Source: Subtercola boreus (GTDB lineage: Bacteria; Actinomycetota; Actinomycetes; Actinomycetales; Microbacteriaceae). Taken from it: a stretch of DNA of 64,000 nucleotides. The notes beneath the pieces are model-generated. The model was not told where the DNA came from, ran no database searches, and saw nothing but the letters and a program-made list of their open reading frames with translations. The position numbers were made by a program, and so were the translations under genes. The DNA lies in contig NZ_NBXA01000034.1 in the NCBI RefSeq assembly GCF_003399625.1, positions 1 through 64,000 on the forward strand. The letters are read 5' to 3'. Below are positions 1-64,000 of the stretch, one piece after another (within the stretch, counting starts at the first letter, position 1; every line of letters begins with the position of its first letter).

Positions 1-60
1 GCCCTTCCGGGCCACCGCCACGACGTCATCACGGAACTCTTTCGGATATGCCTTTGCCAT
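1..60 (-). CDS. Transposase N-terminal fragment (IS3 OrfA-like), partial
   Basis: Only the first 20 codons lie in the window. The sequence MAKAYPKEFRDDVVAVARKG matches the conserved start of the small OrfA/HTH subunit of IS3-family transposases, the part that precedes the helix-turn-helix binding the IS ends. A good ribosome-binding site (GGAAGGA) sits 8 bases upstream. Whether the element is intact cannot be judged from this window. Confidence 0.65.
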   Translation of the reverse strand, partial: MAKAYPKEFRDDVVAVARKG

Positions 61-129
61 AACTGACATCCTTCCAGCGAGAATCAAATCTCACAGATCA
101 GATGACAACCGAACTCTGGGCAGACCCAA
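1..129 (-). mobile_element. End of an IS3-family-like insertion sequence (cut by window edge)
   Basis: Bases 1-60 read on the minus strand encode MAKAYPKEFRDDVVAVARKG, which I recognise as the N-terminus of the helix-turn-helix transposase subunit common in actinobacterial IS3-type elements. The ATG is at 58-60 and is preceded by a GGAAGGA ribosome-binding site. The tip of the element is probably near 129, where the minus strand reads TGGGTCTGCCCAGAGTT, but I cannot see the partner inverted repeat because the rest of the element lies outside the window, so the right boundary is an estimate. Confidence 0.55.
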
Positions 130-223
130 CAGCATGAAGAACGCGTTGAGCGCGTGACTAGCGAAGGGAACAGAAGGGATTTTCTCTCGACGATCTGAAG
201 CGGGCAGCCTTTGTGTGCCTGCG

Positions 224-862
224 CTAGGGCATTGAGGCGCCAGGCGGTGGATCGCTCGCTACGCCGGTCAGGATCTGACGGATCAGATCGTCGCAGTACC
301 GCGCAGCGGCGTCTTGATTCTCCTCTGGTGCCGAGGTGAAACCCATCAGCGTGCTCACCAGAATCGCCCCCGTGATCGTCTGGATGAGGAGGTCTGGGTT
401 GCAGTGCTCCGCGAGCTCGCCGCGGTTGACGGCCTCGACGACGAGCGACCGGTTCTGGAAGTGGATGACGCTCCGAAGTCTGTCGAAATACTGATCGAAC
501 AATTCTGGGTGCAAGCCGCGCTCAGAACTCACGCGCAGGATGAACGCACCCTCCTCGGAGTGAGTGAGGCGCAGTGTAGACATGGCGATCGCCCGCAGCA
601 CCCGTGTGATGTCGCCGTGCGATGAACTGTCGGGCACCAGAACGTGGGACGACAGGACGTCATCCATGAGCGCTTTTGTCGAAGCCCACCTTCTGTAGAT
701 CGCAGGTTTACCAACGGCGGCCTCTCTGGCCACGGCTTCGAAGGTGAAACCGCTGAAACCAGAGCGCGCGTAAACACGTTGAGCGGCCAGGAGCACTCTC
801 TTCCGGATTTCCGGGTCTCTGGGCCGTCCAGCCCGCTTCTGCTCCTGCTCTACCACCGCCAC
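224..862 (-). CDS. TetR/AcrR family transcriptional regulator
   Basis: A 212-residue protein with the usual TetR layout. Residues about 12-60 form the DNA-binding helix-turn-helix (VYARSGFSGFTFEAVAREA followed by GKPAIYRRW), and the rest is a helical ligand-binding and dimer domain. The start is GTG at 860-862. It is divergent from the MpaB-like oxygenase gene that begins at 994, and the 131-bp gap contains two direct copies of CGTACGAAT (957-965 and 968-976) that are the best operator candidates. It probably represses itself and the oxygenase gene. The ligand is unknown. Confidence 0.88.
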   Translation of the reverse strand: MAVVEQEQKRAGRPRDPEIRKRVLLAAQRVYARSGFSGFTFEAVAREAAVGKPAIYRRWASTKALMDDVLSSHVLVPDSSSHGDITRVLRAIAMSTLRLTHSEEGAFILRVSSERGLHPELFDQYFDRLRSVIHFQNRSLVVEAVNRGELAEHCNPDLLIQTITGAILVSTLMGFTSAPEENQDAAARYCDDLIRQILTGVASDPPPGASMP

Positions 863-956
863 CGCTCAATCATCATGTCCCCCATTATCGAGCGTCGCCC
901 TCGGAAGCACCGTGAGTGACTTGCAATAGCGGGTGGGCAGGTCTACTTTTTATTTA

Positions 957-976
957 CGTACGAATATCGTACGAAT
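957..976. promoter_or_regulatory. Direct-repeat operator candidate between tetR and MpaB-like gene
   Basis: CGTACGAAT occurs twice, 11 bp apart (957-965, 968-976), separated by AT. Each copy contains the self-complementary CGTACG. The pair lies 18-37 bp upstream of the ATG at 994 in an AT-rich patch (TTTTTATTTACG) and so overlaps the likely promoter of the downstream gene. One turn of spacing fits side-by-side binding of TetR dimers. Confidence 0.5.
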
Positions 977-993
977 GACGAGGGAGTCTATCC

Positions 994-2121
994 ATGGATG
1001 TACGCATTGACGCTGGCCGACCAGGTATTCCGATTGTGACGGAAGAGCTGATGCTCGGAGATGCATCTCGTTGGCGCAGGTTCGGGGAGGTCATCCCAGC
1101 TGGCCAATCACTCAACAGCGACGGCACCCCCGACTACGGTCTCTTCGGACCGGGGTCGGTCGCATGGCGAGTGCTTCTGCACCCCGCGACAATCGTTTTC
1201 GAGACCGCAGCCCAGGCGGCGGTTCAGTTCCTCTACGAGCCGATCACCGCAGGGATCCGGGACATGGACCCGATCTCCCGGAAGGCGCGGAATGGGAGGT
1301 TTACGATGTTCGACTTCTTCGAGCGCTTCCAGCGCAACTCCGGAATGCACGCGCCGATGTGGCTAGGCGACACCTCCACGGCGGAAAACATGGCCACTCA
1401 CCTCCACAGGATCCATGGTCACGTGACGGGTCCGGTCATTGATCCCGATGATCTTTCGCTTGGCGGATATGCAGCTGCCGAACCCCGCGATGCGATGTGG
1501 GCAGCTCTCACCGAATTGCACGCGACTCTCTGCGCCTACGAGAAACTGGCTTGGAACGGCGACGAGGCCCCTCATCCGCTGACACCAGCCGAGCGAGATC
1601 AATTCGTCCTGGAGATCGGGGCCTACTTGCGTCTCGTCGGTGCCGAAGAGTCCGAGATCCCCACGAACATGGCGGAGCTGGATGCCCTCTATGAAAGGTA
1701 CTGGCCCTACTTCGGGCTCAAGGAGAGCGTCTTCGCGGATCCTGAGACCGGGGTCAACATGATCGCGCAATACAAAAACGTCGCTCAGTCGAACTGGGAC
1801 CCTTCGCACAAGCTTGCCACCGACACGCTCTTCGAAGTCTACGAGCAGTGGCACGACGTCATGCTCGCGGTTCTTCCGGAAAAGCTCCAAGCCGCAGCGG
1901 GCCTGAGCCGGGAACAGATCGACTCAGCTGGTGAGATCATCGCTCAGCACGAGGCCGGCATTCGCGAGATTCAGAATCCCGAGAACGAGGCCCGCTTGAT
2001 GCGTCTGCTGTGGGGGCCGGATGGAGTGGACCTCATTCGCAACGCCCGCGCCCTCCATGAGGCTGCACTGGCTGGCGGCGTTTCGCACAACGCTCTCACA
2101 GCCCTGTCGAGCCCGGAATGA
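994..2121 (+). CDS. Oxygenase MpaB / latex-clearing-protein family (DUF2236) protein
   Basis: A 375-residue protein of the DUF2236 family, whose characterised members (latex clearing protein, fungal MpaB) are haem-b oxygenases cleaving polyisoprene or prenyl chains. Supporting features are the LHRIHGHVTG segment near residue 139 and the ELHATLCAYEKL helix near 175, where the family places its conserved histidines, followed by a long helical C-terminus. No signal peptide is visible, unlike extracellular rubber oxygenases. It is divergent from a TetR gene and its stop overlaps the convergent gabD stop by 26 bp. The substrate is unknown; a lipid or hydrophobic compound is inference from the family. 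Confidence 0.75.
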   Translation: MDVRIDAGRPGIPIVTEELMLGDASRWRRFGEVIPAGQSLNSDGTPDYGLFGPGSVAWRVLLHPATIVFETAAQAAVQFLYEPITAGIRDMDPISRKARNGRFTMFDFFERFQRNSGMHAPMWLGDTSTAENMATHLHRIHGHVTGPVIDPDDLSLGGYAAAEPRDAMWAALTELHATLCAYEKLAWNGDEAPHPLTPAERDQFVLEIGAYLRLVGAEESEIPTNMAELDALYERYWPYFGLKESVFADPETGVNMIAQYKNVAQSNWDPSHKLATDTLFEVYEQWHDVMLAVLPEKLQAAAGLSREQIDSAGEIIAQHEAGIREIQNPENEARLMRLLWGPDGVDLIRNARALHEAALAGGVSHNALTALSSPE

Positions 2122-3571
2122 GGGTGTACTTCGTCGAGAGATATTCGTGGATGCCTTCCGCGCCGCCCTCTCGACCAAGGCCCGACTGTTTGACTCCGCC
2201 GAAGGGTGCAGCGGCATTGGAGACGACTCCCACGTTCAGCCCCATCATCCCGGTGTCCAGTCGGTCGATCATCCGCTGGCCGCGCGCGAGGTTCTCGGTG
2301 AAGACGTAGCTGACGAGCCCGTATTCCGTGTCGTTCGCCAGCGCAACCGCCTCGGCTTCCTCATCGAACTCGACGATCGCCAGTACCGGCCCGAAGATCT
2401 CTTCGCGCAGGATGTCGCTACCCGCACGCACGCCGGTCAGCACGGTCGGCTCGTAGAAGCTCCCCTCACCCGCGCGTCTCCGACCGCCGACGAGGAGGGT
2501 GGCCCCGCGTGCAACCGCGTCGTGAACCAGAGCGTCGACCTTCTCGACAGCGCTCTCGGTGATGAGCGGGCCGATCGTCGTCTCCGGCTCCGTTCCCCGC
2601 CCGACGGTGAACTCGGCGACACGTTCGACCACGCGGCGGGCGAATTCCGGGGCGACCGACCGGTGCACGATGAAGCGGTTCGCCGCAGTGCAGGCCTGGC
2701 CGATGTTCCGGAACTTCGCGGCGACGGCCCCGTCGACGGCTTTGTCGAGATCCGCGTCGGCGAAGACGATGAACGGCGCGTTCCCACCCAGTTCCATCGA
2801 GGTGCGAAGCACGTTCTGAGCGGCTTGTCGGATGAGGGTTCGACCCACCGGTGTCGAGCCGGTGAAACTGAGCTTCCGGAGCCGCGGGTCGGCGATGATC
2901 GGTTCGGCGAGCGCTGCAGATGCCGAGGTGGTGACCACATTCAGGACGCCGGCCGGCAGTCCGACCTCCTCGAACAGCTTCGCGAGGTACAGCGTCGTCA
3001 GCGGGGTGAGCTCGGCCGGCTTGACGACGACCGTGCAGCCGGCAGCGAGGGCCGGGGCGATCTTGCGGGTCGCCATCGCGAGGGGGAAGTTCCACGGCGT
3101 GATGAGGAAGGCCGGCCCGACCGGTCGCTGGGAGACCACCATCTGGCCGGTTCCCTCGGGATTGCTGCCATAGCGCCCCGTGATGCGCACCGCTTCTTCG
3201 CTGAACCAGCGCAGGAATTCGCCGCCGTACGCCACCTCACCCCGGGCCTCGCTGAGCGGTTTGCCCATCTCGAGTGTCATGAGCAGGGCCATATCGTCTG
3301 TGCGCTTCTGAACCAGCTCGAACACGCCGCGGAGCAGTTCACCGCGCACCCGAGGCGCGGTGGCAGCCCAGTCATCGGCTGCAGAAGCGGCCGCGGCGAG
3401 GGCTCGAAGACCGTCGCCGGGTCCAGCGTCTGCCACGTGTTTCAGTACCGCCCCGGTGGCCGGGTCGAACACGGCCAGAGTTCTGCCCGATTCGGCCGCC
3501 TCCCACCGTCCGCCGATGAAGAGCGTCGAAGGAACGGCGTCGAGCAGGGCGGATTCGGTGATGTGGGTCAC
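2096..3571 (-). CDS. gabD: NAD(P)-dependent succinate-semialdehyde dehydrogenase
   Basis: A 491-residue aldehyde dehydrogenase that would oxidise succinate semialdehyde to succinate, the last step of GABA degradation. Visible features are TPWNFPLAMATRKIAPALAAG (cofactor loop), FTGSTPVGRTL, MELGGNAPFIVF containing the catalytic glutamate, GQACTAANRF with the catalytic cysteine, and the C-terminal PFGGVKQSGLGREGG motif. I chose the GTG start at 3569-3571 because GAGGAG lies 6 bases upstream; the reading frame remains open further upstream into the gdh gene but lacks a site there. It is the third gene of gabT-gdh-gabD, 32 bp after gdh. Confidence 0.88.
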   Translation of the reverse strand: MTHITESALLDAVPSTLFIGGRWEAAESGRTLAVFDPATGAVLKHVADAGPGDGLRALAAAASAADDWAATAPRVRGELLRGVFELVQKRTDDMALLMTLEMGKPLSEARGEVAYGGEFLRWFSEEAVRITGRYGSNPEGTGQMVVSQRPVGPAFLITPWNFPLAMATRKIAPALAAGCTVVVKPAELTPLTTLYLAKLFEEVGLPAGVLNVVTTSASAALAEPIIADPRLRKLSFTGSTPVGRTLIRQAAQNVLRTSMELGGNAPFIVFADADLDKAVDGAVAAKFRNIGQACTAANRFIVHRSVAPEFARRVVERVAEFTVGRGTEPETTIGPLITESAVEKVDALVHDAVARGATLLVGGRRRAGEGSFYEPTVLTGVRAGSDILREEIFGPVLAIVEFDEEAEAVALANDTEYGLVSYVFTENLARGQRMIDRLDTGMMGLNVGVVSNAAAPFGGVKQSGLGREGGAEGIHEYLSTKYTLIPGSTGL

Positions 3572-3603
3572 AGGGGTCTCCTCAGGGTCAGTGCGGGCGG
3601 CTG

Positions 3604-4884
3604 TCACGGGTAGAGTCCGCGCAGCCGGTGGGCCTCGGTCACCCGGGCCACGGCCAAGCGTGTCGCGGCTGCGCGAAGGGTGATGTCGTGGGTGTGGGCG
3701 TGATCGCTCACCGACCTCCAGGCAGCGAGCATCCGCTCCTCGAGTCGAGCCTCGACGTCGCGAGCCTCCCAACGGTAGGACTGGTTGGCCTGCGCCCACT
3801 CGAAGTACGACACAATCACTCCCCCGGCGTTGGCCAGGATGTCGGGAGCGACGAGGACACCGTTCGATCGCAGAATCGTGTCAGCATCCCGGGACGTGGG
3901 CCCGTTCGCCCCCTCGACCACGACCCGGGCGCGAAGCCGTTCTGCGTTGCCGGAGTGGATGACCCCTTCGATCGCCGCGGGAACGAGCACGTCGACCTCG
4001 AGTTCGAGAAGACCGTCGGAGTCGAACTCGTCAGCCCCGTCGAACCCGACGACGGAACCCGTGCGGTCGACATGGTGACCGAGGGCACGGATGTCGATTC
4101 CCGACGGATTGTGGATCGCACCGAATTGGTCGCTGACGGCGATGACCTGTGAACCGTCATCGGCCAGGAAGTGCGCCGCGTCACGGCCCACTTTGCCGAA
4201 GCCCTGCACCGCAGCTGTCGATCCCGGCATATCGATACCCACAGACAAAAGAGCTGCCCTCGCGATGTGAACCACCCCGCGTGACGTCGCGCTGGCTCGG
4301 CCGAGCGACCCGCCGAGGCTGAGCGGCTTCCCGGTGACGACCCCGGGAACGGTGTGGCCCTGGCTGACCGAATAGGTGTCCATCATCCAGGCCATGGTCT
4401 GTTCGTCGGTGCCGACATCGGGCGCGGGGATGTCCTGGTGGGGCCCGATGATCGGAAGGATCTCGCTGGTGTAGCGACGGGTGATCCGTTCCAGTTCGAG
4501 GGTGCTGTACGTGCGCGGATCGACGGTGACACCACCCTTCGCGCCGCCGTAGGGCACGTCGAGCAGCGCGCACTTCCAGGTCATCCACATCGCCAGCGCC
4601 CGAACTTCGTCGAGAGTGACGTGCGGGCTGTACCGCAGGCCGCCCTTCGCAGGACCCCGCGAGATGTTGTGCTGCACCCGATAGCCGGTGAGCACCTCGG
4701 TGCTGCCGTCGTCCCGGCGGAGCGGGATGCTCACGGTCAGTTCCCGGCGCGACTGTTTCAACATGGCGTGGGTGCCGGAGTCGTAACCGAGATCCGCCAC
4801 GGCGACGGCGAGCTGGGCGTGCGCGTCTTCGAGCACCGAGGTGCGCTCGGGCAGCACGGCGACAGCGCCGGGGATCGAACTCAT
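3604..4884 (-). CDS. gdh: Glu/Leu/Phe/Val dehydrogenase (probable glutamate dehydrogenase)
   Basis: A 426-residue hexameric-type glutamate dehydrogenase, interconverting glutamate with 2-oxoglutarate and ammonia. The N-terminal catalytic domain shows GPAKGGLRYSP, the substrate lysine motif DVPYGGAKGGVTVDP and PAPDVGTDEQTMAWMMDTYS. The C-terminal Rossmann domain has VQGFGKVGRDAAHFL and PAAIEGVIHSGNAERLRARVVVEGANGP split over its length. Its ATG overlaps the gabT stop in an ATGA, so the two are translationally coupled. Next to gabT, a catabolic role regenerating 2-oxoglutarate for the transaminase fits best. Leucine or phenylalanine dehydrogenase activity is less likely given the length and motifs. 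Confidence 0.88.
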   Translation of the reverse strand: MSSIPGAVAVLPERTSVLEDAHAQLAVAVADLGYDSGTHAMLKQSRRELTVSIPLRRDDGSTEVLTGYRVQHNISRGPAKGGLRYSPHVTLDEVRALAMWMTWKCALLDVPYGGAKGGVTVDPRTYSTLELERITRRYTSEILPIIGPHQDIPAPDVGTDEQTMAWMMDTYSVSQGHTVPGVVTGKPLSLGGSLGRASATSRGVVHIARAALLSVGIDMPGSTAAVQGFGKVGRDAAHFLADDGSQVIAVSDQFGAIHNPSGIDIRALGHHVDRTGSVVGFDGADEFDSDGLLELEVDVLVPAAIEGVIHSGNAERLRARVVVEGANGPTSRDADTILRSNGVLVAPDILANAGGVIVSYFEWAQANQSYRWEARDVEARLEERMLAAWRSVSDHAHTHDITLRAAATRLAVARVTEAHRLRGLYP

Positions 4885-6245
4885 GAGGCGGCCAGAGCGT
4901 CGCGCACGACGGCCAGGCCATCGAGCAGGAGGTCGTCAGAGATGGTCAGGGGAGGCAGGAACCGGATCACGTTGCCGTAGGTACCGCAGGTCAGCAGGAT
5001 GACCCCCTGCGCATGCGCCAGAGCGCTGACCCGTGCCGTGAGCGCCGGATCGGGTTCGGCGGTCGACGGATCGACGAGCTCGATCGCCATCATGGCGCCT
5101 CTGCCCCGCACGTCGCCGATCCGGGCGTCGGATGCCTGCAGGCTCTCGAGTCCTCGTCGCAGGACGGTCTCGATCTGCCGGGCGCGCTCGATGAGGCCGT
5201 CGTTCTGGTAGCTGCGGATCGTCGCGACGGCCGCCGCGCAGGCGATCGGGTTTCCTCCGTAGGTGCCGCCGAGCCCGCCGACGTGCGCCGAGTCCATGAT
5301 CTCCGCCCGTCCGGTGACGGCAGAGAGAGGGAGCCCTCCGGCGATGCCCTTGGCGGTCACGATCAGGTCGGGCACCACTCCCTCGTGCTCCGAGGCGAAC
5401 AGTGCACCCGTCCGCGCGAAACCGGTCTGCACCTCGTCGACGATGAACACCACACCCTGGGCGCGCGACCAGTCCGCGAGCGCCTCGAGGAAACCCGGCG
5501 CCGGCACGATGAACCCGCCCTCGCCCTGGATGGGTTCGATGACGAGTGCGGCGACGTTCGACGCGCCGATCTGCTTCTCGATCTGGCTGATCGCGCGGCG
5601 CGCGGCTTCGGGGCCGGGGAGGCCTCCGTCTCTGAACGGGTACGAGAGCGCCGAGCGGTACACCTCGGGGGCGAACGGGCCGAATCCGCTCTTGTAGGGC
5701 ATGGACTTCGCCGTGAGGGCCATCGTCAGGTTGGTCCGGCCGTGGTAGGCGTGGTCGAAGGCGACGACGGCCTGTCGCCCTGTGTAGTGCCGGGCGATCT
5801 TGACGGCGTTCTCCACCGCCTCAGCGCCGGAGTTGAACAGGGCGGTCCGCTTCTCGTGCTCTCCCGGGGTGAGGTCATTGAGCAGCTCGGCGACCTCGAC
5901 GTAGCCTTCGTACCCCGTGATCGTGAAGCAGGTGTGCGTGAACTGCGCGACCTGCGCGGTGACGGCTTCGACCACGTCGGGCGCTGCATTGCCGACGCCT
6001 GTCACGGCGATTCCGGAACCGAAGTCGATCAGGGTGTTCCCGTCGACGTCGAGCACGACTCCCCCGCCTGCGGCCTGCACGTAGACGGGCAGGGTGATAC
6101 CGACACCACGGGCGACAGCCGCAGACTTTCGGGCGTGCAGTTCGACCGACCGGGGACCGGGGATCGCTGTCACGAGACGGCGTTCCTGCCGGAGCGTGGG
6201 GCCTCCCACGGGAACGGGCGGGGCTACGGGTGCAGGCGAGGTCAT
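4881..6245 (-). CDS. gabT: 4-aminobutyrate--2-oxoglutarate transaminase
   Basis: A 454-residue class III PLP aminotransferase, transferring the amino group of 4-aminobutyrate to 2-oxoglutarate and giving succinate semialdehyde for GabD. Motifs are FNSGAEAVENAVKIARHYTG (PLP phosphate binding), FDHAYHGRT, FIVDEVQTGFARTG and the PLP lysine in VTAKGIAGGLPLSAV. I start at ATG 6243-6245 (MTSPAPV); an upstream in-frame ATG would add 34 low-complexity residues. First gene of the gabT-gdh-gabD operon. It is divergent from a TetR gene 197 bp away, a plausible but unproven regulator. Confidence 0.88.
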   Translation of the reverse strand: MTSPAPVAPPVPVGGPTLRQERRLVTAIPGPRSVELHARKSAAVARGVGITLPVYVQAAGGGVVLDVDGNTLIDFGSGIAVTGVGNAAPDVVEAVTAQVAQFTHTCFTITGYEGYVEVAELLNDLTPGEHEKRTALFNSGAEAVENAVKIARHYTGRQAVVAFDHAYHGRTNLTMALTAKSMPYKSGFGPFAPEVYRSALSYPFRDGGLPGPEAARRAISQIEKQIGASNVAALVIEPIQGEGGFIVPAPGFLEALADWSRAQGVVFIVDEVQTGFARTGALFASEHEGVVPDLIVTAKGIAGGLPLSAVTGRAEIMDSAHVGGLGGTYGGNPIACAAAVATIRSYQNDGLIERARQIETVLRRGLESLQASDARIGDVRGRGAMMAIELVDPSTAEPDPALTARVSALAHAQGVILLTCGTYGNVIRFLPPLTISDDLLLDGLAVVRDALAAS

Positions 6246-6417
6246 CGTTGTCCAATCGGCTAGGGGTGCGGGACTGCCTCCAGCCTGACGGGCATCCAGT
6301 GCCCCAGCCAGTGCCGGAGTGGCTTCGCTTCCGGATGCCGGCGCCACTGTGGCACCTGTCGGGAGGAGAGGCCACCAGCCGGCCAGGACGCCGGAATTCG
6401 CACCCCCCTGCTCCCGA

Positions 6418-6433
6418 GTATCGGGGGCGATAC
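6418..6433. promoter_or_regulatory. Inverted repeat upstream of tetR (operator candidate)
   Basis: GTATCG-GGGG-CGATAC is a perfect inverted repeat with 6-bp arms and a 4-bp spacer, ending 9 bp before the ATG at 6443. Its position over the start region suggests autoregulation by the TetR protein encoded immediately downstream, and possibly of the divergent gabT operon. Confidence 0.45.
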
Positions 6434-6442
6434 AGTGGACGA

Positions 6443-7078
6443 ATGGCAGACATCGGCACGAAAGGGCAGATTCTCCTTCACGCTGCCAGGCTGTTCGGAC
6501 AACGGGGCTACCACGGCACTTCCACCCGGGACATCGCGGAGTCCGTCGGCATCCGCCAGCCGTCGCTGTTCTACCATTTCGGCTCGAAACACCTCATCCT
6601 GAGTGAACTCATCGACGCCGACCTCGCCCAGGATGCGGAGCGCTTCGACGAGGCGATGGCATTGGATGTCGGTCACGCCGAGCGTTTTCACTTCTTCCTC
6701 GCGGTCACGTCGAGGGACTATCTCACACTGCCCTACGACGCCCGGGGCTACTACGGTGACGCCGTCTTCAGCGAGCCGGAATTCGCGCCTCAGCGCCAGG
6801 CGATCGAACAGCAGCACGCGAACATCCGCCACCTGGTCGAGCGGGGGATCGAAGCTCACGAGTTCCAGGCGATCGATGTCGACTTCGTGCAGGGAGCGGT
6901 GAACGGCCTGCAGTTCGAAGGGATGCGCAAGCGGGAGATCAACCGGGATGCTCCGGTGTCGAAGTGGCCACTCCAGGTGGCGGACTTCATCCTCCGTGCC
7001 ATCCTCGTCGACCCCTCGACGCTGGCAGATGTTCGGCGAACGGCCGCCGAACTCCTCGGGGAGCAGTCGGAGCGCTGA
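6443..7078 (+). CDS. TetR/AcrR family transcriptional regulator
   Basis: A 211-residue TetR regulator. Residues about 5-50 hold the DNA-binding domain (AARLFGQRGYHGTSTRDIAES, then RQPSLFYHFGSKHLILSEL), very typical of the family. The start MADIGTK is used because upstream in-frame sequence reads as noncoding and the gene begins just after a palindrome. It lies between the divergent gabT operon and the downstream amino-acid ABC transporter, so it may control either. No ligand can be read from the sequence. Confidence 0.85.
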   Translation: MADIGTKGQILLHAARLFGQRGYHGTSTRDIAESVGIRQPSLFYHFGSKHLILSELIDADLAQDAERFDEAMALDVGHAERFHFFLAVTSRDYLTLPYDARGYYGDAVFSEPEFAPQRQAIEQQHANIRHLVERGIEAHEFQAIDVDFVQGAVNGLQFEGMRKREINRDAPVSKWPLQVADFILRAILVDPSTLADVRRTAAELLGEQSER

Positions 7079-7148
7079 CGCGGGGCTCCGCCCGACGAAA
7101 TGACTCCGCGCCGAAATCACGGCGAAACACGACCGATACACGGATCCT

Positions 7149-7185
7149 CTATCAATTGATAGACACGTTCCCTATCCATCGATAG
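7149..7185. promoter_or_regulatory. Tandem palindromes CTATC-N4-GATAG (operator pair)
   Basis: CTATCAATTGATAG (7149-7162) is a perfect 14-bp palindrome. CTATCCATCGATAG (7172-7185) has the same arms with one internal mismatch. The two start 23 bp apart, close to two helical turns, 53-89 bp upstream of the substrate-binding protein start at 7238. This is the pattern of cooperative dimers binding a regulated promoter. The protein that binds is not identified. Confidence 0.6.
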
Positions 7186-7237
7186 ACTGCTTTCCGGCCC
7201 TCCCGGCCGTGAGCACCGAGTATCAACGGAGATTTTC

Positions 7238-8107
7238 ATGCCCATAAAACTGCACGTTCTCGCTGCGGCCACCCTTTCGGCCGCCGTCGCCCTCACCCTG
7301 TCGGGGTGCGCCACCGACAGCGCTCCGACAACCGCTTCGACTGTGGCACCGGTCGCCACCGTCGAACCCTCTGCCCTTCGATCCCCTGGAACCCTCACCT
7401 ACTGCACCACGAACCTCGGTTCCCCGCCCAACATCTCCACCGACGCAAGTGGAGCACTCGTCGGCAGCGAGATCGACATGGCAAAGGGCATAGCCGAGCG
7501 CCTCGGCCTCAAACCCGATTTCGTCACGGTCGACTTCGCCGCGCTCATCCCGAGCCTGCAGGCTTCACAGTGCGACGCCATCATGGCCACGCTGTACATC
7601 AAGCCCGCACGCGAGGAGGTCGTCGACTTCGTTCCGTACCTGACCTCGGCCGTCGGCGTCGCCGTCAAAGACGGATCGAACACGGGCGTGACCGGGCTCG
7701 ACGACTCGCTCTGCGGCAAGAAGGTCATGGTGACCGTCGGCACGACGGCCCAGTCGCTCGCCGAAGACCAGTCGACCAAGTGCTCGGGTGAAGGCAAGCA
7801 GACCGTCGACATCTCGACGAACAACCAGGCGACGATCGGCTTCCAGCAGCTCGCCAACGGCCAGATCGACGCCTACATCGATGCAGCCGAACTGATCGGC
7901 TACTACCAGAAGCAGGGCACGGCCGGAATCTCGATCGTCGGCGAACCGACCTCCCCGGCCACGATCGGTGCCGCGACGCGCAAAGACGACAAGGCACTCC
8001 ACGACGGGATCCAGCTCGCCTTCACCGACATGGTCGCAAGCGGCGACTACGCGAAGATCCTCGACACCTGGGGCCAGTCGTCGGTGGCCCTGAAGACCCA
8101 GGGCTGA
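7238..8107 (+). CDS. Amino-acid ABC transporter substrate-binding lipoprotein
   Basis: A 289-residue polar amino-acid binding protein (SBP_bac_3 type). The signal peptide ends in the lipobox LTLSGC with lipidation at Cys24. The mature part has the family pattern [19 protein letters not shown], then [36 protein letters not shown] and a C-terminal helix KILDTWG. It captures substrate outside the membrane for the permease and ATPase encoded next. Two palindromes upstream suggest tight control. Being followed by a gamma-glutamyltransferase gene, a glutamyl compound, glutamate or glutamine is a reasonable guess for the ligand. Confidence 0.88.
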
Positions 8108-8109
8108 TC

Positions 8110-8910
8110 ATGAGCTTCGACTGGTCGTTCTTCTTCAAGAACCTCTTCACCCCGTCGGGGCCCTTCCTGCAGGGACTGGCCCTCACCGTGATCGTCTCGA
8201 TCGTCGCGATGGCCGGAGCGCTGGTCGTCGGACTGCTGATCGCGCTGATGCGGCGGTCGGAGATCACCCCGCTCCGAGTCGTGGCGAGCTTCTACATCTG
8301 GCTGATCCGCGGCACGCCCCTCCTCGTGCAGTTGGTGATCATCTACACCGGGTTGGCCGCAGCGAACGTCGTCCGCTTCCAGGACGGAGAGATCGGGGGC
8401 ATCCTGATCAAAGCCGCCGTGCAGGCGGCGATCGTCGGTCTGATCATCAACGAGAGCGCCTACATCTCCGAGATCATCCGGGCCGGTCTGGATTCCGTGC
8501 CTGTCGGTCAGCACGAGGCGGCCGCCACGCTCGGCATGTCCGGTCTCTCGGCAATGCGGTGGATCATCCTGCCGCAGGCTCTCCGCCTGATGGTCCCTCC
8601 TCTCGGGAACTCGTTCAACGGGCTCATGAAGAGCACCTCCATCCTCAGCATCATCGGGGTGTCGGAGATGTTCCTCGTCGCTCAGAGCATCAGCGCGGCG
8701 AGCTTCAAGACCTTCGAGATCTTCGCTGCCGTGGCGCTCTACTATCTCGCGCTGACGACGATCTGGACGATCATCCAGGCGATGATCGAGCGCCGCCTGA
8801 ACGCGGCCGTCGGGATCGACGCAAAAGTCTCCTCCTGGCAGCGCCTGTTCGGCGGCCGGCGCGGAGCAACCCTGCAGCCCACCTCCTCACCGATCGGAGA
8901 CCTCGTATGA
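8110..8910 (+). CDS. Amino-acid ABC transporter permease
   Basis: A 266-residue inner-membrane permease of the HisM/GlnP type. It starts 3 bp after the binding-protein stop. Hydrophobic segments cover about residues 20-50, 65-90, 95-125 and 205-235, and the EAA loop that docks the ATPase is seen as [23 protein letters not shown] near 138-160. The N-terminal half carries [13 protein letters not shown], characteristic of polar amino-acid permeases. A single permease gene implies a homodimeric channel. Its stop overlaps the ATPase start (ATGA). Confidence 0.9.
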
Positions 8911-9680
8911 CCGCCGCGCCGGCCATCGTGACTGCCAGAGACCTCACCTGCACCCTCGGAGGTCGCCGGGTCCTGGATGGCGTGTCCCTCGACGTGGCAC
9001 CGGGCGAGGTCGTCGTTCTCGTCGGCCCGTCGGGCGCCGGCAAGACGACGCTCCTGCGAACCATGAACGGGCTCGAGACCATCGACGGTGGAGACCTCCT
9101 GGTCGCCGGGGAGCCCATGGGCTACCGCGTCGACAGCACGGGAGCCCGAAGGGATCTGCCGCGCCGGATCCTGACGAAACGTCGTCAGGAGATCGGTTTC
9201 GTCTTCCAGCACTTCAACCTCTTTCCGCACATGACGGCTCTCGAGAACGTCTGGCATGCCCCCGTGCGCGTCAGAAAGACCCCACGGAGCATCGCCATCC
9301 CGCAGGCCGAGGCACTGCTGGCCCGGGTCGGGCTGGCCGACAAAGCCGATTCGCGCCCGAACAAGCTCTCGGGAGGCCAACAGCAGAGGGTGGCCATCGC
9401 CCGTGCGCTGGCCATGAAGCCTCAGCTCATGCTCTTCGACGAACCGACCAGTGCGCTCGACCCCGAGATGGTGGGCGAAGTGCTCGACGTGATGCGGGAA
9501 CTCGCCGCGGACCACATGACGATGGTCGTCGTCACCCACGAAATGGGTTTCGCCCGCGAGGTCGCCGACCGAGTGGTCGTCATGGATGCGGGCAAGGTCG
9601 TCGAGATCGCGCCTCCCGCCGCCCTCTTCGCCAATCCGCAGCATGTCCGCACCCAGGCGTTCCTCTCCAAAATCCTCTGA
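8907..9680 (+). CDS. Amino-acid ABC transporter ATP-binding protein
   Basis: A 257-residue ATPase of the GlnQ/HisP type. The ATG at 8907 overlaps the permease stop. Motifs in order are Walker [12 protein letters not shown] (about residues 36-46), Q-loop in [18 protein letters not shown], signature [17 protein letters not shown], Walker [19 protein letters not shown] and the switch histidine in [17 protein letters not shown]. These are all intact, so it should power import through the two preceding gene products. An insertion of about 15 residues after the first beta sheet ([15 protein letters not shown]) is seen in many actinobacterial homologues. Confidence 0.92.
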
Positions 9681-9741
9681 ACTGACAATGGGGTCACCCG
9701 GATGCCCTTCAGCGCACCGGCCCAGAAAGCACCACACCACC

Positions 9742-11301
9742 ATGACAGAACCATCCCGCCCCGGCGGCGGTGCCATCGCCACTCCCCATTCCCTGGCCAC
9801 CCGAGCGGGTGAGCAGGCCTACGAACGCGGTGGGTCCGCCATCGATGCGGCCCTGGCCGCCGCCGCCGTGCTCTGCGTCGTCTACCCCCAGAACGTCAGC
9901 ATCGGCGGAGATCTCATCGCGCTCGTCCGAAGCCCTGACGGCGTCGTGCGGTGCATCAACGCCTCCGGGCCCGCTCCGCACCTCGTCGACGCCGAGGATC
10001 TGAGACGGCAGCACGGCGGAGAGCTCCCCTACCGGGGGATCAGCACGGTCACTGTACCCGGTGCCCTGCGGGGATGGGACACCCTTCACCGGATGGCGTC
10101 GAACAGGCCCTGGTCGGAGATCTTCGATCAGGCGATCGCCGCAGCCGAAGGGTTCCCGGTCTCCCGGTCGCTCGCCGACGCCTTCGTCACGGAGGCCGAG
10201 TCGATCGTGTCCGACTCCGGGTTCACCGATGTCTTCCAGCGCGGCGGCCGGTTCCCCACCGAGGGAGAGACCCTTGTGCAGCCCGCACTCGCCAGGACTC
10301 TGGCCACTCTGCAGGCCGAAGGCGCCGACGCCTTCTACGAAGGCTCGGTGAGCGACGACTTCCTCACCGGACTGGCCGCACTCGGGTCGGCGATCACCGC
10401 ACCGGATCTGCTGCTGTTCCGCCCGGAGATCGTCGAAGCGATCTCCACCGCCTTCGGCTCGTGGCGGGTGCACACGAGCCCCCCGAATTCGCAGGGCTTC
10501 GCGCTCCTCCGGGTGCTGGAACAGGTGCAGGCGCTACCGGTCGAAGACCCGCTCGGCGCCGGTCTCGGCCAGCTGATGCTGCTCTTCAAGGCGGCGAACG
10601 ACATCCGCGACGAGCAACTCGGCGACCCCCGATCAGGAGAACTCGACCTCCAGACGTCGCCGGCGTCTGGCAGCGGCGCTCCGACCGTCGTCGGCGCAGG
10701 CTTCGAACGCCCGCGGGGTGACACGGTGGGAATCGCCGCGGCAGATGCCGAGGGCTGGTCGGTGTCGCTCATCCAGAGCGTCTACCACGCGTTCGGTTCG
10801 GGAGTACTCGAGCCGGCCACGGGGATCCTGCTGCACAACCGCGGCACGAGTTTCTCGCTGCGACCGGGTTCTGCGAACCTTCTCGCACCCGGGAGGCGGC
10901 CCCCGCACACCCTGATGCCGGTCATCGTCACCGAAGGCGAACGGTTGCGAGCCGTCTCGGCGACCATGGGCGGGCAGGGGCAGCCCCAGATCCATGCCCA
11001 GGTGCTTCTGCGTGCCGCAGCGGGCGCATCTGCAGCCGAAGCGGTCTCCGCGCCCCGGGCGATCGTCGGAGCCCAACAGGACGGCGACTCGTCGACGACG
11101 GTGTACCTCGAAGCCGACCTGTCGGACGAGGCAGAACGCTCCCTCACGACGACCGGTCTCGACGTGCGGCCGACGCACGCCAGAAGCGAGGTCGTCGGGC
11201 ACGCCAACCTCATCCTGGTGGCCCCGAACGGCGACTTCGATGCGGGCAGCGATCCCCGTTCCGACGGTTCGGCGTCGGCCTCGGCTACAACTTCGGCCTG
11301 A
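9742..11301 (+). CDS. ggt: Gamma-glutamyltransferase family protein
   Basis: A 519-residue N-terminal-nucleophile hydrolase homologue that, in the family, self-cleaves before a threonine and hydrolyses or transfers gamma-glutamyl groups. The large-subunit start ATPHSLATRAGEQAYERGG and SIGGD are recognisable. The candidate nucleophile is Thr328 in GDTVGIAAADAEGW, followed by the small-subunit motif SVSLIQSVYHAFGSG and a C-terminal TMGGQGQPQIHAQ. No signal peptide is present, so it appears cytoplasmic, unlike the periplasmic E. coli enzyme. It follows the ABC importer by 61 bp and is convergent with the amidase. Its substrate may be an imported gamma-glutamyl compound. Confidence 0.82.
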   Translation: MTEPSRPGGGAIATPHSLATRAGEQAYERGGSAIDAALAAAAVLCVVYPQNVSIGGDLIALVRSPDGVVRCINASGPAPHLVDAEDLRRQHGGELPYRGISTVTVPGALRGWDTLHRMASNRPWSEIFDQAIAAAEGFPVSRSLADAFVTEAESIVSDSGFTDVFQRGGRFPTEGETLVQPALARTLATLQAEGADAFYEGSVSDDFLTGLAALGSAITAPDLLLFRPEIVEAISTAFGSWRVHTSPPNSQGFALLRVLEQVQALPVEDPLGAGLGQLMLLFKAANDIRDEQLGDPRSGELDLQTSPASGSGAPTVVGAGFERPRGDTVGIAAADAEGWSVSLIQSVYHAFGSGVLEPATGILLHNRGTSFSLRPGSANLLAPGRRPPHTLMPVIVTEGERLRAVSATMGGQGQPQIHAQVLLRAAAGASAAEAVSAPRAIVGAQQDGDSSTTVYLEADLSDEAERSLTTTGLDVRPTHARSEVVGHANLILVAPNGDFDAGSDPRSDGSASASATTSA

Positions 11302-11316
11302 CTGAACCGCCGCCGC

Positions 11317-13050
11317 TCACGCCGCCGGCGGTCCCTGCGGCGCGAGCGGGGGCGTGAGGGGCGGTGAGTGACGCAACGGACACAGCTGCTCGAATGCCGC
11401 CGCGACCCGGAGCAACTCGACATCGGAGTAGGCCGCACCCGCGAAGGTGAGCCCGACGGGCATCCGGATGTCGCTCATCAGCCCCATCGGAACGGTGACG
11501 GTCGGGATGCCGAGGTGCCGAATCGCGAGGTTGCCGTTGGCCACCCAGACACCGTTCCGCCACCCGGCGGCGGCAGAGTCGGCGTTCACATCCATGTCCG
11601 CTCTGCCGACATCCGCCACCGCAGGAAAGATCACTGCGGCCAGATCGAGGCTCTCGAGCCACTGGTCGACGTCGAGTCGCCGGGTCTCCTCCAGCCCCCG
11701 TGCTCCGTTCTCGATCTCGGGGATGTCGGTGAAGTCGCCGTGCGGGTGCGTCCGCACGAAGTCGGGATACGCCGGCAGGTCGTCGTCGAAGCCCTCGTAC
11801 CGGTCCGGCAGGGCACCGGGCGGCGGGGGGAAGATCTGCCGACCATCCACCGCGGCGAGGGAGTGGAGGGCGGGATCCCCGTTCGCGTTCAGGAAGTCCT
11901 CCCACGCCCAGGCGGAGAGGTCGAGGATCTCCCGTGCCAGAAAGGCTTCGGTCACGAGCCCCCGCGTGCCGATCGTCGGCGCGCCCGCGCGGTCGCCCTC
12001 GTAGTTCGTGACCGCCGGGAAGTCCACCTCGACGACCGTCGCACCGGCCTCTTCGAGCGCGGCACGAGCCTGTTCGAACAGGCGCAGGCTGCTCGGCCGG
12101 GGCTCGATCCGGCTCCCGGTGGGCCCGCCGATCGTTCCGCCCGAGCCTGCCTCTGAGTCGGTGCCGAGGTACATCCGGGGCACCCCGAACCGCAGCCCGG
12201 CGAGCACGGCACGCGCCTCGTCGGGCCCGGCCGGCTCCAGCGCCCGGAACGACGCCGGGCGGATGCTCGAGGCCGACGGCAGCGCGACCCACGGTTGTGC
12301 CCGCCAGAAGTCGCCGCGCACCTCGTCGTCGTCGACGACGATCACATCGAGCACCTCGAACAGATCCGCCAGCGTCCGGGTGTGCGGCACGACGACATCC
12401 ATCGTCGGCACCAGCGGCCAGTTCCCCCGCAACGAGATCAGTCCACGGGACGGCGTGTAGGCGCACAGCGCGTTGTTCGACGCCGGGGCCCTGCCGCTTG
12501 ACCAGGTCTCCTCCCCCAGACCGAAGGAGGCGAAACTCGCCGCGGTAGCCGTACCCGAGCCGTTGGACGAGCCCGACGCGAACGCGGCCGTCAGGAACTC
12601 CGGGTTGTAGGGGCTCTCGGCACGGCCGTACAGTCCGCGCTGCATCCCACCGGCGGCCATCGGCGGCATATTGGTGAGCCCGAGGCAGATCGCCCCCGCA
12701 TCCCGGAGCCGTTCGATGGCGAAGGCGTCGCGGGTGGCTGTGAGTCCTGCGAACGCAGGGCTCCCGGCGGCCGCGGTCAGACCCGTGACCAGGTAGCTGT
12801 CCTTCGCTGTGTAGGGGATGCCGTCGAGCGGCCCGAGAACGGAGCCGCCGCGCCGCCGCGCATCAGCGGCCCGTGCTTCGTCGAGAGCGTCGGGATTCGG
12901 CACGACGATACTGTTCAGGCGCGGACCGCCACGATCGTAGGCGGCGATGCGCGCGAGGTACGCCTCGACGAGACCGACGCTGGTCGCATCCCCCGATTCG
13001 AGGGCATGCCTCAGCGCAGCGATGGGGGCCTCTGTGACGTCGATGCTCAT
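11317..13050 (-). CDS. Amidase (amidase-signature family)
   Basis: A 577-residue amidase-signature enzyme hydrolysing an amide to acid and ammonia. The Ser-cisSer-Lys triad can be located: Lys in PYTAKDSYL (about residue 88), the cis-serine in ASGSSNGSGTATAASFASFG and the nucleophile in EETWSSGRAPASNN. The catalytic core is followed by a long variable C-terminal half. It overlaps the upstream agmatine-deiminase-like gene by 4 bp and so closes a long operon. In that setting an N-carbamoyl or amide product of the preceding step is a possible substrate, although N-carbamoylputrescine is normally cleaved by an unrelated nitrilase-type enzyme. Confidence 0.85.
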   Translation of the reverse strand: MSIDVTEAPIAALRHALESGDATSVGLVEAYLARIAAYDRGGPRLNSIVVPNPDALDEARAADARRRGGSVLGPLDGIPYTAKDSYLVTGLTAAAGSPAFAGLTATRDAFAIERLRDAGAICLGLTNMPPMAAGGMQRGLYGRAESPYNPEFLTAAFASGSSNGSGTATAASFASFGLGEETWSSGRAPASNNALCAYTPSRGLISLRGNWPLVPTMDVVVPHTRTLADLFEVLDVIVVDDDEVRGDFWRAQPWVALPSASSIRPASFRALEPAGPDEARAVLAGLRFGVPRMYLGTDSEAGSGGTIGGPTGSRIEPRPSSLRLFEQARAALEEAGATVVEVDFPAVTNYEGDRAGAPTIGTRGLVTEAFLAREILDLSAWAWEDFLNANGDPALHSLAAVDGRQIFPPPPGALPDRYEGFDDDLPAYPDFVRTHPHGDFTDIPEIENGARGLEETRRLDVDQWLESLDLAAVIFPAVADVGRADMDVNADSAAAGWRNGVWVANGNLAIRHLGIPTVTVPMGLMSDIRMPVGLTFAGAAYSDVELLRVAAAFEQLCPLRHSPPLTPPLAPQGPPAA

Positions 13051-14084
13051 CTCGGCCCCACAGCGGGCTGCTGCTGGGTGATGCAGTGGATGCCTCCGCC
13101 GCGGGCGAAGAGCTCACGGGCATCCACCGTCACGACCTCCCTGCCCGGGTAGGCGTCCTGCAGAATGCGGGCCGCCCGCGTATCGGCCGTCTCATCACCG
13201 AAACCGCAGGCGATGACGCCCCCGTTGACCACCAGATGGTTGATGTAGCTGTAGTCGACATATCCATGGGCATCGCGGAGAACGGCCGGTGCGGGCACCT
13301 CGACGACCGTGAACTGCCGACCGGCCGCATCGCTCTGCTGGGAAATGGCTTCGCGGATGCCCTTCATCACCTCATGGTCCGGATGCGCTGAGTCGGGCTG
13401 GGCGTGCAAAAGCATCGTGCCGGGGGTGGGGATCGCGGCGACGATGTCGACGTGGCCCTTGGTGCCGAAGTCGTCGTAGTCGCGCGTCAGCCCCCGAGGA
13501 AGCCAGACCGTGCGGGTCGCGCCGATGGTGCGTTCGAGTTCGTCCTCGATCCGTCGGCGGTCTGCGTAAGGGTTCCTCCGGGGGTCGAGCTGCACCGTCT
13601 GCGTGGCGAGCACAGTCCCCTCCCCGTCGACGTGGATACCGCCGCCCTCGTTCACCATCAGCGAGCTGACGACCTCCGCCCCTGTCAGGTCGGCGACCAG
13701 TCGTGCATGCTGGGCGGCCTTCTCCCAGTCCGACCACTCGGGGTCGCCCCACCCGTTGAAGATCCAGTCGACCGCGCCGAGAACACCCGGGCGCGCGGAG
13801 TCCGTCACGAACGTCGGCCCGGAGTCCCGCAGCCAGAATTCGTCGATCGGGGCCTCGTGCTGCGTGATCGCTCCGTCGAGCAGCCGACGGGCCCGGCTGC
13901 TCTCGGTCGGGTCGACAAGGATCGAGACCGACTCGAACTGGGCGACGGTGTTCGCCACCGCCGCCCAGGCCTCATAGCCGGCCTCCCGCTCGGCGACCGT
14001 GTCACCGAGCGTCTGGCCCTCCCTCGGGAACGCCATCCAGGTTCTGTCATGGCGCACACTCTCAGCGGGCATCTGCCAGTTCAT
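13047..14084 (-). CDS. aguA: Agmatine deiminase family protein
   Basis: A 345-residue guanidino-group-modifying enzyme of the peptidyl-arginine-deiminase-like family. Agmatine deiminases convert agmatine to N-carbamoylputrescine and ammonia. Visible motifs are WMAFPREGQTL near the N-terminus, DEFWLRDSGPTF (substrate-binding Asp), NEGGGIHVDGEGT, KGHVDIVAAIPTPGTM with the catalytic His, and the C-terminal nucleophile Cys in GGGIHCITQQQPA. Length is close to the usual 340-370. It sits 31 bp after the aldehyde dehydrogenase and overlaps the amidase. Specificity for agmatine is probable but other guanidino amines are possible. Confidence 0.8.
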   Translation of the reverse strand: MNWQMPAESVRHDRTWMAFPREGQTLGDTVAEREAGYEAWAAVANTVAQFESVSILVDPTESSRARRLLDGAITQHEAPIDEFWLRDSGPTFVTDSARPGVLGAVDWIFNGWGDPEWSDWEKAAQHARLVADLTGAEVVSSLMVNEGGGIHVDGEGTVLATQTVQLDPRRNPYADRRRIEDELERTIGATRTVWLPRGLTRDYDDFGTKGHVDIVAAIPTPGTMLLHAQPDSAHPDHEVMKGIREAISQQSDAAGRQFTVVEVPAPAVLRDAHGYVDYSYINHLVVNGGVIACGFGDETADTRAARILQDAYPGREVVTVDARELFARGGGIHCITQQQPAVGPR

Positions 14085-14115
14085 CGTCGACTGCTTCCTC
14101 TCGGCCCGGAGGCGA

Positions 14116-15495
14116 TCATGCGATCCGCACCAGTTTCTTGTTGATGAACTCCTCCATCGCGTAGCGACCCAGTTCGCGACCGGATCCCGACCGCTTCACC
14201 CCGCCGAACGGAAGTTCGGCCGCGTCGCCGAGAACGAGGTTGATCCAGACCATCCCGGCGTCGATCGAGTCCGCGACCCGAAGCGCCTGCTCGGCGTCGG
14301 TCGTGTACACGTAGGAGCCCAGACCGAACGGCGTGTCGTTGGCGAGTTCGACGGCCTCCTGTTCCGTCGAGACGCGGTAGAGCGCCGCGACCGGGCCGAA
14401 GAACTCCTCCCGGTAGGCATCCATCCCGGAGGTGACATCGGTGAGCACGGCGGGCGGGAAGAAGTTACCGCGCGGCTCCCCGGCGAGACGCAGGGTGGCA
14501 CCCTGCTGTTCGGCCCGGCCGAGCTGTTCGGTGAGCCGCCGTGTCGCCGCCTCCGATGACAGCGGGCCGAGCAGGGTGCCCTCAGCGAGGGGGTCTGCCG
14601 GCTGGGCGGCGGCCAGCCCCGCGGTGAACTTCGAGACGAACTCCTCGAAGAGATCGTCGATGACGATGAACCGCTTCGCGCCGTTGCAGGACTGGCCATT
14701 GTTGTCGAGCCGCGCGCTCACCGCGTCGTTCACCGCGGCATCCAGATCATCGGTCGACAACAGGATGAACGGGTCCGACCCGCCGAGCTCGAGCACCACC
14801 TTCTTCAGGTGTCTTCCCGCGATCTCGGCGACGGCCGCGCCGGCGCGCTCCGATCCGGTGACCGAGACACCCTGCACGCGCGCATCACTGATCACGGTCT
14901 CGACCTGCTCGTTGGAGGCGAGGATGTTGACGTAGACGTGTCGGTCCGCGCCCTGCTGGGCGGCGGCGTCGGCGAAGATCTGCGCGATCGCGATCGACGA
15001 TTCGGGGCACTGCGGTGCCGGCTTCAACAGAATCGAGTTGCCCGCCACGATGTTGGGGCCGGCGAACCGTGCGACCTGGTAGAGGGGGAAGTTCCAGGGC
15101 ATGATTCCGAGGAGCGCACCCAGGCCCACCCGTCGAACGAACGCCGAACCCGTTCCGGAGGCGAGAGCGATCGGTTCGTCGGCGAGGAATTCCTCCCCGT
15201 GGTCGGCGTAGTACTCGTAGATCGCGGCGGCGAAGTCGACCTCGCCCAGTGCCTGGTCGAGCGGCTTGCCCATCTCCCGCACGGCGATCCGGGCGAGGGA
15301 TTCGCGCTGCTCGAGGTGCAGCTCGGCCACCCGCCTGATGAGCGCCGCACGCTCACTGACCGGCACACGACGTGACCAGGTGGTCTGTGCATGCGAGGCC
15401 GCCCGGATGGCCTCCTGCAGCTCAGCGTCGGTGATGGTGGGGTACTCGGCGACGATGTTGCCCGATGCCGGGTCGGTGACGGTGTAGAGGGTCAT
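14116..15495 (-). CDS. NAD-dependent aldehyde dehydrogenase (succinate-semialdehyde dehydrogenase-like)
   Basis: A 459-residue aldehyde dehydrogenase of the short GabD/Sad type. Motifs are IMPWNFPLYQVARF, VTGSERAGAAVAEIAG, LELGGSDPFILLS with the general base, NNGQSCNGAKRFIV with the catalytic Cys, and LPFGGVKRSGSGRELG at the end. The ATG at 15493-15495 overlaps the PucR stop; the open frame continues antisense-like upstream but only noncoding-looking sequence. In this operon it is the obvious oxidant for the semialdehyde made by the phospho-lyase-like enzyme encoded at 17760, or by polyamine breakdown. It is distinct from the gabD at 2096. Confidence 0.87.
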   Translation of the reverse strand: MTLYTVTDPASGNIVAEYPTITDAELQEAIRAASHAQTTWSRRVPVSERAALIRRVAELHLEQRESLARIAVREMGKPLDQALGEVDFAAAIYEYYADHGEEFLADEPIALASGTGSAFVRRVGLGALLGIMPWNFPLYQVARFAGPNIVAGNSILLKPAPQCPESSIAIAQIFADAAAQQGADRHVYVNILASNEQVETVISDARVQGVSVTGSERAGAAVAEIAGRHLKKVVLELGGSDPFILLSTDDLDAAVNDAVSARLDNNGQSCNGAKRFIVIDDLFEEFVSKFTAGLAAAQPADPLAEGTLLGPLSSEAATRRLTEQLGRAEQQGATLRLAGEPRGNFFPPAVLTDVTSGMDAYREEFFGPVAALYRVSTEQEAVELANDTPFGLGSYVYTTDAEQALRVADSIDAGMVWINLVLGDAAELPFGGVKRSGSGRELGRYAMEEFINKKLVRIA

Positions 15496-16988
15496 TCGGT
15501 CTCTTTCTTGTCGGTCAGTGCGGTGTTGCCCGTCGAACCGAGCAGCGCCCAGAGCACGGCCCGTCCGTGGAACGTCTCGAGATCGAGACCGGACAGCTCG
15601 GAGAGAGCTGCCATGTGTTGTTTCAGCGTGTGGCGGTGCAGGGTGAGCGCGCGTGCCGCAGGCTCCCACGCACCGTTGTGGTGGAGCCAGACGGCCGCTT
15701 CGCGGAGCAGGTCGTCTCCCTCCGGCGAACGGAGGGTGCTCGCGAGAGACAGCCGCGCGATCTCCGACACCCGGGATTCGGCGAGCAGACCCAGGATCGA
15801 CTTCGAGGTGAGTTCGGTGAACGTCAGGATGCTCTCCGGTGACGCTTCCGCCGACGCGACAGCGGCCTGCCCCAGGGCATCGGACAACTGCGTCCACCGT
15901 TCGGCGCCGGCCAGTCCAGCGCCGAGGCGTGCCTGCCTGAGGCGGGTCGTCACCATTTCGGTGTGGCGCCGGTCCACCAGAACGACCAGGTCGGAGCGGT
16001 ATTCCAGGGTGAAGAGCCGCTCGCCCCTGACCGCCAACCGTTCGATGGAATCCCGCACCTGGGGCGGCAGTCCGCGAAGGGGCAGGACGACCACATCGAA
16101 CGGCTCCTCCGGCAGTCGCACGCGGTGCGGCGCCAGAGCACCACGCACAACCTCGGTGCGACCGTCGACCAGGAGTTCGAAGAGCCGCTGGGCGACGGAC
16201 CGGAAACCCAGTCGCTCGTCGGCTGCATGTTCGAGCGACAGTTCGGTGAGGGCGCTCAACATGGTGAGAACGGAGCATTCCGGCTCGCTGAGCGGCGCGG
16301 GCCGCGTGACGACGAGAGCGCCGAGCAGGCGACCCGACGCCCCCAGGGTGTGGGCCGCCCAGAAGCCTGCCGGCCCTTCTCCACGATCCCTCGCCCGCAC
16401 CCCCCGGGTGAGCAGTCGGAGGGCGTGGGCATCCACACCACCGGAGACGGAACCGTGCACGATGCGGCCGTCGGGGTCGAGAATTGCGAGGTCGCAACCG
16501 ATCGCGAGGGCTGATGCCCGAACTGCTGCCACCAGCCCTCCCGAGCCGAGAACGGCCTTCGAGATGCTGTCCTGGGTCGACAGTGCCCACTCGAGCTGTT
16601 CGCGGGCCGCCGCGGCGATACCGTCGGCGACGAACTTGCTCACCGCGATGAACGGGGTCGCGTAGGGCACCTGCACGAGCGTCAGGTGAGCGTCGGTGCA
16701 CGCGCGGTGGAGTTCGGCAGGGGTGCCCGATCGCACGACCTCGGTTCCGAAGCCGAGGGCCACCACGCCGACGTTCTGCAGACGGCCGACGTAGCGTTCG
16801 TAGTCTTCAGCCGAGGTGAACGAACCGAACTGACGCCCGGTGGTCAACAGCATCTGGCCCGCCTCGAGGAAGGGGCTCGGGTCGTCGAGGTCGGATGAAT
16901 GCACCCAGCCGATGGGGGTGTCGGTGTAGAGCTCGGTCAGCGGCGTGATCCCCAGTGGCGCGTGGCCCACCAACCGACTGACGTTCAT
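15492..16988 (-). CDS. PucR family transcriptional regulator
   Basis: A 498-residue regulator. The N-terminal PucR sensor domain is clear (IGWVHSSDLDDPSPFLEAGQ then MLLTTGRQF), a central GGDEF-like region follows, and the C-terminal helix-turn-helix reads WLHHNGAWEPAARALTLHRH then TLKQHMAAL. PucR proteins usually activate purine, amine or amino-acid catabolic genes in response to substrate. I start at ATG 16986-16988, which aligns with the family start. GTG at 17073-17075, 7 bases after the gntR stop, would add 29 residues but includes rare ATA/TTG codons. It overlaps the dehydrogenase gene and probably controls this operon. Confidence 0.82.
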   Translation of the reverse strand: MNVSRLVGHAPLGITPLTELYTDTPIGWVHSSDLDDPSPFLEAGQMLLTTGRQFGSFTSAEDYERYVGRLQNVGVVALGFGTEVVRSGTPAELHRACTDAHLTLVQVPYATPFIAVSKFVADGIAAAAREQLEWALSTQDSISKAVLGSGGLVAAVRASALAIGCDLAILDPDGRIVHGSVSGGVDAHALRLLTRGVRARDRGEGPAGFWAAHTLGASGRLLGALVVTRPAPLSEPECSVLTMLSALTELSLEHAADERLGFRSVAQRLFELLVDGRTEVVRGALAPHRVRLPEEPFDVVVLPLRGLPPQVRDSIERLAVRGERLFTLEYRSDLVVLVDRRHTEMVTTRLRQARLGAGLAGAERWTQLSDALGQAAVASAEASPESILTFTELTSKSILGLLAESRVSEIARLSLASTLRSPEGDDLLREAAVWLHHNGAWEPAARALTLHRHTLKQHMAALSELSGLDLETFHGRAVLWALLGSTGNTALTDKKETE

Positions 16989-17082
16989 GACCCGATGGTC
17001 CACCACGGGGCCCCCGTCCGCATCCGCCGATTCGGCACGTTCGGTTCGGAATTCTGCCAATATGTCATGGCTCACAGTATCG

Positions 17083-17766
17083 CTAAGGCGACGACGCGGC
17101 GCTGGACGCCCGCGGTGAATCGGCACTGGAAGCGATCACCTTCAGCAGCTGGTTGTTCACTCGGATGTGCTCACGGACGGCAGCCTCTGCGGCGATGGGG
17201 TCCCGACGGAGAACGGCAGCCGCAATTCGCTCGTGATCGCCCAACACCTCTGAATCGTTCTGTCCGTGCACGACCTCCTGCCGCTGCAGGAGACGGATCG
17301 CGTACGTCATCTCGCCCCGGATACGCTCGAAGAAGTCGTCGATCCGAGCGCTGCCGGAGAGTGCGACGACAGCCGCGTGGAAGGCAACATCAGCACGAGC
17401 GTGACGCGTAGTGTCCTGTCCGTCTGCCGCAGCCCGCCGCAGCTCGAAGAGTGCTGTCTGAACGCTGTCGACAGCAGCCTCGTCGGCATCCACAGAGCGG
17501 CGGGCACCCTCGGACTCGAGCACGGACCGCGCGGCGTAGAGATCATCGATGTCAGCCAGGGAGAACTGGCGTACCCGGGCACCTCGGTTGCGCTCGTGCG
17601 TCACAACCCCCTCGCGGGAGAGCTCGATCAACGCCTCCCTGACCGAGCGGCGCGAGGCACCGAATCGCTCCGCCAGCGGAACCTCCCGGAGCGACTCGCC
17701 CTGGCCGAATCGGAGGTCCAGGATGTCCGACCGGAGGTGATCGGCGATCGCCGTCGGTGTCACCAT
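17083..17766 (-). CDS. GntR family regulator with FCD ligand domain
   Basis: A 227-residue FadR-subfamily regulator. The winged helix occupies about residues 5-68 (LREVPLAERFGASRRSVREAL). The FCD domain shows its metal/ligand residues: an Asp/Arg pair near 85, HARADVAFHAAVVALSGS, and the late histidines in LGDHERIAAAVLRRD and AAVREHIRVNNQLL. FCD regulators bind small carboxylates or amino acids. It overlaps the upstream phospho-lyase-like gene by 7 bp. Two ATTG-N5-CAAT repeats in the promoter at the head of this unit are the likely binding sites. Confidence 0.86.
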   Translation of the reverse strand: MVTPTAIADHLRSDILDLRFGQGESLREVPLAERFGASRRSVREALIELSREGVVTHERNRGARVRQFSLADIDDLYAARSVLESEGARRSVDADEAAVDSVQTALFELRRAAADGQDTTRHARADVAFHAAVVALSGSARIDDFFERIRGEMTYAIRLLQRQEVVHGQNDSEVLGDHERIAAAVLRRDPIAAEAAVREHIRVNNQLLKVIASSADSPRASSAASSP

Positions 17767-19133
17767 CGACCGGCCTCCAGCACAGCGCCCAGCGCATCGA
17801 GCAACCGCTCGGCATGCGAAACGTCGAAGACGAGTGGCGGCCGGATCTTCAGGACGTTGCCGTAACGGCCTGATGCGCTGACAAGGACCCTGCGCTCGCG
17901 CAGGCCGTTCACGACCTGTGAAGCCAGCACCGGATCAGGGGCCGTGGAACCGGCGTTTGCCGGCCGTCTGTGCCGGTCATCCCGCGAGGGATCGACGAAC
18001 TCGACGGCCAGAAACAGCCCTTCCCCCCGCACCTGTCCGATCCGCTGCTCTTCTGAGGCCAGCGTCTCCAGTCCCTGCTTCAGCAGCGATCCGACAGCGG
18101 TTGCCTGCGCGAGCAGGCCCCGTTCTTCGATCTCGTCGAGAACTGCACCGGCCGCAGCGATGCTGACCGGGTTTCCACCGAAGGTATTGAAGTAGCGGAC
18201 ATCACGGCCGAACGCGTCGAACAGGGACTCTCGTCCGACGACGGCCGAGATCGGAATTCCGTTGCCCATCGGCTTTCCGAGCACGACCAGATCCGGTTCG
18301 ACAGCGAGCCGGAGAAAGCCCCACCACTCCGAGCCGAGTCGCCCGAATCCCGGCTGAACCTCGTCGGCAATGTACAGGCCTCCCTCGCGGTGTGCCACGT
18401 CGACCGCATCCCGCAAGAAGTCACTCGGCGACGTCACCAGCCCGTCACTGGACAGAACCGAGTCGACGATGAGGGCAGAGAAGCCCACACCGCGTCGCCG
18501 CAATTCGGCTATCGCCTTCTCGACGCGGTCGGCAAACAGGGTCGCCAGCTCGCCGGGTGCCTCGCGAAGCGGATCGGGCGCCGGGACGGTGACGACATGG
18601 TGCGGAAGAAGATTGTTGGGGCCGAGGCTCGGCGAGATGGCTGCGGCAGACTGAGTCGTCCCGTGGTAGGCGTTCGCCGTGATGACGAGTCCGGTGGCAC
18701 CGGTGGCGTGCGAAGCGATACGAAGTGCGAGGTCGACGGCCTCACTGCCCGTACACGCGTAGATGATCTGGCTGAGGTGCGGCGGGAAGAGGTGGAGCAG
18801 GCGCTCACTGTAATCGACGACGGAATCCGTGAGGTATCTGGTGTGTGTGTTCAACCGACCCAGTTGTCCGGCCACGGCCGCCTGCACCCGTTCATTCGAG
18901 TGACCGACCGCCGGCACGTTGTTGTAGGCATCCAGGTAGTCGAGGTCATCAGCGTCGAAAAGGAGTGCGCCATACCCTCGACTCACCGCGACGGGGCGTT
19001 CGTAGAACAGGCGATAGGGAGCTCCGAGAACCTTCTGACGGCGGGCGATGAGCGCCGCCGCGCGCGGTTCGAGCTCGACCCCGGCCGCCGGATCGAAGCT
19101 GTTGACCATATGCATCGTGTCGGCAGAATCCAT
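17760..19133 (-). CDS. Class III PLP enzyme, ethanolamine-phosphate / phosphohydroxylysine phospho-lyase-like
   Basis: A 457-residue PLP enzyme of the class III aminotransferase fold. The segment RRQKVLGAPYRLFYERPV, the NNVPAVGHSNERVQAAV stretch and LNTHTRYLTDSVVDYSERL resemble the mammalian AGXT2L1/AGXT2L2 ammonio-phospholyases more than ordinary omega-transaminases. PLP residues are TGSEA (128-132), AYHG (155-158), DEVQ (257-260) and Lys287 in VLGKPMGNG. Those enzymes eliminate phosphate and ammonia from phosphoethanolamine or 5-phosphohydroxylysine to give an aldehyde. A kinase of the matching type is encoded divergently at 19218. AGGAGG lies 6 bases before the ATG. A plain transaminase remains the alternative. 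Confidence 0.75.
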   Translation of the reverse strand: MDSADTMHMVNSFDPAAGVELEPRAAALIARRQKVLGAPYRLFYERPVAVSRGYGALLFDADDLDYLDAYNNVPAVGHSNERVQAAVAGQLGRLNTHTRYLTDSVVDYSERLLHLFPPHLSQIIYACTGSEAVDLALRIASHATGATGLVITANAYHGTTQSAAAISPSLGPNNLLPHHVVTVPAPDPLREAPGELATLFADRVEKAIAELRRRGVGFSALIVDSVLSSDGLVTSPSDFLRDAVDVAHREGGLYIADEVQPGFGRLGSEWWGFLRLAVEPDLVVLGKPMGNGIPISAVVGRESLFDAFGRDVRYFNTFGGNPVSIAAAGAVLDEIEERGLLAQATAVGSLLKQGLETLASEEQRIGQVRGEGLFLAVEFVDPSRDDRHRRPANAGSTAPDPVLASQVVNGLRERRVLVSASGRYGNVLKIRPPLVFDVSHAERLLDALGAVLEAGRW

Positions 19134-19146
19134 GGCATCCTCCTAG

Positions 19147-19179
19147 ATTGCTATTCAATACTATATATTGGTGACCAAT
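19147..19179. promoter_or_regulatory. Two ATTG-N5-CAAT inverted repeats in divergent promoter
   Basis: ATTGCTATTCAAT (19147-19159) and ATTGGTGACCAAT (19167-19179) share the 13-bp format ATTG-N5-CAAT and start exactly 20 bp apart. The second is a perfect inverted repeat about a central G. The sequence between also pairs (CAATA at 19156, TATTG at 19166). They occupy the 84-bp divergent gap between the phospho-lyase-like gene and the kinase. The length and the TTGGT/ACCAA core resemble FadR-type GntR sites, so the GntR protein encoded at 17083 is the likely binder. Confidence 0.65.
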
Positions 19180-19217
19180 CCGCGCACTTCTTGCTGTGCG
19201 CGGTCGAGAGGAAATTC

Positions 19218-20288
19218 ATGACCAGCAGAGACGCCAGCGACGGGTCCGCTTCCGATGCAGTGGATCTGTCGACCGAAGCGGTGGCGGCGCTTGTCGCAAC
19301 CCACTACGGATCTGCCATCGGGGAGCTGACCCTTCTCGGCGCCGAGAGCTCCACCGTCTGCCGGGCGCAGGCCATCGACGGCTCCGTGATGGCCGTGAAG
19401 ATCTTCTGGGATCGCGCCGACTCGGCAGAGACGATCCGCTGGCAACATGAGGTCGTCTCGAGACTGGCGGAGTCCGGATTGCCGGTGGCTCGACCGATTC
19501 GAGCCGTGGACGGTGCGCTCACCGCAGTGGGGGAGGTCGATGGACGCCCTGTCCTGCTCCAGGCCTCGGAATGGCTGGTCGGAACCCCTCTCGAAGACGC
19601 TCCACCCACCACCCCCCTCCTGCGCGAGGTCGGGCGAACGGCCGCTCGGCTGCACGGCGCCCTGTTGAGAGAGAAAGCGCCGGCCGGGCTCCCCGTGCAC
19701 GATTGGGAGATCACGCGCTCGCGCTCCACTATCGATGCGGCAGTGAGAGAAATCCGGTACGCCTCCGAGCATCGCTTCCCGACCGCCGAGGGATTCCCTT
19801 CGGTCGAACGCCTGCTTGCCGTCGCCGACGACGTGTGCCGCCTCCTCCGAGACTGCGTCGAACCTCTCTTGGCAACCCTCCCCAGGGCCGTGGTGCACCA
19901 TGACCTGCACGATTCGAACCTGCTCGTCGGCTCGCTTCAGGACCCAGCCAGAGTGGTGGGGATACTCGACTTCGGGGACATGCTCGAGAGCGTACGGATC
20001 TCGGAGCCGATCATCGCGGCAGCGTACGCAGCCCGCAACAGCCGAGAACCCCTTGCCGCAGTGAGGGAGGTGCTCACCGGATGGTCGGAGTCCGTGCCCG
20101 TCACGGCAGCCGAGTCCACGGTCGTTCTTCCGCTGGCCGCTGCGCGACTCACCGCGAACGCCGCCGTCTGGAGTTCGCGACTCGGCTCGTCTCGGGCCGC
20201 GTATGCCGCCGCCCGCATGCGTGGTTCTGTCCGGACAGCCGAACTCCTCCTGCACGGGCTGGACGAGCGGGCTCCCCACCCGGCCTAG
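19218..20288 (+). CDS. Aminoglycoside-phosphotransferase-fold small-molecule kinase
   Basis: A 356-residue APH/choline-kinase-fold kinase. The nucleotide lysine is Lys61 in VMAVKIF, the catalytic loop is HHDLHDSN (227-234) and the metal-binding motif is DFGD (251-254), all intact. It starts at ATG 19218 with GAGAGGAAA upstream. The fold covers choline/ethanolamine kinase, hydroxylysine kinase and homoserine kinase-like enzymes. Its divergence from a phospho-lyase-like gene over shared operators suggests that it phosphorylates an amino alcohol or hydroxy amino acid that the lyase then cleaves. A drug-resistance role is possible but not favoured by context. Confidence 0.75.
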   Translation: MTSRDASDGSASDAVDLSTEAVAALVATHYGSAIGELTLLGAESSTVCRAQAIDGSVMAVKIFWDRADSAETIRWQHEVVSRLAESGLPVARPIRAVDGALTAVGEVDGRPVLLQASEWLVGTPLEDAPPTTPLLREVGRTAARLHGALLREKAPAGLPVHDWEITRSRSTIDAAVREIRYASEHRFPTAEGFPSVERLLAVADDVCRLLRDCVEPLLATLPRAVVHHDLHDSNLLVGSLQDPARVVGILDFGDMLESVRISEPIIAAAYAARNSREPLAAVREVLTGWSESVPVTAAESTVVLPLAAARLTANAAVWSSRLGSSRAAYAAARMRGSVRTAELLLHGLDERAPHPA

Positions 20289-20297
20289 TCTGGAGTC

Positions 20298-21317
20298 GTG
20301 CAAGAACCGGTGACGCTTCAGGACATTGCCGACCGGGTCGGCGTCGCTCGCGGCACCGTGTCTTCGGCCCTCAGCGGGAAGGGCCGCATATCGGCCGAGA
20401 CCAGAGACCGCATCCGCGCGACGGCCGAGGAGCTCGGGTACGTGGCGAATACGGTCGCCCGGAACCTCCGCGTGTCCCGTTCGGGATCCATCGGTCTGCA
20501 CGTGCCCGACGACCCCCTCAGCTACCCGTTCTACATGGCCGTCGTGTACGGAGTGGTGACCAGGGCGCAGGAGGAGGGGATCCTGGTCACCGTCGTACCG
20601 AAGTCCATCAGCAACGACACACGCTTCGAGGATCACCTCGACGGCTTCATCGTCATCGACCCGCACGACGGCGACGAGATGGCAGCCCGACTGCTCCGGG
20701 GTCGGCGACCGGTCGTGAGCGGCGAGGCGCCGCCGGCCGATGTTCCCGCGCCCGCCGCCATCGTGACGTCGGACAACCACGCTGGGGCGACCGAACTGGT
20801 GCGGCATCTCGTCGACCGGGGTGCGCGATCCGTTCTCGGCGTCATCGCCCCGCCGGTTGCCGCGTGGTCGCGGGAGGTCGCCGCGGGCTTCCACCTCGCC
20901 GTCGAAGACTCCGGCATCCGGAGTACGACGATCATCCTCGGCCCCGACGTCGGTCCTGAGCAGATCAGCGAACAGATCGCAGCAGCCGTGACAGACGATG
21001 TGGATGCTGTTCTCTGCGCGGCCGAGGGGACCGCTCTGATCGCCCTGCAGACCCTCACGAAGATGGGCAGACGGGTCGGAGTCGATATTTTGCTGGCGAG
21101 CTGGCCCGACAGCCTCGCCCTCTCTGCCACCATTCCGTCGGTCTCATCCATCGATCTGAGAGCACGCGCCATCGGGGCGGCCTGCGTCGAGGCGTTGATC
21201 GAGGCGATAGAGGAGGCCGCCAACACCTCCGCGAACGCGCCCACCTCGACGAGAACCATCCACGTTCCCTACGAGCTGGTGCTGCGGGATTCGACCCGCC
21301 GACTGACCGGCAGGTGA
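20298..21317 (+). CDS. LacI family transcriptional regulator
   Basis: A 339-residue LacI-type repressor starting at GTG 20298, 9 bp after the kinase stop. The N-terminal helix-turn-helix is textbook (LQDIADRVGVARGTVSSALS), with the hinge helix at about residues 50-60. The periplasmic-binding-like effector domain follows (GSIGLHVPDD, then ATELVRHLVDRGARSVLGV). The LacI-type palindrome 40 bp downstream of its stop lies in front of the permease gene, so it probably represses the permease-amidohydrolase-DUF3237 operon. The effector may be the permease substrate. Confidence 0.88.
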   Translation: MQEPVTLQDIADRVGVARGTVSSALSGKGRISAETRDRIRATAEELGYVANTVARNLRVSRSGSIGLHVPDDPLSYPFYMAVVYGVVTRAQEEGILVTVVPKSISNDTRFEDHLDGFIVIDPHDGDEMAARLLRGRRPVVSGEAPPADVPAPAAIVTSDNHAGATELVRHLVDRGARSVLGVIAPPVAAWSREVAAGFHLAVEDSGIRSTTIILGPDVGPEQISEQIAAAVTDDVDAVLCAAEGTALIALQTLTKMGRRVGVDILLASWPDSLALSATIPSVSSIDLRARAIGAACVEALIEAIEEAANTSANAPTSTRTIHVPYELVLRDSTRRLTGR

Positions 21318-21356
21318 ATCCGGGGAAAAGTGGTGCTGGTGTTTCCAGCCGAACAC

Positions 21357-21376
21357 ATGCATAATCGATTTTGCAT
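21357..21376. promoter_or_regulatory. LacI-type operator palindrome
   Basis: ATGCATAATCGATTTTGCAT is a 20-bp palindrome with a single mismatched pair and a central CG inside AATCGATT. This is the standard format of LacI-family operators. It lies 67-86 bp upstream of the permease start (21443), directly downstream of the lacI-like gene, and is therefore its probable operator. Confidence 0.65.
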
Positions 21377-21442
21377 CGGCGCACTGCGCCCTGTGCCTCA
21401 GCCCTTCTCCGGCTGGCGTCCGCGTTTGCAAAGGAGCAAGAC

Positions 21443-22918
21443 ATGCCGACCACCTCCGCGGAATCCCCGACCACGGCGATTCCCGACAGCACCACCGCAC
21501 GCACAGCACTCCGCAGCAACGCTCTCGGAGTCAGTTCCCTCGTCTTCATCGTCATCTCGGCCGCCGCCCCCCTCACGGTCATCGCCGGCATCGGCCCCCT
21601 GGCCATCCTGATCGGCGGCATCGGTGCACCGTTGGCGTACCTGATCGCCGGGCTCGTCCTCGCGATCTTCGCCGTTGCCTTCATGGCGATGACCCGGCAC
21701 ATCAGAGCCCTCGGCGGGTTCTACACGTACATCGCTGAATCGCTCGGCAAGGTTCTGGGTCTCGGAGCCTCGACCCTCGCCTGGTTCTCGTACAACGCGC
21801 TCCAGATCGGGCTCTACGGGCTCTTCGGTGTACAGGCCAATGGGCTGATCAAGATCGTGTCGGGCGTCGATGTGCCCTGGTGGCTGCTCGCCGCGCTCTG
21901 CATCGCGGCCGTCTATGTCGTCGCCTCCCGGGGAGTCGACGTGGGCGCGCGACTGCTCGCGGTCCTCCTTTCGGCCGAGACGCTGATTCTGCTCATCTTC
22001 GCCGTCGCGGTCTTCGCGCAGCACGGCGCAGCCGGCATCACCTTCGGTTCGTTCGACCCCGCCACGCTGATGAACCCAGGGATGCTCGCCATCCTCGGGT
22101 TCGCCTTCGCCGCCTTCATGGGCTTCGAATCGACCGTTCTCTACCGCGCCGAGGCTCGCCGACCCGACATCACCATTCCCCGCGCCACGTACATCTCCGT
22201 CATCTTCATGGGACTGTTCTACGCTTTCATCATCTGGGCGATCATCATCGCGCTGGGTGAAGCGAACGCCGTCGCCGGTGCCGCCGATGACTCCGCGACC
22301 CTCGTCTTCCGGCTGGCCGCCCAGTATCTCGGCCCCTGGGCTGAGATCACCATGTACGTGTTGGTCGTGACGAGCGTCTTCGCAGCCCAGCTCGCGTTTC
22401 ACAACGCCATCAATCGCTACTCCTTCGCTCTGGCACGCGATGGCGTGTTCCCCCGGGCGCTCTTCCGCACCGGTGCGACGACAGGAGCTCCCTGGCCGGC
22501 CGGGCTCGTGCAGACCGTGCTCGCCGCGGTCGTGGTCGGGCTCTTCGCCGCGGTGGGGGCAGACCCCTACCTGCAGCTCGTGCTGTGGGTGAATGGGCCG
22601 GGCGCCATCGGCATCGTTGCTCTGCAGGCCCTGACCTCGGTCGCGGTCGTCGTGTTCTTCGTCCGCCATCGCAACATAGCGCGTGCCTGGTACGTCCTTC
22701 CCGCAGCCGTCCTCAGTGCCCTCGCGATGCTCGCTCTGCTGACGGCCCTCATCGGAACACTCGACCTGCTCACGGCAGCGGGGCCGGTCGTCAACACCAT
22801 CCTCATCTCCGCCGTCACCGCTTCGTTCATCATCGGCGCCGTGCTCGCGTCGGTGTGGCGGCGAACCCGTCCGTCCGTCTACGCCCGCATCGGCGGCACT
22901 GAGGAGATCGCTTCATGA
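21443..22918 (+). CDS. APC family permease
   Basis: A 491-residue membrane transporter of the amino acid-polyamine-organocation superfamily with about 12-14 hydrophobic segments. The first reads VSSLVFIVISAAAPLTVIAG, the region typical for APC substrate binding. AAGGAG lies 7 bases before the ATG. It is the first gene of an operon with an amidohydrolase (ATGA overlap) and a DUF3237 protein, behind a LacI-type operator. It would import an amino acid, amine or amide that the amidohydrolase attacks. Exact substrate cannot be read. Confidence 0.88.
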   Translation: MPTTSAESPTTAIPDSTTARTALRSNALGVSSLVFIVISAAAPLTVIAGIGPLAILIGGIGAPLAYLIAGLVLAIFAVAFMAMTRHIRALGGFYTYIAESLGKVLGLGASTLAWFSYNALQIGLYGLFGVQANGLIKIVSGVDVPWWLLAALCIAAVYVVASRGVDVGARLLAVLLSAETLILLIFAVAVFAQHGAAGITFGSFDPATLMNPGMLAILGFAFAAFMGFESTVLYRAEARRPDITIPRATYISVIFMGLFYAFIIWAIIIALGEANAVAGAADDSATLVFRLAAQYLGPWAEITMYVLVVTSVFAAQLAFHNAINRYSFALARDGVFPRALFRTGATTGAPWPAGLVQTVLAAVVVGLFAAVGADPYLQLVLWVNGPGAIGIVALQALTSVAVVVFFVRHRNIARAWYVLPAAVLSALAMLALLTALIGTLDLLTAAGPVVNTILISAVTASFIIGAVLASVWRRTRPSVYARIGGTEEIAS

Positions 22919-24525
22919 CAACATTCGCACCGGCCGACATCGTCATCTTCGGCTCGATCATCACGCCCGAAACCCTTGCTGGCGGTGCGCGGGCCGGCTA
23001 CGTCGCGGTACGTGACGGAATCATCGTCGGAGTCGGCGAGCGCTCGATGGGCGCCGCCCCCGCAGCATCCGCCAGGCGGGTGATCGACCTCGGATCCGCT
23101 TCCGTGACCTCCGGTCTGGTGGATGCCCACATCCACCCCATTGCCGGCTACGAAATGACGCGTGGTGTCGATCTCACCGGAATCCGCACCTGGGACGGGG
23201 TGCGCGACGCTCTCCGCGCGGAGGTGGCCGAACACCCGGACGGCTGGGTGGCCGGCTGGGGCTTCGACCCGACGGCATTCGAGGGACGCGCCTGGTCGAA
23301 TGACATCCTCGACGGTATCGCGGATGATCGACTGCTGCAGTTCACGTTCTTCGATGCGCACGCCTCGCTCGTGTCGCAGCCCGTTCTGGACCTCGTCGGC
23401 ATCACAGGTGCCGAGACGTTCGCCGACGCCGGTTCGGTCGGACTCCGGCCGTCGGGGAAACCGAGCGGGGTGTTGTACGAGAACTCGGCCCAGGGACTGG
23501 TGCATTCGTTCATCCCCGAGGTGTCGCGCGAGGATCGCGTGGAGGCCCTGCGCACCCTGTTCGACGGCATGGCAGAAACCGGCCTGACCTCCGGCCAGAT
23601 GCTGGACTTCGCCTTGCCCGACAGTCTGGACATCCTCGACGACCTGGAGAACAGCAGCGACCTGTCGATCCGGCTGCGAGTCTCGCCGTGGCTGCAGCCG
23701 GGCGCCGGCCAGGCACGGCTCGAGGAACTGCTTCAGATGCAGGGACGGCACGGCCGACGATGGCACGTGCGCGGGGTGAAGCTGATCATCGACGGAACGA
23801 TCGACAACAGCACGGCCTGGCTGTTCGAACCCGACAGCCAGGGCCGCTCGACCTCGTCGCTCTGGCTCCACCCCGACGAGTACGTCCGGGCGCTCTCGTA
23901 CTTCGACTCCCACGGAGTACCGACGACCACGCATGCCATCGGAGACAAAGGCGTATCGTTCGTGGCCAGGGCGATCCGCGACAACACCGCCGGCGTGCTC
24001 ACCCACCGCATCGAACACATCGAGACTCTCCCCGACGACGTTCTGGCCGAGATCGCGGAATCCCACGCCTCGACGAGCATGCAACCGACCCACTGCACAC
24101 ACTTCGTGCGCGCTGACGGCACCGACAACTGGTCGGAGCGTCTCGGGCCCGAACGGGCAGCGCGAGGATGGCGCATCCGGGACCTGCGCGACAACGGCAT
24201 CACCGTCGCCCTCGGTTCCGACTGGCCGATCGCCCCCTACGACCCGAAAGCGATCATGGTCTCAGCGCGGCTCCGCCGGGTTGCCGGCAGTCCGGAAGCC
24301 GAGCCGGTCGGAGCCGACCAGACGATCTCCGCGGCGCGGGCGCTGGAGGGGTACACGTCACAGTACTGGCAATCGGTGGGCGAGCCGGGTGGTCAGATCG
24401 TCGAGGGCGCTCGCGCCGATCTCGCAGCCTTCGATCGGGATCCTCTCGGCGACGCCGATGCCTTCGCCGAGGCGGCCGTCCTGCTCACGATGATCGACGG
24501 AGAGATCGTGGTCGACCACACATGA
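22915..24525 (+). CDS. YtcJ-like metal-dependent amidohydrolase (Amidohydro_3)
   Basis: A 536-residue amidohydrolase. The metal site is visible: LVDAHIHP (residues about 66-73), a central lysine in GVKLIIDGT, THAIGDKG and HRIEHIE for the metal histidines, and GSDWPIAP for the catalytic aspartate. YtcJ-type enzymes hydrolyse amides or formamides and are cytosolic. It overlaps the permease stop and the DUF3237 start by 4 bp each, so permease, hydrolase and DUF3237 protein are translationally coupled. It is clearly related to the enzyme at 31062 (shared DNWSxRxGPERAAxGWRxRDLRD pattern) and more distantly to that at 25006. Confidence 0.87.
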   Translation: MTTFAPADIVIFGSIITPETLAGGARAGYVAVRDGIIVGVGERSMGAAPAASARRVIDLGSASVTSGLVDAHIHPIAGYEMTRGVDLTGIRTWDGVRDALRAEVAEHPDGWVAGWGFDPTAFEGRAWSNDILDGIADDRLLQFTFFDAHASLVSQPVLDLVGITGAETFADAGSVGLRPSGKPSGVLYENSAQGLVHSFIPEVSREDRVEALRTLFDGMAETGLTSGQMLDFALPDSLDILDDLENSSDLSIRLRVSPWLQPGAGQARLEELLQMQGRHGRRWHVRGVKLIIDGTIDNSTAWLFEPDSQGRSTSSLWLHPDEYVRALSYFDSHGVPTTTHAIGDKGVSFVARAIRDNTAGVLTHRIEHIETLPDDVLAEIAESHASTSMQPTHCTHFVRADGTDNWSERLGPERAARGWRIRDLRDNGITVALGSDWPIAPYDPKAIMVSARLRRVAGSPEAEPVGADQTISAARALEGYTSQYWQSVGEPGGQIVEGARADLAAFDRDPLGDADAFAEAAVLLTMIDGEIVVDHT

Positions 24526-24995
24526 CCCCCACGTCGATGACCGTTCCGCCCGTGCCGTCGCTCACCCGGTGCTTCGACGTGGTGGTGCACCTGGGCCCGA
24601 TCGAGGATCACGGCCCGACGCGGGTCGGTCATCGACGTGTGGTGCCGATCTCCGGCGGTGAGATCACCGGCGACATCGAGGCGACAGTGCTTCCCGGGGG
24701 CGCCGACTGGCAGGTGGTGCGCCCCGACGGCACCGTCGAACTGGATGCGCGCTACTCTGCCAGAACGCGAGGTGGAGGGTTGGTCCTCATCCACGCTGCC
24801 GGCGTTCGAACCGGCACGCCGAAGACACTCCAGGCCCTCCTCGACGGATCGGAGGTCGCCCCGGACTCGTACTACTTCCGCACCCAGATCACGCTCGAAT
24901 GCGCTCACGACCCGGAACTGGAGAGACGACTCTTCATCGGTTCGTGTCTTCGAACGCGAGACGCCGTGCGGTACGTCGCCTACCGGGTCGACTAA
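24522..24995 (+). CDS. DUF3237 domain-containing protein
   Basis: A 157-residue protein of the DUF3237 family, predicted to be a single small beta-rich domain. The pattern GPTRVGHRRVVPISGGEITGD near residue 30 followed by GADWQVVRPDGTVELDARYS is characteristic. Members have no firmly known activity. Its ATG overlaps the amidohydrolase stop (ATGA), so it is part of the permease-amidohydrolase operon and may act on the same substrate or product. It ends 10 bp before the convergent amidohydrolase gene. Confidence 0.8.
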   Translation: MTPTSMTVPPVPSLTRCFDVVVHLGPIEDHGPTRVGHRRVVPISGGEITGDIEATVLPGGADWQVVRPDGTVELDARYSARTRGGGLVLIHAAGVRTGTPKTLQALLDGSEVAPDSYYFRTQITLECAHDPELERRLFIGSCLRTRDAVRYVAYRVD

Positions 24996-25005
24996 GACCG
25001 CCCCG

Positions 25006-26592
25006 TCACTCGGGAGCCGAGTACGTTCGCTCTCCCCGGCGCCAGGTCCCTCGCACCCGCGCCTCCGTGATGCGCTCGGGCGCGACCTCCCGGATGTCCC
25101 GGTCCAGCCAGACCAGGTCGGCGCGGAAGCCTGCCCCCAAGGCACCTCGTGTCTTCTCGTCTCCTGCCTGATAGGCGACGCCGGCTGTGGCGGCATCCAG
25201 CGCGTGGTGCACACTGATGCGCTCTGCGGGATACCACCCCTCCGACGGCTGTCCCTCCGCGTTCTGGCGCGTCACCGCTGTCTGGATGCCGGAGATGACG
25301 TCGGGAGCGGCCACAGGCCAGTCGCTGCCGAAGCTGATTCGCGCTCCGGCCTGCAGGGCTGACCGGATGCGGTACTGGAGTTCTCTTTCTGCACCCAGTC
25401 GAGGCAGGGTCAGTTTCGCCATCACATCGTCGAGGGCCGCCCACTGCGGCTGGAAACAGATCGTCACGTCGAGAGACGCAAGACGGGCAAGGTCCTCGGG
25501 ATCGATCACCTGGGCATGCGCGATGGTGAGTCGTCTCCCTCGGCGGAGGCTCTCGCGGATGGCCTCCGCAGCGTCGATGGCGCTGCGGACCGCAGCGTCC
25601 CCGATGGCGTGGAGGTGCACATCGAACCCGGCACGATCGCACTCGACGACGGCGTCGACGAGCCGTTCCGGAGGCCAGTTGGCGATGCCCCTGTGCGAGG
25701 CATCGTGGTAGCACTCGAGCATCTGGGCCGTGTGGGTCTCAATGATTCCGTCGACGAAGAACTTGATCGTCCGTGCGGTGAGGCCCTCCACGTCGTCGAA
25801 CGAACGGGCGGCCGCGACGATGGCGCCCAGCTGGCCGGGCCAGAGACCCGGGTCGGCTCGAAGGGCGAGGTCGAAATCGACGGACAGTCTCTCCGACCGG
25901 CCGGCGGCGATCCAGGCCGGAATCTGGTCGAGCTCCGTCCACGCTTCCTGCGCCCAGGCGATCCCGCGTTCGGCGAGGCGTTCACTGGCCCACACGATCG
26001 ACTCCACGTCGTCTTCGATTCTCGGCTGCGGAGCGCGACCGAGAACCAGATCGATGGCGGGGCGCTCGATGAGAGTACCCAGCGGCGAACCATCCGGCCG
26101 GCGAGCGATCCGACCGGAAGCGGGATCTGCGGTGGCCGACGTGATTCCCGCCGCCTCCAGGGCAGCGGTGTTGACCCAGACCGTGTGGTAGTCCCACGAG
26201 TGGAGGACGATGGGCCGGTCCCGGTCTGCCGCGTCGAGCCATCGCGCATCGAACAGGCCGCCGTCGACGATGGTGGCATCGTAGCTTCCACCGATCAGCC
26301 AGGGCTGCCAAGAGTTCTCCGACCAGTCCGCGACCCGGCGCACGATCTCGTTCACACTGGCCGCATCACGCAGCTGTGGCCCCGCCAGTTCCCGGCCTGC
26401 GAGAAGCGGATGAACGTGGCCGTCGCCGAACGCAGGGAGAAGAAGACCGCCTTCGAGATCGATGGTGACAGCTTCTGCCGGGACGTGCGTACCCGCCTCA
26501 GCGACCACTCCGTCGACCACGAGCAGTTCATCTGCAGTGTCGGTCGTACTGTCCAAGCGGATCGTTCCGCCGTAGAACAACACAGCACTCAT
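25006..26592 (-). CDS. YtcJ-like metal-dependent amidohydrolase
   Basis: A 528-residue amidohydrolase with FGDGHVHPLLAGRE (residues about 55-67), a central KFFVDGIIE, LHAIGDAAVRSA, TIAHAQVIDPED and FGSDWPVAAPD. The metal ligands of the family are therefore present, with AHAQ in place of the more common EHxE. It is cytosolic, with no signal peptide. An operator-like motif shared with the ABC transporter and with the amidohydrolase at 31062 lies 30 bp upstream, so it appears to belong to the same TetR-controlled regulon. It is less similar to the other two amidohydrolases than they are to each other. Confidence 0.86.
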   Translation of the reverse strand: MSAVLFYGGTIRLDSTTDTADELLVVDGVVAEAGTHVPAEAVTIDLEGGLLLPAFGDGHVHPLLAGRELAGPQLRDAASVNEIVRRVADWSENSWQPWLIGGSYDATIVDGGLFDARWLDAADRDRPIVLHSWDYHTVWVNTAALEAAGITSATADPASGRIARRPDGSPLGTLIERPAIDLVLGRAPQPRIEDDVESIVWASERLAERGIAWAQEAWTELDQIPAWIAAGRSERLSVDFDLALRADPGLWPGQLGAIVAAARSFDDVEGLTARTIKFFVDGIIETHTAQMLECYHDASHRGIANWPPERLVDAVVECDRAGFDVHLHAIGDAAVRSAIDAAEAIRESLRRGRRLTIAHAQVIDPEDLARLASLDVTICFQPQWAALDDVMAKLTLPRLGAERELQYRIRSALQAGARISFGSDWPVAAPDVISGIQTAVTRQNAEGQPSEGWYPAERISVHHALDAATAGVAYQAGDEKTRGALGAGFRADLVWLDRDIREVAPERITEARVRGTWRRGERTYSAPE

Positions 26593-26621
26593 GTTGCCTC
26601 CTCGAGTTCGGGGTGCCGTAA

Positions 26622-26638
26622 AACATACGGTGTTTGTT
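26622..26638. promoter_or_regulatory. Operator-like motif, copy 1 of 3
   Basis: AACATACGGTGTTTGTT lies 30 bp upstream of the amidohydrolase start at 26592. It differs by one base from the motif at 30959-30975. The tetR-like gene that could encode its binding protein lies immediately upstream (26689-27318, same strand). Confidence 0.6.
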
Positions 26639-26688
26639 TATTTTAGGGCCGCCTCACAGAAGGAAACCCCGAATGGAGAGTCGCCCCG

Positions 26689-27318
26689 CTAGAGCGCCCT
26701 GAGTTCCAGAAGCCCCCGCACGAGCCCTCGCAGTCCGAGCTCGAACGCCGGTCCGGCGACCGGGTCGTTCTGATCGACTGCCTTCAGGGCACTGAACGCA
26801 CGGAAGAAGGCAGGGAACTCGGCCTCCTGGCCCCGTGGGTTGAACAGGACGGTCGGGCCGGACATGTCGAGGACCGATCCGAGGATGAACGATTCGAGGG
26901 CAGTGAGAACGGGAAGGATGTCAGAATCAGCCCAACCCGCTCGGTTCGCCGCAAGGGTGAACTGTTCGTACACCCTCAGGATGACAGGCGAGGTGGAGAC
27001 CTGTGATGTCAGCAGAGGGATGACCCGGGGATGGGCGGCGAACGCCGACCGGTAGGAGTGCGCCCACGAGATGACTGCATCTGCCCAGGGCTCTGTGACG
27101 AAGGCCTCCCCGTCGATGCTGGCAGAAATGATGCCCCGGATCTCCTCGATCACGTCGACACGACTCTCCACGTGGTTGTAGAGCGACGAGGGGTTGACGT
27201 CGAGATCTCGGGCGATCCGGCGCATCACCAGGGCATCCGGCCCCTCGCGGTCGACGAGCCGCAGCGCCGTCTCCACGATGAGCGCACGGGAGAGCAGCGG
27301 TTCGCTCGGTCTTCCCAC
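26689..27318 (-). CDS. TetR/AcrR family transcriptional regulator
   Basis: A 209-residue TetR protein. The DNA-binding part is ALRLVDREGPDALVMRRIA followed by NPSSLYNHVESRVDVIEEI. The remainder is a helical domain of the TetR C-terminal type. It sits between an amidohydrolase gene and the RbsABC-type transporter genes. Three copies of a common motif (26622, 30959, 31017) lie in the promoters of those genes, and none in front of its own start, which suggests that it is the shared repressor. The inducer would be the transported compound or its hydrolysis product. Confidence 0.85.
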   Translation of the reverse strand: MGRPSEPLLSRALIVETALRLVDREGPDALVMRRIARDLDVNPSSLYNHVESRVDVIEEIRGIISASIDGEAFVTEPWADAVISWAHSYRSAFAAHPRVIPLLTSQVSTSPVILRVYEQFTLAANRAGWADSDILPVLTALESFILGSVLDMSGPTVLFNPRGQEAEFPAFFRAFSALKAVDQNDPVAGPAFELGLRGLVRGLLELRAL

Positions 27319-27356
27319 TGGTCGATTCCCTTCGGCGCCGCACGACTACACGGCTG

Positions 27357-28397
27357 TCACCGTCGCTGCGGAAGCGCCGGAGAGCCTTCGCTCCGCTCTA
27401 CATCTTCCACCTTTTCCACTGCCCGCTTTCCGAGTTTCGCCCACGACGACCGGATCACCCGCTGGATCGACGAGTCCAGGGCGACGGCGAGGATGAGCGT
27501 TGCTCCGACAAGCACCGTCTGGAGGAACGGCGACGCCTGGAGGAAGACGAGCCCGGTTCGCAGCACGCGGAAGAACAGCAGCCCCGCGACGATCCCACTG
27601 ATCCGCCCGACTCCACCCTCGAACGCCACACCACCGAGCAGAACGACGGTCAGAGCGTCGAGTTCCATCCCGACGCCGATCGTCGGGCTGGCGGACTGCA
27701 CCTTGGCGGCCAGCATGATGCCGGCGAAGGCGGCCACGACACCCGACATGACGAAGAGGATGAACCGGGTGCGGGGGACATTCACTCCCATCAGCCGCGA
27801 GGCACGCTGGCTGCCGCCGACCGCGAGGATCTGCTTGCCGAACGTGGTCCGGTTCAACAGGTACCAGGCAGCGACGATCGCCACGACGAGGATGACGATC
27901 TGCACGGGCACCGGGCCGACGGCGGCGGTTCCGATCTCTCGGAAGGAATCGGGGAGTTCGCTCCGCGGCACGGTCTTGCCACCGGAGACGAGCATGGCCA
28001 GACCGCCCCAGACACTCAGCGCACCCAGGGTGACGACGAACGAGTTGAGGCCGAGATACGAGACCAGGAAACCATTGAGACAGCCCGCCACAAGCCCGAC
28101 GAACAGCCCGGCGGCGATGCCGAGCACAGTCGATCCTGTCGACGACATGACGAGGCCGGCGGTCACAGCAGACGCAGAAGCGACCGAGCCGACCGACAGG
28201 TCGATCGTGCCCGACATCACCAGGAAGCCCAGCGCGAGAGCCACCAGACCCAGCTCAGAAGCCTGCGTCAGGATGTTCTGGCCGTTGTTCAGGGAGAGGA
28301 AGTTAGGGTTCAGCACGGTGAAGAGGATGATCAGCGCAAGCAGAGCAATGAATATGCCATTGCGCGCAAGGAAGATCTTGACGTTTCCGAGGTTCAT
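27357..28397 (-). CDS. ABC transporter permease, RbsC-like (BPD_transp_2)
   Basis: A 346-residue permease with about 8-10 membrane segments. The diagnostic RbsC-type loop GFLVMSGTIDLSVGS is present (residues about 57-71), and FGKQILAVGGSQRASRLMG near 190 is the ATPase-docking loop. One gene implies a homodimer. It overlaps the ATPase gene by 4 bp and ends the operon. Members of this class import sugars, autoinducer-2, nucleosides or other small molecules; the amidohydrolase neighbours point to an amide-containing compound rather than a plain sugar. Confidence 0.88.
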   Translation of the reverse strand: MNLGNVKIFLARNGIFIALLALIILFTVLNPNFLSLNNGQNILTQASELGLVALALGFLVMSGTIDLSVGSVASASAVTAGLVMSSTGSTVLGIAAGLFVGLVAGCLNGFLVSYLGLNSFVVTLGALSVWGGLAMLVSGGKTVPRSELPDSFREIGTAAVGPVPVQIVILVVAIVAAWYLLNRTTFGKQILAVGGSQRASRLMGVNVPRTRFILFVMSGVVAAFAGIMLAAKVQSASPTIGVGMELDALTVVLLGGVAFEGGVGRISGIVAGLLFFRVLRTGLVFLQASPFLQTVLVGATLILAVALDSSIQRVIRSSWAKLGKRAVEKVEDVERSEGSPALPQRR

Positions 28398-29917
28398 TCG
28401 TTCGCTGCTTTCGGTGTGGGTTCTGTCGGGGCTGCAAGCGCGAGCAGGGCGCTGAGGAGGTCTTCGTTGAACTCAGGAGTGCGGGGCACTGAGGTGGTGC
28501 GCTCGCCGACCACCACGTAGCTGCGGTCGCACATACTGGCGATCTCGTCTGATTCGGCCGAACAGACCAGCACAGCGGCACCCGCAGCGGCCGCGGCTCG
28601 CACAGCATCGACGATGTCGAGACGCGCACCCACGTCGACTCCCTGGGTGGGCTGGGCCATCACCAGAACGTCTGGGGGACTCGGGTACATCCATCGCGCC
28701 AGCAGATGCTTCTGCCGGTTCCCGCCGCTGTACTGCGAGATCTCGGCACGCGCGTCCGGGCCGAGGATGTTCAGTTCGCGCCTGGCGCGATCGTAGATCT
28801 CCCCGCCCGTTCTCGGGGTGACCCACCAGGAGGAACCGACGCCGTGACCGAACCACGGCAACAGGACGTTGTCGATGGCGCTCTGGCCACCGAGCAGCCC
28901 GTCCGTGTCCCGATCCGGCGGCACGCTGTGCACACGGCGCCGCAGCGCCGTCCGGGGCGAATCGATCTCGACCTCCGTTCCGTCGAGCACACACAGGATC
29001 GGAGTGTCCGCGCCACCGAGACGGGCCGCGAGGTCGAACTGCTCCCCTCCCGCCATGCCGAACACGCCCACCACCTCCCCCGCTCGTGCGCTGACTCCGT
29101 AGGAGGGGACGGCAATGCGTTCGGCACCCGGCTTGCTGTAGGCGAGATTCACTTCCCGGAGGTCCGGCACGAGCGCCTCGGCGATCGTCGCGGGAGTGAA
29201 CTCCGAGGTGGGCCGGTCGACGGCCAGCCTCCCCCCGCGAAGCACGATCGCACGGGTGCAGATGTCCAGGATGTCCGGCAGCCGATGCGAGACGTACACC
29301 ACCGCAACGCCCTCAGCCGCCAGGCGCCTGATCAGACCGTGCAACGCTACGGTCTCCCTCTTGCCGAGCGCTGCGGTCGGCTCATCCAGGAGCAGCAGGC
29401 GCATGTCGCTGCCCAGCATGCCACGGGCGAGGTCGACGAGCTGGCGCTGGCCGAGGCTCAGGGCGGCCACGGGCAGGTCGAGGTCGGCGCTCGAACCGAC
29501 CCGATCGAGCGCCTCCTGAGCGCGAATCCGCAATTCTCTGCGGGTGCCCCCCGGGCGCGCGAGGAACAGATTGTCGAACACCGTCAGGTTCGGCACGAGT
29601 GCCGGTTCCTGGTGGATGACGGTGATCCCCCGGGCGGCCGCCCCGGCGGGCGTGATGACCGGGCCGAGTACCGCGCCGTCGAGCAGCACCGATCCGCTGC
29701 TGGCGGGGATGACGCCGGAGACCACGTTGAAGAGGGTCGTCTTGCCGGCGCCGTTGTGGCCGAGCAGACCGACGATCTCCCCCGGAGCGATGGCGATGTC
29801 GACGTCTGCGAGCGCCGTCGTGGCTCCGAACTCCACGGTCAGGCCGATGAGTTCGAGCCGGGGCGGAGCGCCCTGGCCGACACGGGCGGTGTCGGCCAGG
29901 GCTGAAGAAGGACTCAC
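28394..29917 (-). CDS. ABC transporter ATP-binding protein, RbsA-like (two ATPase domains)
   Basis: A 507-residue tandem ATPase. Domain 1 (about 20-250) has intact Walker A GHNGAGKTT, signature LSLGQRQLVDLARGM and Walker B LLLLDEPTAALG. Domain 2 (about 265-500) has a degenerate Walker A (FGMAGGEQFDLAARL), signature YSGGNRQKHLLARWM and LVMAQPTQGVDVGAR. This asymmetry is normal for RbsA-type proteins. It starts at GTG 29917, overlapping the binding-protein stop. It energises import through the RbsC-like permease. Confidence 0.9.
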   Translation of the reverse strand: MSPSSALADTARVGQGAPPRLELIGLTVEFGATTALADVDIAIAPGEIVGLLGHNGAGKTTLFNVVSGVIPASSGSVLLDGAVLGPVITPAGAAARGITVIHQEPALVPNLTVFDNLFLARPGGTRRELRIRAQEALDRVGSSADLDLPVAALSLGQRQLVDLARGMLGSDMRLLLLDEPTAALGKRETVALHGLIRRLAAEGVAVVYVSHRLPDILDICTRAIVLRGGRLAVDRPTSEFTPATIAEALVPDLREVNLAYSKPGAERIAVPSYGVSARAGEVVGVFGMAGGEQFDLAARLGGADTPILCVLDGTEVEIDSPRTALRRRVHSVPPDRDTDGLLGGQSAIDNVLLPWFGHGVGSSWWVTPRTGGEIYDRARRELNILGPDARAEISQYSGGNRQKHLLARWMYPSPPDVLVMAQPTQGVDVGARLDIVDAVRAAAAAGAAVLVCSAESDEIASMCDRSYVVVGERTTSVPRTPEFNEDLLSALLALAAPTEPTPKAANE

Positions 29918-30909
29918 TGGTTGGCCAGAAGGAATGACTCCGCGTTCTCCGGGGTCACCTGAGTGGAACTGATCGTCACATCTTTCAGCGGCTTGCCGTC
30001 CGCCGCGTCGATGAGCATCTGGGCATTCGCCTCACCGAGCTGACGCGCGGGAAGAATGTAGACCAGCCGCCAGAACGACTGCGGGTCCTTAACGATGTTG
30101 AGGATGTCGTCGGTTGCATCGACGTTGCCGAGGAGCACGTCAGAGGCGTGAGGGTCGACGCCCGAATCGATGAGCGCCTGGTACGCACCGAGAGCCGGAT
30201 CGTTGCCCATCGACAACCAGACCTTGGTGTTGGGCTGGGCGGTGAGCTGGTTCTGCACCGCTGCGTAACCGTCGTCGAGGCTGATCACCGAGCTCTCATT
30301 GAGGGAGACATTCGCTCCAGCAGCCTGGAGTCCCTCCACGATGCCCTCGGTTCGCTCGCGGCCGAGGTCGGTGTCGCGGTAGCCGAGCAGAGCGACCGGA
30401 ACAGGGGTGCCGGAGCCGTACTTCTCGACGATCCACTTGCCCGCATCAGTGCCGAGCCGGAGACCATCGGCGTGGTTGTCGATGAGCACGCTGGCAGTGG
30501 TGCCCTCCCAGGCGCTGGCGTAGCCGAGCACGGGGATGCCGGCGGCGTCGGCCTGACCGGTGACGGCGACGGTGGAGTCGGACTGCACGGGGTAACCCAT
30601 GATGGCCTTGACGTCGCCACGGGCGACCCAGGATTCCCAGTCACTGACTTGGGTCTGGATCTTCCACGCCGGGTCGTCGACCAGGAACTGGTAGCCCGCG
30701 GTCTCCACCATCGGCTTCATGAAGGTGAGCATGTCGTTCCAGATCTGGATGTCGAGGCCACCGAAGCTCATGGCGACCGCGCCCTTACCGGAGCCGACGC
30801 TGGCGTCGGTGGTGGTCGCGGTGCTGCCTGCTTGGCTCGAGCACCCCGTGGCGAGCAGAACGATGCCGCTGATGACGGCTGCTGCTCGGAGCAGGTTTCG
30901 GGATTTCAC
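29914..30909 (-). CDS. Substrate-binding lipoprotein of RbsABC-type transporter
   Basis: A 331-residue periplasmic-binding-protein-fold (Peripla_BP_4) lipoprotein. The signal peptide ends in LLATGC with the lipidated Cys23. I take GTG 30907-30909 as start because GGAGGA lies 7 bases upstream; an upstream ATG in frame would put 35 polar residues before the signal. Segments such as GQADAAGIPVLGYASAWEG and LIDNHADGLRLGTDAGKWIV fit the two-lobed ligand fold. It leads the operon and is divergent from the amidohydrolase at 31062, with two operator-like motifs between. Confidence 0.87.
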   Translation of the reverse strand: MKSRNLLRAAAVISGIVLLATGCSSQAGSTATTTDASVGSGKGAVAMSFGGLDIQIWNDMLTFMKPMVETAGYQFLVDDPAWKIQTQVSDWESWVARGDVKAIMGYPVQSDSTVAVTGQADAAGIPVLGYASAWEGTTASVLIDNHADGLRLGTDAGKWIVEKYGSGTPVPVALLGYRDTDLGRERTEGIVEGLQAAGANVSLNESSVISLDDGYAAVQNQLTAQPNTKVWLSMGNDPALGAYQALIDSGVDPHASDVLLGNVDATDDILNIVKDPQSFWRLVYILPARQLGEANAQMLIDAADGKPLKDVTISSTQVTPENAESFLLANQ

Positions 30910-30958
30910 AGTGATTCCTCCTGGTGTCGTGGCTGTTTCGTGTGGGTGTTGATTGGAT

Positions 30959-31028
30959 AACATACAGTGTTTGTTTTTCCGGAAACAAGCATGGATGTTA
31001 CGATCTGGTTTCACATAACAAACACTGT
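30959..31028. promoter_or_regulatory. Operator-like motifs, copies 2 and 3, in divergent promoter
   Basis: AACATACAGTGTTTGTT lies at 30959-30975 on the plus strand. The 12-base core ACAGTGTTTGTT recurs exactly on the minus strand at 31017-31028. The two copies face each other between the binding-protein gene (start 30909) and the amidohydrolase gene (start 31062). A third copy with one mismatch stands before the amidohydrolase at 26592. The motif is imperfectly palindromic (ACA-N-AC/GT-N-T), as expected for a TetR site. Confidence 0.65.
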
Positions 31029-31061
31029 TGGCTTTAGCCGCGGTGCAGTGAGGGGATCAGC

Positions 31062-32741
31062 GTGAAAACAGAGAGCCCGACGAGCACGGTCGACCCGAAA
31101 CAGAAGGCCGACGTCCTGCTGGTGGCTACCGCGATCGAGACCTTCGCCGCCGTCGATGCGCCCAGCTCCGACGGACACAGCCGGCCCACGGCGCTGCCGA
31201 CGGCGTGCGCCATCGTGGCCGGCCGCGTGTTGGCAGTGGGCGATGAGGCCTCCCTCTCGGGACTCGTCGGCCCCGACACCGTCGTTCAGCGTTTCGATGG
31301 CGTCATCTTCCCCGGGCTCACCGATGCCCACATCCACCCCGTCTGGGGTGCTCTCGGACTCGCCCGTGGCGTCGATCTGACCGATGTCGGCCCCCTCTCC
31401 CGGGTCGTGGACACTGTCGAGCGCTACGCTGCCACCCTCGGTCCGGCGGAATGGGTGCTGGGATATGGGCTCGATCCCAATGTCTTCACGGGCCACATCG
31501 GCGGCGAATCCCTGTCGATGGGCGAATTGGAGCACCGGCCGGTGATGCTGCGGATGAGAGATGTGCATTCCGTTGTGGCGAACGCCGAGGCGATCCGCGC
31601 GGCTGGCATCACCGGAACCGAGACGTTCGACGACCGATCGTCGATACCGACAGGCGTCGAGGGCCGGCCGACCGGACACCTCCTCGAGCTGAGCGCGATG
31701 GCTCTCCTGGAGGCGGCCATTCCCCTGCAATCGACAGAGACGCAGGCCGACAACGTCTTCTCGGTCTTCGAGGAGATGGCCTCCCGGGGTCTCACGGGAG
31801 GCCACATGATGGACTTCTTCGACCCGGCCCTCGCTGTGCTGACACGAATCGAACAGACCCGCGAGCTGCCGATCCGCCTGCGCTGCTCACCGATGTGCCC
31901 GCCCGACTCGCCCCGCAGAGTCTGGGAGGAGATCGCCGAACAGCAGGGTACAGGCGGGCGGCGGTGGCACATCGAGGGGGTCAAGTTCATGATCGATGGC
32001 ACTGTGGACGGCGGGACCGCGTGGCTCGACACCCCAGATGCTTTCGGCGAGAGCACCAGCTCGATCTGGACCGACACCGACCTCTACAGAGAGGCGATCA
32101 GGTACTTCATCTCCAAGGGCATCCCCACCGCCACCCACGCCATCGGCGAAGCAGGCGTGCGGTTCGCGCTCGAGACTCTCCGCGACGCGGGGGCGTCGTC
32201 GTCAGGCGTACCGCATCGCATCGAGCACATCGAAACCGTGCCCGACGACGTGGTGGACCTCTTCGCGGCCGTCGGGGCCATCGCGAGCATGCAGCCCATC
32301 CACGGCACCCACCACACGCGTGCAGACCGCAGCGACAACTGGTCGGTGCGGGTGGGGCCCGAGCGCGCAGCCCACGGGTGGAGGTGCCGAGACCTGCGGG
32401 ACCGCGGCATCCCGCTGGCTCTCGGCTCGGACTGGCCTGTCACACCGGTCGACCCTCGGGCCATGATGGCCGATGCCCAGCTCCGGCGACCTGTCGCCTC
32501 ACCCGAGATCGATCCGGTGCAGCCGGAACAGGCACTCACCGTCCGGATGGCGTACGAAGGCTATACGACCCATGCGGCGCTGGCAGCCGGTCACGAGAAT
32601 CGCCAGGGCCGTATCCTGCCCGGCTTCGACGCGGACTTCACGATCTTCGAATCCCACCCGTTCAGCCTGTCCCCCGAGGCCCAGGCAACCAATCGCATAG
32701 TCGCGACCTGTCTGGCAGGTGAGCTCCGCCTGGCACCCTGA
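31062..32741 (+). CDS. YtcJ-like metal-dependent amidohydrolase
   Basis: A 559-residue amidohydrolase starting at GTG 31062 with AGGGGA upstream. Metal-site motifs are LTDAHIHPVWG (about 86-96), VKFMIDGTVDGG, THAIGEAG, HRIEHIE and GSDWPVTPVDPR. It is about 25 residues longer than the paralogue at 22915 because of the N-terminus. Divergent transcription from the RbsABC operon over paired operator motifs ties it to that transporter: an imported amide would be hydrolysed in the cytosol. The true substrate is unknown. Confidence 0.86.
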   Translation: MKTESPTSTVDPKQKADVLLVATAIETFAAVDAPSSDGHSRPTALPTACAIVAGRVLAVGDEASLSGLVGPDTVVQRFDGVIFPGLTDAHIHPVWGALGLARGVDLTDVGPLSRVVDTVERYAATLGPAEWVLGYGLDPNVFTGHIGGESLSMGELEHRPVMLRMRDVHSVVANAEAIRAAGITGTETFDDRSSIPTGVEGRPTGHLLELSAMALLEAAIPLQSTETQADNVFSVFEEMASRGLTGGHMMDFFDPALAVLTRIEQTRELPIRLRCSPMCPPDSPRRVWEEIAEQQGTGGRRWHIEGVKFMIDGTVDGGTAWLDTPDAFGESTSSIWTDTDLYREAIRYFISKGIPTATHAIGEAGVRFALETLRDAGASSSGVPHRIEHIETVPDDVVDLFAAVGAIASMQPIHGTHHTRADRSDNWSVRVGPERAAHGWRCRDLRDRGIPLALGSDWPVTPVDPRAMMADAQLRRPVASPEIDPVQPEQALTVRMAYEGYTTHAALAAGHENRQGRILPGFDADFTIFESHPFSLSPEAQATNRIVATCLAGELRLAP

Positions 32742-32814
32742 CGCCGCCCGCGGGCAGACCTGCGCTACGGTCGTACGAGACCTACGCATTCGACGTCCAG
32801 GCGAGAGGGGATCC

Positions 32815-33297
32815 ATGGCCGGCACCGACCCTGAAGCAGTGCAGCCCGACGATGGGCTCGATGCGATAGACCGCTCGCTGATCGTGGCTCTGCAGGCAGA
32901 TGGGCGCCTGACCTACGCCGAACTCGGCGCGGAAGTCGGGCTCTCCGCGGGCGGCGCTCGACTTCGCGTCCGCCGGCTCGAGGAGCGTGGAATCGTGCAG
33001 GTCGTCGGAGTCACCGACCCCCTCAAGCTGGGTTACGAGCGCATGGCGATGCTCCACCTGTCGGTCGAGGGCGACGTCCAGAGGGTCGCCGACGAGATCG
33101 GCGCGCTCGAAGGAGTCATCTACCTCGTCGTCGGCGCCGGCTCATACGACCTGCTCGTCGAGGTCATCGCCGTGAACGCCGAAGCTCTGCTCGAACTGAT
33201 CAACGGGCGCATCCGCACGATCCCCGGCGTCTCGCGCTGCGAGACCTTCTCGTACTACAACATCCACACGCACCGGTTCACCTGGGGTCCGCGGTAG
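32815..33297 (+). CDS. Lrp/AsnC family transcriptional regulator
   Basis: A 160-residue Lrp-type regulator. The helix-turn-helix is at about residues 16-60 (DAIDRSLIVALQADGRLTYA, then LGAEVGLSAGGARLRVRRLE) and the RAM ligand-binding domain follows (VIYLVVGAGSYDLLVEV). Such proteins sense amino acids and usually control nearby catabolic or transport genes. The gene follows the amidohydrolase by 73 bp and overlaps the convergent APC permease stop by 20 bp. It is a candidate regulator of the permease-SDR-kinase/lyase operon. Confidence 0.87.
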   Translation: MAGTDPEAVQPDDGLDAIDRSLIVALQADGRLTYAELGAEVGLSAGGARLRVRRLEERGIVQVVGVTDPLKLGYERMAMLHLSVEGDVQRVADEIGALEGVIYLVVGAGSYDLLVEVIAVNAEALLELINGRIRTIPGVSRCETFSYYNIHTHRFTWGPR

Positions 33298-34669
33298 CCC
33301 GGTCGTCGACGACGTCGGTGAAGCTCAGCGCCGGGGGTTGCCGGCGGAATCCCCGGGTCAGCACGGCCAGGTAGACGATACCGACAGCCATCCAGCTCAG
33401 CCCGACGATGAAGGTCGTCTGAGTCAGGGACGTCCACAACCACACGGTGAGCCCGAATCCGACCAGCGGCACGATCCCGTAGACGACCCAGTCGCGTGCC
33501 GTCGCCGCCTCCGCTCGTCCGCCCTTCGGGAAGAGATGGTGGCGGATCACCGAGAGGTTGACCATCGAGAAGGCGACGAGCGCCCCGAACGAGATCATCG
33601 AGGCGGCGACATCGAGTGTGATGAACAACGCCAGCAGCGAGACGGTCGAGACGGCGATCGCCGCTCCAAGCGGCGTGCGGAACCGCTTGTGCAACCGCGC
33701 GAAGAAGCGAGGGAACACTCCGTCCCGCGCCATCGAGTAGATGATCCTGGACACACTGACCTGCGTGGTGAGTCCCGAGCCGAAAGCGCCCACCACATAG
33801 ACCGCGACGAAGAACGACGTGAGGAGCGTGCCGCCGACCTTCGCCATCAGGTCCACCCCGGCTGAGTCGAGGTCGACGAACGCCTGGTAGTCGGGAGCCA
33901 CCAGCGCGCCGATCCACGAGACGACGATGAAGAGGGCGCCGCCGATCAGCGTGGTGAGGACGATGGCACGCGGGATGTCGCGGCGAGGGTTCTTCGCCTC
34001 CTCGGACAGGGTCGAGACCGCGTCGAAACCGAGGAACGAGAGGGCAAGCACGGCCGCCCCCGAGAAGATGACCCCCAGACCACCGGAACCGGGCAGGAGC
34101 GGGGCCAGCAGACCGGGGGTCTCCGCCGAGGGGTTGCTGAGGAGTTCCTTGATCCCGAGGGCGACGAACACGACGACAAGCAGAACGGACAGAGCGACGA
34201 TCGCGACGTTGAGCTTGGCCACGAGGGCGATGCCGAGCACGTTGAACAGGAGCACCAGCAGCAGAGCCGCGAGCGCGAAGACCCATCCGGGGATCGCAGG
34301 GAACTGGGTGTTGAGGTAGATGCCGATCAGGAGGAAGTTGATCATCGGCAGGAAGAGGTAGTCGAGCATCAGCGTCCAGCCGGTGAGGAATCCGACGTGC
34401 CGCCCGAAGCTCCGCTGCGTGTAGGTGTACGCCGATCCGGCCGACGGGAACGCCCGGGACATGAATCCGTAACTGACGGCCGTGAAGAGCATGGCGACCA
34501 ACGCGACGATGTAGGCCGCCGGCAGGTGGTTGTCGGTCGAGGCGGTCACGATTCCGTAGGTCGTGAAGACGGTGACGGGCGCGAGGTAGGTCAGCCCGAA
34601 GAGAAGAAGGGCACCGGGCCCCAGTGCGCGTCTGAGTCGAGGCGTGGGTGCATCGTCCGAATTCTTCAC
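33278..34669 (-). CDS. APC family permease
   Basis: A 463-residue amino-acid/amine permease with about 12 membrane segments. The N-terminal motif ALGPGALLLFGLTYLAPVTVF is characteristic of APC permeases, and the consensus loop LSFLGFDAVSTLSEEAKNP (about 220) is present. I chose GTG 34669 because AGGGAG precedes it; ATG 34699, which overlaps the SDR stop as ATGA, would add 10 residues and is also possible. Last gene of the operon with the SDR and the kinase/phospho-lyase fusion, so it probably imports the substrate of that fusion. Confidence 0.87.
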   Translation of the reverse strand: MKNSDDAPTPRLRRALGPGALLLFGLTYLAPVTVFTTYGIVTASTDNHLPAAYIVALVAMLFTAVSYGFMSRAFPSAGSAYTYTQRSFGRHVGFLTGWTLMLDYLFLPMINFLLIGIYLNTQFPAIPGWVFALAALLLVLLFNVLGIALVAKLNVAIVALSVLLVVVFVALGIKELLSNPSAETPGLLAPLLPGSGGLGVIFSGAAVLALSFLGFDAVSTLSEEAKNPRRDIPRAIVLTTLIGGALFIVVSWIGALVAPDYQAFVDLDSAGVDLMAKVGGTLLTSFFVAVYVVGAFGSGLTTQVSVSRIIYSMARDGVFPRFFARLHKRFRTPLGAAIAVSTVSLLALFITLDVAASMISFGALVAFSMVNLSVIRHHLFPKGGRAEAATARDWVVYGIVPLVGFGLTVWLWTSLTQTTFIVGLSWMAVGIVYLAVLTRGFRRQPPALSFTDVVDDRATADPR

Positions 34670-34695
34670 CGAGTTGTCTCCCTGTCGCGGTCCGG

Positions 34696-35496
34696 TCATG
34701 TCGTTCGTGCTTCCTGGATCGTGTTGCCCCCGTCGACGACGATGAGCTGGCCGGTGAGGTACGAGCAGGCCGGGCTGGCGAGGAACGCCACGACGCCGGC
34801 GATCTCGTCGGGTCGCCCGGAACGGCCGACCGGCGTGTTCGTGCCGAATCCGATCTCCTCGTCTGTGGCGGACTCTGTGGCGATCCAGCCGGGGGCGACG
34901 GCGTTGGCGACGATGCCGTGCGGCGCCAACTCGAGGGCGAGCGCTCTGGTCAGGCCCACAAGGCCTGCCTTGGCCGCGTGGTAGGCGACGTCGCCCGCGA
35001 AGGCGGCCACCGGGCCCGAGACGGAGGAGACGGTGACGACGCGCCCGTATCCCCTGCGGGTCATGTCGGCGGCAGCTGCGCGCGAGACCAGGAACGCCGT
35101 CGTGAGGTTCCGTTCGATGCCACTGACCCACTGCTCCACGGTGATGTCGAGAATGCCGGCTTGCTCCTGGGGGCTGTTCGAAGCGGTCATCCCTGCGTTG
35201 TTGACGAGGATGTCCACCCCGCCGAACCGGCGGACCGTCTCCTGCACCAGCAACTCGGCCTGCAGAGGGTCGGTGAGGTCGCCCACGAATGCTCCGCTCC
35301 GGATGCCGCGGCTCTCCAGCTCCGCCTGACGATCGAGCACTCGGGTTCCGTGACCTGCGACGACGACGGCCGCACCCGCCAGACCCAGCGCCACAGCCGA
35401 GGCGAAACCGATCCCGTGCGCGCTCCCCGCTCCGGTCACGATCGCCGTCTGCCCGGCCAGTACTCCCCCGGCGGCAGGCTCCTCCCGGTGCTGCAT
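34696..35496 (-). CDS. SDR family NAD(P)-dependent oxidoreductase
   Basis: A 266-residue classical short-chain dehydrogenase. Cofactor motif [16 protein letters not shown], structural NNAGMTAS, catalytic Ser in VTVSSVSG and YHAAK are all present, and the C-terminal [12 protein letters not shown] is typical. The ATG at 35494-35496 overlaps the stop of the fusion gene; a GTG one codon earlier is also possible. In this operon it could oxidise or reduce the aldehyde or hydroxyl of the pathway intermediate. Confidence 0.88.
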
Positions 35497-38402
35497 CACC
35501 GCCCGCTTCGCGCGGTGAGGATCCGGTCGAGCGCCTCGACGAAGAAGTCGACGCTCTCGATCGTGATGTTCAGGGGCGGCTTGATCTTGAGCACGTTCTT
35601 GTAGTCACCGGTCGGCTGCACGATGCAGCCCGCCCGGAGCAGCTCCTCGCAGATCTCCGACGCCTCGAGAGTCGCCGGCTCCAACAGGACGCGGTCCCGC
35701 ACGAGCTCGACACCCAGGTACAGGCCCAGGCCATGGACGGCGCCGATGATGTCGTGGCGTTCCTGGAGCGCGACGAGTTTCGCCTTCAGGTCACCGCCGA
35801 CGATCCGCGCATTCTCCTGCAGGCCTTCCTCCTGCAGGATGTCGAGCACGGCAAGTCCGACGATGCAACTGACCGGGCTGCCTCCGGCGGAGGAGAACAT
35901 ACTGCCCTCTTCGGCGAACTTCTCAGCGATGTCCCGTCGGGTGATGACGGCGCCGAGCGGCTGCCCGTTGCCCATCCCCTTCGCGATGGTGATGATGTCC
36001 GGTGTCACGCCCTGCTGTTCGGCGCCCCAGAAGAACTCGCCGAGGCGGCCGTACCCGACCTGCACTTCGTCGGAGATCGTGAGCGCACCGCGGGCTCTCA
36101 CCCTGTCGAAGACGCTCGCCAGATACCCGTCCGGCAGCAGCACGCCGCCGGCGTTGCCGAAGACAGGTTCGCCGATGAAGGCCGCCAGGCCCACGCCGTC
36201 TCTGTCGAGAGCATCGAGTTGGGCATCGAGATCCGCGAGATGGTGGACCACAGCATCGGCACCGCGATACTTTCCGCGGAAGGGATGGGGCGCATCCATC
36301 ACCTGCACCCAGTCGGGCCGGGTCTCCAGCGCGCGGGGATTGTCCCCGATCGACGACGAGACCGCGTCGGCTCCCACCGTCCACCCGTGGTACGCCTCTT
36401 TGAACGCGAGCACAGCGTCGTTCCCGGTGTATGCCTTGGCCAACCGCAACGCCAGATCGACAGCCTCGCTCCCGCTGTTGACCAGGAAGACGGTGTCCAG
36501 CCCGTCTGGCGCCAGGGCGACGAGCCGTTCGGTGAAGCGCGGCAGCACGCCGTAGTTGAAACGGGAGTTGGTGTTCAACAGCGACCACTGGTTGCTGACG
36601 GCTTCGACCAGCCGCGGATGAGCGTGGCCCGTCAGAGCGACGTTGTTCACCAGGTCGACGTAGCACTGTGCGTGAACGTCGATGAGGTGTTCCCGCCACC
36701 CGCGTTCCATCTCCGGAGGTTCTCGGTAGTAGTGCTCCTGAACCTCGGCGAACGTGGCGAGTCGCCGGTGCAGCACGTCTTCGCTCCGCAGTTCGGGGGC
36801 GGAGAGCTCGATGCCGAAGAGCGGAGAGGGGTCTGGGCAGACACGCAGCCAGATCTCGGCCTCTGACGGCGTGGCGAAGAACTTCGGGCGCACTCCGGCG
36901 ATGCGCGTCACCTGGACCGTGACATGCACGCGGGCATCGGGCCGAGCCGGATCCCGCCGCGCCACCCCGAGGCGATCGCCCGCGGCGAGGTGGCCCGCTG
37001 CAGCGGGGTCGAGTCCGGTGAACCAGATCTCGTATCCGGCCGCCTCCAGAACCAGCGCATCCCCCTCCATCCGGCTGGCGCCGTCCACCGGCGCGGTGAA
37101 GACCGTTCCGGGTGCCGGCACGAGTTCCACGCCCAACGCGAGCGTCGCCGTCTCCTCGGTCTGGTGAGGCGTCGCTCGCGTCAGCCGGTACTCGCCGTAG
37201 CGCATGACTGCGGTTCCGGATGTCGCGGAGGTGCGCGCTGCGAGAACGGCCTCAGCATCGTGCTCCAGCCAGATCCCGTCCCGGAGTTCCGGGTTGACGA
37301 CGGAGAGGTCGAGAACGGAGAGCGGCGCGGCCGCTAGCAGAAGCGCGGCAGGGCGGTCGATGGCGGCGCGACTGGCGAGGCGGACGCGAGCCTGGATCAG
37401 CGCGCGCATCACCCCGGAGTCCTGCGCCGCAGCGACGTCGAAGGCGATCCATTCGTGGTCGCGGTTCTCCGAGGCGTAGTGGTTCGCATCATCGACGGCG
37501 ACCTGCTGCTCTCCGCTGACGACGAGTACAGCGGCTCTGAGCACAATCAGGTCCCACAGAGCGGCGAGTTCATCGTCGGTCAGCGGTGTGTGCCTGACGA
37601 AGGCGTCGATCGTCTCGAGGATGATCAGCGGTGTCCGCGGGTTGTGATGGAGGATGGAGGCGCACGTCACGGCGAGTTCGGCGACGACCCAACTGTCGGC
37701 AACGTCGCCGAAGTCGATGACACCGAGCCCGGCACCGTGTTTCATCACGACGTTGTCATCGGTGATGTCACCGTGGATGGGCTGCGACCTGAGCTTGACC
37801 GTCAACAGTTGCAGCGCCGCCTGGGCTGTCGCCACGGCCGAACGGATGTGCTCGCGGCGCACGGGGTCGGGCACGTGGGGCAGGTACATCTGCACGACGT
37901 CGGCCGCGATCCGGAGGTTCCACTGGGTCACCCGCTCCGTACCGGGATGCACGAAGCCGTCCAGTGCCGCCGCGAGACGACCGGCGGTGTCCCCCAGGGA
38001 GCGGGCCTGTTCGACGGAGAAGACGCCACGATCGGTCAGCGGTTCTCCCGGGACGAAGGTGAGAAGTCGCACGTCGAGGTCGACGCCGCCGACGTGCACG
38101 GCACGGATGGCAGATCCATCGATCGACGGAATGCTTAGGGGAACGTCGATGCCGGCCTCGTTCACCCGCCTGGCTGCGGCGTCCTGCGCGTCGAGCTCCT
38201 GGGTGGAGAAGGCCGGATTGGAGAACTTCAGGAGCCACCGGGACTCACCGTCGTCGATGAGGAAGTTGCGATCCTGCTGACTCCCCAGTTCGCTCGTCCG
38301 CCCGGACACACGAAACAGATCCCTGGCAACGACTGTCGCGTCGTGTTCCGTCACAGACGGCCGAGGAAGGGAGGGTGCGGAGAAGAAGTCGTAGTTCGTC
38401 AT
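35496..38402 (-). CDS. Fusion: HYKK-like kinase + degenerate LytM/M23-like domain + class III PLP phospho-lyase
   Basis: A 968-residue natural fusion. Residues about 15-350 are a kinase of the hydroxylysine-kinase type (QDRNFLIDD near 43, catalytic HGDITDDN at 210-217, DFGD at 230-233). Residues about 430-500 look like an M23/LytM beta domain, but the zinc histidines are missing and HVTVQ stands where HLHFQ is expected. Residues about 540-968 are a class III PLP enzyme with [26 protein letters not shown] (642-647), DEVQ (778-781) and Lys808 in TIAKGMGNG. Known relatives led to discovery of hydroxylysine kinase and ammonio-phospholyases. It should phosphorylate an amino alcohol and then eliminate phosphate and ammonia. 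ATG 38402 is preferred over TTG 38453. Confidence 0.82.
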
Positions 38403-38598
38403 CTGATGGGTTCCAGCCGATCTGAGTGCGGCGTGAGTATTCCCACCCGTCAAGGCGCAATCATTCCATAATATTCAGTTAAATGCGCAAAATACTAATG
38501 TTTATTTAGACAATCTTCTATTTTGATGCTCCTCAAAACAACTGCCATGTGGCATGATTGCTGCGGATCCGTTATCAGAACGGGCTCTTTTCGACGGA
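38403..38598. promoter_or_regulatory. AT-rich divergent promoter region
   Basis: This gap separates the kinase/lyase operon (leftward) from the amine oxidase gene (rightward). Bases 38460-38540 are strikingly AT-rich for this genome (TAATATTCAG, TTTATTTAGACAATC), as expected for overlapping divergent promoters. Candidate protein sites are CTAA-N7-TTAG around 38496-38510 and TGCCA-TG-TGGCA at 38543-38554. I cannot assign a regulator. Confidence 0.45.
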
Positions 38599-40014
38599 AT
38601 GAGTGGAATGAACCCCCTGGAACGGGATGTTGTCGTCATCGGTGCTGGAGTGACGGGGCTCACCGCCGCGCGTCAGTTGCAGCGAGAGGGACTGTCGGTC
38701 ATCGTGCTGGAAGCCCGAGATCGTGTCGGAGGCCGGCTGTGGACAGACCACAGGGAGGGTCAGCTCTACGAAATCGGCGGCCAGTGGGTCTCACCCGACC
38801 AGACCGCTCTCCTGGAGACCCTCGCCGAACTCGACCTCGAGACGTATTCGCGGTATCGCGGGGGCGAGAGCGTCTACATCGGCGCTGACGACGTGCCCCG
38901 GCGTTTCACCGGCGACATCTTCCCGGCCGCGGAATCGACGAAGGTCGAAATCGAACGCCTCATCGGTCGGCTCGATGAGATGACGGCGGAGATCGACCCT
39001 GCCGCCCCGTGGCAGCACCCCGATGCCGTCGAACTCGACCAGGTGTCCTTCCGAGGCTGGCTCGAACAGCAGACCGGGGACGGTGAGGCGAGGGACAACA
39101 TCGCCCTCTTCATCGCCGATGCCATGCTCACGAAGCCGGCGCACGCATTCTCCCTCCTGCAGGCACTCCTGATGGCGTCGAGCGCGGGCAGCTTCAGCAA
39201 TCTGGTCGACGCCGACTTCATCCTCGACAAGCGCGTGGTCGGCGGGTTGCAGCAGGTGCCGCTGGCATTCGCGGCCGAGCTGTCGCCCGACGATCTCCGC
39301 CTGGAGCAGCCCGTCCGGCGCATCCGCTGGTCTGCAGCTGCCCTGCCGGCTGACGCTGACGCAGACGAAGTGGTCGAAGTGAGCACGGATGATCTCGTCG
39401 TTCGGGCACGCAGGGTGATTGTGGCTCTGCCGCCCACACTCCAGAACCGGATCGAGTACGCACCCAACCTCCCCCGCCTTCGCCAACAGTCGAACCAGCA
39501 CCAGTCCATGGGCCTCGTGATCAAGGTCCATGCGAGCTACGAGTCACCCTTCTGGCGCGAAGACGGACTCTCGGCGACAGCGTTCAGCCCCTACCAGCTC
39601 GTGCACGAGGCCTACGACAACTCCAACTTCGGCGAGACCCGGGGCACCCTCGTCGGATTCATCGCCAGCGAGAAGGCCGACGCCGTTCTCACCCTCCCGG
39701 CCGACGAACGAAAGCGCGCCATCCTCGAATCGCTCGCACGCTACTACGGCCCGAAAGCCCTTGACCCCGTCGTCTACTTCGAGAGCGACTGGGCGGCCGA
39801 GGAATGGACCCAGGGCGCCTACGCGACGAGCTTCGACCTCGGCGGACTCGCCCGGTACGGAGCTCTCCAGCTCGAACCCGTCGGCCCCCTCCGCTTCGGT
39901 TCGAGCGACGTGGCGGCAGCAGGTTACCAGCACGTCGACGGCGCCATCCGCGTCGGACGGCGCCTCGCGGCCGAGACCGTCGAAAGCCTTCGATCGGCCG
40001 CGAACCCCAGGTAG
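38599..40014 (+). CDS. Flavin monoamine oxidase family protein
   Basis: A 471-residue FAD amine oxidase. The dinucleotide-binding motif VVVIGAGVTGLTAARQL leads directly into VIVLEARDRVGGR, and QLYEIGGQWVSPDQ follows as in monoamine/putrescine oxidases. The C-terminus ends in GYQHVDGAIRVGRRLA, the FAD-contacting helix. It would oxidise a primary amine to aldehyde, ammonia and hydrogen peroxide. The start is uncertain between ATG 38554, 38599 and 38608. Divergent from the kinase/phospho-lyase fusion, it may feed on the same or a related amine. Confidence 0.84.
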   Translation: MSGMNPLERDVVVIGAGVTGLTAARQLQREGLSVIVLEARDRVGGRLWTDHREGQLYEIGGQWVSPDQTALLETLAELDLETYSRYRGGESVYIGADDVPRRFTGDIFPAAESTKVEIERLIGRLDEMTAEIDPAAPWQHPDAVELDQVSFRGWLEQQTGDGEARDNIALFIADAMLTKPAHAFSLLQALLMASSAGSFSNLVDADFILDKRVVGGLQQVPLAFAAELSPDDLRLEQPVRRIRWSAAALPADADADEVVEVSTDDLVVRARRVIVALPPTLQNRIEYAPNLPRLRQQSNQHQSMGLVIKVHASYESPFWREDGLSATAFSPYQLVHEAYDNSNFGETRGTLVGFIASEKADAVLTLPADERKRAILESLARYYGPKALDPVVYFESDWAAEEWTQGAYATSFDLGGLARYGALQLEPVGPLRFGSSDVAAAGYQHVDGAIRVGRRLAAETVESLRSAANPR

Positions 40015-40091
40015 TGCAAAGCGGTGTCAGCCAGACGCCATGGCACCTGACGCCGACCGCCCTGCCGAGCTGCAGGCCGACGCCTTCATCG

Positions 40092-40946
40092 CTACCCGAG
40101 CCAGTCCCTGATCGTGGCGGCCACGAGGCCGAGGTCGGATTCGAGCAGGAAGTGTCCGCCGTCGATGAGCTCGATGCGAGCGTCGGGGGCGTCACGGGTG
40201 AACGCCCGTGCGCCGGCAGCGTCGAAGATCTCGTCGTTGCGTCCCCAGATCGCAAGGACCGGTACGTGGGAGGTGCGGAGCCAGGCGTGCACTGCCGGGT
40301 AGAGGTCCCGGTTCGTGGTGTAGTCGCGGAACAGCGCAAGCTGCACATCGTTCTGTCCGGCTCGCGCGAGGAGCGCGAGGTCGTGCTCCCAGGCGTCGGG
40401 GTCGACAGTCGTCGGGTCTGGGACGCCGTGGGTGTACTGCCATTCGACCGCTTCCCGGCCAAGGGCTGGTCGGAGCGCGTCACGCGTCTCGGTGGTGCGT
40501 TCGGCGGCGTCGGCCCAGATCGGGTTCCAGAAGCTCGGTACGAAGCCCTCTTCGTAGGCGTTGCCGTTCTGGGAGATGACCCCCACGATGGCGGCGGGGT
40601 CGCCGAGGGCGAGGCGCCAACCGATTGGAGCGCCGTAGTCCTGGACGTAGATCGTGTACTTTGCCACCCCGATGGCCCTGAGGAACTGTGCGGTCACGCG
40701 GGCAAGAGCTTCGAAGGTGTACTCGAAATCGTCGACCGAGGGGGCGGAGGAGCGCCCGAAGCCGATGTGGTCCGGGGCGATGACGCGGTAGTGGTCGGCC
40801 AGCGCCGGGATGAGGTGCCGGAACATGTGGGAGCTGGTCGGGTACCCGTGCAGGAGCAGGAGCACCGGGGCGTCGGCAGGGCCGGCTTCGCGGTAGAAGA
40901 CATCGAGCCCGTCGACAGAGACGGTGCGGTGGTGGACGGTCGTCAT
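40092..40946 (-). CDS. Alpha/beta hydrolase with Asp nucleophile (epoxide hydrolase/dehalogenase-like)
   Basis: A 284-residue alpha/beta hydrolase. The oxyanion motif LLLHGYPTSSHMFR is at about residue 31. The nucleophile elbow reads YVQDYGAPIGWRLA, which places aspartate where esterases have serine, as in haloalkane dehalogenases and epoxide hydrolases. The acid is likely Asp in GRNDEIFDAAG and the base His in DGGHFLLES. Tryptophan after the nucleophile, usual for dehalogenases, is tyrosine here. A divergent CGNR regulator 82 bp away probably controls it. Confidence 0.82.
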   Translation of the reverse strand: MTTVHHRTVSVDGLDVFYREAGPADAPVLLLLHGYPTSSHMFRHLIPALADHYRVIAPDHIGFGRSSAPSVDDFEYTFEALARVTAQFLRAIGVAKYTIYVQDYGAPIGWRLALGDPAAIVGVISQNGNAYEEGFVPSFWNPIWADAAERTTETRDALRPALGREAVEWQYTHGVPDPTTVDPDAWEHDLALLARAGQNDVQLALFRDYTTNRDLYPAVHAWLRTSHVPVLAIWGRNDEIFDAAGARAFTRDAPDARIELIDGGHFLLESDLGLVAATIRDWLG

Positions 40947-40948
40947 TA

Positions 40949-40978
40949 CTAACCTCTTAAGTTTGATTTACTGGTTAG
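40949..40978. promoter_or_regulatory. Inverted repeat in hydrolase/CGNR divergent promoter
   Basis: CTAACC (40949-40954) and GGTTAG (40973-40978) form 6-bp arms around an 18-bp spacer that contains CTTAAG. The element directly abuts the hydrolase start codon and lies about 50 bp from the CGNR gene start, so it is a candidate operator for the divergent pair. Confidence 0.4.
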
Positions 40979-41028
40979 CACGACGGTAGCATGGACCCAT
41001 CGCCCGAATGACGAGAGAACGGAGAACG

Positions 41029-41526
41029 ATGCTTCAGGATGAGGAGCTGCTGCTGGCCCTGTTGAACAGTGCGCCTGTCGTCGAGGGCGTGGCGACGGAC
41101 GGTCTCGAGGGAGCGGCCGGGCGAGACGTTGCGCGCAGCTGGGGCGGGACAGGATCCGCGGACGAACTCGTGCGCATCCGACGTGCGCGGCAGGCACTCC
41201 AGACCATCGTCCGCGAGGGTGATCGAGGAACGGTCGCAGAGCTCGCGGGCATCCTCGACACCGCCGTGCGCACGCCACGCGTGACCCCGGATGGCGTGGT
41301 CTGGGAACTTCTCATTCCCGACGACCACCGGCTCGCAGCAGGGGCTGTGCTGGCGTGGTCGAGCGTGATCGCCGAGTTCCCGGGTCGCCTCCGCGCTTGC
41401 GCCAATGATGAATGCCGCCTGTTTCTCGTCGATCACAGTCGCCCCGGCACCGCGAAGTGGTGCTCCATGGCAGCCTGCGGCAACAGGATGAAGGCACGCA
41501 CGCACGCACGCCGGGCACGGAGCTGA
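41029..41526 (+). CDS. CGNR zinc-finger domain-containing protein (putative regulator)
   Basis: A 165-residue protein. The C-terminal CGNR zinc finger is clear: RACANDECRLFLVDHS, then KWCSMAACGNRMKARTHARR with the name-giving CGNR. The N-terminal ABATE-type domain (LLALLNSAP, then RRARQALQTIV) is the presumed ligand sensor. Such proteins are probable transcription regulators. ATG 41029 has CGGAG upstream; ATG 41008 would add 7 residues. It is divergent from the hydrolase. The gene just downstream is a decayed peroxiredoxin. Confidence 0.82.
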   Translation: MLQDEELLLALLNSAPVVEGVATDGLEGAAGRDVARSWGGTGSADELVRIRRARQALQTIVREGDRGTVAELAGILDTAVRTPRVTPDGVVWELLIPDDHRLAAGAVLAWSSVIAEFPGRLRACANDECRLFLVDHSRPGTAKWCSMAACGNRMKARTHARRARS

Positions 41527-41531
41527 ACCTG

Positions 41532-41905
41532 ATGTTGCCACCACGGAAAGACGCAGGCGCCTCGCATCTGGCGGGCAGACGACTCCCGGACGCCTCCTTG
41601 GCCGCGACGGACGGCCGCGACGTCCGGTTGCGGTCCTACGAGGAGGGGCGGTGGGTTCTCTTCGTCTACCCCCGCACGGGCGTGCCGGGACAGGCCGAGC
41701 CCGACAACTGGTCGGAGATTCCCGGGGCGAAGGGATGCACCGCGGAGGCCTGCAGCTTCCGGGACAACCTCGATGCATTGACAGAGGCCACATCACGCAC
41801 ACGTTCTTTCCTGTCTTTCCCGTCGAAGAACACGTTTCCGAGGTCGTGCAGTGGTTGTCCGAGAATCCCGCGAGGCAGGTCCACGGCAGCCCTCACAGGC
41901 ATTAG
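41532..41905 (+). pseudogene. Peroxiredoxin pseudogene with internal out-of-frame deletion
   Basis: From ATG 41532 the frame encodes a recognisable peroxiredoxin N-terminus: LPDASLAATDGRDVRLRSYE, LFVYPRTGVPG and the active-site region KGCTAEACSFRDNLDALTE. At about 41790 homology stops, and the family's C-terminus (HITHTFFPVFPVEEHVSEVV then QWLSENP) continues in another frame, ending at TAG 41905. The middle of the protein, roughly 60-70 residues, is missing, so a deletion of a length not divisible by three has destroyed the gene. A sequencing error cannot explain the lost middle segment. Confidence 0.75.
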
Positions 41906-42039
41906 ACAGCCAAGACTGTCGTGTAACTCCCGGCGAGGGTGGCGTTCGTCGGCGTCACTCCGAGGACGATCCGCAGCAGGGGTCAACCGTCACCTCTACG
42001 CGTTAGTCGGGGCGGGGGAGCCGACCTCGTCGGCTTGCG
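41906..42039. other. Non-coding remnant between two broken genes
   Basis: Between the peroxiredoxin remnant and the truncated NAD(P)-binding gene I see no intact gene. A short minus-strand open stretch ending near 41900 (LGVTPTNATLAGSY) has no start codon and may be another gene fragment. Together with the flanking remnants, about 41.53-42.60 kb holds no intact gene. Confidence 0.4.
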
Positions 42040-42477
42040 CTAGCAGCAAGACGGGCGGTGGGCTCTCGGCATGTCGCGCCCGAGCGCGCGGACAGCTTCC
42101 GTGATCCCTGTCTGCCCCTCATTCAGCTCCAGGATCTGCTGGCTGATGGATGCTTCGAGCAACACCGCCTCGAGGACAGCGGCCACGTCATCACGAGATA
42201 TTCGACCGTGTTCTTCGGCGGGCCCCAGCGAGACCAGATCCGATCCGGAGTCATCCGTCAAGAGGGAGGGACGGAGGATCACCCAGTCGATATGCTGACG
42301 GGCCAGGCGCACTTCCGCTCTCTTCTTGACTGCAAAGTAGTGTTCCTCGTCGTCACTCAGTGATCGCTCACGCCACGCTTCAGGCAGAACGGACAAGAGA
42401 ATCAATCGCGTCCCTGGAGAGCGCTCGACTGCCTCCGCCACGCGGCCGAGGGCGGCGAAGTCGATGTCATCCGTCAT
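42040..42477 (-). pseudogene. NAD(P)-binding (NmrA/SDR-a5-like) protein, N-terminally truncated
   Basis: The frame encodes 145 residues matching the C-terminal two thirds of NAD(P)H-binding NmrA-like proteins: AALGRVAEAVER, HYFAVKKRAEVRLARQHIDW, VILRPSLLTDD and GRISRDDVAAVLEAVL. The nucleotide-binding GxxGxxG start is absent. In-frame homology-like sequence extends upstream (VRILAGPKC) to an in-frame TGA near 42550, beyond which there is only the tRNA gene. It therefore looks like a remnant, although translation from ATG 42477 is possible. The last residues (HRPSCC) do not look like a natural end. Confidence 0.55.
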
Positions 42478-42601
42478 GCACTTCGGACCAGCAAGAATGC
42501 GAACAGCTGGGATACTCGTCAGCCTCAGTGATGAACGCGCGCTACATCAAGCCTTCACGCGCAGCGCCCGACCACACTGCTATTCTGGTCGGGCGCCACT
42601 T

Positions 42602-42675
42602 GCGGATGTAGTTCAGTGGCAGAACTTCAGCTTCCCAAGCTGATAGCGCGGGTTCGATTCCCGTCATCCGCTCCA
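42602..42675 (+). tRNA. trnG(ccc): tRNA-Gly (anticodon CCC)
   Basis: The sequence folds as a standard tRNA. The acceptor stem is GCGGATG (42602-42608) with CATCCGC (42665-42671). The anticodon stem TCAGC/GCTGA encloses loop TTCCCAA, giving anticodon CCC for glycine GGG codons. The T arm contains GGTTCGATTCC. The discriminator is T, and CCA is encoded (42673-42675). The gene stands at the edge of a stretch of broken genes, a common setting since tRNA genes are integration and recombination sites. Confidence 0.93.
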
Positions 42676-42715
42676 TCAGTACCATGCACCATCAGAGTCC
42701 TCTCAAGGAGGCAGT

Positions 42716-42910
42716 GTGGCGAGGGGCGACGGGGCACCATTCGGCTGGCAGTGCCTGCGCTGCGGCACCATCGCACGCAGCCCCGAAAAGCCCTGCGCCG
42801 CCTGCGCGGCCACGATCTTCGAGTGCGTCGCTCTGCCAGAGCCTGGGGCTCCCCCGAAGTCGTCGCTCAGCGAACGGCTGGCCCGGATGCTGCGAACCAA
42901 CCGCCCGTGA
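42716..42910 (+). CDS. Small zinc-ribbon protein
   Basis: A 64-residue protein with GWQCLRCGTIARSPEKPC, then AACAATIFEC: two Cys pairs (CxxC and CxxC-like) that form a probable zinc ribbon. It starts at GTG 42716 with AAGGAGG 5 bases upstream, a strong ribosome-binding site. It follows tRNA-Gly by 40 bp and may be co-transcribed with it. The basic and proline-rich C-terminus has no recognised domain. Function unknown. Confidence 0.68.
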   Translation: MARGDGAPFGWQCLRCGTIARSPEKPCAACAATIFECVALPEPGAPPKSSLSERLARMLRTNRP

Positions 42911-42977
42911 GCGCCCGGGTCTCGGGTCGGGGCCGTGGGCAAGGATGCCCGGATCTCCGTGTCCGTTCCGCTGCCTG

Positions 42978-43646
42978 TCAGTCCGAGGAAGCGGCGCGAG
43001 CGGCCTCCTCGATGCGCGACCGGTAGGCGGCCCACGAGGCGGCGCTCCGAGTGGGGATGTTCGGATCGGCGGGGCCGTTGCCGAGCCGCCCGTCGATCAG
43101 CTCCCGCACGATGTCGGCGTGGCCGGCGTGACGGGCCGTCTCGGCGATCATGTGCACGAGGATCTGGTGGAGGGTCACGGTTCGGCGCTCCGGCTGCCAC
43201 CACGGGACCGACCCCGTGGAAGCGAGGTCGAGCACCTCGATGGTGGCGTCGGCGTGAGCGGCCGAGAAGTGGTGGAAGTCGAGGATGTCGGCGCTCGACT
43301 GAGTGGCGGGAACCCAGAGGTCGGCGTCTTCGAAGGCGTCAGCGAGTGATTCAGCATCCGCGGGCGGCGGGGCTGGCTCGCCTTCCGCCGGAGCGGTGGC
43401 CGCCGCCGCGCCAGCGGCATCCAGAGCCGTGATCTGCTCCGCCACGGGATGCGTCGCGGGGCGCTCGAAGACCTCGCCGAAGTAGCCGAGCTGCACGCTC
43501 GCCACATGCTTCACGAGGCCGAGCAGGTTGGTTCCGGAGGGTGTCAGCGGGCGCCGCATGTCGTACTCGCTCAGCCCGTCGAGCGTGCCGAGCAGGTCGG
43601 CCCGGCGGATGCGGAGGTAGCCGTGCAGGGTCTCTTTCTCGTCCAT
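42978..43646 (-). CDS. DinB family protein (DUF664)
   Basis: A 222-residue four-helix-bundle protein of the DinB/DUF664 superfamily. The three metal-binding histidines fit HVASVQLGYFGEVFERP (His about 46), HQILVHMIAETARHAGHADI (His in the third helix) and the family ending ASWAAYRSRIE. Members include mycothiol-dependent transferases and proteins of unknown role. I start at ATG 43644-43646; GTG 43655 would add three residues. A low-complexity Ala/Pro insert occupies about residues 78-97. Confidence 0.82.
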   Translation of the reverse strand: MDEKETLHGYLRIRRADLLGTLDGLSEYDMRRPLTPSGTNLLGLVKHVASVQLGYFGEVFERPATHPVAEQITALDAAGAAAATAPAEGEPAPPPADAESLADAFEDADLWVPATQSSADILDFHHFSAAHADATIEVLDLASTGSVPWWQPERRTVTLHQILVHMIAETARHAGHADIVRELIDGRLGNGPADPNIPTRSAASWAAYRSRIEEAARAASSD

Positions 43647-43820
43647 GCACCCCACTCTGCCAAAGCGTCAGCGCGCTGACGACCCGCGCACCCGATCGCT
43701 TTCCCGTCTGCGCACGAAGACCGCGAGAAGGCGGCACAAACGGGGAAGCCGGCGGAACCCGTACCATTGACGCGGCGCTCCGATCCTGCTCGGCGCGCAC
43801 CGACGCAGAAGGAAACACAC

Positions 43821-44600
43821 GTGACGACACTCCCCCGGCTGGTGGCATTCGACCTCGACGACACTCTCGCCCCCTCGAAATCGCCGCTCGACCCGGCGAT
43901 GGCGGCACTGCTGATCGAGCTGCTCGACGTCACCGAGGTGTGCATCATCTCAGGTGGCCAGATCGCCCAGTTCCGGATGCAGGTCATCGACAACCTCACC
44001 AGCGCCAGCGACACGCAACTCGAGCACCTGCACCTGATGCCGACCTGCGGCACGCAGTACTACCTGCACCAGAACGGCGAGTGGAACCAGATCTACGCCC
44101 AGAACCTGACCGACGACGAGAAGGCGCGCGCCCTCGACGCCGTCGAACGCGTCGCCCGGAAGCTCGGCTATTGGGAGACGGAGACGTGGGGCCCGATCCT
44201 CGAGGACAGGGGGTCGCAGATCACGTTCTCGGCGCTCGGCCAGGCAGCGCCCGTTGCCGCGAAGACGGCGTGGGACCCGACGGGTGAGAAGAAGAACACC
44301 CTCCGCGAAGCGGCGCAGGCCGAGCTCCCCGACCTCGAGGTGCGGGCCGGCGGATCGACGAGCGTCGACATCACCCGCCGGGGCATCGACAAGGCCTACG
44401 GCATGACGAAGCTCGCGGATCTCACGGGCATCCCCCTCGACGACATGCTGTTCGTGGGCGACCGGCTCGACGAGAGCGGCAACGACTACCCGGTGAAGGT
44501 TCTGGGCGTCGAGTGCGTGGCCGTCGAGGGCTGGCACGACACGGCCGCCTACCTCGGGAAGCTGATCCCGGAGCTCCGGGCCGCGAAGTCGGCCGAGTAG
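43821..44600 (+). CDS. HAD-IIB family hydrolase
   Basis: A 259-residue haloacid-dehalogenase-fold phosphatase, subfamily IIB. Motif I is VAFDLDDTLAPSKSPLD near the N-terminus, motif II is in CIISGGQI, and the late acidic motif is LFVGDRLDESGNDYP, with Lys in DKAYGM. The layout and length resemble phosphomannomutase/trehalose- or sucrose-phosphatase relatives. GTG 43821 is the start, with AGAAGGAAA upstream. The natural phosphate ester is not evident. Confidence 0.85.
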   Translation: MTTLPRLVAFDLDDTLAPSKSPLDPAMAALLIELLDVTEVCIISGGQIAQFRMQVIDNLTSASDTQLEHLHLMPTCGTQYYLHQNGEWNQIYAQNLTDDEKARALDAVERVARKLGYWETETWGPILEDRGSQITFSALGQAAPVAAKTAWDPTGEKKNTLREAAQAELPDLEVRAGGSTSVDITRRGIDKAYGMTKLADLTGIPLDDMLFVGDRLDESGNDYPVKVLGVECVAVEGWHDTAAYLGKLIPELRAAKSAE

Positions 44601-44616
44601 GGGCGCCGGTGGCGAG

Positions 44617-45018
44617 GTGAACGAGCCGGGCGGCGGGGCGGCGGGTGCAGACGCGCTGCCGCTGACGGATGCCCAGCTCGACCACCTCCGACACGAACTG
44701 CACCGGCAACAGAGCGCTCTCCGCACGGAGCTCCGGCGCATGACGGGGTCGCTCGCCGACGTGCGCGAGGCTCGGAGCGACGCCTCGGCCGACGACGAGC
44801 ACGACCCGGAGGGCCCGACGCTCTCGTCGGAGTGGTCGCGCATCGCCGGCGTGACAGATGAACTCGAACGTTCGGTGGCCGCGACCGGCGCCGCGCTCGA
44901 ACGCCTCGCGGCGGGCACCTTCGGAACGTGCATCCGGTGCGGGCGGCAGATCGGCTTCGGGCGTCTGGATGCCCGGCCCTCGGCCGCGCTCTGCATCACC
45001 TGCGCGCGCCTGGCCTGA
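44617..45018 (+). CDS. DksA/TraR C4-type zinc-finger protein
   Basis: A 133-residue protein with a helical N-terminal half (DAQLDHLRHELHRQQSALRT) and a C-terminal DksA/TraR zinc finger, CIRCGRQIGFGRLDARPSAA and CITCA. In actinobacteria such proteins may modulate RNA polymerase (RbpA/CarD-like roles are separate). It begins at GTG 44617, 16 bp after the HAD gene, and is probably co-transcribed with it. Confidence 0.8.
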   Translation: MNEPGGGAAGADALPLTDAQLDHLRHELHRQQSALRTELRRMTGSLADVREARSDASADDEHDPEGPTLSSEWSRIAGVTDELERSVAATGAALERLAAGTFGTCIRCGRQIGFGRLDARPSAALCITCARLA

Positions 45019-45046
45019 TCTCTCCCCTCGCGGCCGCGCTCCCCCG

Positions 45047-46969
45047 TCACCCGTCGGCGTTCACCGCGTAGGTCGCGCCCTGCACCGTGAGCTGGCCGGT
45101 TCCGTTCCAGTTCGTGCGGAGTTGCAGCGTGGCCGGCACGATGTTCTCCAGCTCGACGACGCGGCTCACCGTCACCTCGGCCCCGGCGGTACCTGTCAGC
45201 GCCTCCTCCGGCGGAGCCGTGGCATGCGCCGGCACAGGCTGCCAGCTCCCGACGACGACCGAGGTCGGAGCCGTGCTCGTGTAGGTGAGGGTGAGCGTGT
45301 AGCTGCCGGCCCGCATCAGGGTGATCGGCCCCTCCGTGAAGGGGCCGGCCGTCTGGCCAGTGGCCGCCGAGGCCGAGACCCCGCCGGGCTCCGCCTCGCC
45401 CTGGAGCACGACGAGCTCGGAGGCCCGGTAGTGCCGCGTCGGAGCCGGGCTGTCGGCGGTGAGGCCCGCGAGCAGCACTGCGGCAGAGAGGCCGGCAGCA
45501 ACGGGCATCCAGACCGCAGGGCGCGCCAGGCGCCCCAGACGCCCCCGGCCTGCCGCGAATCCGGTGAGGAGCAGCATGAGCACCACGGCCGCCCAGACGT
45601 AGTTCGGCAGGAAGGCGGAGGCCCACGATTCGTCGTAGAGGGCCGGCAGGGCGTTCTGCAGGGGAAAGAAGAACACGCTGTAATTCAGGAGCCACGGCAG
45701 GGGATCCTGCCGGTAGAGAAGTCGTCCCCCGAACTCGAGGAACGTCGGTGAGAAGGTCAGCACGGCCCAGAACGCCGCAGAGAGGGCGACGCCGATGGCG
45801 CAGACGATCATCCAGACCACCCGGCGTCGTTCGGCGAGGAGGCCGAGGGCGAACAGGGTTGCGATACCGAACACCAGCGCACCCGCGTACTGGAACCGAC
45901 CGTTCAGCGAGTACCCGCCGTACTCATTCGCCAGGAGGGCGTTGGGCACGATCAGGGCGAGGAGAACCAGCGCCCAGACGAGCGCGAAGCGCCTCCTCGC
46001 CGCAACGAGGAGGCCCACTCCGACGAGGCCGGCGAAGGCGATCGGACTCTGGAACACGATGCCCTGGTTCTGATCGATCGCCAGCCCGGCGAAAGCCATC
46101 AGTGCGGCAGGCCCCACGTCGAAGGCCCCCGGCTCATAGGGCCCCGTGAGGTTCGAGAACGCGTACAGGTTGACGGCGAACAGGAGGCCGAGCAGCAGGG
46201 CGACGGGCATCACGATGACAGCGGCGCGACCCCAGCGGCGAGAGCGCCCGGAGCCTCGGGTCACGTGTTCGCGCCGAACGATCGCCACGGCGAGCGCGGC
46301 CGCGAGAATGAGGGCCGGCAGAGCGAACTTGATCTGCAGCAGCGGTAGGTAGCCCACCGCCACACCCATCAGCGCCTCGCGCCAGACCGGCCGGCTCCGG
46401 GTCGCCGTCAGCAGCCAGTAGAGACCCACGAGACACAGCACGCCCGCGGGGATGTCGGGAAAGATCTGGTTCGCCCCCGGCAGCAGGGGCATGCCGAGGC
46501 CGACGGCCGCGACCGAGACCGCGCGAACCGTCGTCGACGCCATGAAGACGCCGCTGATCTTCCAGAACAGCAGGAGCGCGGCGCCTCCCACCAGAACCAG
46601 GAACACCTTGACGCCGAGCACCCCCTGAAGGGCGTACGGCACGGCGATCAGGAGGGGAAGCCCGAAGCTGTGGATGTTGAAGAGACCGTGCGGGCCGAGG
46701 TAGGCGTGGGTGTTGGCCGGTGTCGGCGCTTCGGCGATGGTCCCCCCGAAGAACAGCCCCTGCTCGAATGCCTCCCGGTAGGGAACGGTCTGCTCGAGCG
46801 TGTGGTCGACGAGGATGCCCCGGGCGATCACCAGGTAGTGCGGTTCATCCCCGGTGAGGGTGAAGCCGGCGTTCTGCCACGCGAGCAGGGTGGTGAGCGC
46901 GGCGGTGAGGTAGAGGAGCAGGATGCCCGCGGGAATCATCGCGGTGCGGAACCGTGGCAGCCAGATCAC
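45047..46969 (-). CDS. Polytopic membrane protein, GT-C glycosyltransferase-like
   Basis: A 640-residue protein with about 11-13 hydrophobic segments and a C-terminal soluble beta-rich region (about 520-640). The early loop GDEPHYLVIARGI carries the Asp-Glu pair typical of GT-C glycosyltransferases such as protein mannosyltransferase or ArnT. This suggests a polyprenyl-phosphate-sugar-dependent transfer at the outer face of the membrane. GTG 46969 is used, with GGGAG too close; an ATG 30 bases further in is possible. It lies directly after the marR gene with a 9-bp gap. Acceptor unknown. Confidence 0.68.
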   Translation of the reverse strand: MIWLPRFRTAMIPAGILLLYLTAALTTLLAWQNAGFTLTGDEPHYLVIARGILVDHTLEQTVPYREAFEQGLFFGGTIAEAPTPANTHAYLGPHGLFNIHSFGLPLLIAVPYALQGVLGVKVFLVLVGGAALLLFWKISGVFMASTTVRAVSVAAVGLGMPLLPGANQIFPDIPAGVLCLVGLYWLLTATRSRPVWREALMGVAVGYLPLLQIKFALPALILAAALAVAIVRREHVTRGSGRSRRWGRAAVIVMPVALLLGLLFAVNLYAFSNLTGPYEPGAFDVGPAALMAFAGLAIDQNQGIVFQSPIAFAGLVGVGLLVAARRRFALVWALVLLALIVPNALLANEYGGYSLNGRFQYAGALVFGIATLFALGLLAERRRVVWMIVCAIGVALSAAFWAVLTFSPTFLEFGGRLLYRQDPLPWLLNYSVFFFPLQNALPALYDESWASAFLPNYVWAAVVLMLLLTGFAAGRGRLGRLARPAVWMPVAAGLSAAVLLAGLTADSPAPTRHYRASELVVLQGEAEPGGVSASAATGQTAGPFTEGPITLMRAGSYTLTLTYTSTAPTSVVVGSWQPVPAHATAPPEEALTGTAGAEVTVSRVVELENIVPATLQLRTNWNGTGQLTVQGATYAVNADG

Positions 46970-46978
46970 CTCCCGAAG

Positions 46979-47488
46979 CTACCGCACCGCCGGCTCCGAA
47001 ACCGAGGCGGAGCTGCTCGAGGTCGAACCGACTGAGCTCGAGCGGGCCGAGGCCGAGATCACGCGGTGGAGCACTTCGCGGAGCTCCTCGAGTTCGGCGA
47101 CCGACATGTCCAGCGCCGCTGCGACCCGTGGCGGGATCGTCTCAGCCGCGGCCCGGAGGGCCTGGCCGGTCTCGGTGAGGGTGATGTCGAGCATCCGTTC
47201 GTCTGCAGCGTTCCGCTCGCGGCGGAGGTGCCCGGCCGCCTCGAGCCTCCGCAGCAGCGGCGAGAGGGTCGCGGGTTCGAGGCTGAGCGCCGAGGCGAGG
47301 CCCCGGAGGGAGCGCGGGCTCTGCTCCCAGAGCGCGAGCATCACGAGGTACTGCGGGTGGGTGAGCCCGAGGGGGTCGAGGATCGGCCGGTAGAGCCCGA
47401 TCACATTCCGGGCCGCGACGGCCAGGGCGTAACAGACCTGGTTCTCGAGGGCGAGTGGATCCTCGGTCGATGTCGTCGAATGTGGCAT
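46979..47488 (-). CDS. MarR family regulator, OhrR-like
   Basis: A 169-residue MarR protein. The N-terminus ENQVCYALAVAARNVIGLYR with Cys19 and the following LDPLGLTHPQYLVMLALWE match the peroxide-sensing OhrR group, where that cysteine is oxidised by organic hydroperoxide. The winged helix is about 55-110 (LSLEPATLSPLLRRLEAAGH). The tail is Ser-rich. No ohr gene follows; a membrane protein gene is downstream and a small Cys protein is divergent. A TTAGT-AC-ACTAA palindrome lies in the divergent gap. Confidence 0.84.
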   Translation of the reverse strand: MPHSTTSTEDPLALENQVCYALAVAARNVIGLYRPILDPLGLTHPQYLVMLALWEQSPRSLRGLASALSLEPATLSPLLRRLEAAGHLRRERNAADERMLDITLTETGQALRAAAETIPPRVAAALDMSVAELEELREVLHRVISASARSSSVGSTSSSSASVSEPAVR

Positions 47489-47503
47489 TTCCCGTCCAAT
47501 CAG

Positions 47504-47515
47504 TTAGTACACTAA
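47504..47515. promoter_or_regulatory. OhrR/MarR-type operator palindrome
   Basis: TTAGTACACTAA has perfect 5-bp arms (TTAGT/ACTAA) around AC, and lies between the ohrR-like start (47488) and the small-protein start (47520). It resembles known OhrR sites in sequence and placement, overlapping the promoters of both divergent genes. The coordinates may be off by one base. Confidence 0.55.
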
Positions 47516-47519
47516 TGAT

Positions 47520-47765
47520 ATGGGAACGAACGATCCGCACAAGCCGACGCTGAAGGAGGCCGGCGGGCTGGGCAACTGGCTGAACGCACGCCTCTTCCCC
47601 TACCTCGGGCCGCCGCCCCTCGGTCCGATCGACACCGAATCCGCCGAGTCGAAGGCCGCCCGGGCGCAAGCGGGGTCGTGCCCGCTCTGCGGGAACCTGA
47701 TGTCCGACCACGAGATCGATCGCTCCGGCGAGCGCACGCAGCTCTACTGCCCCCCAGCCGCCTGA
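47520..47765 (+). CDS. Small cysteine-containing protein of unknown function
   Basis: An 81-residue protein. The N-terminal part is moderately polar (GGLGNWLNARLFPYLGPPPLG) and the C-terminus has a possible metal site, CPLCGNLMSDHEIDRSG followed by QLYC. The start ATG 47520 immediately follows the OhrR-type palindrome with almost no leader. Divergent location suggests that it is the regulated partner of the OhrR-like protein. I do not recognise a named family. Confidence 0.6.
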   Translation: MGTNDPHKPTLKEAGGLGNWLNARLFPYLGPPPLGPIDTESAESKAARAQAGSCPLCGNLMSDHEIDRSGERTQLYCPPAA

Positions 47766-47902
47766 CGCTCCCAGCGGAATCCGCGGCCGCAATGAGAGGC
47801 CGGCTGACGCAGATCTGCTGAATGGGAATTACCAACCCAGTTCTGCGTTGGCGTAGAGACCGGTCGTCGAGCGACGACCGTCCCTCGGACCAGGAGCACA
47901 CC

Positions 47903-48613
47903 ATGTCGACATCCCTCAGCGGATCAACCGTTCTGATCACCGGAGCGAACGGAGGCCTCGGCGTGCAGTTCGTCACGCAGGCCCTCGCCCGAGGAGCTGC
48001 GAAGGTGTACGCCAGCGCGCGCACGCCGCGCCTCTGGGACGACCCCCGCGTCGTGCCGCTCGCGCTCGACGTGACCGACGAGGCATCCGTCGCCGCCGCA
48101 GCCGAGCTCGCCGGCGACGTCACGATCGTGGTCAACAACGCGGGCATCCCGGGAAGCGGGGCGCTGGTGACAGAAAGCCTGGCCGAGGTCCGCAGGGTCT
48201 TCGACACCAACTTCTTCGGCGCCCTCGCCGTGGCGCAGAAGTTCGCGCCCGTGCTCGCCCGGAACGGCGGCGGAGCCCTCCTCGACGTGCATTCCGTGCT
48301 CAGCTGGATCGGTCTCGCCGGAACGTACAGCGCATCGAAGGCGGCGTTCTGGTCGGCGACGAACTCCCTTCGCATCGAACTCGCCCCGCAGGGCACCCAG
48401 GTCGTCGGCCTCCACCTCGGCTACACAGACACGCCGATGACAGCCGGGATCGATGCCCCGATGAACGATCCGGCCGACGTCGTGCGGGCAGCCTACGACG
48501 GACTCGAGGCCGGCGAACTCGAAGTGCTCGCCGACGAGCTGAGCGCCAGCGTCAAGGCCGGGCTCGCCGGGCCGATCGGCGCGCTCTACCCGCAGTTCGC
48601 CTCGGTGTCATAG
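47903..48613 (+). CDS. SDR family oxidoreductase
   Basis: A 236-residue short-chain dehydrogenase. Motifs are LITGANGGLGVQFVTQA, VVNNAGIPGSGA, the catalytic Ser in LLDVHSVLSWIG and TYSASKAA with Tyr and Lys. ATG 47903 has AGGAG upstream. In the 137-bp gap before it I see CCAAC-N10-GTTGG (about 47833-47852) as a possible control element. The substrate is unknown. Confidence 0.86.
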   Translation: MSTSLSGSTVLITGANGGLGVQFVTQALARGAAKVYASARTPRLWDDPRVVPLALDVTDEASVAAAAELAGDVTIVVNNAGIPGSGALVTESLAEVRRVFDTNFFGALAVAQKFAPVLARNGGGALLDVHSVLSWIGLAGTYSASKAAFWSATNSLRIELAPQGTQVVGLHLGYTDTPMTAGIDAPMNDPADVVRAAYDGLEAGELEVLADELSASVKAGLAGPIGALYPQFASVS

Positions 48614-48619
48614 CGCGTT

Positions 48620-48667
48620 GCGGTGGGCGGTGGGAGGGGGGCGGTCGGAGGGCCGGCCCCCCACCGC
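48620..48667. terminator. GC-rich hairpin between convergent genes
   Basis: A G-rich run containing GCGGTGGG and GGGGGGC is followed after a short spacer by GGCCCCCCACCGC. The pairing arms make a very stable stem between the convergent SDR and Asp23-like genes. It lacks a clear T tract, so intrinsic termination is only probable. Confidence 0.45.
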
Positions 48668-48670
48668 GCC

Positions 48671-49006
48671 TCAGCCGATGCGGGCGACCTTCACCGCGAT
48701 GCTGAGCTGCTGCAGAGGATCGGTGAGGGCCGGAGCGAGCTGTTCGGCGATCGCGTCGTAGACGTCGCGGCACACCTGCGTGGCGGGCACCGCTTCGCTC
48801 ACACCGATCGTCACGGCGACGACGAGCTCGCCGTCCACCTCCGACACCGCCACCAGGTCGGGCTCCACGACTCCGCGGGTGACGAGCTGCGTCACCTTCG
48901 ACGCCGTGGCGACGACCACCGGCGCCGACGAGTAGACCTCGGTGACTCCGGGCACGTTCCGCACCGTCTCGGTCAGCGCGAGGGTCACAGCGGTTCGGTC
49001 ATCCAT
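48671..49006 (-). CDS. Small Asp23/Gls24-like protein
   Basis: A 111-residue protein with LALTETVRNVPGVTEVYSSA and VDGELVVAVTIGVSEAVPA, a beta-alpha pattern close to one Asp23/Gls24 domain but with little else. It is the last gene of a minus-strand set (ECF sigma factor, Asp23-like, this gene), 10 bp after the preceding one. It probably belongs to the envelope/alkaline-stress complex encoded on both sides of 50.3 kb. Confidence 0.7.
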   Translation of the reverse strand: MDDRTAVTLALTETVRNVPGVTEVYSSAPVVVATASKVTQLVTRGVVEPDLVAVSEVDGELVVAVTIGVSEAVPATQVCRDVYDAIAEQLAPALTDPLQQLSIAVKVARIG

Positions 49007-49016
49007 CTCGGGCCTC

Positions 49017-49637
49017 TCACTCGATCTCTTCGACAGACGCCTCACCGAGGCTCCGCGACAGATGCACATCGTGCACCGTCACGTCGATCGCCACGATGTT
49101 CAGCTCCGTGTGCTTCAGCAGTTCCGCATAGATCGCCTCGCGGATGCGCGCCGCAGCCAGCGGGATCGACTCTCCCCAGAAGACGCTGGCGTCGACGAGC
49201 ACCGAGACGGGCTCGCCCGGCACTCCCACTTCGCCCTGCAGGGTGCAGCGGCCGATCAGCACGCCCGAGACCGTGTCGCCAGCCGCCCGGATGAGCCCGC
49301 GAACGGCTCCCTCCGTGAGAATGAGCGAGGCCTGGGCCGACGGATGCTGCACGGGGATGCTCCGCCCGGCCTGCGCCTCGAAGCCGATGCTGTTCAGGAT
49401 GCCCGCGATGAAGCTCTCGTCTGTTGCCGGTTGCTCCGCGACATCCGATTCCAGCAGCGCCAGCGAGATGGTGCGGAGCCGCAGCATGGCAGCCAGCGCG
49501 ATCTGGCAGCCGGGCGACGACTCGATGCTGGGGTCGAGGGGCTGGCGGCCTGCCGCGAGGTAGTCGCTCAGCTCGTCGATGGTGTGGCCGTCGAGGTCGG
49601 CCGGTTCGAAGCCTTCGAGTTCGATGTCGTCGGTCAT
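49017..49637 (-). CDS. Asp23/Gls24-like envelope-stress protein
   Basis: A 206-residue protein. The N-terminal helical part (FEPADLDGHTIDELSDYLAA and IALAAMLRLRTISLAL) resembles an anti-sigma-like tether region. The C-terminal half (about 125-205) carries an Asp23-type domain, VSVLVDASVFWGESIPLAAA then DVTVHDVHL. It overlaps the sigma-factor stop (ATGA), so the two proteins are coupled, and a role in controlling or sensing for that sigma factor is a fair inference. No membrane segment is visible. Confidence 0.72.
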   Translation of the reverse strand: MTDDIELEGFEPADLDGHTIDELSDYLAAGRQPLDPSIESSPGCQIALAAMLRLRTISLALLESDVAEQPATDESFIAGILNSIGFEAQAGRSIPVQHPSAQASLILTEGAVRGLIRAAGDTVSGVLIGRCTLQGEVGVPGEPVSVLVDASVFWGESIPLAAARIREAIYAELLKHTELNIVAIDVTVHDVHLSRSLGEASVEEIE

Positions 49638-50197
49638 CGCCACGCCTCCATCTCTCGGATCAGGTTCTTGCGGGCCCGCGCCAGCACGCCACGAACAGTC
49701 GAGACGGGCAGGTCGAGTTCCCGGGCGATGTCGTCGTAACTGTACCCGGCGATCTCCTTGAGGACCCAGCACTGGCGCTGCTCGGCCGGCATGTCATTCA
49801 GGGCGCGGCTGAGGGCCGCCTCCCGGGAGTGGGCCTCAGCGACCTGCGGCGGCGTGCTCGAGTGCGGCGCCTCCTGCTCGTGGTCGTCGATGTCGACGTG
49901 GAGCTTGCGCACACGGATGCGGTCGATGCTCTTGCGGCTCACGATCCGCATCAGCCAGCTCTTCACAACGCTCGGGTCGGTGAGCGTCGACAGCTGCTGC
50001 CAGGCCGTGATGAAGGATTCCTGCACCACATCGTCGGTCTCGTCGTTCGAACCGAGCACCCGGGTCGCGTAGGCCCGCATCAGCGGGCTGTACCGGCGCA
50101 CCAGCACCTCGAACGCCCGCACGTCACCGTCGGCCGCGCGGCCCGCGAGGGTGCGGTCGTCGGCGTCGGTGAGCGAGGGCACGGATCGTGCTTCCAT
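49634..50197 (-). CDS. ECF-type RNA polymerase sigma factor
   Basis: A 187-residue sigma-70-family protein of ECF type. Region 2 covers about 20-85 (AFEVLVRRYSPLMRAYATRV, then DDVVQESFITAWQQL). Region 4 covers about 125-180 (ALNDMPAEQRQCWVLKEIAG, then YSYDDIARELDLPVSTVRGV). ATG 50195-50197 is chosen because it begins the conserved part; the frame is open 17 codons further. It is divergent from the Asp23 operon at 50365 and is likely to direct stress expression of both units. Confidence 0.86.
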   Translation of the reverse strand: MEARSVPSLTDADDRTLAGRAADGDVRAFEVLVRRYSPLMRAYATRVLGSNDETDDVVQESFITAWQQLSTLTDPSVVKSWLMRIVSRKSIDRIRVRKLHVDIDDHEQEAPHSSTPPQVAEAHSREAALSRALNDMPAEQRQCWVLKEIAGYSYDDIARELDLPVSTVRGVLARARKNLIREMEAWR

Positions 50198-50266
50198 CCG
50201 ATTACGCCTCCACTCACGAGCATCCACCATCCGACCACTTGCACACATCGGAAAAAAAGTTCAAGT

Positions 50267-50295
50267 GGTGGCGTGACGATTCTGTCACTGCCACC
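50267..50295. promoter_or_regulatory. Hairpin/inverted repeat in sigma-Asp23 divergent gap
   Basis: GGTGGCGTGAC (50267-50277) pairs with GTCAC-T-GCCACC (50284-50295), an 11-bp stem with a single bulged base and a 6-base loop. It lies mid-way in the 167-bp gap between the sigma factor and the Asp23 operon. It could be an operator or an mRNA leader structure of either unit. Confidence 0.4.
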
Positions 50296-50364
50296 GTCCT
50301 AGTAGTGACTATCTCACACCACCTCCGGAACCCCGGGGGTCTGCACACACCACAGGAGCATTCC

Positions 50365-50835
50365 ATGGCCAACACCACCACCCCCGCAACGCCCGTCGCC
50401 CCGGCAACCGTCGGTTCGGTCGCTCGGTCGAACACCATGCCCATTGCCGAGACCGCCATCGGCAAGACCACCATCAACGACAGCGTCGTTGCCAAGGTGG
50501 CCGGAATCGCCGCCCGCGAGGTCAGCGGAGTGCACGCCCTCGGCGGCGGAGCCGCCCGCGTCATCGGTTCCATCCGCAACGCGGTCAACAACACCGACCT
50601 CTCGCAGGGCATCAGCGTCGAGGTCGGCGAGACCCAGGTCGCCGTCGACGTGATCATCGTCGCCGAGTACCCGGTTGCGCTGCAGGATGTCGCCAACGAC
50701 GTCCGTTCGTCGATCATCGACGCCATCGAGAACCTCGTGGGCCTTCAGGTCACCGAGGTCAACGTGACGGTCGACGATGTCTTCATCCCGTCGGCTGACG
50801 ACAACGCTTCCGAAGCCGAAGCCCGGGTCCAGTAG
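50365..50835 (+). CDS. Asp23/Gls24 family envelope stress response protein
   Basis: A 156-residue member of the Asp23 family, which forms a membrane-associated layer linked to cell-envelope stress. The typical core is IGKTTINDSVVAKVAGIAAR, EVSGVHALGGG, ISVEVGETQVAVDVIIVAEY and VTEVNVTVDDVFIP. CAGGAG lies 6 bases before the ATG. It heads an operon with a DUF2273 protein, another Asp23-like protein, a DUF6286 protein and an AmaP-like membrane anchor. Confidence 0.88.
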   Translation: MANTTTPATPVAPATVGSVARSNTMPIAETAIGKTTINDSVVAKVAGIAAREVSGVHALGGGAARVIGSIRNAVNNTDLSQGISVEVGETQVAVDVIIVAEYPVALQDVANDVRSSIIDAIENLVGLQVTEVNVTVDDVFIPSADDNASEAEARVQ

Positions 50836-50837
50836 TC

Positions 50838-51035
50838 ATGTCCTCCTCAGCAACGCGCGCGGGCATCGTCATCGGTGCTGTTCTCGCGCTCACCGGGATC
50901 GCGTTCGGGTTCTGGGCCTTCGTCTTCGTGGCTGTCGCCATGGCGATCGGTGCGATCATCGGCCGGGTCATCGAGGGCAAGCTCGACCTCTCGGCCGTGA
51001 TCGGCGCGTTCCAAGGGAAGCGCTCGTCGTCATGA
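50838..51035 (+). CDS. DUF2273-type small membrane protein
   Basis: A 65-residue protein with two hydrophobic helices, GIVIGAVLALTGIAFGFWAF and FVAVAMAIGAIIGRVIEG, and a basic C-terminus. This is the usual DUF2273 protein found beside Asp23 and AmaP. It starts 2 bp after the Asp23 stop and overlaps the next gene by 4 bp. Confidence 0.8.
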   Translation: MSSSATRAGIVIGAVLALTGIAFGFWAFVFVAVAMAIGAIIGRVIEGKLDLSAVIGAFQGKRSSS

Positions 51036-51487
51036 GTACGGTGACGCCGTCGCGGCCCGTGGCCCCGAAGCCGGATGCCGGTGTTCGCCCGACAACCTCC
51101 GGGCACGCGTCGACGTCCGCCTCAGGCACTCTGGGGCACAGCGCTGCAGGGCACACCCGCATCACCGCGCGGGCTCTCAACCGTCTCATGGAGGCGGTCG
51201 CGGCCGAAGCGCTCGGAGTAGCGGCCCGCTCGGTCTCCGTCGATCTGGCGGATGACGCGGGGAGACTCGCCGTGACCGTCCGCTCGCCGCTCCGCGTGGT
51301 CTCGCTCGCTCAGGTCACCCGGGAGCCGGGGATCGTCGCCCGCACCGGCGGAACACTCCTCGACCGAGCGACTGCCGCCCAGCAGCGGATCCGGTCGCTC
51401 GGAGCATCGCTCTCCGGTTCGGACATCTCCACCGTCACCGTGCGGCTCACGGGTATCGACATCCAGCCGGAGGGGCGCACCTCATGA
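51032..51487 (+). CDS. Asp23/Gls24-like protein, second copy in operon
   Basis: A 151-residue protein. The first 45 residues are Ser/Thr/Pro-rich and probably disordered. The rest has RITARALNRLMEAVAAEALG, SVSVDLADDAGRLAVTVRSP and VTVRLTGIDI, which mimic the beta-alpha order of the Asp23 domain. ATG 51032 overlaps the DUF2273 gene and its stop overlaps the DUF6286 gene. It likely assembles with the Asp23 protein. Confidence 0.68.
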   Translation: MSTVTPSRPVAPKPDAGVRPTTSGHASTSASGTLGHSAAGHTRITARALNRLMEAVAAEALGVAARSVSVDLADDAGRLAVTVRSPLRVVSLAQVTREPGIVARTGGTLLDRATAAQQRIRSLGASLSGSDISTVTVRLTGIDIQPEGRTS

Positions 51488-52062
51488 GCACCGCGTCGCT
51501 CTATCGTCGGCTGAACCGGCGGGAGACGCACTCCCCGCTGTCCGGTCTCGCCATCGTGCTCGCGGTCATCGCGATCCTCGTGTTGGCGTATCTCGGAGTC
51601 GAGTCTGTTCTGCGCCTGCTCGGAGCCGCACCGCTCCTCGCGGCTCCGGCCAGCCTTGCACAGGGCGTGACGGATGCGCCCAGCTACCCGGCCTGGACCC
51701 TCATCGCCGGCGGCATCCTCGTCGCCCTGGTCGGGCTGATCCTCGTGATCACCGCCTTCTCGGGTGCACGCCGGGCACGGCACACCCTCACGTCGGAGCG
51801 GTCGGCGACCGTCATCGACAACGAAGTGATCGCGTCGGCGCTCGCCCGCCACGCCGCCCGTGCCGCCAACACCAGCCCCGACAACACCAGTGTCACCGTC
51901 ACCCATCGAACGGCTCTCGTGCGCGTCACGCCCGCCTCCGGGAGCACTGTCGACAAGGCAGCGGTGACCGGTGCGGTGGAGGAACAGCTCGCGGCGTATG
52001 CGCTTCAGCCGGCCATCCGGTCACGCGTCGTGATCGAGACGAACGGGAAGGTCGGAGCATGA
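51484..52062 (+). CDS. DUF6286 domain-containing membrane protein
   Basis: A 192-residue protein with two membrane helices (about 20-42, GLAIVLAVIAILVLAYLGV, and 70-92, WTLIAGGILVALVGLILVI) and a cytosolic C-terminal domain ending in EEQLAAYALQPAIRSRVVIE. This is the DUF6286 layout found in actinobacterial Asp23 clusters. Overlaps of 4 bp with both neighbours show tight coupling. Confidence 0.75.
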   Translation: MSTASLYRRLNRRETHSPLSGLAIVLAVIAILVLAYLGVESVLRLLGAAPLLAAPASLAQGVTDAPSYPAWTLIAGGILVALVGLILVITAFSGARRARHTLTSERSATVIDNEVIASALARHAARAANTSPDNTSVTVTHRTALVRVTPASGSTVDKAAVTGAVEEQLAAYALQPAIRSRVVIETNGKVGA

Positions 52063-52664
52063 ACAGCACCAATCGCGGGGCCAACCGCGCGGTCATCCTG
52101 CTTGCCGGCCTGCTGCTGCTCGCCGTCGGTCTCGCCGGTCTCGCGGTGGGGGCACTACCCACCGTGCGCACGGGCTTCGCCGACCAGGCTCCCGGCGTTC
52201 TCGGAACGGTCACCGACGCTCTCAAGGCGACGCCGCTGGCCGCAACCGGCCACAGCTGGCTCTGGATCGCGGCCGCGGCCATTGCCGCCGTCTTCATCGT
52301 GCTCTTCGTCGTCTTCATCGTCCGGCAGGGGCGCGGTCACACCCGCGAACTTCTGGCCCAGGCGCCCACCGAGCACGGCCGAACGGTGGTCGACTCCTCC
52401 GTGGCGGAGCAGCTCCTGCAGGACGCCCTCAGCTCCCGGCCCGAACTTGTGGGCTCGCACGTCTCGACCTACGCCGTGAAAGGCACGTCGGTGCTGAAGG
52501 TCTCGGTGTCCTGCCGACGCGGAGTCTCCCCCGCCGATGCGAAAGACCTCGTCGAGGAGCAGCTCCTTGCCCTCGACGCCCTGCTCGGAACCTCCGTTCC
52601 CACGCTGATCCAGATCAGCGGCGGGTTCCGGGTCCGAACGGCGGGGGCGACGCGGCTCGCCTGA
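52059..52664 (+). CDS. AmaP-like alkaline-shock membrane anchor protein
   Basis: A 201-residue membrane protein with helices at about 10-32 (AVILLAGLLLLAVGLAGLAV) and 67-90 (WLWIAAAAIAAVFIVLFVVF), followed by an Asp23-interacting type domain (VVDSSVAEQLLQDALSS and VLKVSVSCRRGVSP). It resembles AmaP, the partner that tethers Asp23 to the membrane, and is the last of five coupled genes. Confidence 0.72.
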   Translation: MNSTNRGANRAVILLAGLLLLAVGLAGLAVGALPTVRTGFADQAPGVLGTVTDALKATPLAATGHSWLWIAAAAIAAVFIVLFVVFIVRQGRGHTRELLAQAPTEHGRTVVDSSVAEQLLQDALSSRPELVGSHVSTYAVKGTSVLKVSVSCRRGVSPADAKDLVEEQLLALDALLGTSVPTLIQISGGFRVRTAGATRLA

Positions 52665-52716
52665 GCCCCGCTGACCCTCGTCCCCTCAGAAACACCAACA
52701 GGAAAGGATGACTCCC

Positions 52717-52890
52717 ATGAGTGCATCAGACAAGATCCAGAACGCCGCCCAGGACCTCGCCGGCAAGGCGAAGGAAGCGGTCGGCAACATCACGAACGAC
52801 GACTCCAAGGTCGCCGAGGGCAAGGCCGACCAGGCCTCGGCCAGCGCGAAGAAGGCCGGCGAGAACGTCAAGGACGTCTTCAAGGGCTGA
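52717..52890 (+). CDS. CsbD family stress protein
   Basis: A 57-residue, Lys/Ala-rich, highly hydrophilic protein. The CsbD pattern MSASDKIQNAAQDLAGKAKE then AVGNITNDDSKVAEGKADQA is unmistakable. ATG 52717 has GGAAAGG at good spacing; an ATG three codons earlier overlaps that site. CsbD proteins are general-stress proteins of unknown mechanism. It follows the Asp23 operon by 52 bp and may be part of the same stress response. Confidence 0.86.
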   Translation: MSASDKIQNAAQDLAGKAKEAVGNITNDDSKVAEGKADQASASAKKAGENVKDVFKG

Positions 52891-52921
52891 TCTGCCCCGC
52901 TTCCCCTCTGCAGGTCGTCGA

Positions 52922-52955
52922 GAAGTGCCCCAGGACCCAGGTCCCGGGGCACTTC
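52922..52955. terminator. Bidirectional terminator hairpin
   Basis: GAAGTGCCCC (52922-52931) pairs perfectly with GGGGCACTTC (52946-52955), and the loop itself pairs (GGACC-CA-GGTCC). It lies between the convergent csbD-like gene and the Excalibur-domain gene. A long GC-rich stem without a T run is common for actinobacterial terminators. Confidence 0.65.
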
Positions 52956-52968
52956 CCCGTTGTGACGG

Positions 52969-53655
52969 CTATTCGCAGCCGACCCCGTCGCCGTCTCGGT
53001 CGAGGCCATAGATGTCGTCGCCCACCACGGTGACCGGTCCGCGCACGTAAGACGGGCCGTTCCCGCTCCCACCGGCGCAGTCGACGTCGCTGTCGATCGG
53101 CACGCAGGCGCCCTCGTAGTTCGGGTCGCAACCCGAGCCGGCAGTAGCCGCCTCTGGGGCCGGTGCTGCGGCAGGCGCTTCCGGCTGCTTCGAGCCCACC
53201 GCGGTCACCTCGGTGACGGGCGCTGTGGTCGTGACCTCCGAGACCAGCGTGCGACCGGTCTTGACCCCGTCGGAGAAGATAACATCCCACGTCGACGTCT
53301 TGGTTCCGTTGCTCCCCGCCGTGACCACCGCAGTCTCGCCGACCGGCCGGTCGGGATCATCGGTCGTCGTCGCGTCGAACGATATCCCGGCCGCCGTCTC
53401 GATGCTCTGGTGCGTGACCTTCGGGATCACCGCCGCCGAGGGCGGAGCAGCTGGAGCAGAGGACGGGGATGCCGCAGTCGGGCCGGGTGTCACTCCGACC
53501 GACCCGATGCCTGCAGCGACCTGCGACTCGCCGACCGGGGAGGAACCGGCACCGCAGCCCGCGAGCCCGAGGACAACGCTCGCTGTCACCGCTCCGCCCA
53601 GCAGCATCCTGCCGACAACTCCCCGAGCGCCGCGTCGAACCGAACTGTTCCCCAT
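52969..53655 (-). CDS. Lipoprotein with G5-like and Excalibur domains
   Basis: A 228-residue exported lipoprotein. The signal peptide ends in VLGLAGC, giving a lipidated cysteine near residue 34. A G5-like domain follows (about 85-160, ending TGRTLVSEVTTTAPVTEV). The C-terminus is an Excalibur calcium-binding domain with DVDCAGGSGNGPSYVRGP and the hallmark GLDRDGDGVGCE. These domains occur on cell-wall proteins. I start at ATG 53653-53655, with a frame open 7 codons upstream. Confidence 0.84.
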   Translation of the reverse strand: MGNSSVRRGARGVVGRMLLGGAVTASVVLGLAGCGAGSSPVGESQVAAGIGSVGVTPGPTAASPSSAPAAPPSAAVIPKVTHQSIETAAGISFDATTTDDPDRPVGETAVVTAGSNGTKTSTWDVIFSDGVKTGRTLVSEVTTTAPVTEVTAVGSKQPEAPAAAPAPEAATAGSGCDPNYEGACVPIDSDVDCAGGSGNGPSYVRGPVTVVGDDIYGLDRDGDGVGCE

Positions 53656-53766
53656 GATGCGCTCCCCCGTGACCACAGCGCCGTCTCCCCGACGGCGCCG
53701 GTCCCACCATACGTACTCACCCCGGCCAGCGGAAGCAATCGGCCGAAAGGGGGGGACTGACCGTCG

Positions 53767-53985
53767 CTACTCCGACCTCGAGCGCCGCTCCTGCCTCTCG
53801 CGCAACTGCGACACGCGCACATACCCCAGCAGCAGGACAACGGGCGCGAACAGGATGAGCAGCCACCCGATGCTGTTGCCCTGCACGAGTTGGACGATTC
53901 CTGCGATGATGACCGCGACCGCGAACCCGACGTTGAGAGCGGTGAGCACGTTCACCAGCACCCGGGACGCCTTCGCCGAACCCAT
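53767..53985 (-). CDS. Small membrane protein of unknown function
   Basis: A 72-residue protein with two membrane helices (VLVNVLTALNVGFAVAVIIA and SIGWLLILFAPVVLLLGYV) and a strongly charged tail RERQERRSRSE. It begins 9 bp before the aminopeptidase stop on the same strand and so may be co-transcribed after pepC-like. I recognise no family. Confidence 0.62.
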   Translation of the reverse strand: MGSAKASRVLVNVLTALNVGFAVAVIIAGIVQLVQGNSIGWLLILFAPVVLLLGYVRVSQLRERQERRSRSE

Positions 53986-53994
53986 GGCGGCAGC

Positions 53995-55392
53995 CTAGAC
54001 CTTCAGGCTCTCGGCCGCAGGAGCGGGAGTGACAGCCGAGGCGGGTGCGAAGAAGGCGGTGACCGCCCGGGAGAGGGCCGCCAGGTCGTCGACGTGGGCG
54101 AGTTCGCGGGCCGAGTGCATCGAGAGCAGGGGCACGCCGACATCCACCACCCGGATGCCGAGGCGCGTCGCGGTGAGCGGGCCGATGGTCGAACCGCACG
54201 GCACGGTGTTGTTCGAGACGAACTCCTGATAGGCCACACCGGCCTCGGCACAGGCGTTCGTCCAGAGCGCGGCGCCGTGGGCATCGGTCGCGTACCGCTG
54301 GTTGCCGTTGATCTTCAGGAGGGGGCCGCGGCCAGCGACCGGCCGGTTCACGGGGTCGTGCTTCTCCGGGTAGTTCGGATGCACGGAGTGCCCGGCATCG
54401 GCCGAGAGGCACCACGAGCCGGCGTAGGCGCGCAGGCGCTGCTCGCCGGTGCCCCCGAGGGCGACAGAGATGCGCGTGAGGATGTCGTCGAGCAGCGGAC
54501 CGCTCGCCCCCGACCGCGACTCCGAGCCGAGCTCCTCGTGGTCGAAGGCGGCGAGCACGCTGGTGTGCGTGGCGGAAGAAGCGCTGCCCCGGCCTGCTGG
54601 CGCGTCGGGCCCGGTGGCCGCGACATCCAGCAGCGCGCGGAGCCCGGCGTACACCGAGCTCAGGTTGTCCATGCGCCCGGCCGCGAAGAGTTCACCGCCC
54701 AGCCCGAACCGTGCGGGAGCCGCCGTGTCGGCCGTCAGGATGTCGTAACCGAGCACGTCGTCGCCGGCGAGGCCCTCCCCGGCCAGGGCGGCGAGGTGGC
54801 CGACCAGGTCGGCCCGGCTGAGGTCGCCCACCCCGAAGACCGGGTTGGTGTGCCGCTGACGGTCAAGCGTCAGCCCCGAGTTCGCGTCCCGGTCGAGGTG
54901 GATGGCCAGCTGCGGGATGCGCAGGAACGGCCCGGTGCGCACCAGGTGCTCCCGGCCATCCCGGGTCACCAGCCGGCCCGCGAGCTCGAGCTCGCGGTCG
55001 AGCCACGAGTTCAGCAGCGGGCCACCATAGATCTCGACTCCCGCCTGCAGCCAGCCATTCGAGGCGGTCGTCGGCTTGGGCTTCAGCTTGAAACCGGGCG
55101 AGTCGGTATGGGCGCCGAGGATGCGGAACGGGCTCGACGGCCCGGCCCCCTCTGGCGTGAACCACGCCACGATCGCTCCGTCGCGGATCACGAAGAAGCG
55201 GCCCGCCGAACCGTCCTGGTCGCCGAACCACGGCTCCGTCTCGACCAGGCGGGTGAATCCGGCCCGTTCGAGCTGCCGGCCGGCCTCCGCCGCGGCGTGG
55301 TATGACGAGGGCGACGCGCTGATGAAGCGGGCGAAGTCGTCGATGTATCCGGAGGGGTCGGCGTGTCCGGAGGGTTCGGGGGCGGCATCCAT
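53995..55392 (-). CDS. M18 family aminopeptidase
   Basis: A 465-residue zinc aminopeptidase (DNPEP/ApeB family) removing acidic or neutral N-terminal residues in the cytosol. Family signs are the N-terminal FARFISASPSSYHAAAEAG, ILGAHTDSPGFKLKP with the first metal His and Asp, ELFAAGRMDNLSS, AAFDHEELGSESRSGA with the catalytic glutamates and LSADAGHSVHPNYPEKHDP. The ATG 55390-55392 is chosen as the start of homology; the open frame runs 36 codons further. Confidence 0.88.
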   Translation of the reverse strand: MDAAPEPSGHADPSGYIDDFARFISASPSSYHAAAEAGRQLERAGFTRLVETEPWFGDQDGSAGRFFVIRDGAIVAWFTPEGAGPSSPFRILGAHTDSPGFKLKPKPTTASNGWLQAGVEIYGGPLLNSWLDRELELAGRLVTRDGREHLVRTGPFLRIPQLAIHLDRDANSGLTLDRQRHTNPVFGVGDLSRADLVGHLAALAGEGLAGDDVLGYDILTADTAAPARFGLGGELFAAGRMDNLSSVYAGLRALLDVAATGPDAPAGRGSASSATHTSVLAAFDHEELGSESRSGASGPLLDDILTRISVALGGTGEQRLRAYAGSWCLSADAGHSVHPNYPEKHDPVNRPVAGRGPLLKINGNQRYATDAHGAALWTNACAEAGVAYQEFVSNNTVPCGSTIGPLTATRLGIRVVDVGVPLLSMHSARELAHVDDLAALSRAVTAFFAPASAVTPAPAAESLKV

Positions 55393-55433
55393 TCGTCCAG
55401 TCAACCACCTGGCCGATGACATCGCCCGCCGCC

Positions 55434-56639
55434 CTACTGGCGCAGGAGCTCTTCGCCCACAGATTCCGGATGACCGCCCTGCACCGCGGCAGACAGCCAC
55501 TCCTCCACGGTGATGCCGTTCTGCCGGTCGGTCTGGAAGGCATCCACGGTCGAGAGAACGTGCCGCGTCTCCCCGTTCGAGTCGGCACCTGTATCGGTGA
55601 CGTAGACGTACGCGCCGACCCCGACCGGGACGAGCGAGCGGAACGTCGACTTCATCGCGTAGTTCCAGTCGGCGCCCGCCTGCGGCGTGTAGTAGCCGTC
55701 GTCGAGCCCAGCGGAGTAGCCGGCGAGCGTGCGGTCGAGCGTGGTCTGGGAGAGGAGGGTCGTGAGCCTGTCGCCGAAGCGGGACTGGTTGTGCACGACG
55801 GCCGCGGCCAGCGGATCGCTTCCCGGGGTGAAGCCGTACCGGCTCTCGAACTGCGACCCCCAGAGCGGGTCGATTGTGGGCCCGAGCGCCGCGGCGGTGA
55901 CGAAGGAGCTGTCGGAGTACTCGAAGAGCGGCGCGGCGCTGTAGTGGTCGCCGACCGCACCGAGCCAGAAGGCGGCGTTCAGCCCTCCGGTGCCGGAGCC
56001 CGCGACCAGAACGCTCGCGGGGTCGGCGATGTTCGCGTACACCCAGTCGAGCGCGGCGGTCGTGTTGTTGTAACCGTTGAAGTCGGCCGTGGCGGAGGGG
56101 CCGTCGAGGGTCGTCATCGTGACATCGCGAGCGTCGCCCACACCGAGGTCGCCGGTGGTCGTCGGAATGTAGACGATCGTCGACGAGGCGAACGGGGCGT
56201 CGGCCGCTGTGCGGAGCAGGCCGCCGAAGGTGTTCAGCTCGTAGAAGGGAACGTTGTCGGTGAAGAAATTGCCTCCGCCGAACAGGCTCGACTGGGGGGT
56301 CATCGGTTCCTCGGTGGTTCCGGCGTTCCAGTTCAGGCCGCCGTCGCCGAAGAAGACGATGAGATCGGTGCCCGTGCTGCCGGTGCCCGTGGTGGTGCCC
56401 GTGCCCGGCCGCACAAAGAGGTTGTAGGCCGAGCCATCGGCGTTCTGTGCGGGTTCACCGAGCGGAACGCTCGACCAGGCTCCCGGCTGGGCGTCGGCGA
56501 GCGCCGACACGGTCGGGGCCCGCTTGATCACGAGGGCGGCCCCGATCACTGCGGCGAGGATGACCACCAGCACGATCGCCACGACGACGAACGGCCACCG
56601 CCGCCGTGCACGTGTGCGGGCGGGGCGGGTGGTGGTCAC
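55434..56639 (-). CDS. Membrane-anchored pectinacetylesterase/Notum-like protein
   Basis: A 401-residue protein with an Arg-rich N-terminus and one membrane anchor (about 15-38, FVVVAIVLVVILAAVIGAAL), the rest facing outside. Features of the pectinacetylesterase/Notum fold are LIVFFGDGGLNWN (oxyanion region), FNGYNNTTAALDWVYANI and VLVAGSGTGGLNAAFW at the nucleophile elbow. In that elbow the family has GxSAGG with catalytic Ser; here the position is Gly (AGSGTGG). Either the serine shifts by one or the protein has lost hydrolase activity. It precedes the aminopeptidase by 41 bp. Confidence 0.66.
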   Translation of the reverse strand: MTTTRPARTRARRRWPFVVVAIVLVVILAAVIGAALVIKRAPTVSALADAQPGAWSSVPLGEPAQNADGSAYNLFVRPGTGTTTGTGSTGTDLIVFFGDGGLNWNAGTTEEPMTPQSSLFGGGNFFTDNVPFYELNTFGGLLRTAADAPFASSTIVYIPTTTGDLGVGDARDVTMTTLDGPSATADFNGYNNTTAALDWVYANIADPASVLVAGSGTGGLNAAFWLGAVGDHYSAAPLFEYSDSSFVTAAALGPTIDPLWGSQFESRYGFTPGSDPLAAAVVHNQSRFGDRLTTLLSQTTLDRTLAGYSAGLDDGYYTPQAGADWNYAMKSTFRSLVPVGVGAYVYVTDTGADSNGETRHVLSTVDAFQTDRQNGITVEEWLSAAVQGGHPESVGEELLRQ

Positions 56640-56702
56640 GTTTCATCTTCCCACGGCGCGGCGGGGCGGCGGCCGAGGGTGCCACCGGCACCCCGCCAGC
56701 GG

Positions 56703-57587
56703 CTACAGGATGACCGTGCCGGAGACGCACGTCGTGCTGGCGCCGCCCACCCACACCTGCCCGTCGATGCGGTCGAGGTGCACCAGTCCGTCACGGCCGA
56801 GCCGCGCTCCCTGGCCTGCGAGGTAGTGCTCCGGGGCATGGCCGGCTGCGATCATCCACTGGGCGAGGCCGGCGTTCAGGCTCCCGGTGACGGGATCCTC
56901 GCCCACACCGACGCCCCCCACGAACGCCCGCACCTCGACGTGCGGCCGGCGGAGTGTGGGGCCCCGCCCGTCTGCTTCCCGGGCATCCGGAGCCGGATAG
57001 GGGCCGACCACACCGATGCTCCGGCCCTCCAGCCCGGCGAGGTTCGGTTCGAGGGCGAGCACGGACTCGGCCGAGTCGAGCAGGATGCCCACCCAGCCCG
57101 GGCCGTTGTCGATCCAGTTCGCGTCGACGATCTGAGACGGCGTGATGCCGAGCAATTCGGAGAAGGTGTCGAGATCAGCCGTCCCGACAGGCCCCGAACG
57201 CCGCAGGGGCGGCGCAGCGAAGGCGAGTCGGCCCGCCTCCCGGCGAATCTGCACCAGCCCGGCCCCGCACTCCTGCACGATCGCCGACGGGTCGCGAGGG
57301 GTGTTGCCCGCCTCGAGCCAGGCGTGCGCCGTTCCGAGGGTCGGATGCCCGGCGAACGGCAGCTCGCGTACCGGAGTGAAGATACGGAGCCGGTAGTCGG
57401 CACCGGCGGCGGCGCCCTCCGGCGTCGGAGGCAGCACGAAGGTGGTCTCCGAGAGGTTGGTCCAGTTCGCAAAGGCGGCGAGCGCCGCGTCGTCGATTCC
57501 GTCGCCGTCGAGCACGACGGCGAGCGGATTGCCCCGATAGGGAACGGTCGAGAAGACATCGACCTGCCTGAACTGCCGACTGCGCAT
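56703..57587 (-). CDS. PhzF family isomerase/epimerase-like protein
   Basis: A 294-residue PhzF-fold protein. The N-terminal [20 protein letters not shown], the catalytic Glu in [27 protein letters not shown] and the C-terminal [16 protein letters not shown] are all conserved. PhzF catalyses an isomerisation in phenazine synthesis, but most homologues serve other, unknown reactions, and no other phenazine gene is present. The ATG overlaps the stop of a small membrane protein gene. Divergent from a MocR-type regulator. Confidence 0.85.
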
Positions 57588-57727
57588 CAGAACCCACCTC
57601 TCGTCTGCCCGGATCCCGTTCGCACGGATCCTGTGCGCACAGGCCCGTAGCCGTCTGTCAGCACAGCGTACGCGGTGAAGCCGATGGCAATCAGGCCAAT
57701 GAGCCCGAGGACGACGAGGAACAGCAT
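57587..57727 (-). CDS. Small membrane protein coupled to PhzF-like gene
   Basis: A 46-residue protein with one membrane helix (MLFLVVLGLIGLIAIGFTAY) and a polar tail containing the repeat PVRTGSVRTGSG, encoded by two near-identical 15-base repeats. GGAGTG precedes the ATG and the stop overlaps the phzF-like start (ATGA), so it is likely a real, translationally coupled gene. Function unknown. Confidence 0.55.
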   Translation of the reverse strand: MLFLVVLGLIGLIAIGFTAYAVLTDGYGPVRTGSVRTGSGQTRGGF

Positions 57728-57803
57728 GATCTGCACTCCAGTTTCTGAATGACATTGCGTGAAAGCATGAATTGGTTGCTTATTGGCCACTGAAGTGCGT
57801 GCA

Positions 57804-57843
57804 GTGGATTGCCACAACACTCCAATCGACCTAAAGTGGACTG
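57804..57843. promoter_or_regulatory. Direct repeats GTGGAYTG upstream of MocR gene
   Basis: GTGGATTG (57804-57811) and GTGGACTG (57836-57843) are direct repeats 32 bp apart, the second touching the ATG at 57844. GTGGATTGCCAC is also a short inverted repeat. MocR/PdxR regulators bind such direct repeats in the divergent promoter they share with their target, here the small membrane protein and phzF-like gene. Confidence 0.5.
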
Positions 57844-59433
57844 ATGACTGCACTCCACGTCTCCGCCCGTTCGCTCGTGCTCTCGCTCGGCGACTGGGCG
57901 GGTGACGGGCCCGCCTATCGCGCACTGGCCGACCGGATCCGGTTGCTCGTGCTCGACGGGCGCATCCTCGTGGGCTCCCGACTACCCGCCGAACGAGAAC
58001 TCTCCACTCGCCTCGAACTGAGTCGGAGCACGGTCGCAGCGGCCTACCGCGAGCTGCGGGAGGCCGGTTTCCTCACCAGTGTTCGCGGCTCGGGCAGCGT
58101 GACCCGAATCCCGGGCGGCAGAGTGGGAGACCGGGCGGGCGACACCGCTTCCTCCAGCCTGCCCCTCGCCGTGGTTCCCACCGGCGGCGGCACCGCTCTG
58201 CTCTCAGCCGTCTCGGGTTCGGCCCGGCGGTCCGGCACCCCGCGGAGCTCAGGCCACCTGACCGCCGTTCCCGCCTGGTCGGGCGCCGCCGTGGATGCGC
58301 TCCCGCCCCTGAACTTCAGCCAGGCCGCTCTGCCCGCCTCGGCGGGTGTCGCAGAGGCCATGCAACAGGCCGCAAGCGACATCGTGCCGCTCCTCGGAAC
58401 CCTCGGCTACGAGCCGCATGGCCTGCTGGAGCTCCGCGAGGCCATTGCCGACCGTTACACCGAGCGGGGACTCGCGACCGACCCCGACCAGATCATGGTG
58501 ACGGCTGGCGCCCTGAGTGCACTCAGTCTCATCACCCGAGCCCTCGTGTCTCGAGGCGATCGGGTCATCGTCGAGACCCCGACCTACCCGCACGCGGCCG
58601 ACACCCTGCTGTCGGCCGGAGCCCGCCTGCTGCCCGTCACCGTGACGGTGGGTGAGGGCTGGAACGAGGAGGCCTTCCTCGACGCCCTCGCCCAGTCCGC
58701 GCCGACCCTCGCCTACGTGATGCCCGACTTCCACAACCCGACGGGCGAGTCGATGACACCCTCGTTCCGCCGGCGTCTGGTTGCGGCGGCGGCCGCATCG
58801 GCGACGGTGCTCGTGGCGGACGAGACGACCGCCGAGCTCGACATCGATCGCCCGGCCGCCGACGGCGGCGAGCCGTACATGCCCCTGGCGGCATATGGCC
58901 ATGCGATCCTGCTCGGGTCGGCGAGCAAGACGTTCTGGGGCGGTCTCCGGATCGGCTGGCTCCGCGCCGAGAGGCCGATGGTGCGGCGACTCCTGGCTGT
59001 GCGCGCGTCCGTCGACATCGGCACAGCCGTCTTCGAGCAGCTGGTCACCGCGACCCTCGTCCGGCGCACGGCCGAACTGCTTCCCGCCCGCATCCGACAG
59101 CTCGCCGACGGCAGAGACCATCTGTCTGCGTCCCTCGGCCGGAGCCTCCCGGAGTGGAGCCTCCCGCCTGTGACCGGCGGATGCTGCGCGTGGGTCAACA
59201 TCGGCCGGCCGCTCAGTTCGCAGCTGGTACTCGCGGCCCGGGCACGCGACGTGCTGTTCACCGCCGGTCCCCGCTTCGGGATCGACGGTGCGTTCGAGCG
59301 CTTCCTCCGCCTGCCGATCAACTACTCCGCCGCTGAGACAGAGCGCGCGGTGGATGCCCTGCAGCGCTCCTGGCAGGAGCTCCAGGGCCGAACCACCGAC
59401 GCCCGGCTGCCGGAGTTCGCCGACATGGTCTGA
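57844..59433 (+). CDS. MocR/PdxR-type PLP-dependent transcriptional regulator
   Basis: A 529-residue protein. Residues about 20-90 are a GntR-type winged helix (LPAERELSTRLELSRSTVAA, then YRELREAGFL). After a 65-residue Ser/Gly linker comes an aspartate-aminotransferase-fold domain (about 155-529) with TAGALSALSLI, YVMPDFHNPTGESMT and the PLP lysine in GSASKTFWGGLRIGW. MocR proteins sense PLP or amino-aldehydes and regulate the divergent gene, here the PhzF-like unit. The gene looks leaderless. Confidence 0.88.
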   Translation: MTALHVSARSLVLSLGDWAGDGPAYRALADRIRLLVLDGRILVGSRLPAERELSTRLELSRSTVAAAYRELREAGFLTSVRGSGSVTRIPGGRVGDRAGDTASSSLPLAVVPTGGGTALLSAVSGSARRSGTPRSSGHLTAVPAWSGAAVDALPPLNFSQAALPASAGVAEAMQQAASDIVPLLGTLGYEPHGLLELREAIADRYTERGLATDPDQIMVTAGALSALSLITRALVSRGDRVIVETPTYPHAADTLLSAGARLLPVTVTVGEGWNEEAFLDALAQSAPTLAYVMPDFHNPTGESMTPSFRRRLVAAAAASATVLVADETTAELDIDRPAADGGEPYMPLAAYGHAILLGSASKTFWGGLRIGWLRAERPMVRRLLAVRASVDIGTAVFEQLVTATLVRRTAELLPARIRQLADGRDHLSASLGRSLPEWSLPPVTGGCCAWVNIGRPLSSQLVLAARARDVLFTAGPRFGIDGAFERFLRLPINYSAAETERAVDALQRSWQELQGRTTDARLPEFADMV

Positions 59434-59440
59434 CCCGCGC

Positions 59441-60349
59441 TCAGAGGTCGAGCAGCACCTTCCCGCGGTGGCCTCCGGCAGCGACCAGCCGGTGCGCCTC
59501 CGCCGCCTCGGCGAGGGGCAGGTGCCGAGCGGGCGCCACGACGACAGAGCCGGTGATGGCCGCATCGGCGAGCTGCTGCAGAACATCCGTCGTCTGATCC
59601 CTGCGGCCACCCGACGAGAAGGTCACACCGAGGTCGTAGGCCGCGGAGTCGGCCAGCGTGACGACCCGACGGGTGCCACCGACCAGCTCGATCGAACCGG
59701 GCAGGTCGCCGGCCCCGGCCGTGTCGAGCACCGCGTCGACCCCATCGGGGGCCAGTTCCCGCACCCGCTCGAAGACGCCGGCGCCGTACCGCACAGGGTG
59801 CGCGCCGAGTTCCCGCACGGTCTCGGCATCCTTGTCGCTCGACGTTCCGATGACGGTCACGCCCCGGCTCACGGCGAGCTGCACGGCGAGCGACCCGACC
59901 GCACCGGCGGCGCCGTGCACCAGCAGCGTCTCGCCGTCCGACAGGTCGAGCAGGCCCAGGCCCCGGAGCGCGGCCTCTCCGGCCACCGGAAGAGAGGCCG
60001 CGACATCCCAGCCGAGCCCCGCCGGCTTGCGGATGACCGTGACAGCCGTCGCACTCTCGGCGTAACCGCCGCCCGTTGCCCACCCGAAGACCTCGTCGCC
60101 CACCGCGAGCGCCGTCACCTCCGAACCGATCGCGCTGACCGTTCCCGCGATCTCGCTCCCCGGTGCGACCGGGAACGAGACTTTCATGACGTCCTTCATC
60201 GCCCCCGAGCGGAGCTTGAGGTCGAACGGGTTCACGGCGGCATACCGCACCGCGACGAGCACCTCCCCGGGCTTCGGAATCGGGGCGGCGACCTCGACGA
60301 CGTGCAGCACCTCGGGCCCGCCGAACGTCTCGTATCTGATGGCTCTCAT
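59441..60349 (-). CDS. NADP-dependent quinone oxidoreductase-like protein (zinc-less MDR)
   Basis: A 302-residue medium-chain dehydrogenase/reductase without zinc ligands. The substrate domain begins MRAIRYETFGGPEVLHVVE, and the Rossmann motif is LLVHGAAGAVGSLAVQLAV with a following GTSSDKD. The typical C-terminus is LAEAAEAHRLVAAGGHRGKV. It overlaps the marR gene by 4 bp and is the last gene of the MFS-marR-reductase operon, so detoxification of an electrophile or quinone is plausible. Confidence 0.86.
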   Translation of the reverse strand: MRAIRYETFGGPEVLHVVEVAAPIPKPGEVLVAVRYAAVNPFDLKLRSGAMKDVMKVSFPVAPGSEIAGTVSAIGSEVTALAVGDEVFGWATGGGYAESATAVTVIRKPAGLGWDVAASLPVAGEAALRGLGLLDLSDGETLLVHGAAGAVGSLAVQLAVSRGVTVIGTSSDKDAETVRELGAHPVRYGAGVFERVRELAPDGVDAVLDTAGAGDLPGSIELVGGTRRVVTLADSAAYDLGVTFSSGGRRDQTTDVLQQLADAAITGSVVVAPARHLPLAEAAEAHRLVAAGGHRGKVLLDL

Positions 60350-60765
60350 GTGCTCTCCTCCTCGAGGCGGGAGAGGATTCCCGCCAGCTGTTCGAGCTCA
60401 CCCGCACCCAGCACCTCGAACTCCGGCGGCGCGACGGGCCGAACGGCATTCACCCGTTCGAGCATCAACCTACCCTCAGCGGTGAGGGCGACCATCCGCA
60501 CCCTCCTGTTCGCCGGATCCGTGGCGCGGGCGACCAGGCCCCGCCGCTCGAGCTCGTTGACCGCGACGCTTGCAGCCGGGGCGTCCATTCCCGCGGCCTC
60601 CGCCAGCCCGCCCATGGTGAGCGGCGCCGCCGACAGGCGCCGGAGCACGCGCACACGGCTGAACGACAGCCCGACCTCATCGGAGACGAGGCGTCGGTAG
60701 CCCTCGAGGTTGTGGGTCACCACCGTGAGCATCGAGGCCCACACCTGGTCCGCCTGTTCGTTCAT
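60346..60765 (-). CDS. MarR family transcriptional regulator
   Basis: A 139-residue MarR protein with the winged helix at about 45-95 (LTMGGLAEAAGMDAPAASVA, then VNELERRGLVARATDPANRR). No sensor cysteine of the OhrR type is visible, so it probably binds a small aromatic or drug-like ligand. It overlaps the MFS transporter gene at its start and the reductase at its end. A 31-bp palindrome before the transporter is its likely site. Confidence 0.86.
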   Translation of the reverse strand: MNEQADQVWASMLTVVTHNLEGYRRLVSDEVGLSFSRVRVLRRLSAAPLTMGGLAEAAGMDAPAASVAVNELERRGLVARATDPANRRVRMVALTAEGRLMLERVNAVRPVAPPEFEVLGAGELEQLAGILSRLEEEST

Positions 60766-62294
60766 CAGCGTATTCCTGCGTCTGAGCGAGCAGGGCCGGC
60801 TGCAACCGCAGCGGCCGCTCTCCCGGCAGGAGCCTGAGCGGGCTTCGCGTCGGCAGGCTCCGCGTCGGCCAGCAGGTGCGCAATGCGCTCGGTGCTCCGG
60901 CGTGCCCACGGTGTGGACGCTGTGATGCCCAGAATGACGATCACGGCACCGCAGCCGATCACGATCCACCAGAACGGGTGCGTCGCGAGGGCGAAGGCCG
61001 GGCCGATGACTCCCGCCGCGCCGGCTGCGGTCACCGTTCCGGCGAGGGCCACGCCGATGGACGATCCCGTCTGGCGGCTGGTCGACGCGAGCCCGGCCGC
61101 GACACCGGCCTGTGAGCGGGGCATGCCGGAGACGGCGGTCGTCGTGATGGGGGCGTTGATCATCCCGAAGCCGAGGCCGAAGAGAACGTACGCACCGAAC
61201 AGCACGAGGACCGGGGTGTCGGCCGTGAGGGTGGTGAGAACGAGTGCGCTGGCCGCGATCAGGGAGCCCGCGAGCACGAGCGAGGGCCGGGTGCCGAAAC
61301 GCGCGACGAGGTTTCCTGAGATCAGGGAGCAGACGAGCGTCGCGACGGCGAGCGGCAGCATGTACAGGCCGGTGTGGAATGCCGAGAGCCCCCGAACGTC
61401 CTGCAGGTACAGGGCGTTCACGAACAGGAAACCACCGTACGCGGCGAACCCGCAGACCGCCGTGATCGTGGCGGAACTGAAGGGGATGCTCCGGAAGAAA
61501 CGCAGGTCGACGAACGGTTCCCGGATGCGGCTCTCGTGTCTGGCCAGCAGCACCACAGCCACAGCCGTCAGCACGAAGAGCCCGATGATGAGCGGGTTCG
61601 ACCAGCCCTGCCGCGGCCCCTCGATGAGCCCGAACACGAGCGAGACGAGGGCGACGATCACGAACAGCTGGCCGAGCGGGTCGAGCTTCCGCGCCACCGC
61701 AGCGCGCGATTCGGGAACGAAGACGGCGCACAGGATGATCGCAGCGACGCCGACCGGAACGTTCACCCAGAACACCGAACGCCAGCCGACGGTCTCGGTC
61801 AGCGCCCCGCCCACCAGAGGACCGAACGCCATGCTGACACCGACGATGGCGCCCCAGATGCCAACCGCCCGGGCCCGCTCCCTCGCGCCCGTGAAGACGT
61901 TGGTGATGATCGACATGGCAACCGGGTTGAGCATCGAGCCGCCGAGCGCCTGCAGCACCCGCGCGAAGATCAGAAAGCCGATGCTCGGCGCGATGCTGCA
62001 GAGCAGCGAACCCAGGCTGAAGACGACCAGGCCGATCTGGAACACGCGGCGGCGGCCGAATCGGTCGGCCATGGAGCCGGAGAGCAGCAGGAAGCTCGCG
62101 ATCGTCAGGGTGTAGCCGTCGATGATCCACTGGAGGTCGGAGACCGACGCCCCGAAGTCGACGCGGATCGAGGGCAGCGCGACATTGACGATCGTCACGT
62201 CCATCGACACGATGAACAGGCTCAGACAGCAGATCGCGAGCACCAGGCCCTTGGGCGACGCCTTCCCGGTGCGGAGTTCGCGGTTCACGATCAT
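60765..62294 (-). CDS. MFS transporter, DHA2 (EmrB/QacA) type
   Basis: A 509-residue drug/proton antiporter with 14 predicted membrane segments. Motif A GSMADRFGRRRVFQIGLVVF and motif C-like ALGGSMLNPVAMSIITNVF are typical for DHA2 exporters, and the membrane-embedded Asp in FIVSMDVTIVNVALPS is present. I use ATG 62292-62294. GTG 62327 lies inside the operator palindrome and is therefore unlikely. It heads the operon MFS - marR - reductase and would export the compound that the MarR protein senses. Confidence 0.88.
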   Translation of the reverse strand: MIVNRELRTGKASPKGLVLAICCLSLFIVSMDVTIVNVALPSIRVDFGASVSDLQWIIDGYTLTIASFLLLSGSMADRFGRRRVFQIGLVVFSLGSLLCSIAPSIGFLIFARVLQALGGSMLNPVAMSIITNVFTGARERARAVGIWGAIVGVSMAFGPLVGGALTETVGWRSVFWVNVPVGVAAIILCAVFVPESRAAVARKLDPLGQLFVIVALVSLVFGLIEGPRQGWSNPLIIGLFVLTAVAVVLLARHESRIREPFVDLRFFRSIPFSSATITAVCGFAAYGGFLFVNALYLQDVRGLSAFHTGLYMLPLAVATLVCSLISGNLVARFGTRPSLVLAGSLIAASALVLTTLTADTPVLVLFGAYVLFGLGFGMINAPITTTAVSGMPRSQAGVAAGLASTSRQTGSSIGVALAGTVTAAGAAGVIGPAFALATHPFWWIVIGCGAVIVILGITASTPWARRSTERIAHLLADAEPADAKPAQAPAGRAAAAVAAGPARSDAGIR

Positions 62295-62317
62295 CCGGGG
62301 GCGCCTCTCGGCAACGT

Positions 62318-62348
62318 TTGTAAGCACACAACTATTGTGAACCTACAA
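62318..62348. promoter_or_regulatory. 31-bp MarR operator palindrome
   Basis: Two 14-base half-sites, TTGTAAGCACACAA (62318-62331) and TTGTGAACCTACAA (62335-62348), are complementary at 11 of 14 positions around a central CTA. The inner CACAA-CTA-TTGTG is perfect. It lies 24 bp upstream of the MFS start and 32 kb of other genes have no second copy that I noticed. A MarR dimer pair would block transcription of MFS-marR-reductase. Confidence 0.65.
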
Positions 62349-62364
62349 CCTTCCCCCGTCAATG

Positions 62365-63762
62365 TCAGCGGCGGAGCCGCTCCGCCAGGTGCGCATGGAG
62401 CTCGGCGATCGGCACGCGCTCCTGCTTCATCGTGTCGCGGTCGCGCACCGTGACGGCCGCGTCCTCGAGGGAGTCGAAATCCACCGTGACGCAGAACGGG
62501 GTGCCGATCTCGTCGAAGCGGCGGTAGCGGCGGCCGATCGCCTGGGCGTCGTCGAATTCGATGTTCCACTCGCCGGCCAAGTCATCCGCCACCTGTCGGG
62601 CCAGCGGCGAGAGCGCTTCGTTCCGCGACAGCGGCAGCACGGCCACCGTCACCGGCGCGAGGCGCGGGTCGAGGTGCAGCACCACGCGCTTGTCGGTTCC
62701 GCCCTTGGCGTTCGGAACCTCCTCTTCGTCGTAGGCATCCACCAGAAAGGCCATCAGAGCGCGCGTGAGACCGAACGACGGTTCGATGACGTACGGCACG
62801 TACCGCTCACCGGTCGTCTGGTCGAAGTACGACAGGTCTTTGCCGCTCGTCTCCGAGTGCGTCCTGAGGTCGTAGTCGGTGCGGTTCGCAACGCCCATCA
62901 GCTCGCCCCACTCGCTGCCGGTGAACTCGAACCTGTACTCGATGTCGACGGTGCGCTTGGAGTAGTGCGACAGCTTCTCGGCCGGGTGCTCGAAGAACCG
63001 GATGTTCTCGGGGTCGATTCCGAGATCGGTGAACCAGGCCCAGCAGAGATCCATCCAGCTCTGCTGCCACTGTTCGTCGTCACCAGGCTTGACGAAGAAC
63101 TCGATCTCCATCTGCTCGAACTCGCGCGTGCGGAAGATGAAGTTGCCGGGCGTGATCTCGTTGCGGAACGCCTTGCCGATCTGGCCGATACCGAACGGCG
63201 GCTTCTTCCGTGACGTCTGCAGCACGTTCGCGAAGTTCGTGAAGATGCCCTGCGCCGTCTCGGGCCGGAGGTAGTGCAGCCCGGTCTCGTCGTCGACGAC
63301 GCCCAGGTAGGTCTTCATCATCCCCGACATCTGGCGGATCGGCGACCACTGCCCGATCTTCTTCGGGTGCTCAGGATCGGGGATGTCGTCGAGCCCGTTG
63401 GCCGGCGGATGACCGTGCTCGGCCTCATACGCCTCGAACAGGTGGTCGGCGCGGTACCGCTTGTGCGTCACGAGCGACTCGGTGAGCGGATCGCTGAATA
63501 CCTTGACATGCCCGGACGCCTCCCAGACGGCGGTGGGCAGGATGATCGCCGAGTCGAGCCCGACCATGTCGCGGCGCCCGCGCACGAAGGTGTTCCACCA
63601 CTGGCGCTTGATGTTCTCCTTCAGCTCCACTCCCAGGGGACCGTAGTCCCAGGCCGAGCGGGTTCCGCCGTAGATGTCGCCCGACGGGAAGACGAAGCCC
63701 CGGTGCTGGGCGAGGGCGATGACGGCGTCGAGGCGAGACTGCTCGCGGGGCTCTGGGGCCAT
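62365..63762 (-). CDS. glyS: Glycine--tRNA ligase (homodimeric, eukaryote/actinobacterial type)
   Basis: A 465-residue class II aminoacyl-tRNA synthetase charging tRNA-Gly. The N-terminus [20 protein letters not shown], the class II motif 2 [20 protein letters not shown], the glycine-specific [21 protein letters not shown] and motif 3 [14 protein letters not shown] are all present. The anticodon-binding domain forms the C-terminus (about 360-465). ATG 63760-63762 is the start. Essential housekeeping gene; tRNA-Gly(CCC) occurs at 42602 in the same window. Confidence 0.95.
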
Positions 63763-63861
63763 GGTGGGGTGTTCCCTACGGGTATACGGGTCTTCGGGTG
63801 GCGAAGTGCAACGGTTTCGAACCGGTGTCGGTTCGGCTCCAACTCTAACGAACTCGCGCGT

Positions 63862-64000
63862 TCAGCCCTCCACGCGAACGCCGAGGTGTTCGGCGAACAG
63901 CGGCGCGAACTGCGACAGCTGCAGATCGTCGACGATCGTGCCGGCCAACCCTTCGACACCGTGCACGGCCTGGAACTCGCTCGTTCGGAGGTCGACGCTG
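63862..64000 (-). CDS. C-terminus of an unidentified protein (cut by window edge)
   Basis: The last 45 residues of a minus-strand protein are visible, including SEFQAVHGVEGLAGTIVDDL and LAEHLGVRVEG-like end, with stop TGA at 63862-63864. The codon use is that of a real gene (third-position G/C). The fragment is too short to name the family. It ends 100 bp before the glyS start and could be the upstream gene of the same transcription unit. Confidence 0.5.
   Translation of the reverse strand, partial: SVDLRTSEFQAVHGVEGLAGTIVDDLQLSQFAPLFAEHLGVRVEG

What the first reader, a model, noticed from the sequence alone, without database searches (positions are those of the whole stretch)
17760..20288. 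Split kinase + phospho-lyase pair over a shared divergent promoter
A class III PLP protein with sequence features of ethanolamine-phosphate/5-phosphohydroxylysine phospho-lyases is transcribed divergently from an APH-fold kinase with all catalytic residues. Established knowledge: these two activities act in sequence in hydroxylysine and phosphoethanolamine breakdown (kinase, then ammonio-phospholyase releasing ammonia and phosphate). Inference: this locus is a bacterial pathway kinase -> lyase -> aldehyde dehydrogenase (14116) for an amino alcohol or hydroxy amino acid, with unknown substrate.
Basis: partly seen in the sequence, partly recalled or inferred. Interest (0 to 1): 0.72.

Follow-up and report, generated by a model that had tools for sequence, protein, structure and literature searches.

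The report
Amino-alcohol kinase and phospho-lyase gene pair
Two neighbouring genes under one shared switch most likely break down a small amino alcohol by adding a phosphate and then removing phosphate and ammonia; the gene pair is widespread in bacteria, so this is a well-supported new example rather than a new kind of system.

Summary
17760-19133(-) encodes a class III PLP protein that groups with solved phospho-lyases 5G4I and 6TOR, not with transaminases (support 100/99). The divergent gene, really 19218-20288(+), encodes an APH-fold kinase with intact catalytic residues. The pairing is real: of 80 lyase loci from one capped scan, 68 have an APH kinase within 1 kb, 7 further off, 5 none; of 36 transaminase loci none has one. 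A palindrome in the 84-bp gap, ATTGGTGACCAAT, occurs once in the 4.12-Mb genome. It recurs before the lyase in 7 of 7 near relatives that keep this FCD-GntR regulator (one with a mismatch), and in 0 of 4 where none was found. The third step is weaker: the aldehyde dehydrogenase at 14116 is in the same gene run, but a 61% relative sits among amine-oxidase/GABA genes. The substrate is unknown, likeliest a small amino alcohol. Family-level linkage to agmatine-deiminase-like and GABA genes leaves a hydroxylated polyamine open. A second, fused kinase-lyase lies at 35496-38453.

The parts
17760..19133 (-). class III PLP phospho-lyase (457 aa), PLP lysine K287 by alignment
19218..20288 (+). APH-fold small-molecule kinase (356 aa); start corrected from 18390
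19134..19217 (.). 84-bp divergent intergenic region
19167..19179 (.). palindrome ATTGGTGACCAAT, predicted FCD-GntR operator; only exact site of its pattern in the genome
17083..17766 (-). GntR/FCD regulator overlapping the lyase 3' end by 7 nt; third member of the module in several near relatives
15492..17075 (-). PucR-type regulator (start uncertain: GTG 17075 or later)
14116..15495 (-). aldehyde dehydrogenase, ATGA overlap with pucR; doubtful third step
13047..14084 (-). agmatine-deiminase-like protein (PAD_porph), below the TIGR03380 cut-off
11317..13050 (-). amidase PRK06565 (NF005127, 921 bits against cut-off 575)
20298..21317 (+). LacI-family regulator, 9 nt after the kinase
21443..22918 (+). 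APC-type amine/amino acid permease
22915..24525 (+). Amidohydro_3 (YtcJ-like) hydrolase, 4-nt overlap with the permease
24522..24995 (+). DUF3237 protein, 4-nt overlap
35496..38453 (-). second, fused kinase-lyase (PRK06149/NF004800, 1224 bits against cut-off 973), paralogous system

Best explanation
The two genes form an inducible catabolic module for a primary amine that carries a hydroxyl on the neighbouring carbon. The kinase phosphorylates the hydroxyl. The PLP lyase forms an aldimine with the amine, takes the alpha proton and eliminates phosphate; the enamine hydrolyses to ammonia and an aldehyde. The aldehyde is then oxidised by an aldehyde dehydrogenase, perhaps the one at 14116. An FCD-GntR protein, encoded directly behind the lyase gene, binds the single palindrome between the two start codons and controls both directions. 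Shown by computation: family membership, residue conservation, gene pairing, largely parallel descent of kinase and lyase, and the palindrome tracking the regulator. Inferred: the two activities, the order of steps, repression and induction, and the substrate. The likeliest substrate class is a small amino alcohol such as ethanolamine or 1-amino-2-propanol.
For: Lyase: best PDB sequence matches are two phospho-lyases. In the careful tree, 32 lyase rows including 5G4I, 6TOR and both window lyases form one side of a 100/99 branch against 12 transaminase rows; the 113-row FastTree tree gives 0.97 for the same lyase group of 99. N71, N72, V73, R99, W271, N291 and K429 are shared with 5G4I, 6TOR and the window's fused enzyme, and with 0 of 14 transaminase rows. 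The AF2 model (pLDDT 92.6) matches 5g4i best (TMt 0.94-0.95, 41-42% identity), then 6tor. Kinase: catalytic residues invariant in the 61 aligned; AF2 model pLDDT 92.5; fold matches include aminopropanol kinase 6ef6 and homoserine kinase 2ppq. Pairing: of 80 loci, 59 same strand directly upstream, 9 divergent within 1 kb, 6 divergent about 1.9 kb away, 1 at 4.3 kb, 5 none; 12 of 14 lyase loci against 0 of 36 control loci. Kinase group WIN, L021, L023, L024, L027 largely mirrors the lyase clade. Regulation.
Against: No activity is measured. The window kinase alone finds no solved amino-alcohol kinase by sequence (only hit 6sui at E = 0.03), and in the kinase tree it lies across a long branch from 6EF6. 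Five of 80 loci show no kinase, and 2 of 14 relatives' loci none. L022 is inside the window's lyase clade, but its kinase is 4.3 kb away and groups elsewhere. ALDH linkage is thin (13 of 80). Whether the phospho-lyase-specific residues touch the substrate phosphate was not tested, since no coordinates were at hand. The family-specific C127 and D230 differ from human ETNPPL (N110, G219), so a different substrate is possible.
Confidence: 0.8

Rival explanations
1. The pair feeds a hydroxylated polyamine into the putrescine/GABA route. 2-Hydroxyputrescine (or hydroxyagmatine after deimination and amide cleavage) is phosphorylated, and the lyase yields 4-aminobutanal, which ALDH, GabT and GabD carry to succinate.
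For: In the window the lyase runs on the same strand with an agmatine-deiminase-like gene and an amidase, with GabT and GluDH- and GabD-like genes (named by eye from sequence) at 2096-6347 and an amine oxidase at 38554. Within the family, lyase and deiminase-like gene lie within 30 kb in 7 of 13 genomes that hold both on one contig, the window included; three of the seven are of one genus. G276 and G120 place a kinase-lyase pair beside PucR, GabT, GabD, a GabD-like ALDH, amine oxidase and the deiminase-like gene. Fused kinase-lyase sits between amidase and deiminase-like gene in G021, G110 and G140. Proteobacterial relatives carry PotA-like ABC genes.
Against: Deiminase-like, amidase and amine oxidase genes: 0 of 80 wider lyase loci. 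Mere presence of lyase and deiminase-like gene in a genome is not associated (25 of 41, expected 21.3, P 0.14). The pairs of G276 and G120 are only 45% identical in the lyase, and their kinases score low on the profile (66-69 bits), like the 6EF6-type kinase of their genus-mate G015, so they are not close kin of the window pair. Three close loci with adjacent GntR (L223, L225, L226) show no such genes. PotA-type ATPases are broad. No source of the substrate is shown.
Confidence: 0.12
2. 5-Hydroxylysine kinase plus 5-phosphohydroxylysine phospho-lyase, as in mammals.
For: The same two enzyme families act in sequence there (recalled; Veiga-da-Cunha 2012 is cited in PMC8154272 but was not held). 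The product would feed an ALDH.
Against: No lysine or aminoadipate genes among the neighbours named. D230, an acid in 94% of lyase rows, does not obviously suit a carboxylate-bearing substrate (inference).
Confidence: 0.08
3. The 17760 protein is an ordinary omega-transaminase that happens to lie near a kinase.
For: Same fold and Pfam family as GabT. Where the listed plasmid relatives carry an annotation, it is an aminotransferase name.
Against: Tree, residue set and pairing with control.
Confidence: 0.03

Closest known systems
A1RDF1 phospholyase of Arthrobacter aurescens TC1 (PDB 5G4I/5G4J)
   Same: same fold and residue set, 41-42% identity in the structural alignment, same strongly supported side of the tree
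   Different: a separate sub-branch with L018 and L020 (100/100), whose neighbouring kinases fall in the 6EF6 half of the kinase tree; C127/D230 in the window, N118/E224 in 5G4I
Human ethanolamine-phosphate phospho-lyase ETNPPL (PDB 6TOR) and PHYKPL
   Same: ETNPPL: same family and diagnostic residues
   Different: eukaryotic; some family-specific positions differ (C127, D230).
RMM/Aut microcompartment pathway with (S)-1-amino-2-propanol kinase (PDB 6EF6)
   Same: APH kinase, class III PLP protein, ALDH, permease and GntR in one locus (PMC6620236, passages read). Mallette and Kimber 2018, recalled and not held, reported the kinase commonly associated with a candidate phospholyase and fused to it in rhizobia
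   Different: no shell protein PF00936 in this genome; window kinase lies in the other half of the kinase tree; no SDR in the two gene runs (the SDR at 34696 belongs with the fused enzyme)
PRK06148/PRK06149 fused kinase-lyase proteins
   Same: window lyase and kinase match the two ends of PRK06148 (404 and 113 bits)
   Different: two separate, divergent genes; a PRK06149 fusion over its cut-off exists separately at 35496
PbfA, (R)-1-hydroxy-2-aminoethylphosphonate ammonia-lyase
   Same: class III PLP lyase rather than transaminase (PMC8154272, passages read)
   Different: window lyase scores 172 bits against its cut-off of 525; PbfA releases water, not phosphate

Membership tests
class III PLP phospho-lyases (ETNPPL / A1RDF1) | Aminotran_3 fold with PLP lysine | tested here: met
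   (K287)
class III PLP phospho-lyases (ETNPPL / A1RDF1) | groups with characterised phospho-lyases, apart from transaminases | tested here: met
   100/99, 32 against 12 rows
class III PLP phospho-lyases (ETNPPL / A1RDF1) | residues shared by 5G4I and 6TOR and absent in transaminases | tested here: met
   contact with substrate phosphate itself not tested
class III PLP phospho-lyases (ETNPPL / A1RDF1) | releases phosphate and ammonia from an amino-alcohol phosphate | not testable with these tools
   needs enzyme assay
APH-fold small-molecule kinases (PF01636) | kinase fold, HxDxxxxN and DFGD motifs | tested here: met
(S)-1-amino-2-propanol kinase clade (6EF6) | grouping with 6EF6 in the kinase tree | tested here: not met
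   6EF6 in a 16-row side, window kinase in the 71-row side
RMM/Aut microcompartment | BMC shell proteins (PF00936) | tested here: not met
   0 matches in the genome; 2 of 14 control genomes positive
PRK06148/PRK06149 fused enzymes | kinase and lyase in one polypeptide | tested here: not met
   two separate genes, both below the family cut-offs
kinase/phospho-lyase pair regulated by this FCD-GntR | palindrome in the divergent gap before the lyase wherever this regulator is present | tested here: met
   8 of 8 (window, L023, L024, L027, G235, G189, G238, G080; G080 with 1 mismatch, G235 with the regulator 9 kb away), 0 of 4 where none was found (L021, L022, G042/L009, G128). Loci with more distant GntR matches (27-33%: L045, L050, L060, L081, L083, L096) have no site

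The most novel reading that the evidence does not exclude
The split pair and the fused enzyme of this window are two lines of a hydroxy-polyamine route. A 2-hydroxyputrescine-type substrate, possibly freed from hydroxyagmatine conjugates by the amidase and the deiminase-like enzyme, is phosphorylated and cleaved to 4-aminobutanal, which joins the putrescine/GABA pathway encoded in the same island.
Probability: 0.12. Interest if true: 0.7.

Novelty: new member of a known kind. Interest (0 to 1): 0.42.

Why it matters
Class III PLP genes are commonly annotated as aminotransferases (as in the listed rows). Here a residue set, a kinase partner and a one-site regulator together predict a different reaction, and residue set and kinase partner recur across several phyla. 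The bacterial kinase-lyase breakdown of amino alcohols was described biochemically in the 1970s (recalled); the substrates of gene pairs like this one remain, as far as I could see, open. The single-site GntR operator gives a cheap way to find the inducer, and so the substrate. Two kinase lineages paired with one lyase family, plus a fused version in the same window, make substrate assignment directly testable.

Tried and rejected
Transaminase reading: rejected by tree, residues and pairing. Kinase as a 6EF6 orthologue: rejected by the kinase tree; the profile search that ranks 6ef6 first used an alignment that includes 6EF6-type mycobacterial kinases, so it says nothing about the window kinase alone. 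Microcompartment: no PF00936 shell gene. Sigma-70 promoter scan of the gap: one weak hit, on the + strand at 19102-19129, which lies inside the start of the lyase gene; not used. Presence/absence link of the split lyase with the deiminase-like gene: not significant. Its fused counterpart is associated (52 of 60 genomes against 129 of 248 overall, P 1.6e-10), but without correction for relatedness; 4 of the 61 fused-type hits cover only the lyase half. Paper searches listed no paper on this locus; only listings were seen except for passages of PMC8154272 and PMC6620236, and most subscription papers are not held.

Weak points in the counts: the kinase profile was built from BLAST hits of the window kinase and fused N-domain in the same loci. 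A first count there (58 same strand, 11 divergent, 6 far, 5 none) used mechanical ORF starts and misplaced L053, L069 and L100; one search recounts from the aligned lyase start and replaces it. The kinase matches of L077 and L096 are fragments. Control loci L003 and L101 are the same place, so 35 are distinct. Of the 12 transaminase rows, eight match aminotransferase-named NCBIfam models (L006 just under its cut-offs) and the window GabT; L008 matches a 'hypothetical protein' model, L005 none at that E-value, and L064 was not scanned. The 14 rows include near-duplicates. The operator pattern was written after seeing the window, L027, L023 and L024; G235, G189, G238, G080 and G128 are the test set. 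For L021, L022 and G042 the regulator was sought only in the stretch held, not in the genome.
Full report
What is there. The window lies in a 4.12-Mb genome of unnamed origin. The closest named lyase relatives are Actinomycetota: Leucobacter and Microcella (Microbacteriaceae) and Sediminivirga (Brevibacteriaceae). The lyase gene is 17760-19133(-), with ATG behind AGGAGG. The kinase gene is 19218-20288(+), with ATG behind GAGAGGAAATTC. The ORF start at 18390 runs antisense through the lyase and is an artefact. The gap between the start codons is 84 bp.

Two gene runs leave this gap. On the minus strand: lyase, GntR/FCD (7-nt overlap), PucR, aldehyde dehydrogenase (ATGA overlap with pucR), agmatine-deiminase-like protein (31-nt gap), amidase (4-nt overlap). 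On the plus strand: kinase, LacI (9-nt gap), APC permease (125-nt gap), amidohydrolase (4-nt overlap), DUF3237 (4-nt overlap).

The PLP protein is a phospho-lyase by family. PDB sequence matches: 5g4i phospholyase 318 bits, 6tor human ethanolamine-phosphate phospho-lyase 263, next GabT 159. A careful tree of 44 rows (12 transaminase-side rows, 32 lyases; labels, with gaps told under Tried and rejected) puts 5G4I, 6TOR, the window lyase and the window's fused enzyme on one side of a 100/99 branch. In the 113-row alignment, 35 columns are at least 93% conserved in 99 lyase rows and at most 30% shared by 14 transaminase rows. N71, N72, V73, R99, W271, N291 and K429 are the same in the window lyase, 5G4I, 6TOR and the fused enzyme, and in 0 of 14 transaminases; K287 is the general PLP lysine. 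The predicted structure (pLDDT 92.6) is closest to 5g4i and then 6tor. Which of these residues hold the substrate phosphate was not tested.

The kinase has the APH fold. Pfam APH 68.6 bits; H227, D229, N234, D251, F252 and D254 are invariant in 61 aligned kinases; model pLDDT 92.5. Fold matches include N-acetylhexosamine kinase, homoserine kinase 2ppq, amicoumacin kinase and aminopropanol kinase 6ef6 (TMt 0.71). By sequence alone the window kinase finds no close solved relative (6sui, E = 0.03).

The pairing is conserved. With a kinase profile (built) and distances taken from the aligned lyase start, 59 of 80 have the kinase directly upstream on the same strand, 9 divergent within 1 kb, 6 (all mycobacterial) divergent about 1.9 kb away, 1 (L022) 4.3 kb away, and 5 none (L043, L072, L080, L089, L095). 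In the window's genome and its relatives, 12 of 14 lyase loci (the window's two included; misses L012, L017) against 0 of 36 transaminase loci (35 distinct places) hold a kinase match. The kinase tree groups the window kinase with L021, L023, L024 and L027 (SH-aLRT 98), which also neighbour the window lyase; L022 is in the lyase group, but its kinase groups elsewhere. The two genes are thus largely inherited together. The tree also shows two kinase kinds beside this lyase family: 71 rows with the window kinase, 16 rows with 6EF6 and its mycobacterial and Cellulomonas relatives. L049's kinase matches 6ef6 with 283 bits.

The control region. The gap holds a perfect palindrome ATTGGTGACCAAT at 19167-19179. 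The pattern ATTGGTNAYCAAT occurs at this one place in the whole genome, with no match to the reversed control pattern. Among 131 loci held at that time it is found only in the window's own loci and in L023, L024 and L027. These carry a GntR gene next to the pair at 38-48% identity; in L023 and L024 the GntR gene lies between kinase and lyase, and L024 has one site before the lyase and one before the kinase. As a test, five further genomes of the family were read: G235 (two sites), G189 and G238 (one each) have exact sites in the gap before the lyase and nowhere else; G080 has it with one mismatch; G128 lacks it there and has one match far away. A GntR relative (47-63% identity; in G235 about 9 kb away) is present in the first four and not found in G128 at E <= 1e-30. 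L021, L022 and G042 (L009, L165), with no GntR match in the stretch held, have no site. So 8 of 8 with this regulator, the window included, have the palindrome, and 0 of 4 without. Loci with more distant GntR matches (27-33%) do not have it. That the GntR binds it and represses is inference.

The aldehyde dehydrogenase. It is in the lyase's gene run, but in the 80 wider loci an ALDH is near in 13 and in none of L021-L024 and L027; the closest family orthologue locus (L222, lyase 75%, kinase 56%) has a GabD-like ALDH 1.5 kb behind the lyase. In G026 a 61% relative lies between a fused kinase-lyase and an amine oxidase, GabD, GluDH, GabT row (L161). It is a plausible third step, but its link to amine-oxidase and GABA genes is at least as strong.

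The wider island. 35496-38453(-) encodes a fused kinase-lyase (PRK06149, 1224 bits against cut-off 973), overlapping an SDR gene (34696-35499) that is followed by an APC permease ending at 33278. In 248 genomes of the family other than the window's, this fused enzyme co-occurs with the deiminase-like gene (52 of 60; 129 of 248 overall; expected 31.2; P 1.6e-10, not corrected for relatedness); the split lyase does not (25 of 41, P 0.14). Physically, split lyase and deiminase-like gene lie within 30 kb in 7 of 13 genomes that hold both on one contig, the window included, three of the seven from one genus. G276 and G120 have lyase, kinase, PucR, GabT, GabD, a GabD-like ALDH, amine oxidase and the deiminase-like gene in one stretch, though their lyases are only 45% identical to the window's and their kinases score like the 6EF6 kind; G069 has the split pair, APC permease, amidohydrolase, fused enzyme and SDR within about 10 kb. 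G021, G110 and G140 have amidase, fused enzyme and deiminase-like gene in a row. In the 80 wider loci, deiminase-like, amidase and amine oxidase genes were not found (0 of 80), so this association belongs to the family. There, SDR and PotA-like ABC genes are the common neighbours (24 and 25 of 80 by cluster; named from one member each; a stricter search with the window's SDR gives 18).

Comparison with known systems. Kinase followed by phospho-lyase is established for mammalian hydroxylysine and phosphoethanolamine, and was described biochemically for bacterial amino alcohols in the 1970s (both recalled). [quoted passage not shown] PMC6620236 (passages read) describes the Aut microcompartment cluster with GntR, permease, an 'aminotransferase', ALDH and an APH protein, and proposes an aminotransferase role. 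Mallette and Kimber 2018 (recalled; not held) identified that APH protein as an aminopropanol kinase often associated with a candidate phospholyase. The present pair works like these, is not a microcompartment system, and its kinase is not of the 6EF6 clade.

Verdict. A well-supported new member of a known kind, with a clear regulator-operator pair and an open substrate. The most novel reading left open is a hydroxy-polyamine route into the GABA pathway; it rests on gene neighbourhood alone.

Noticed in passing
window 35496-38453(-), with SDR 34696-35499 and an APC permease from about 34690 down to 33278: A second kinase-lyase system, fused in one 985-aa protein (PRK06149), followed by an SDR and an amine permease; the two systems lie about 16 kb apart. 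G069 (L231) also has both systems close together.
   Followed up: partly
window 13047-14084(-) and 11317-13050(-): An agmatine-deiminase-like protein scoring 245 bits against a TIGR03380 cut-off of 382, next to amidase PRK06565. The two adjoin in 8 of 20 loci (the window included), so the deiminase substrate may not be agmatine.
   Followed up: partly
window 2096-6347: GabT with GluDH- and GabD-like genes (named by eye), and an amine oxidase at 38554-40014: the window looks like an amine/GABA catabolic island.
   Followed up: partly
window 22915-24525, 25006-26592, 31062-32741: Three Amidohydro_3 (YtcJ-like) hydrolases in 10 kb; substrates unknown.
   Followed up: no
window 994-2121(+): A protein with the MPAB_Lcp_cat (rubber-oxygenase-like) domain at the left edge of the GABA genes.
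   Followed up: no
L029:7936-9297, L022:4699-6051: Histidinol-dehydrogenase family genes (TIGR00069 for L029; the same cluster in 6 of 80 loci) near some kinase-lyase pairs; perhaps an alcohol-oxidising step.
   Followed up: no
L019:403-2763: A 786-aa ORF with kinase and lyase matches, shorter than PRK06149 and so perhaps a fusion without its central part, in a same-order relative.
   Followed up: no
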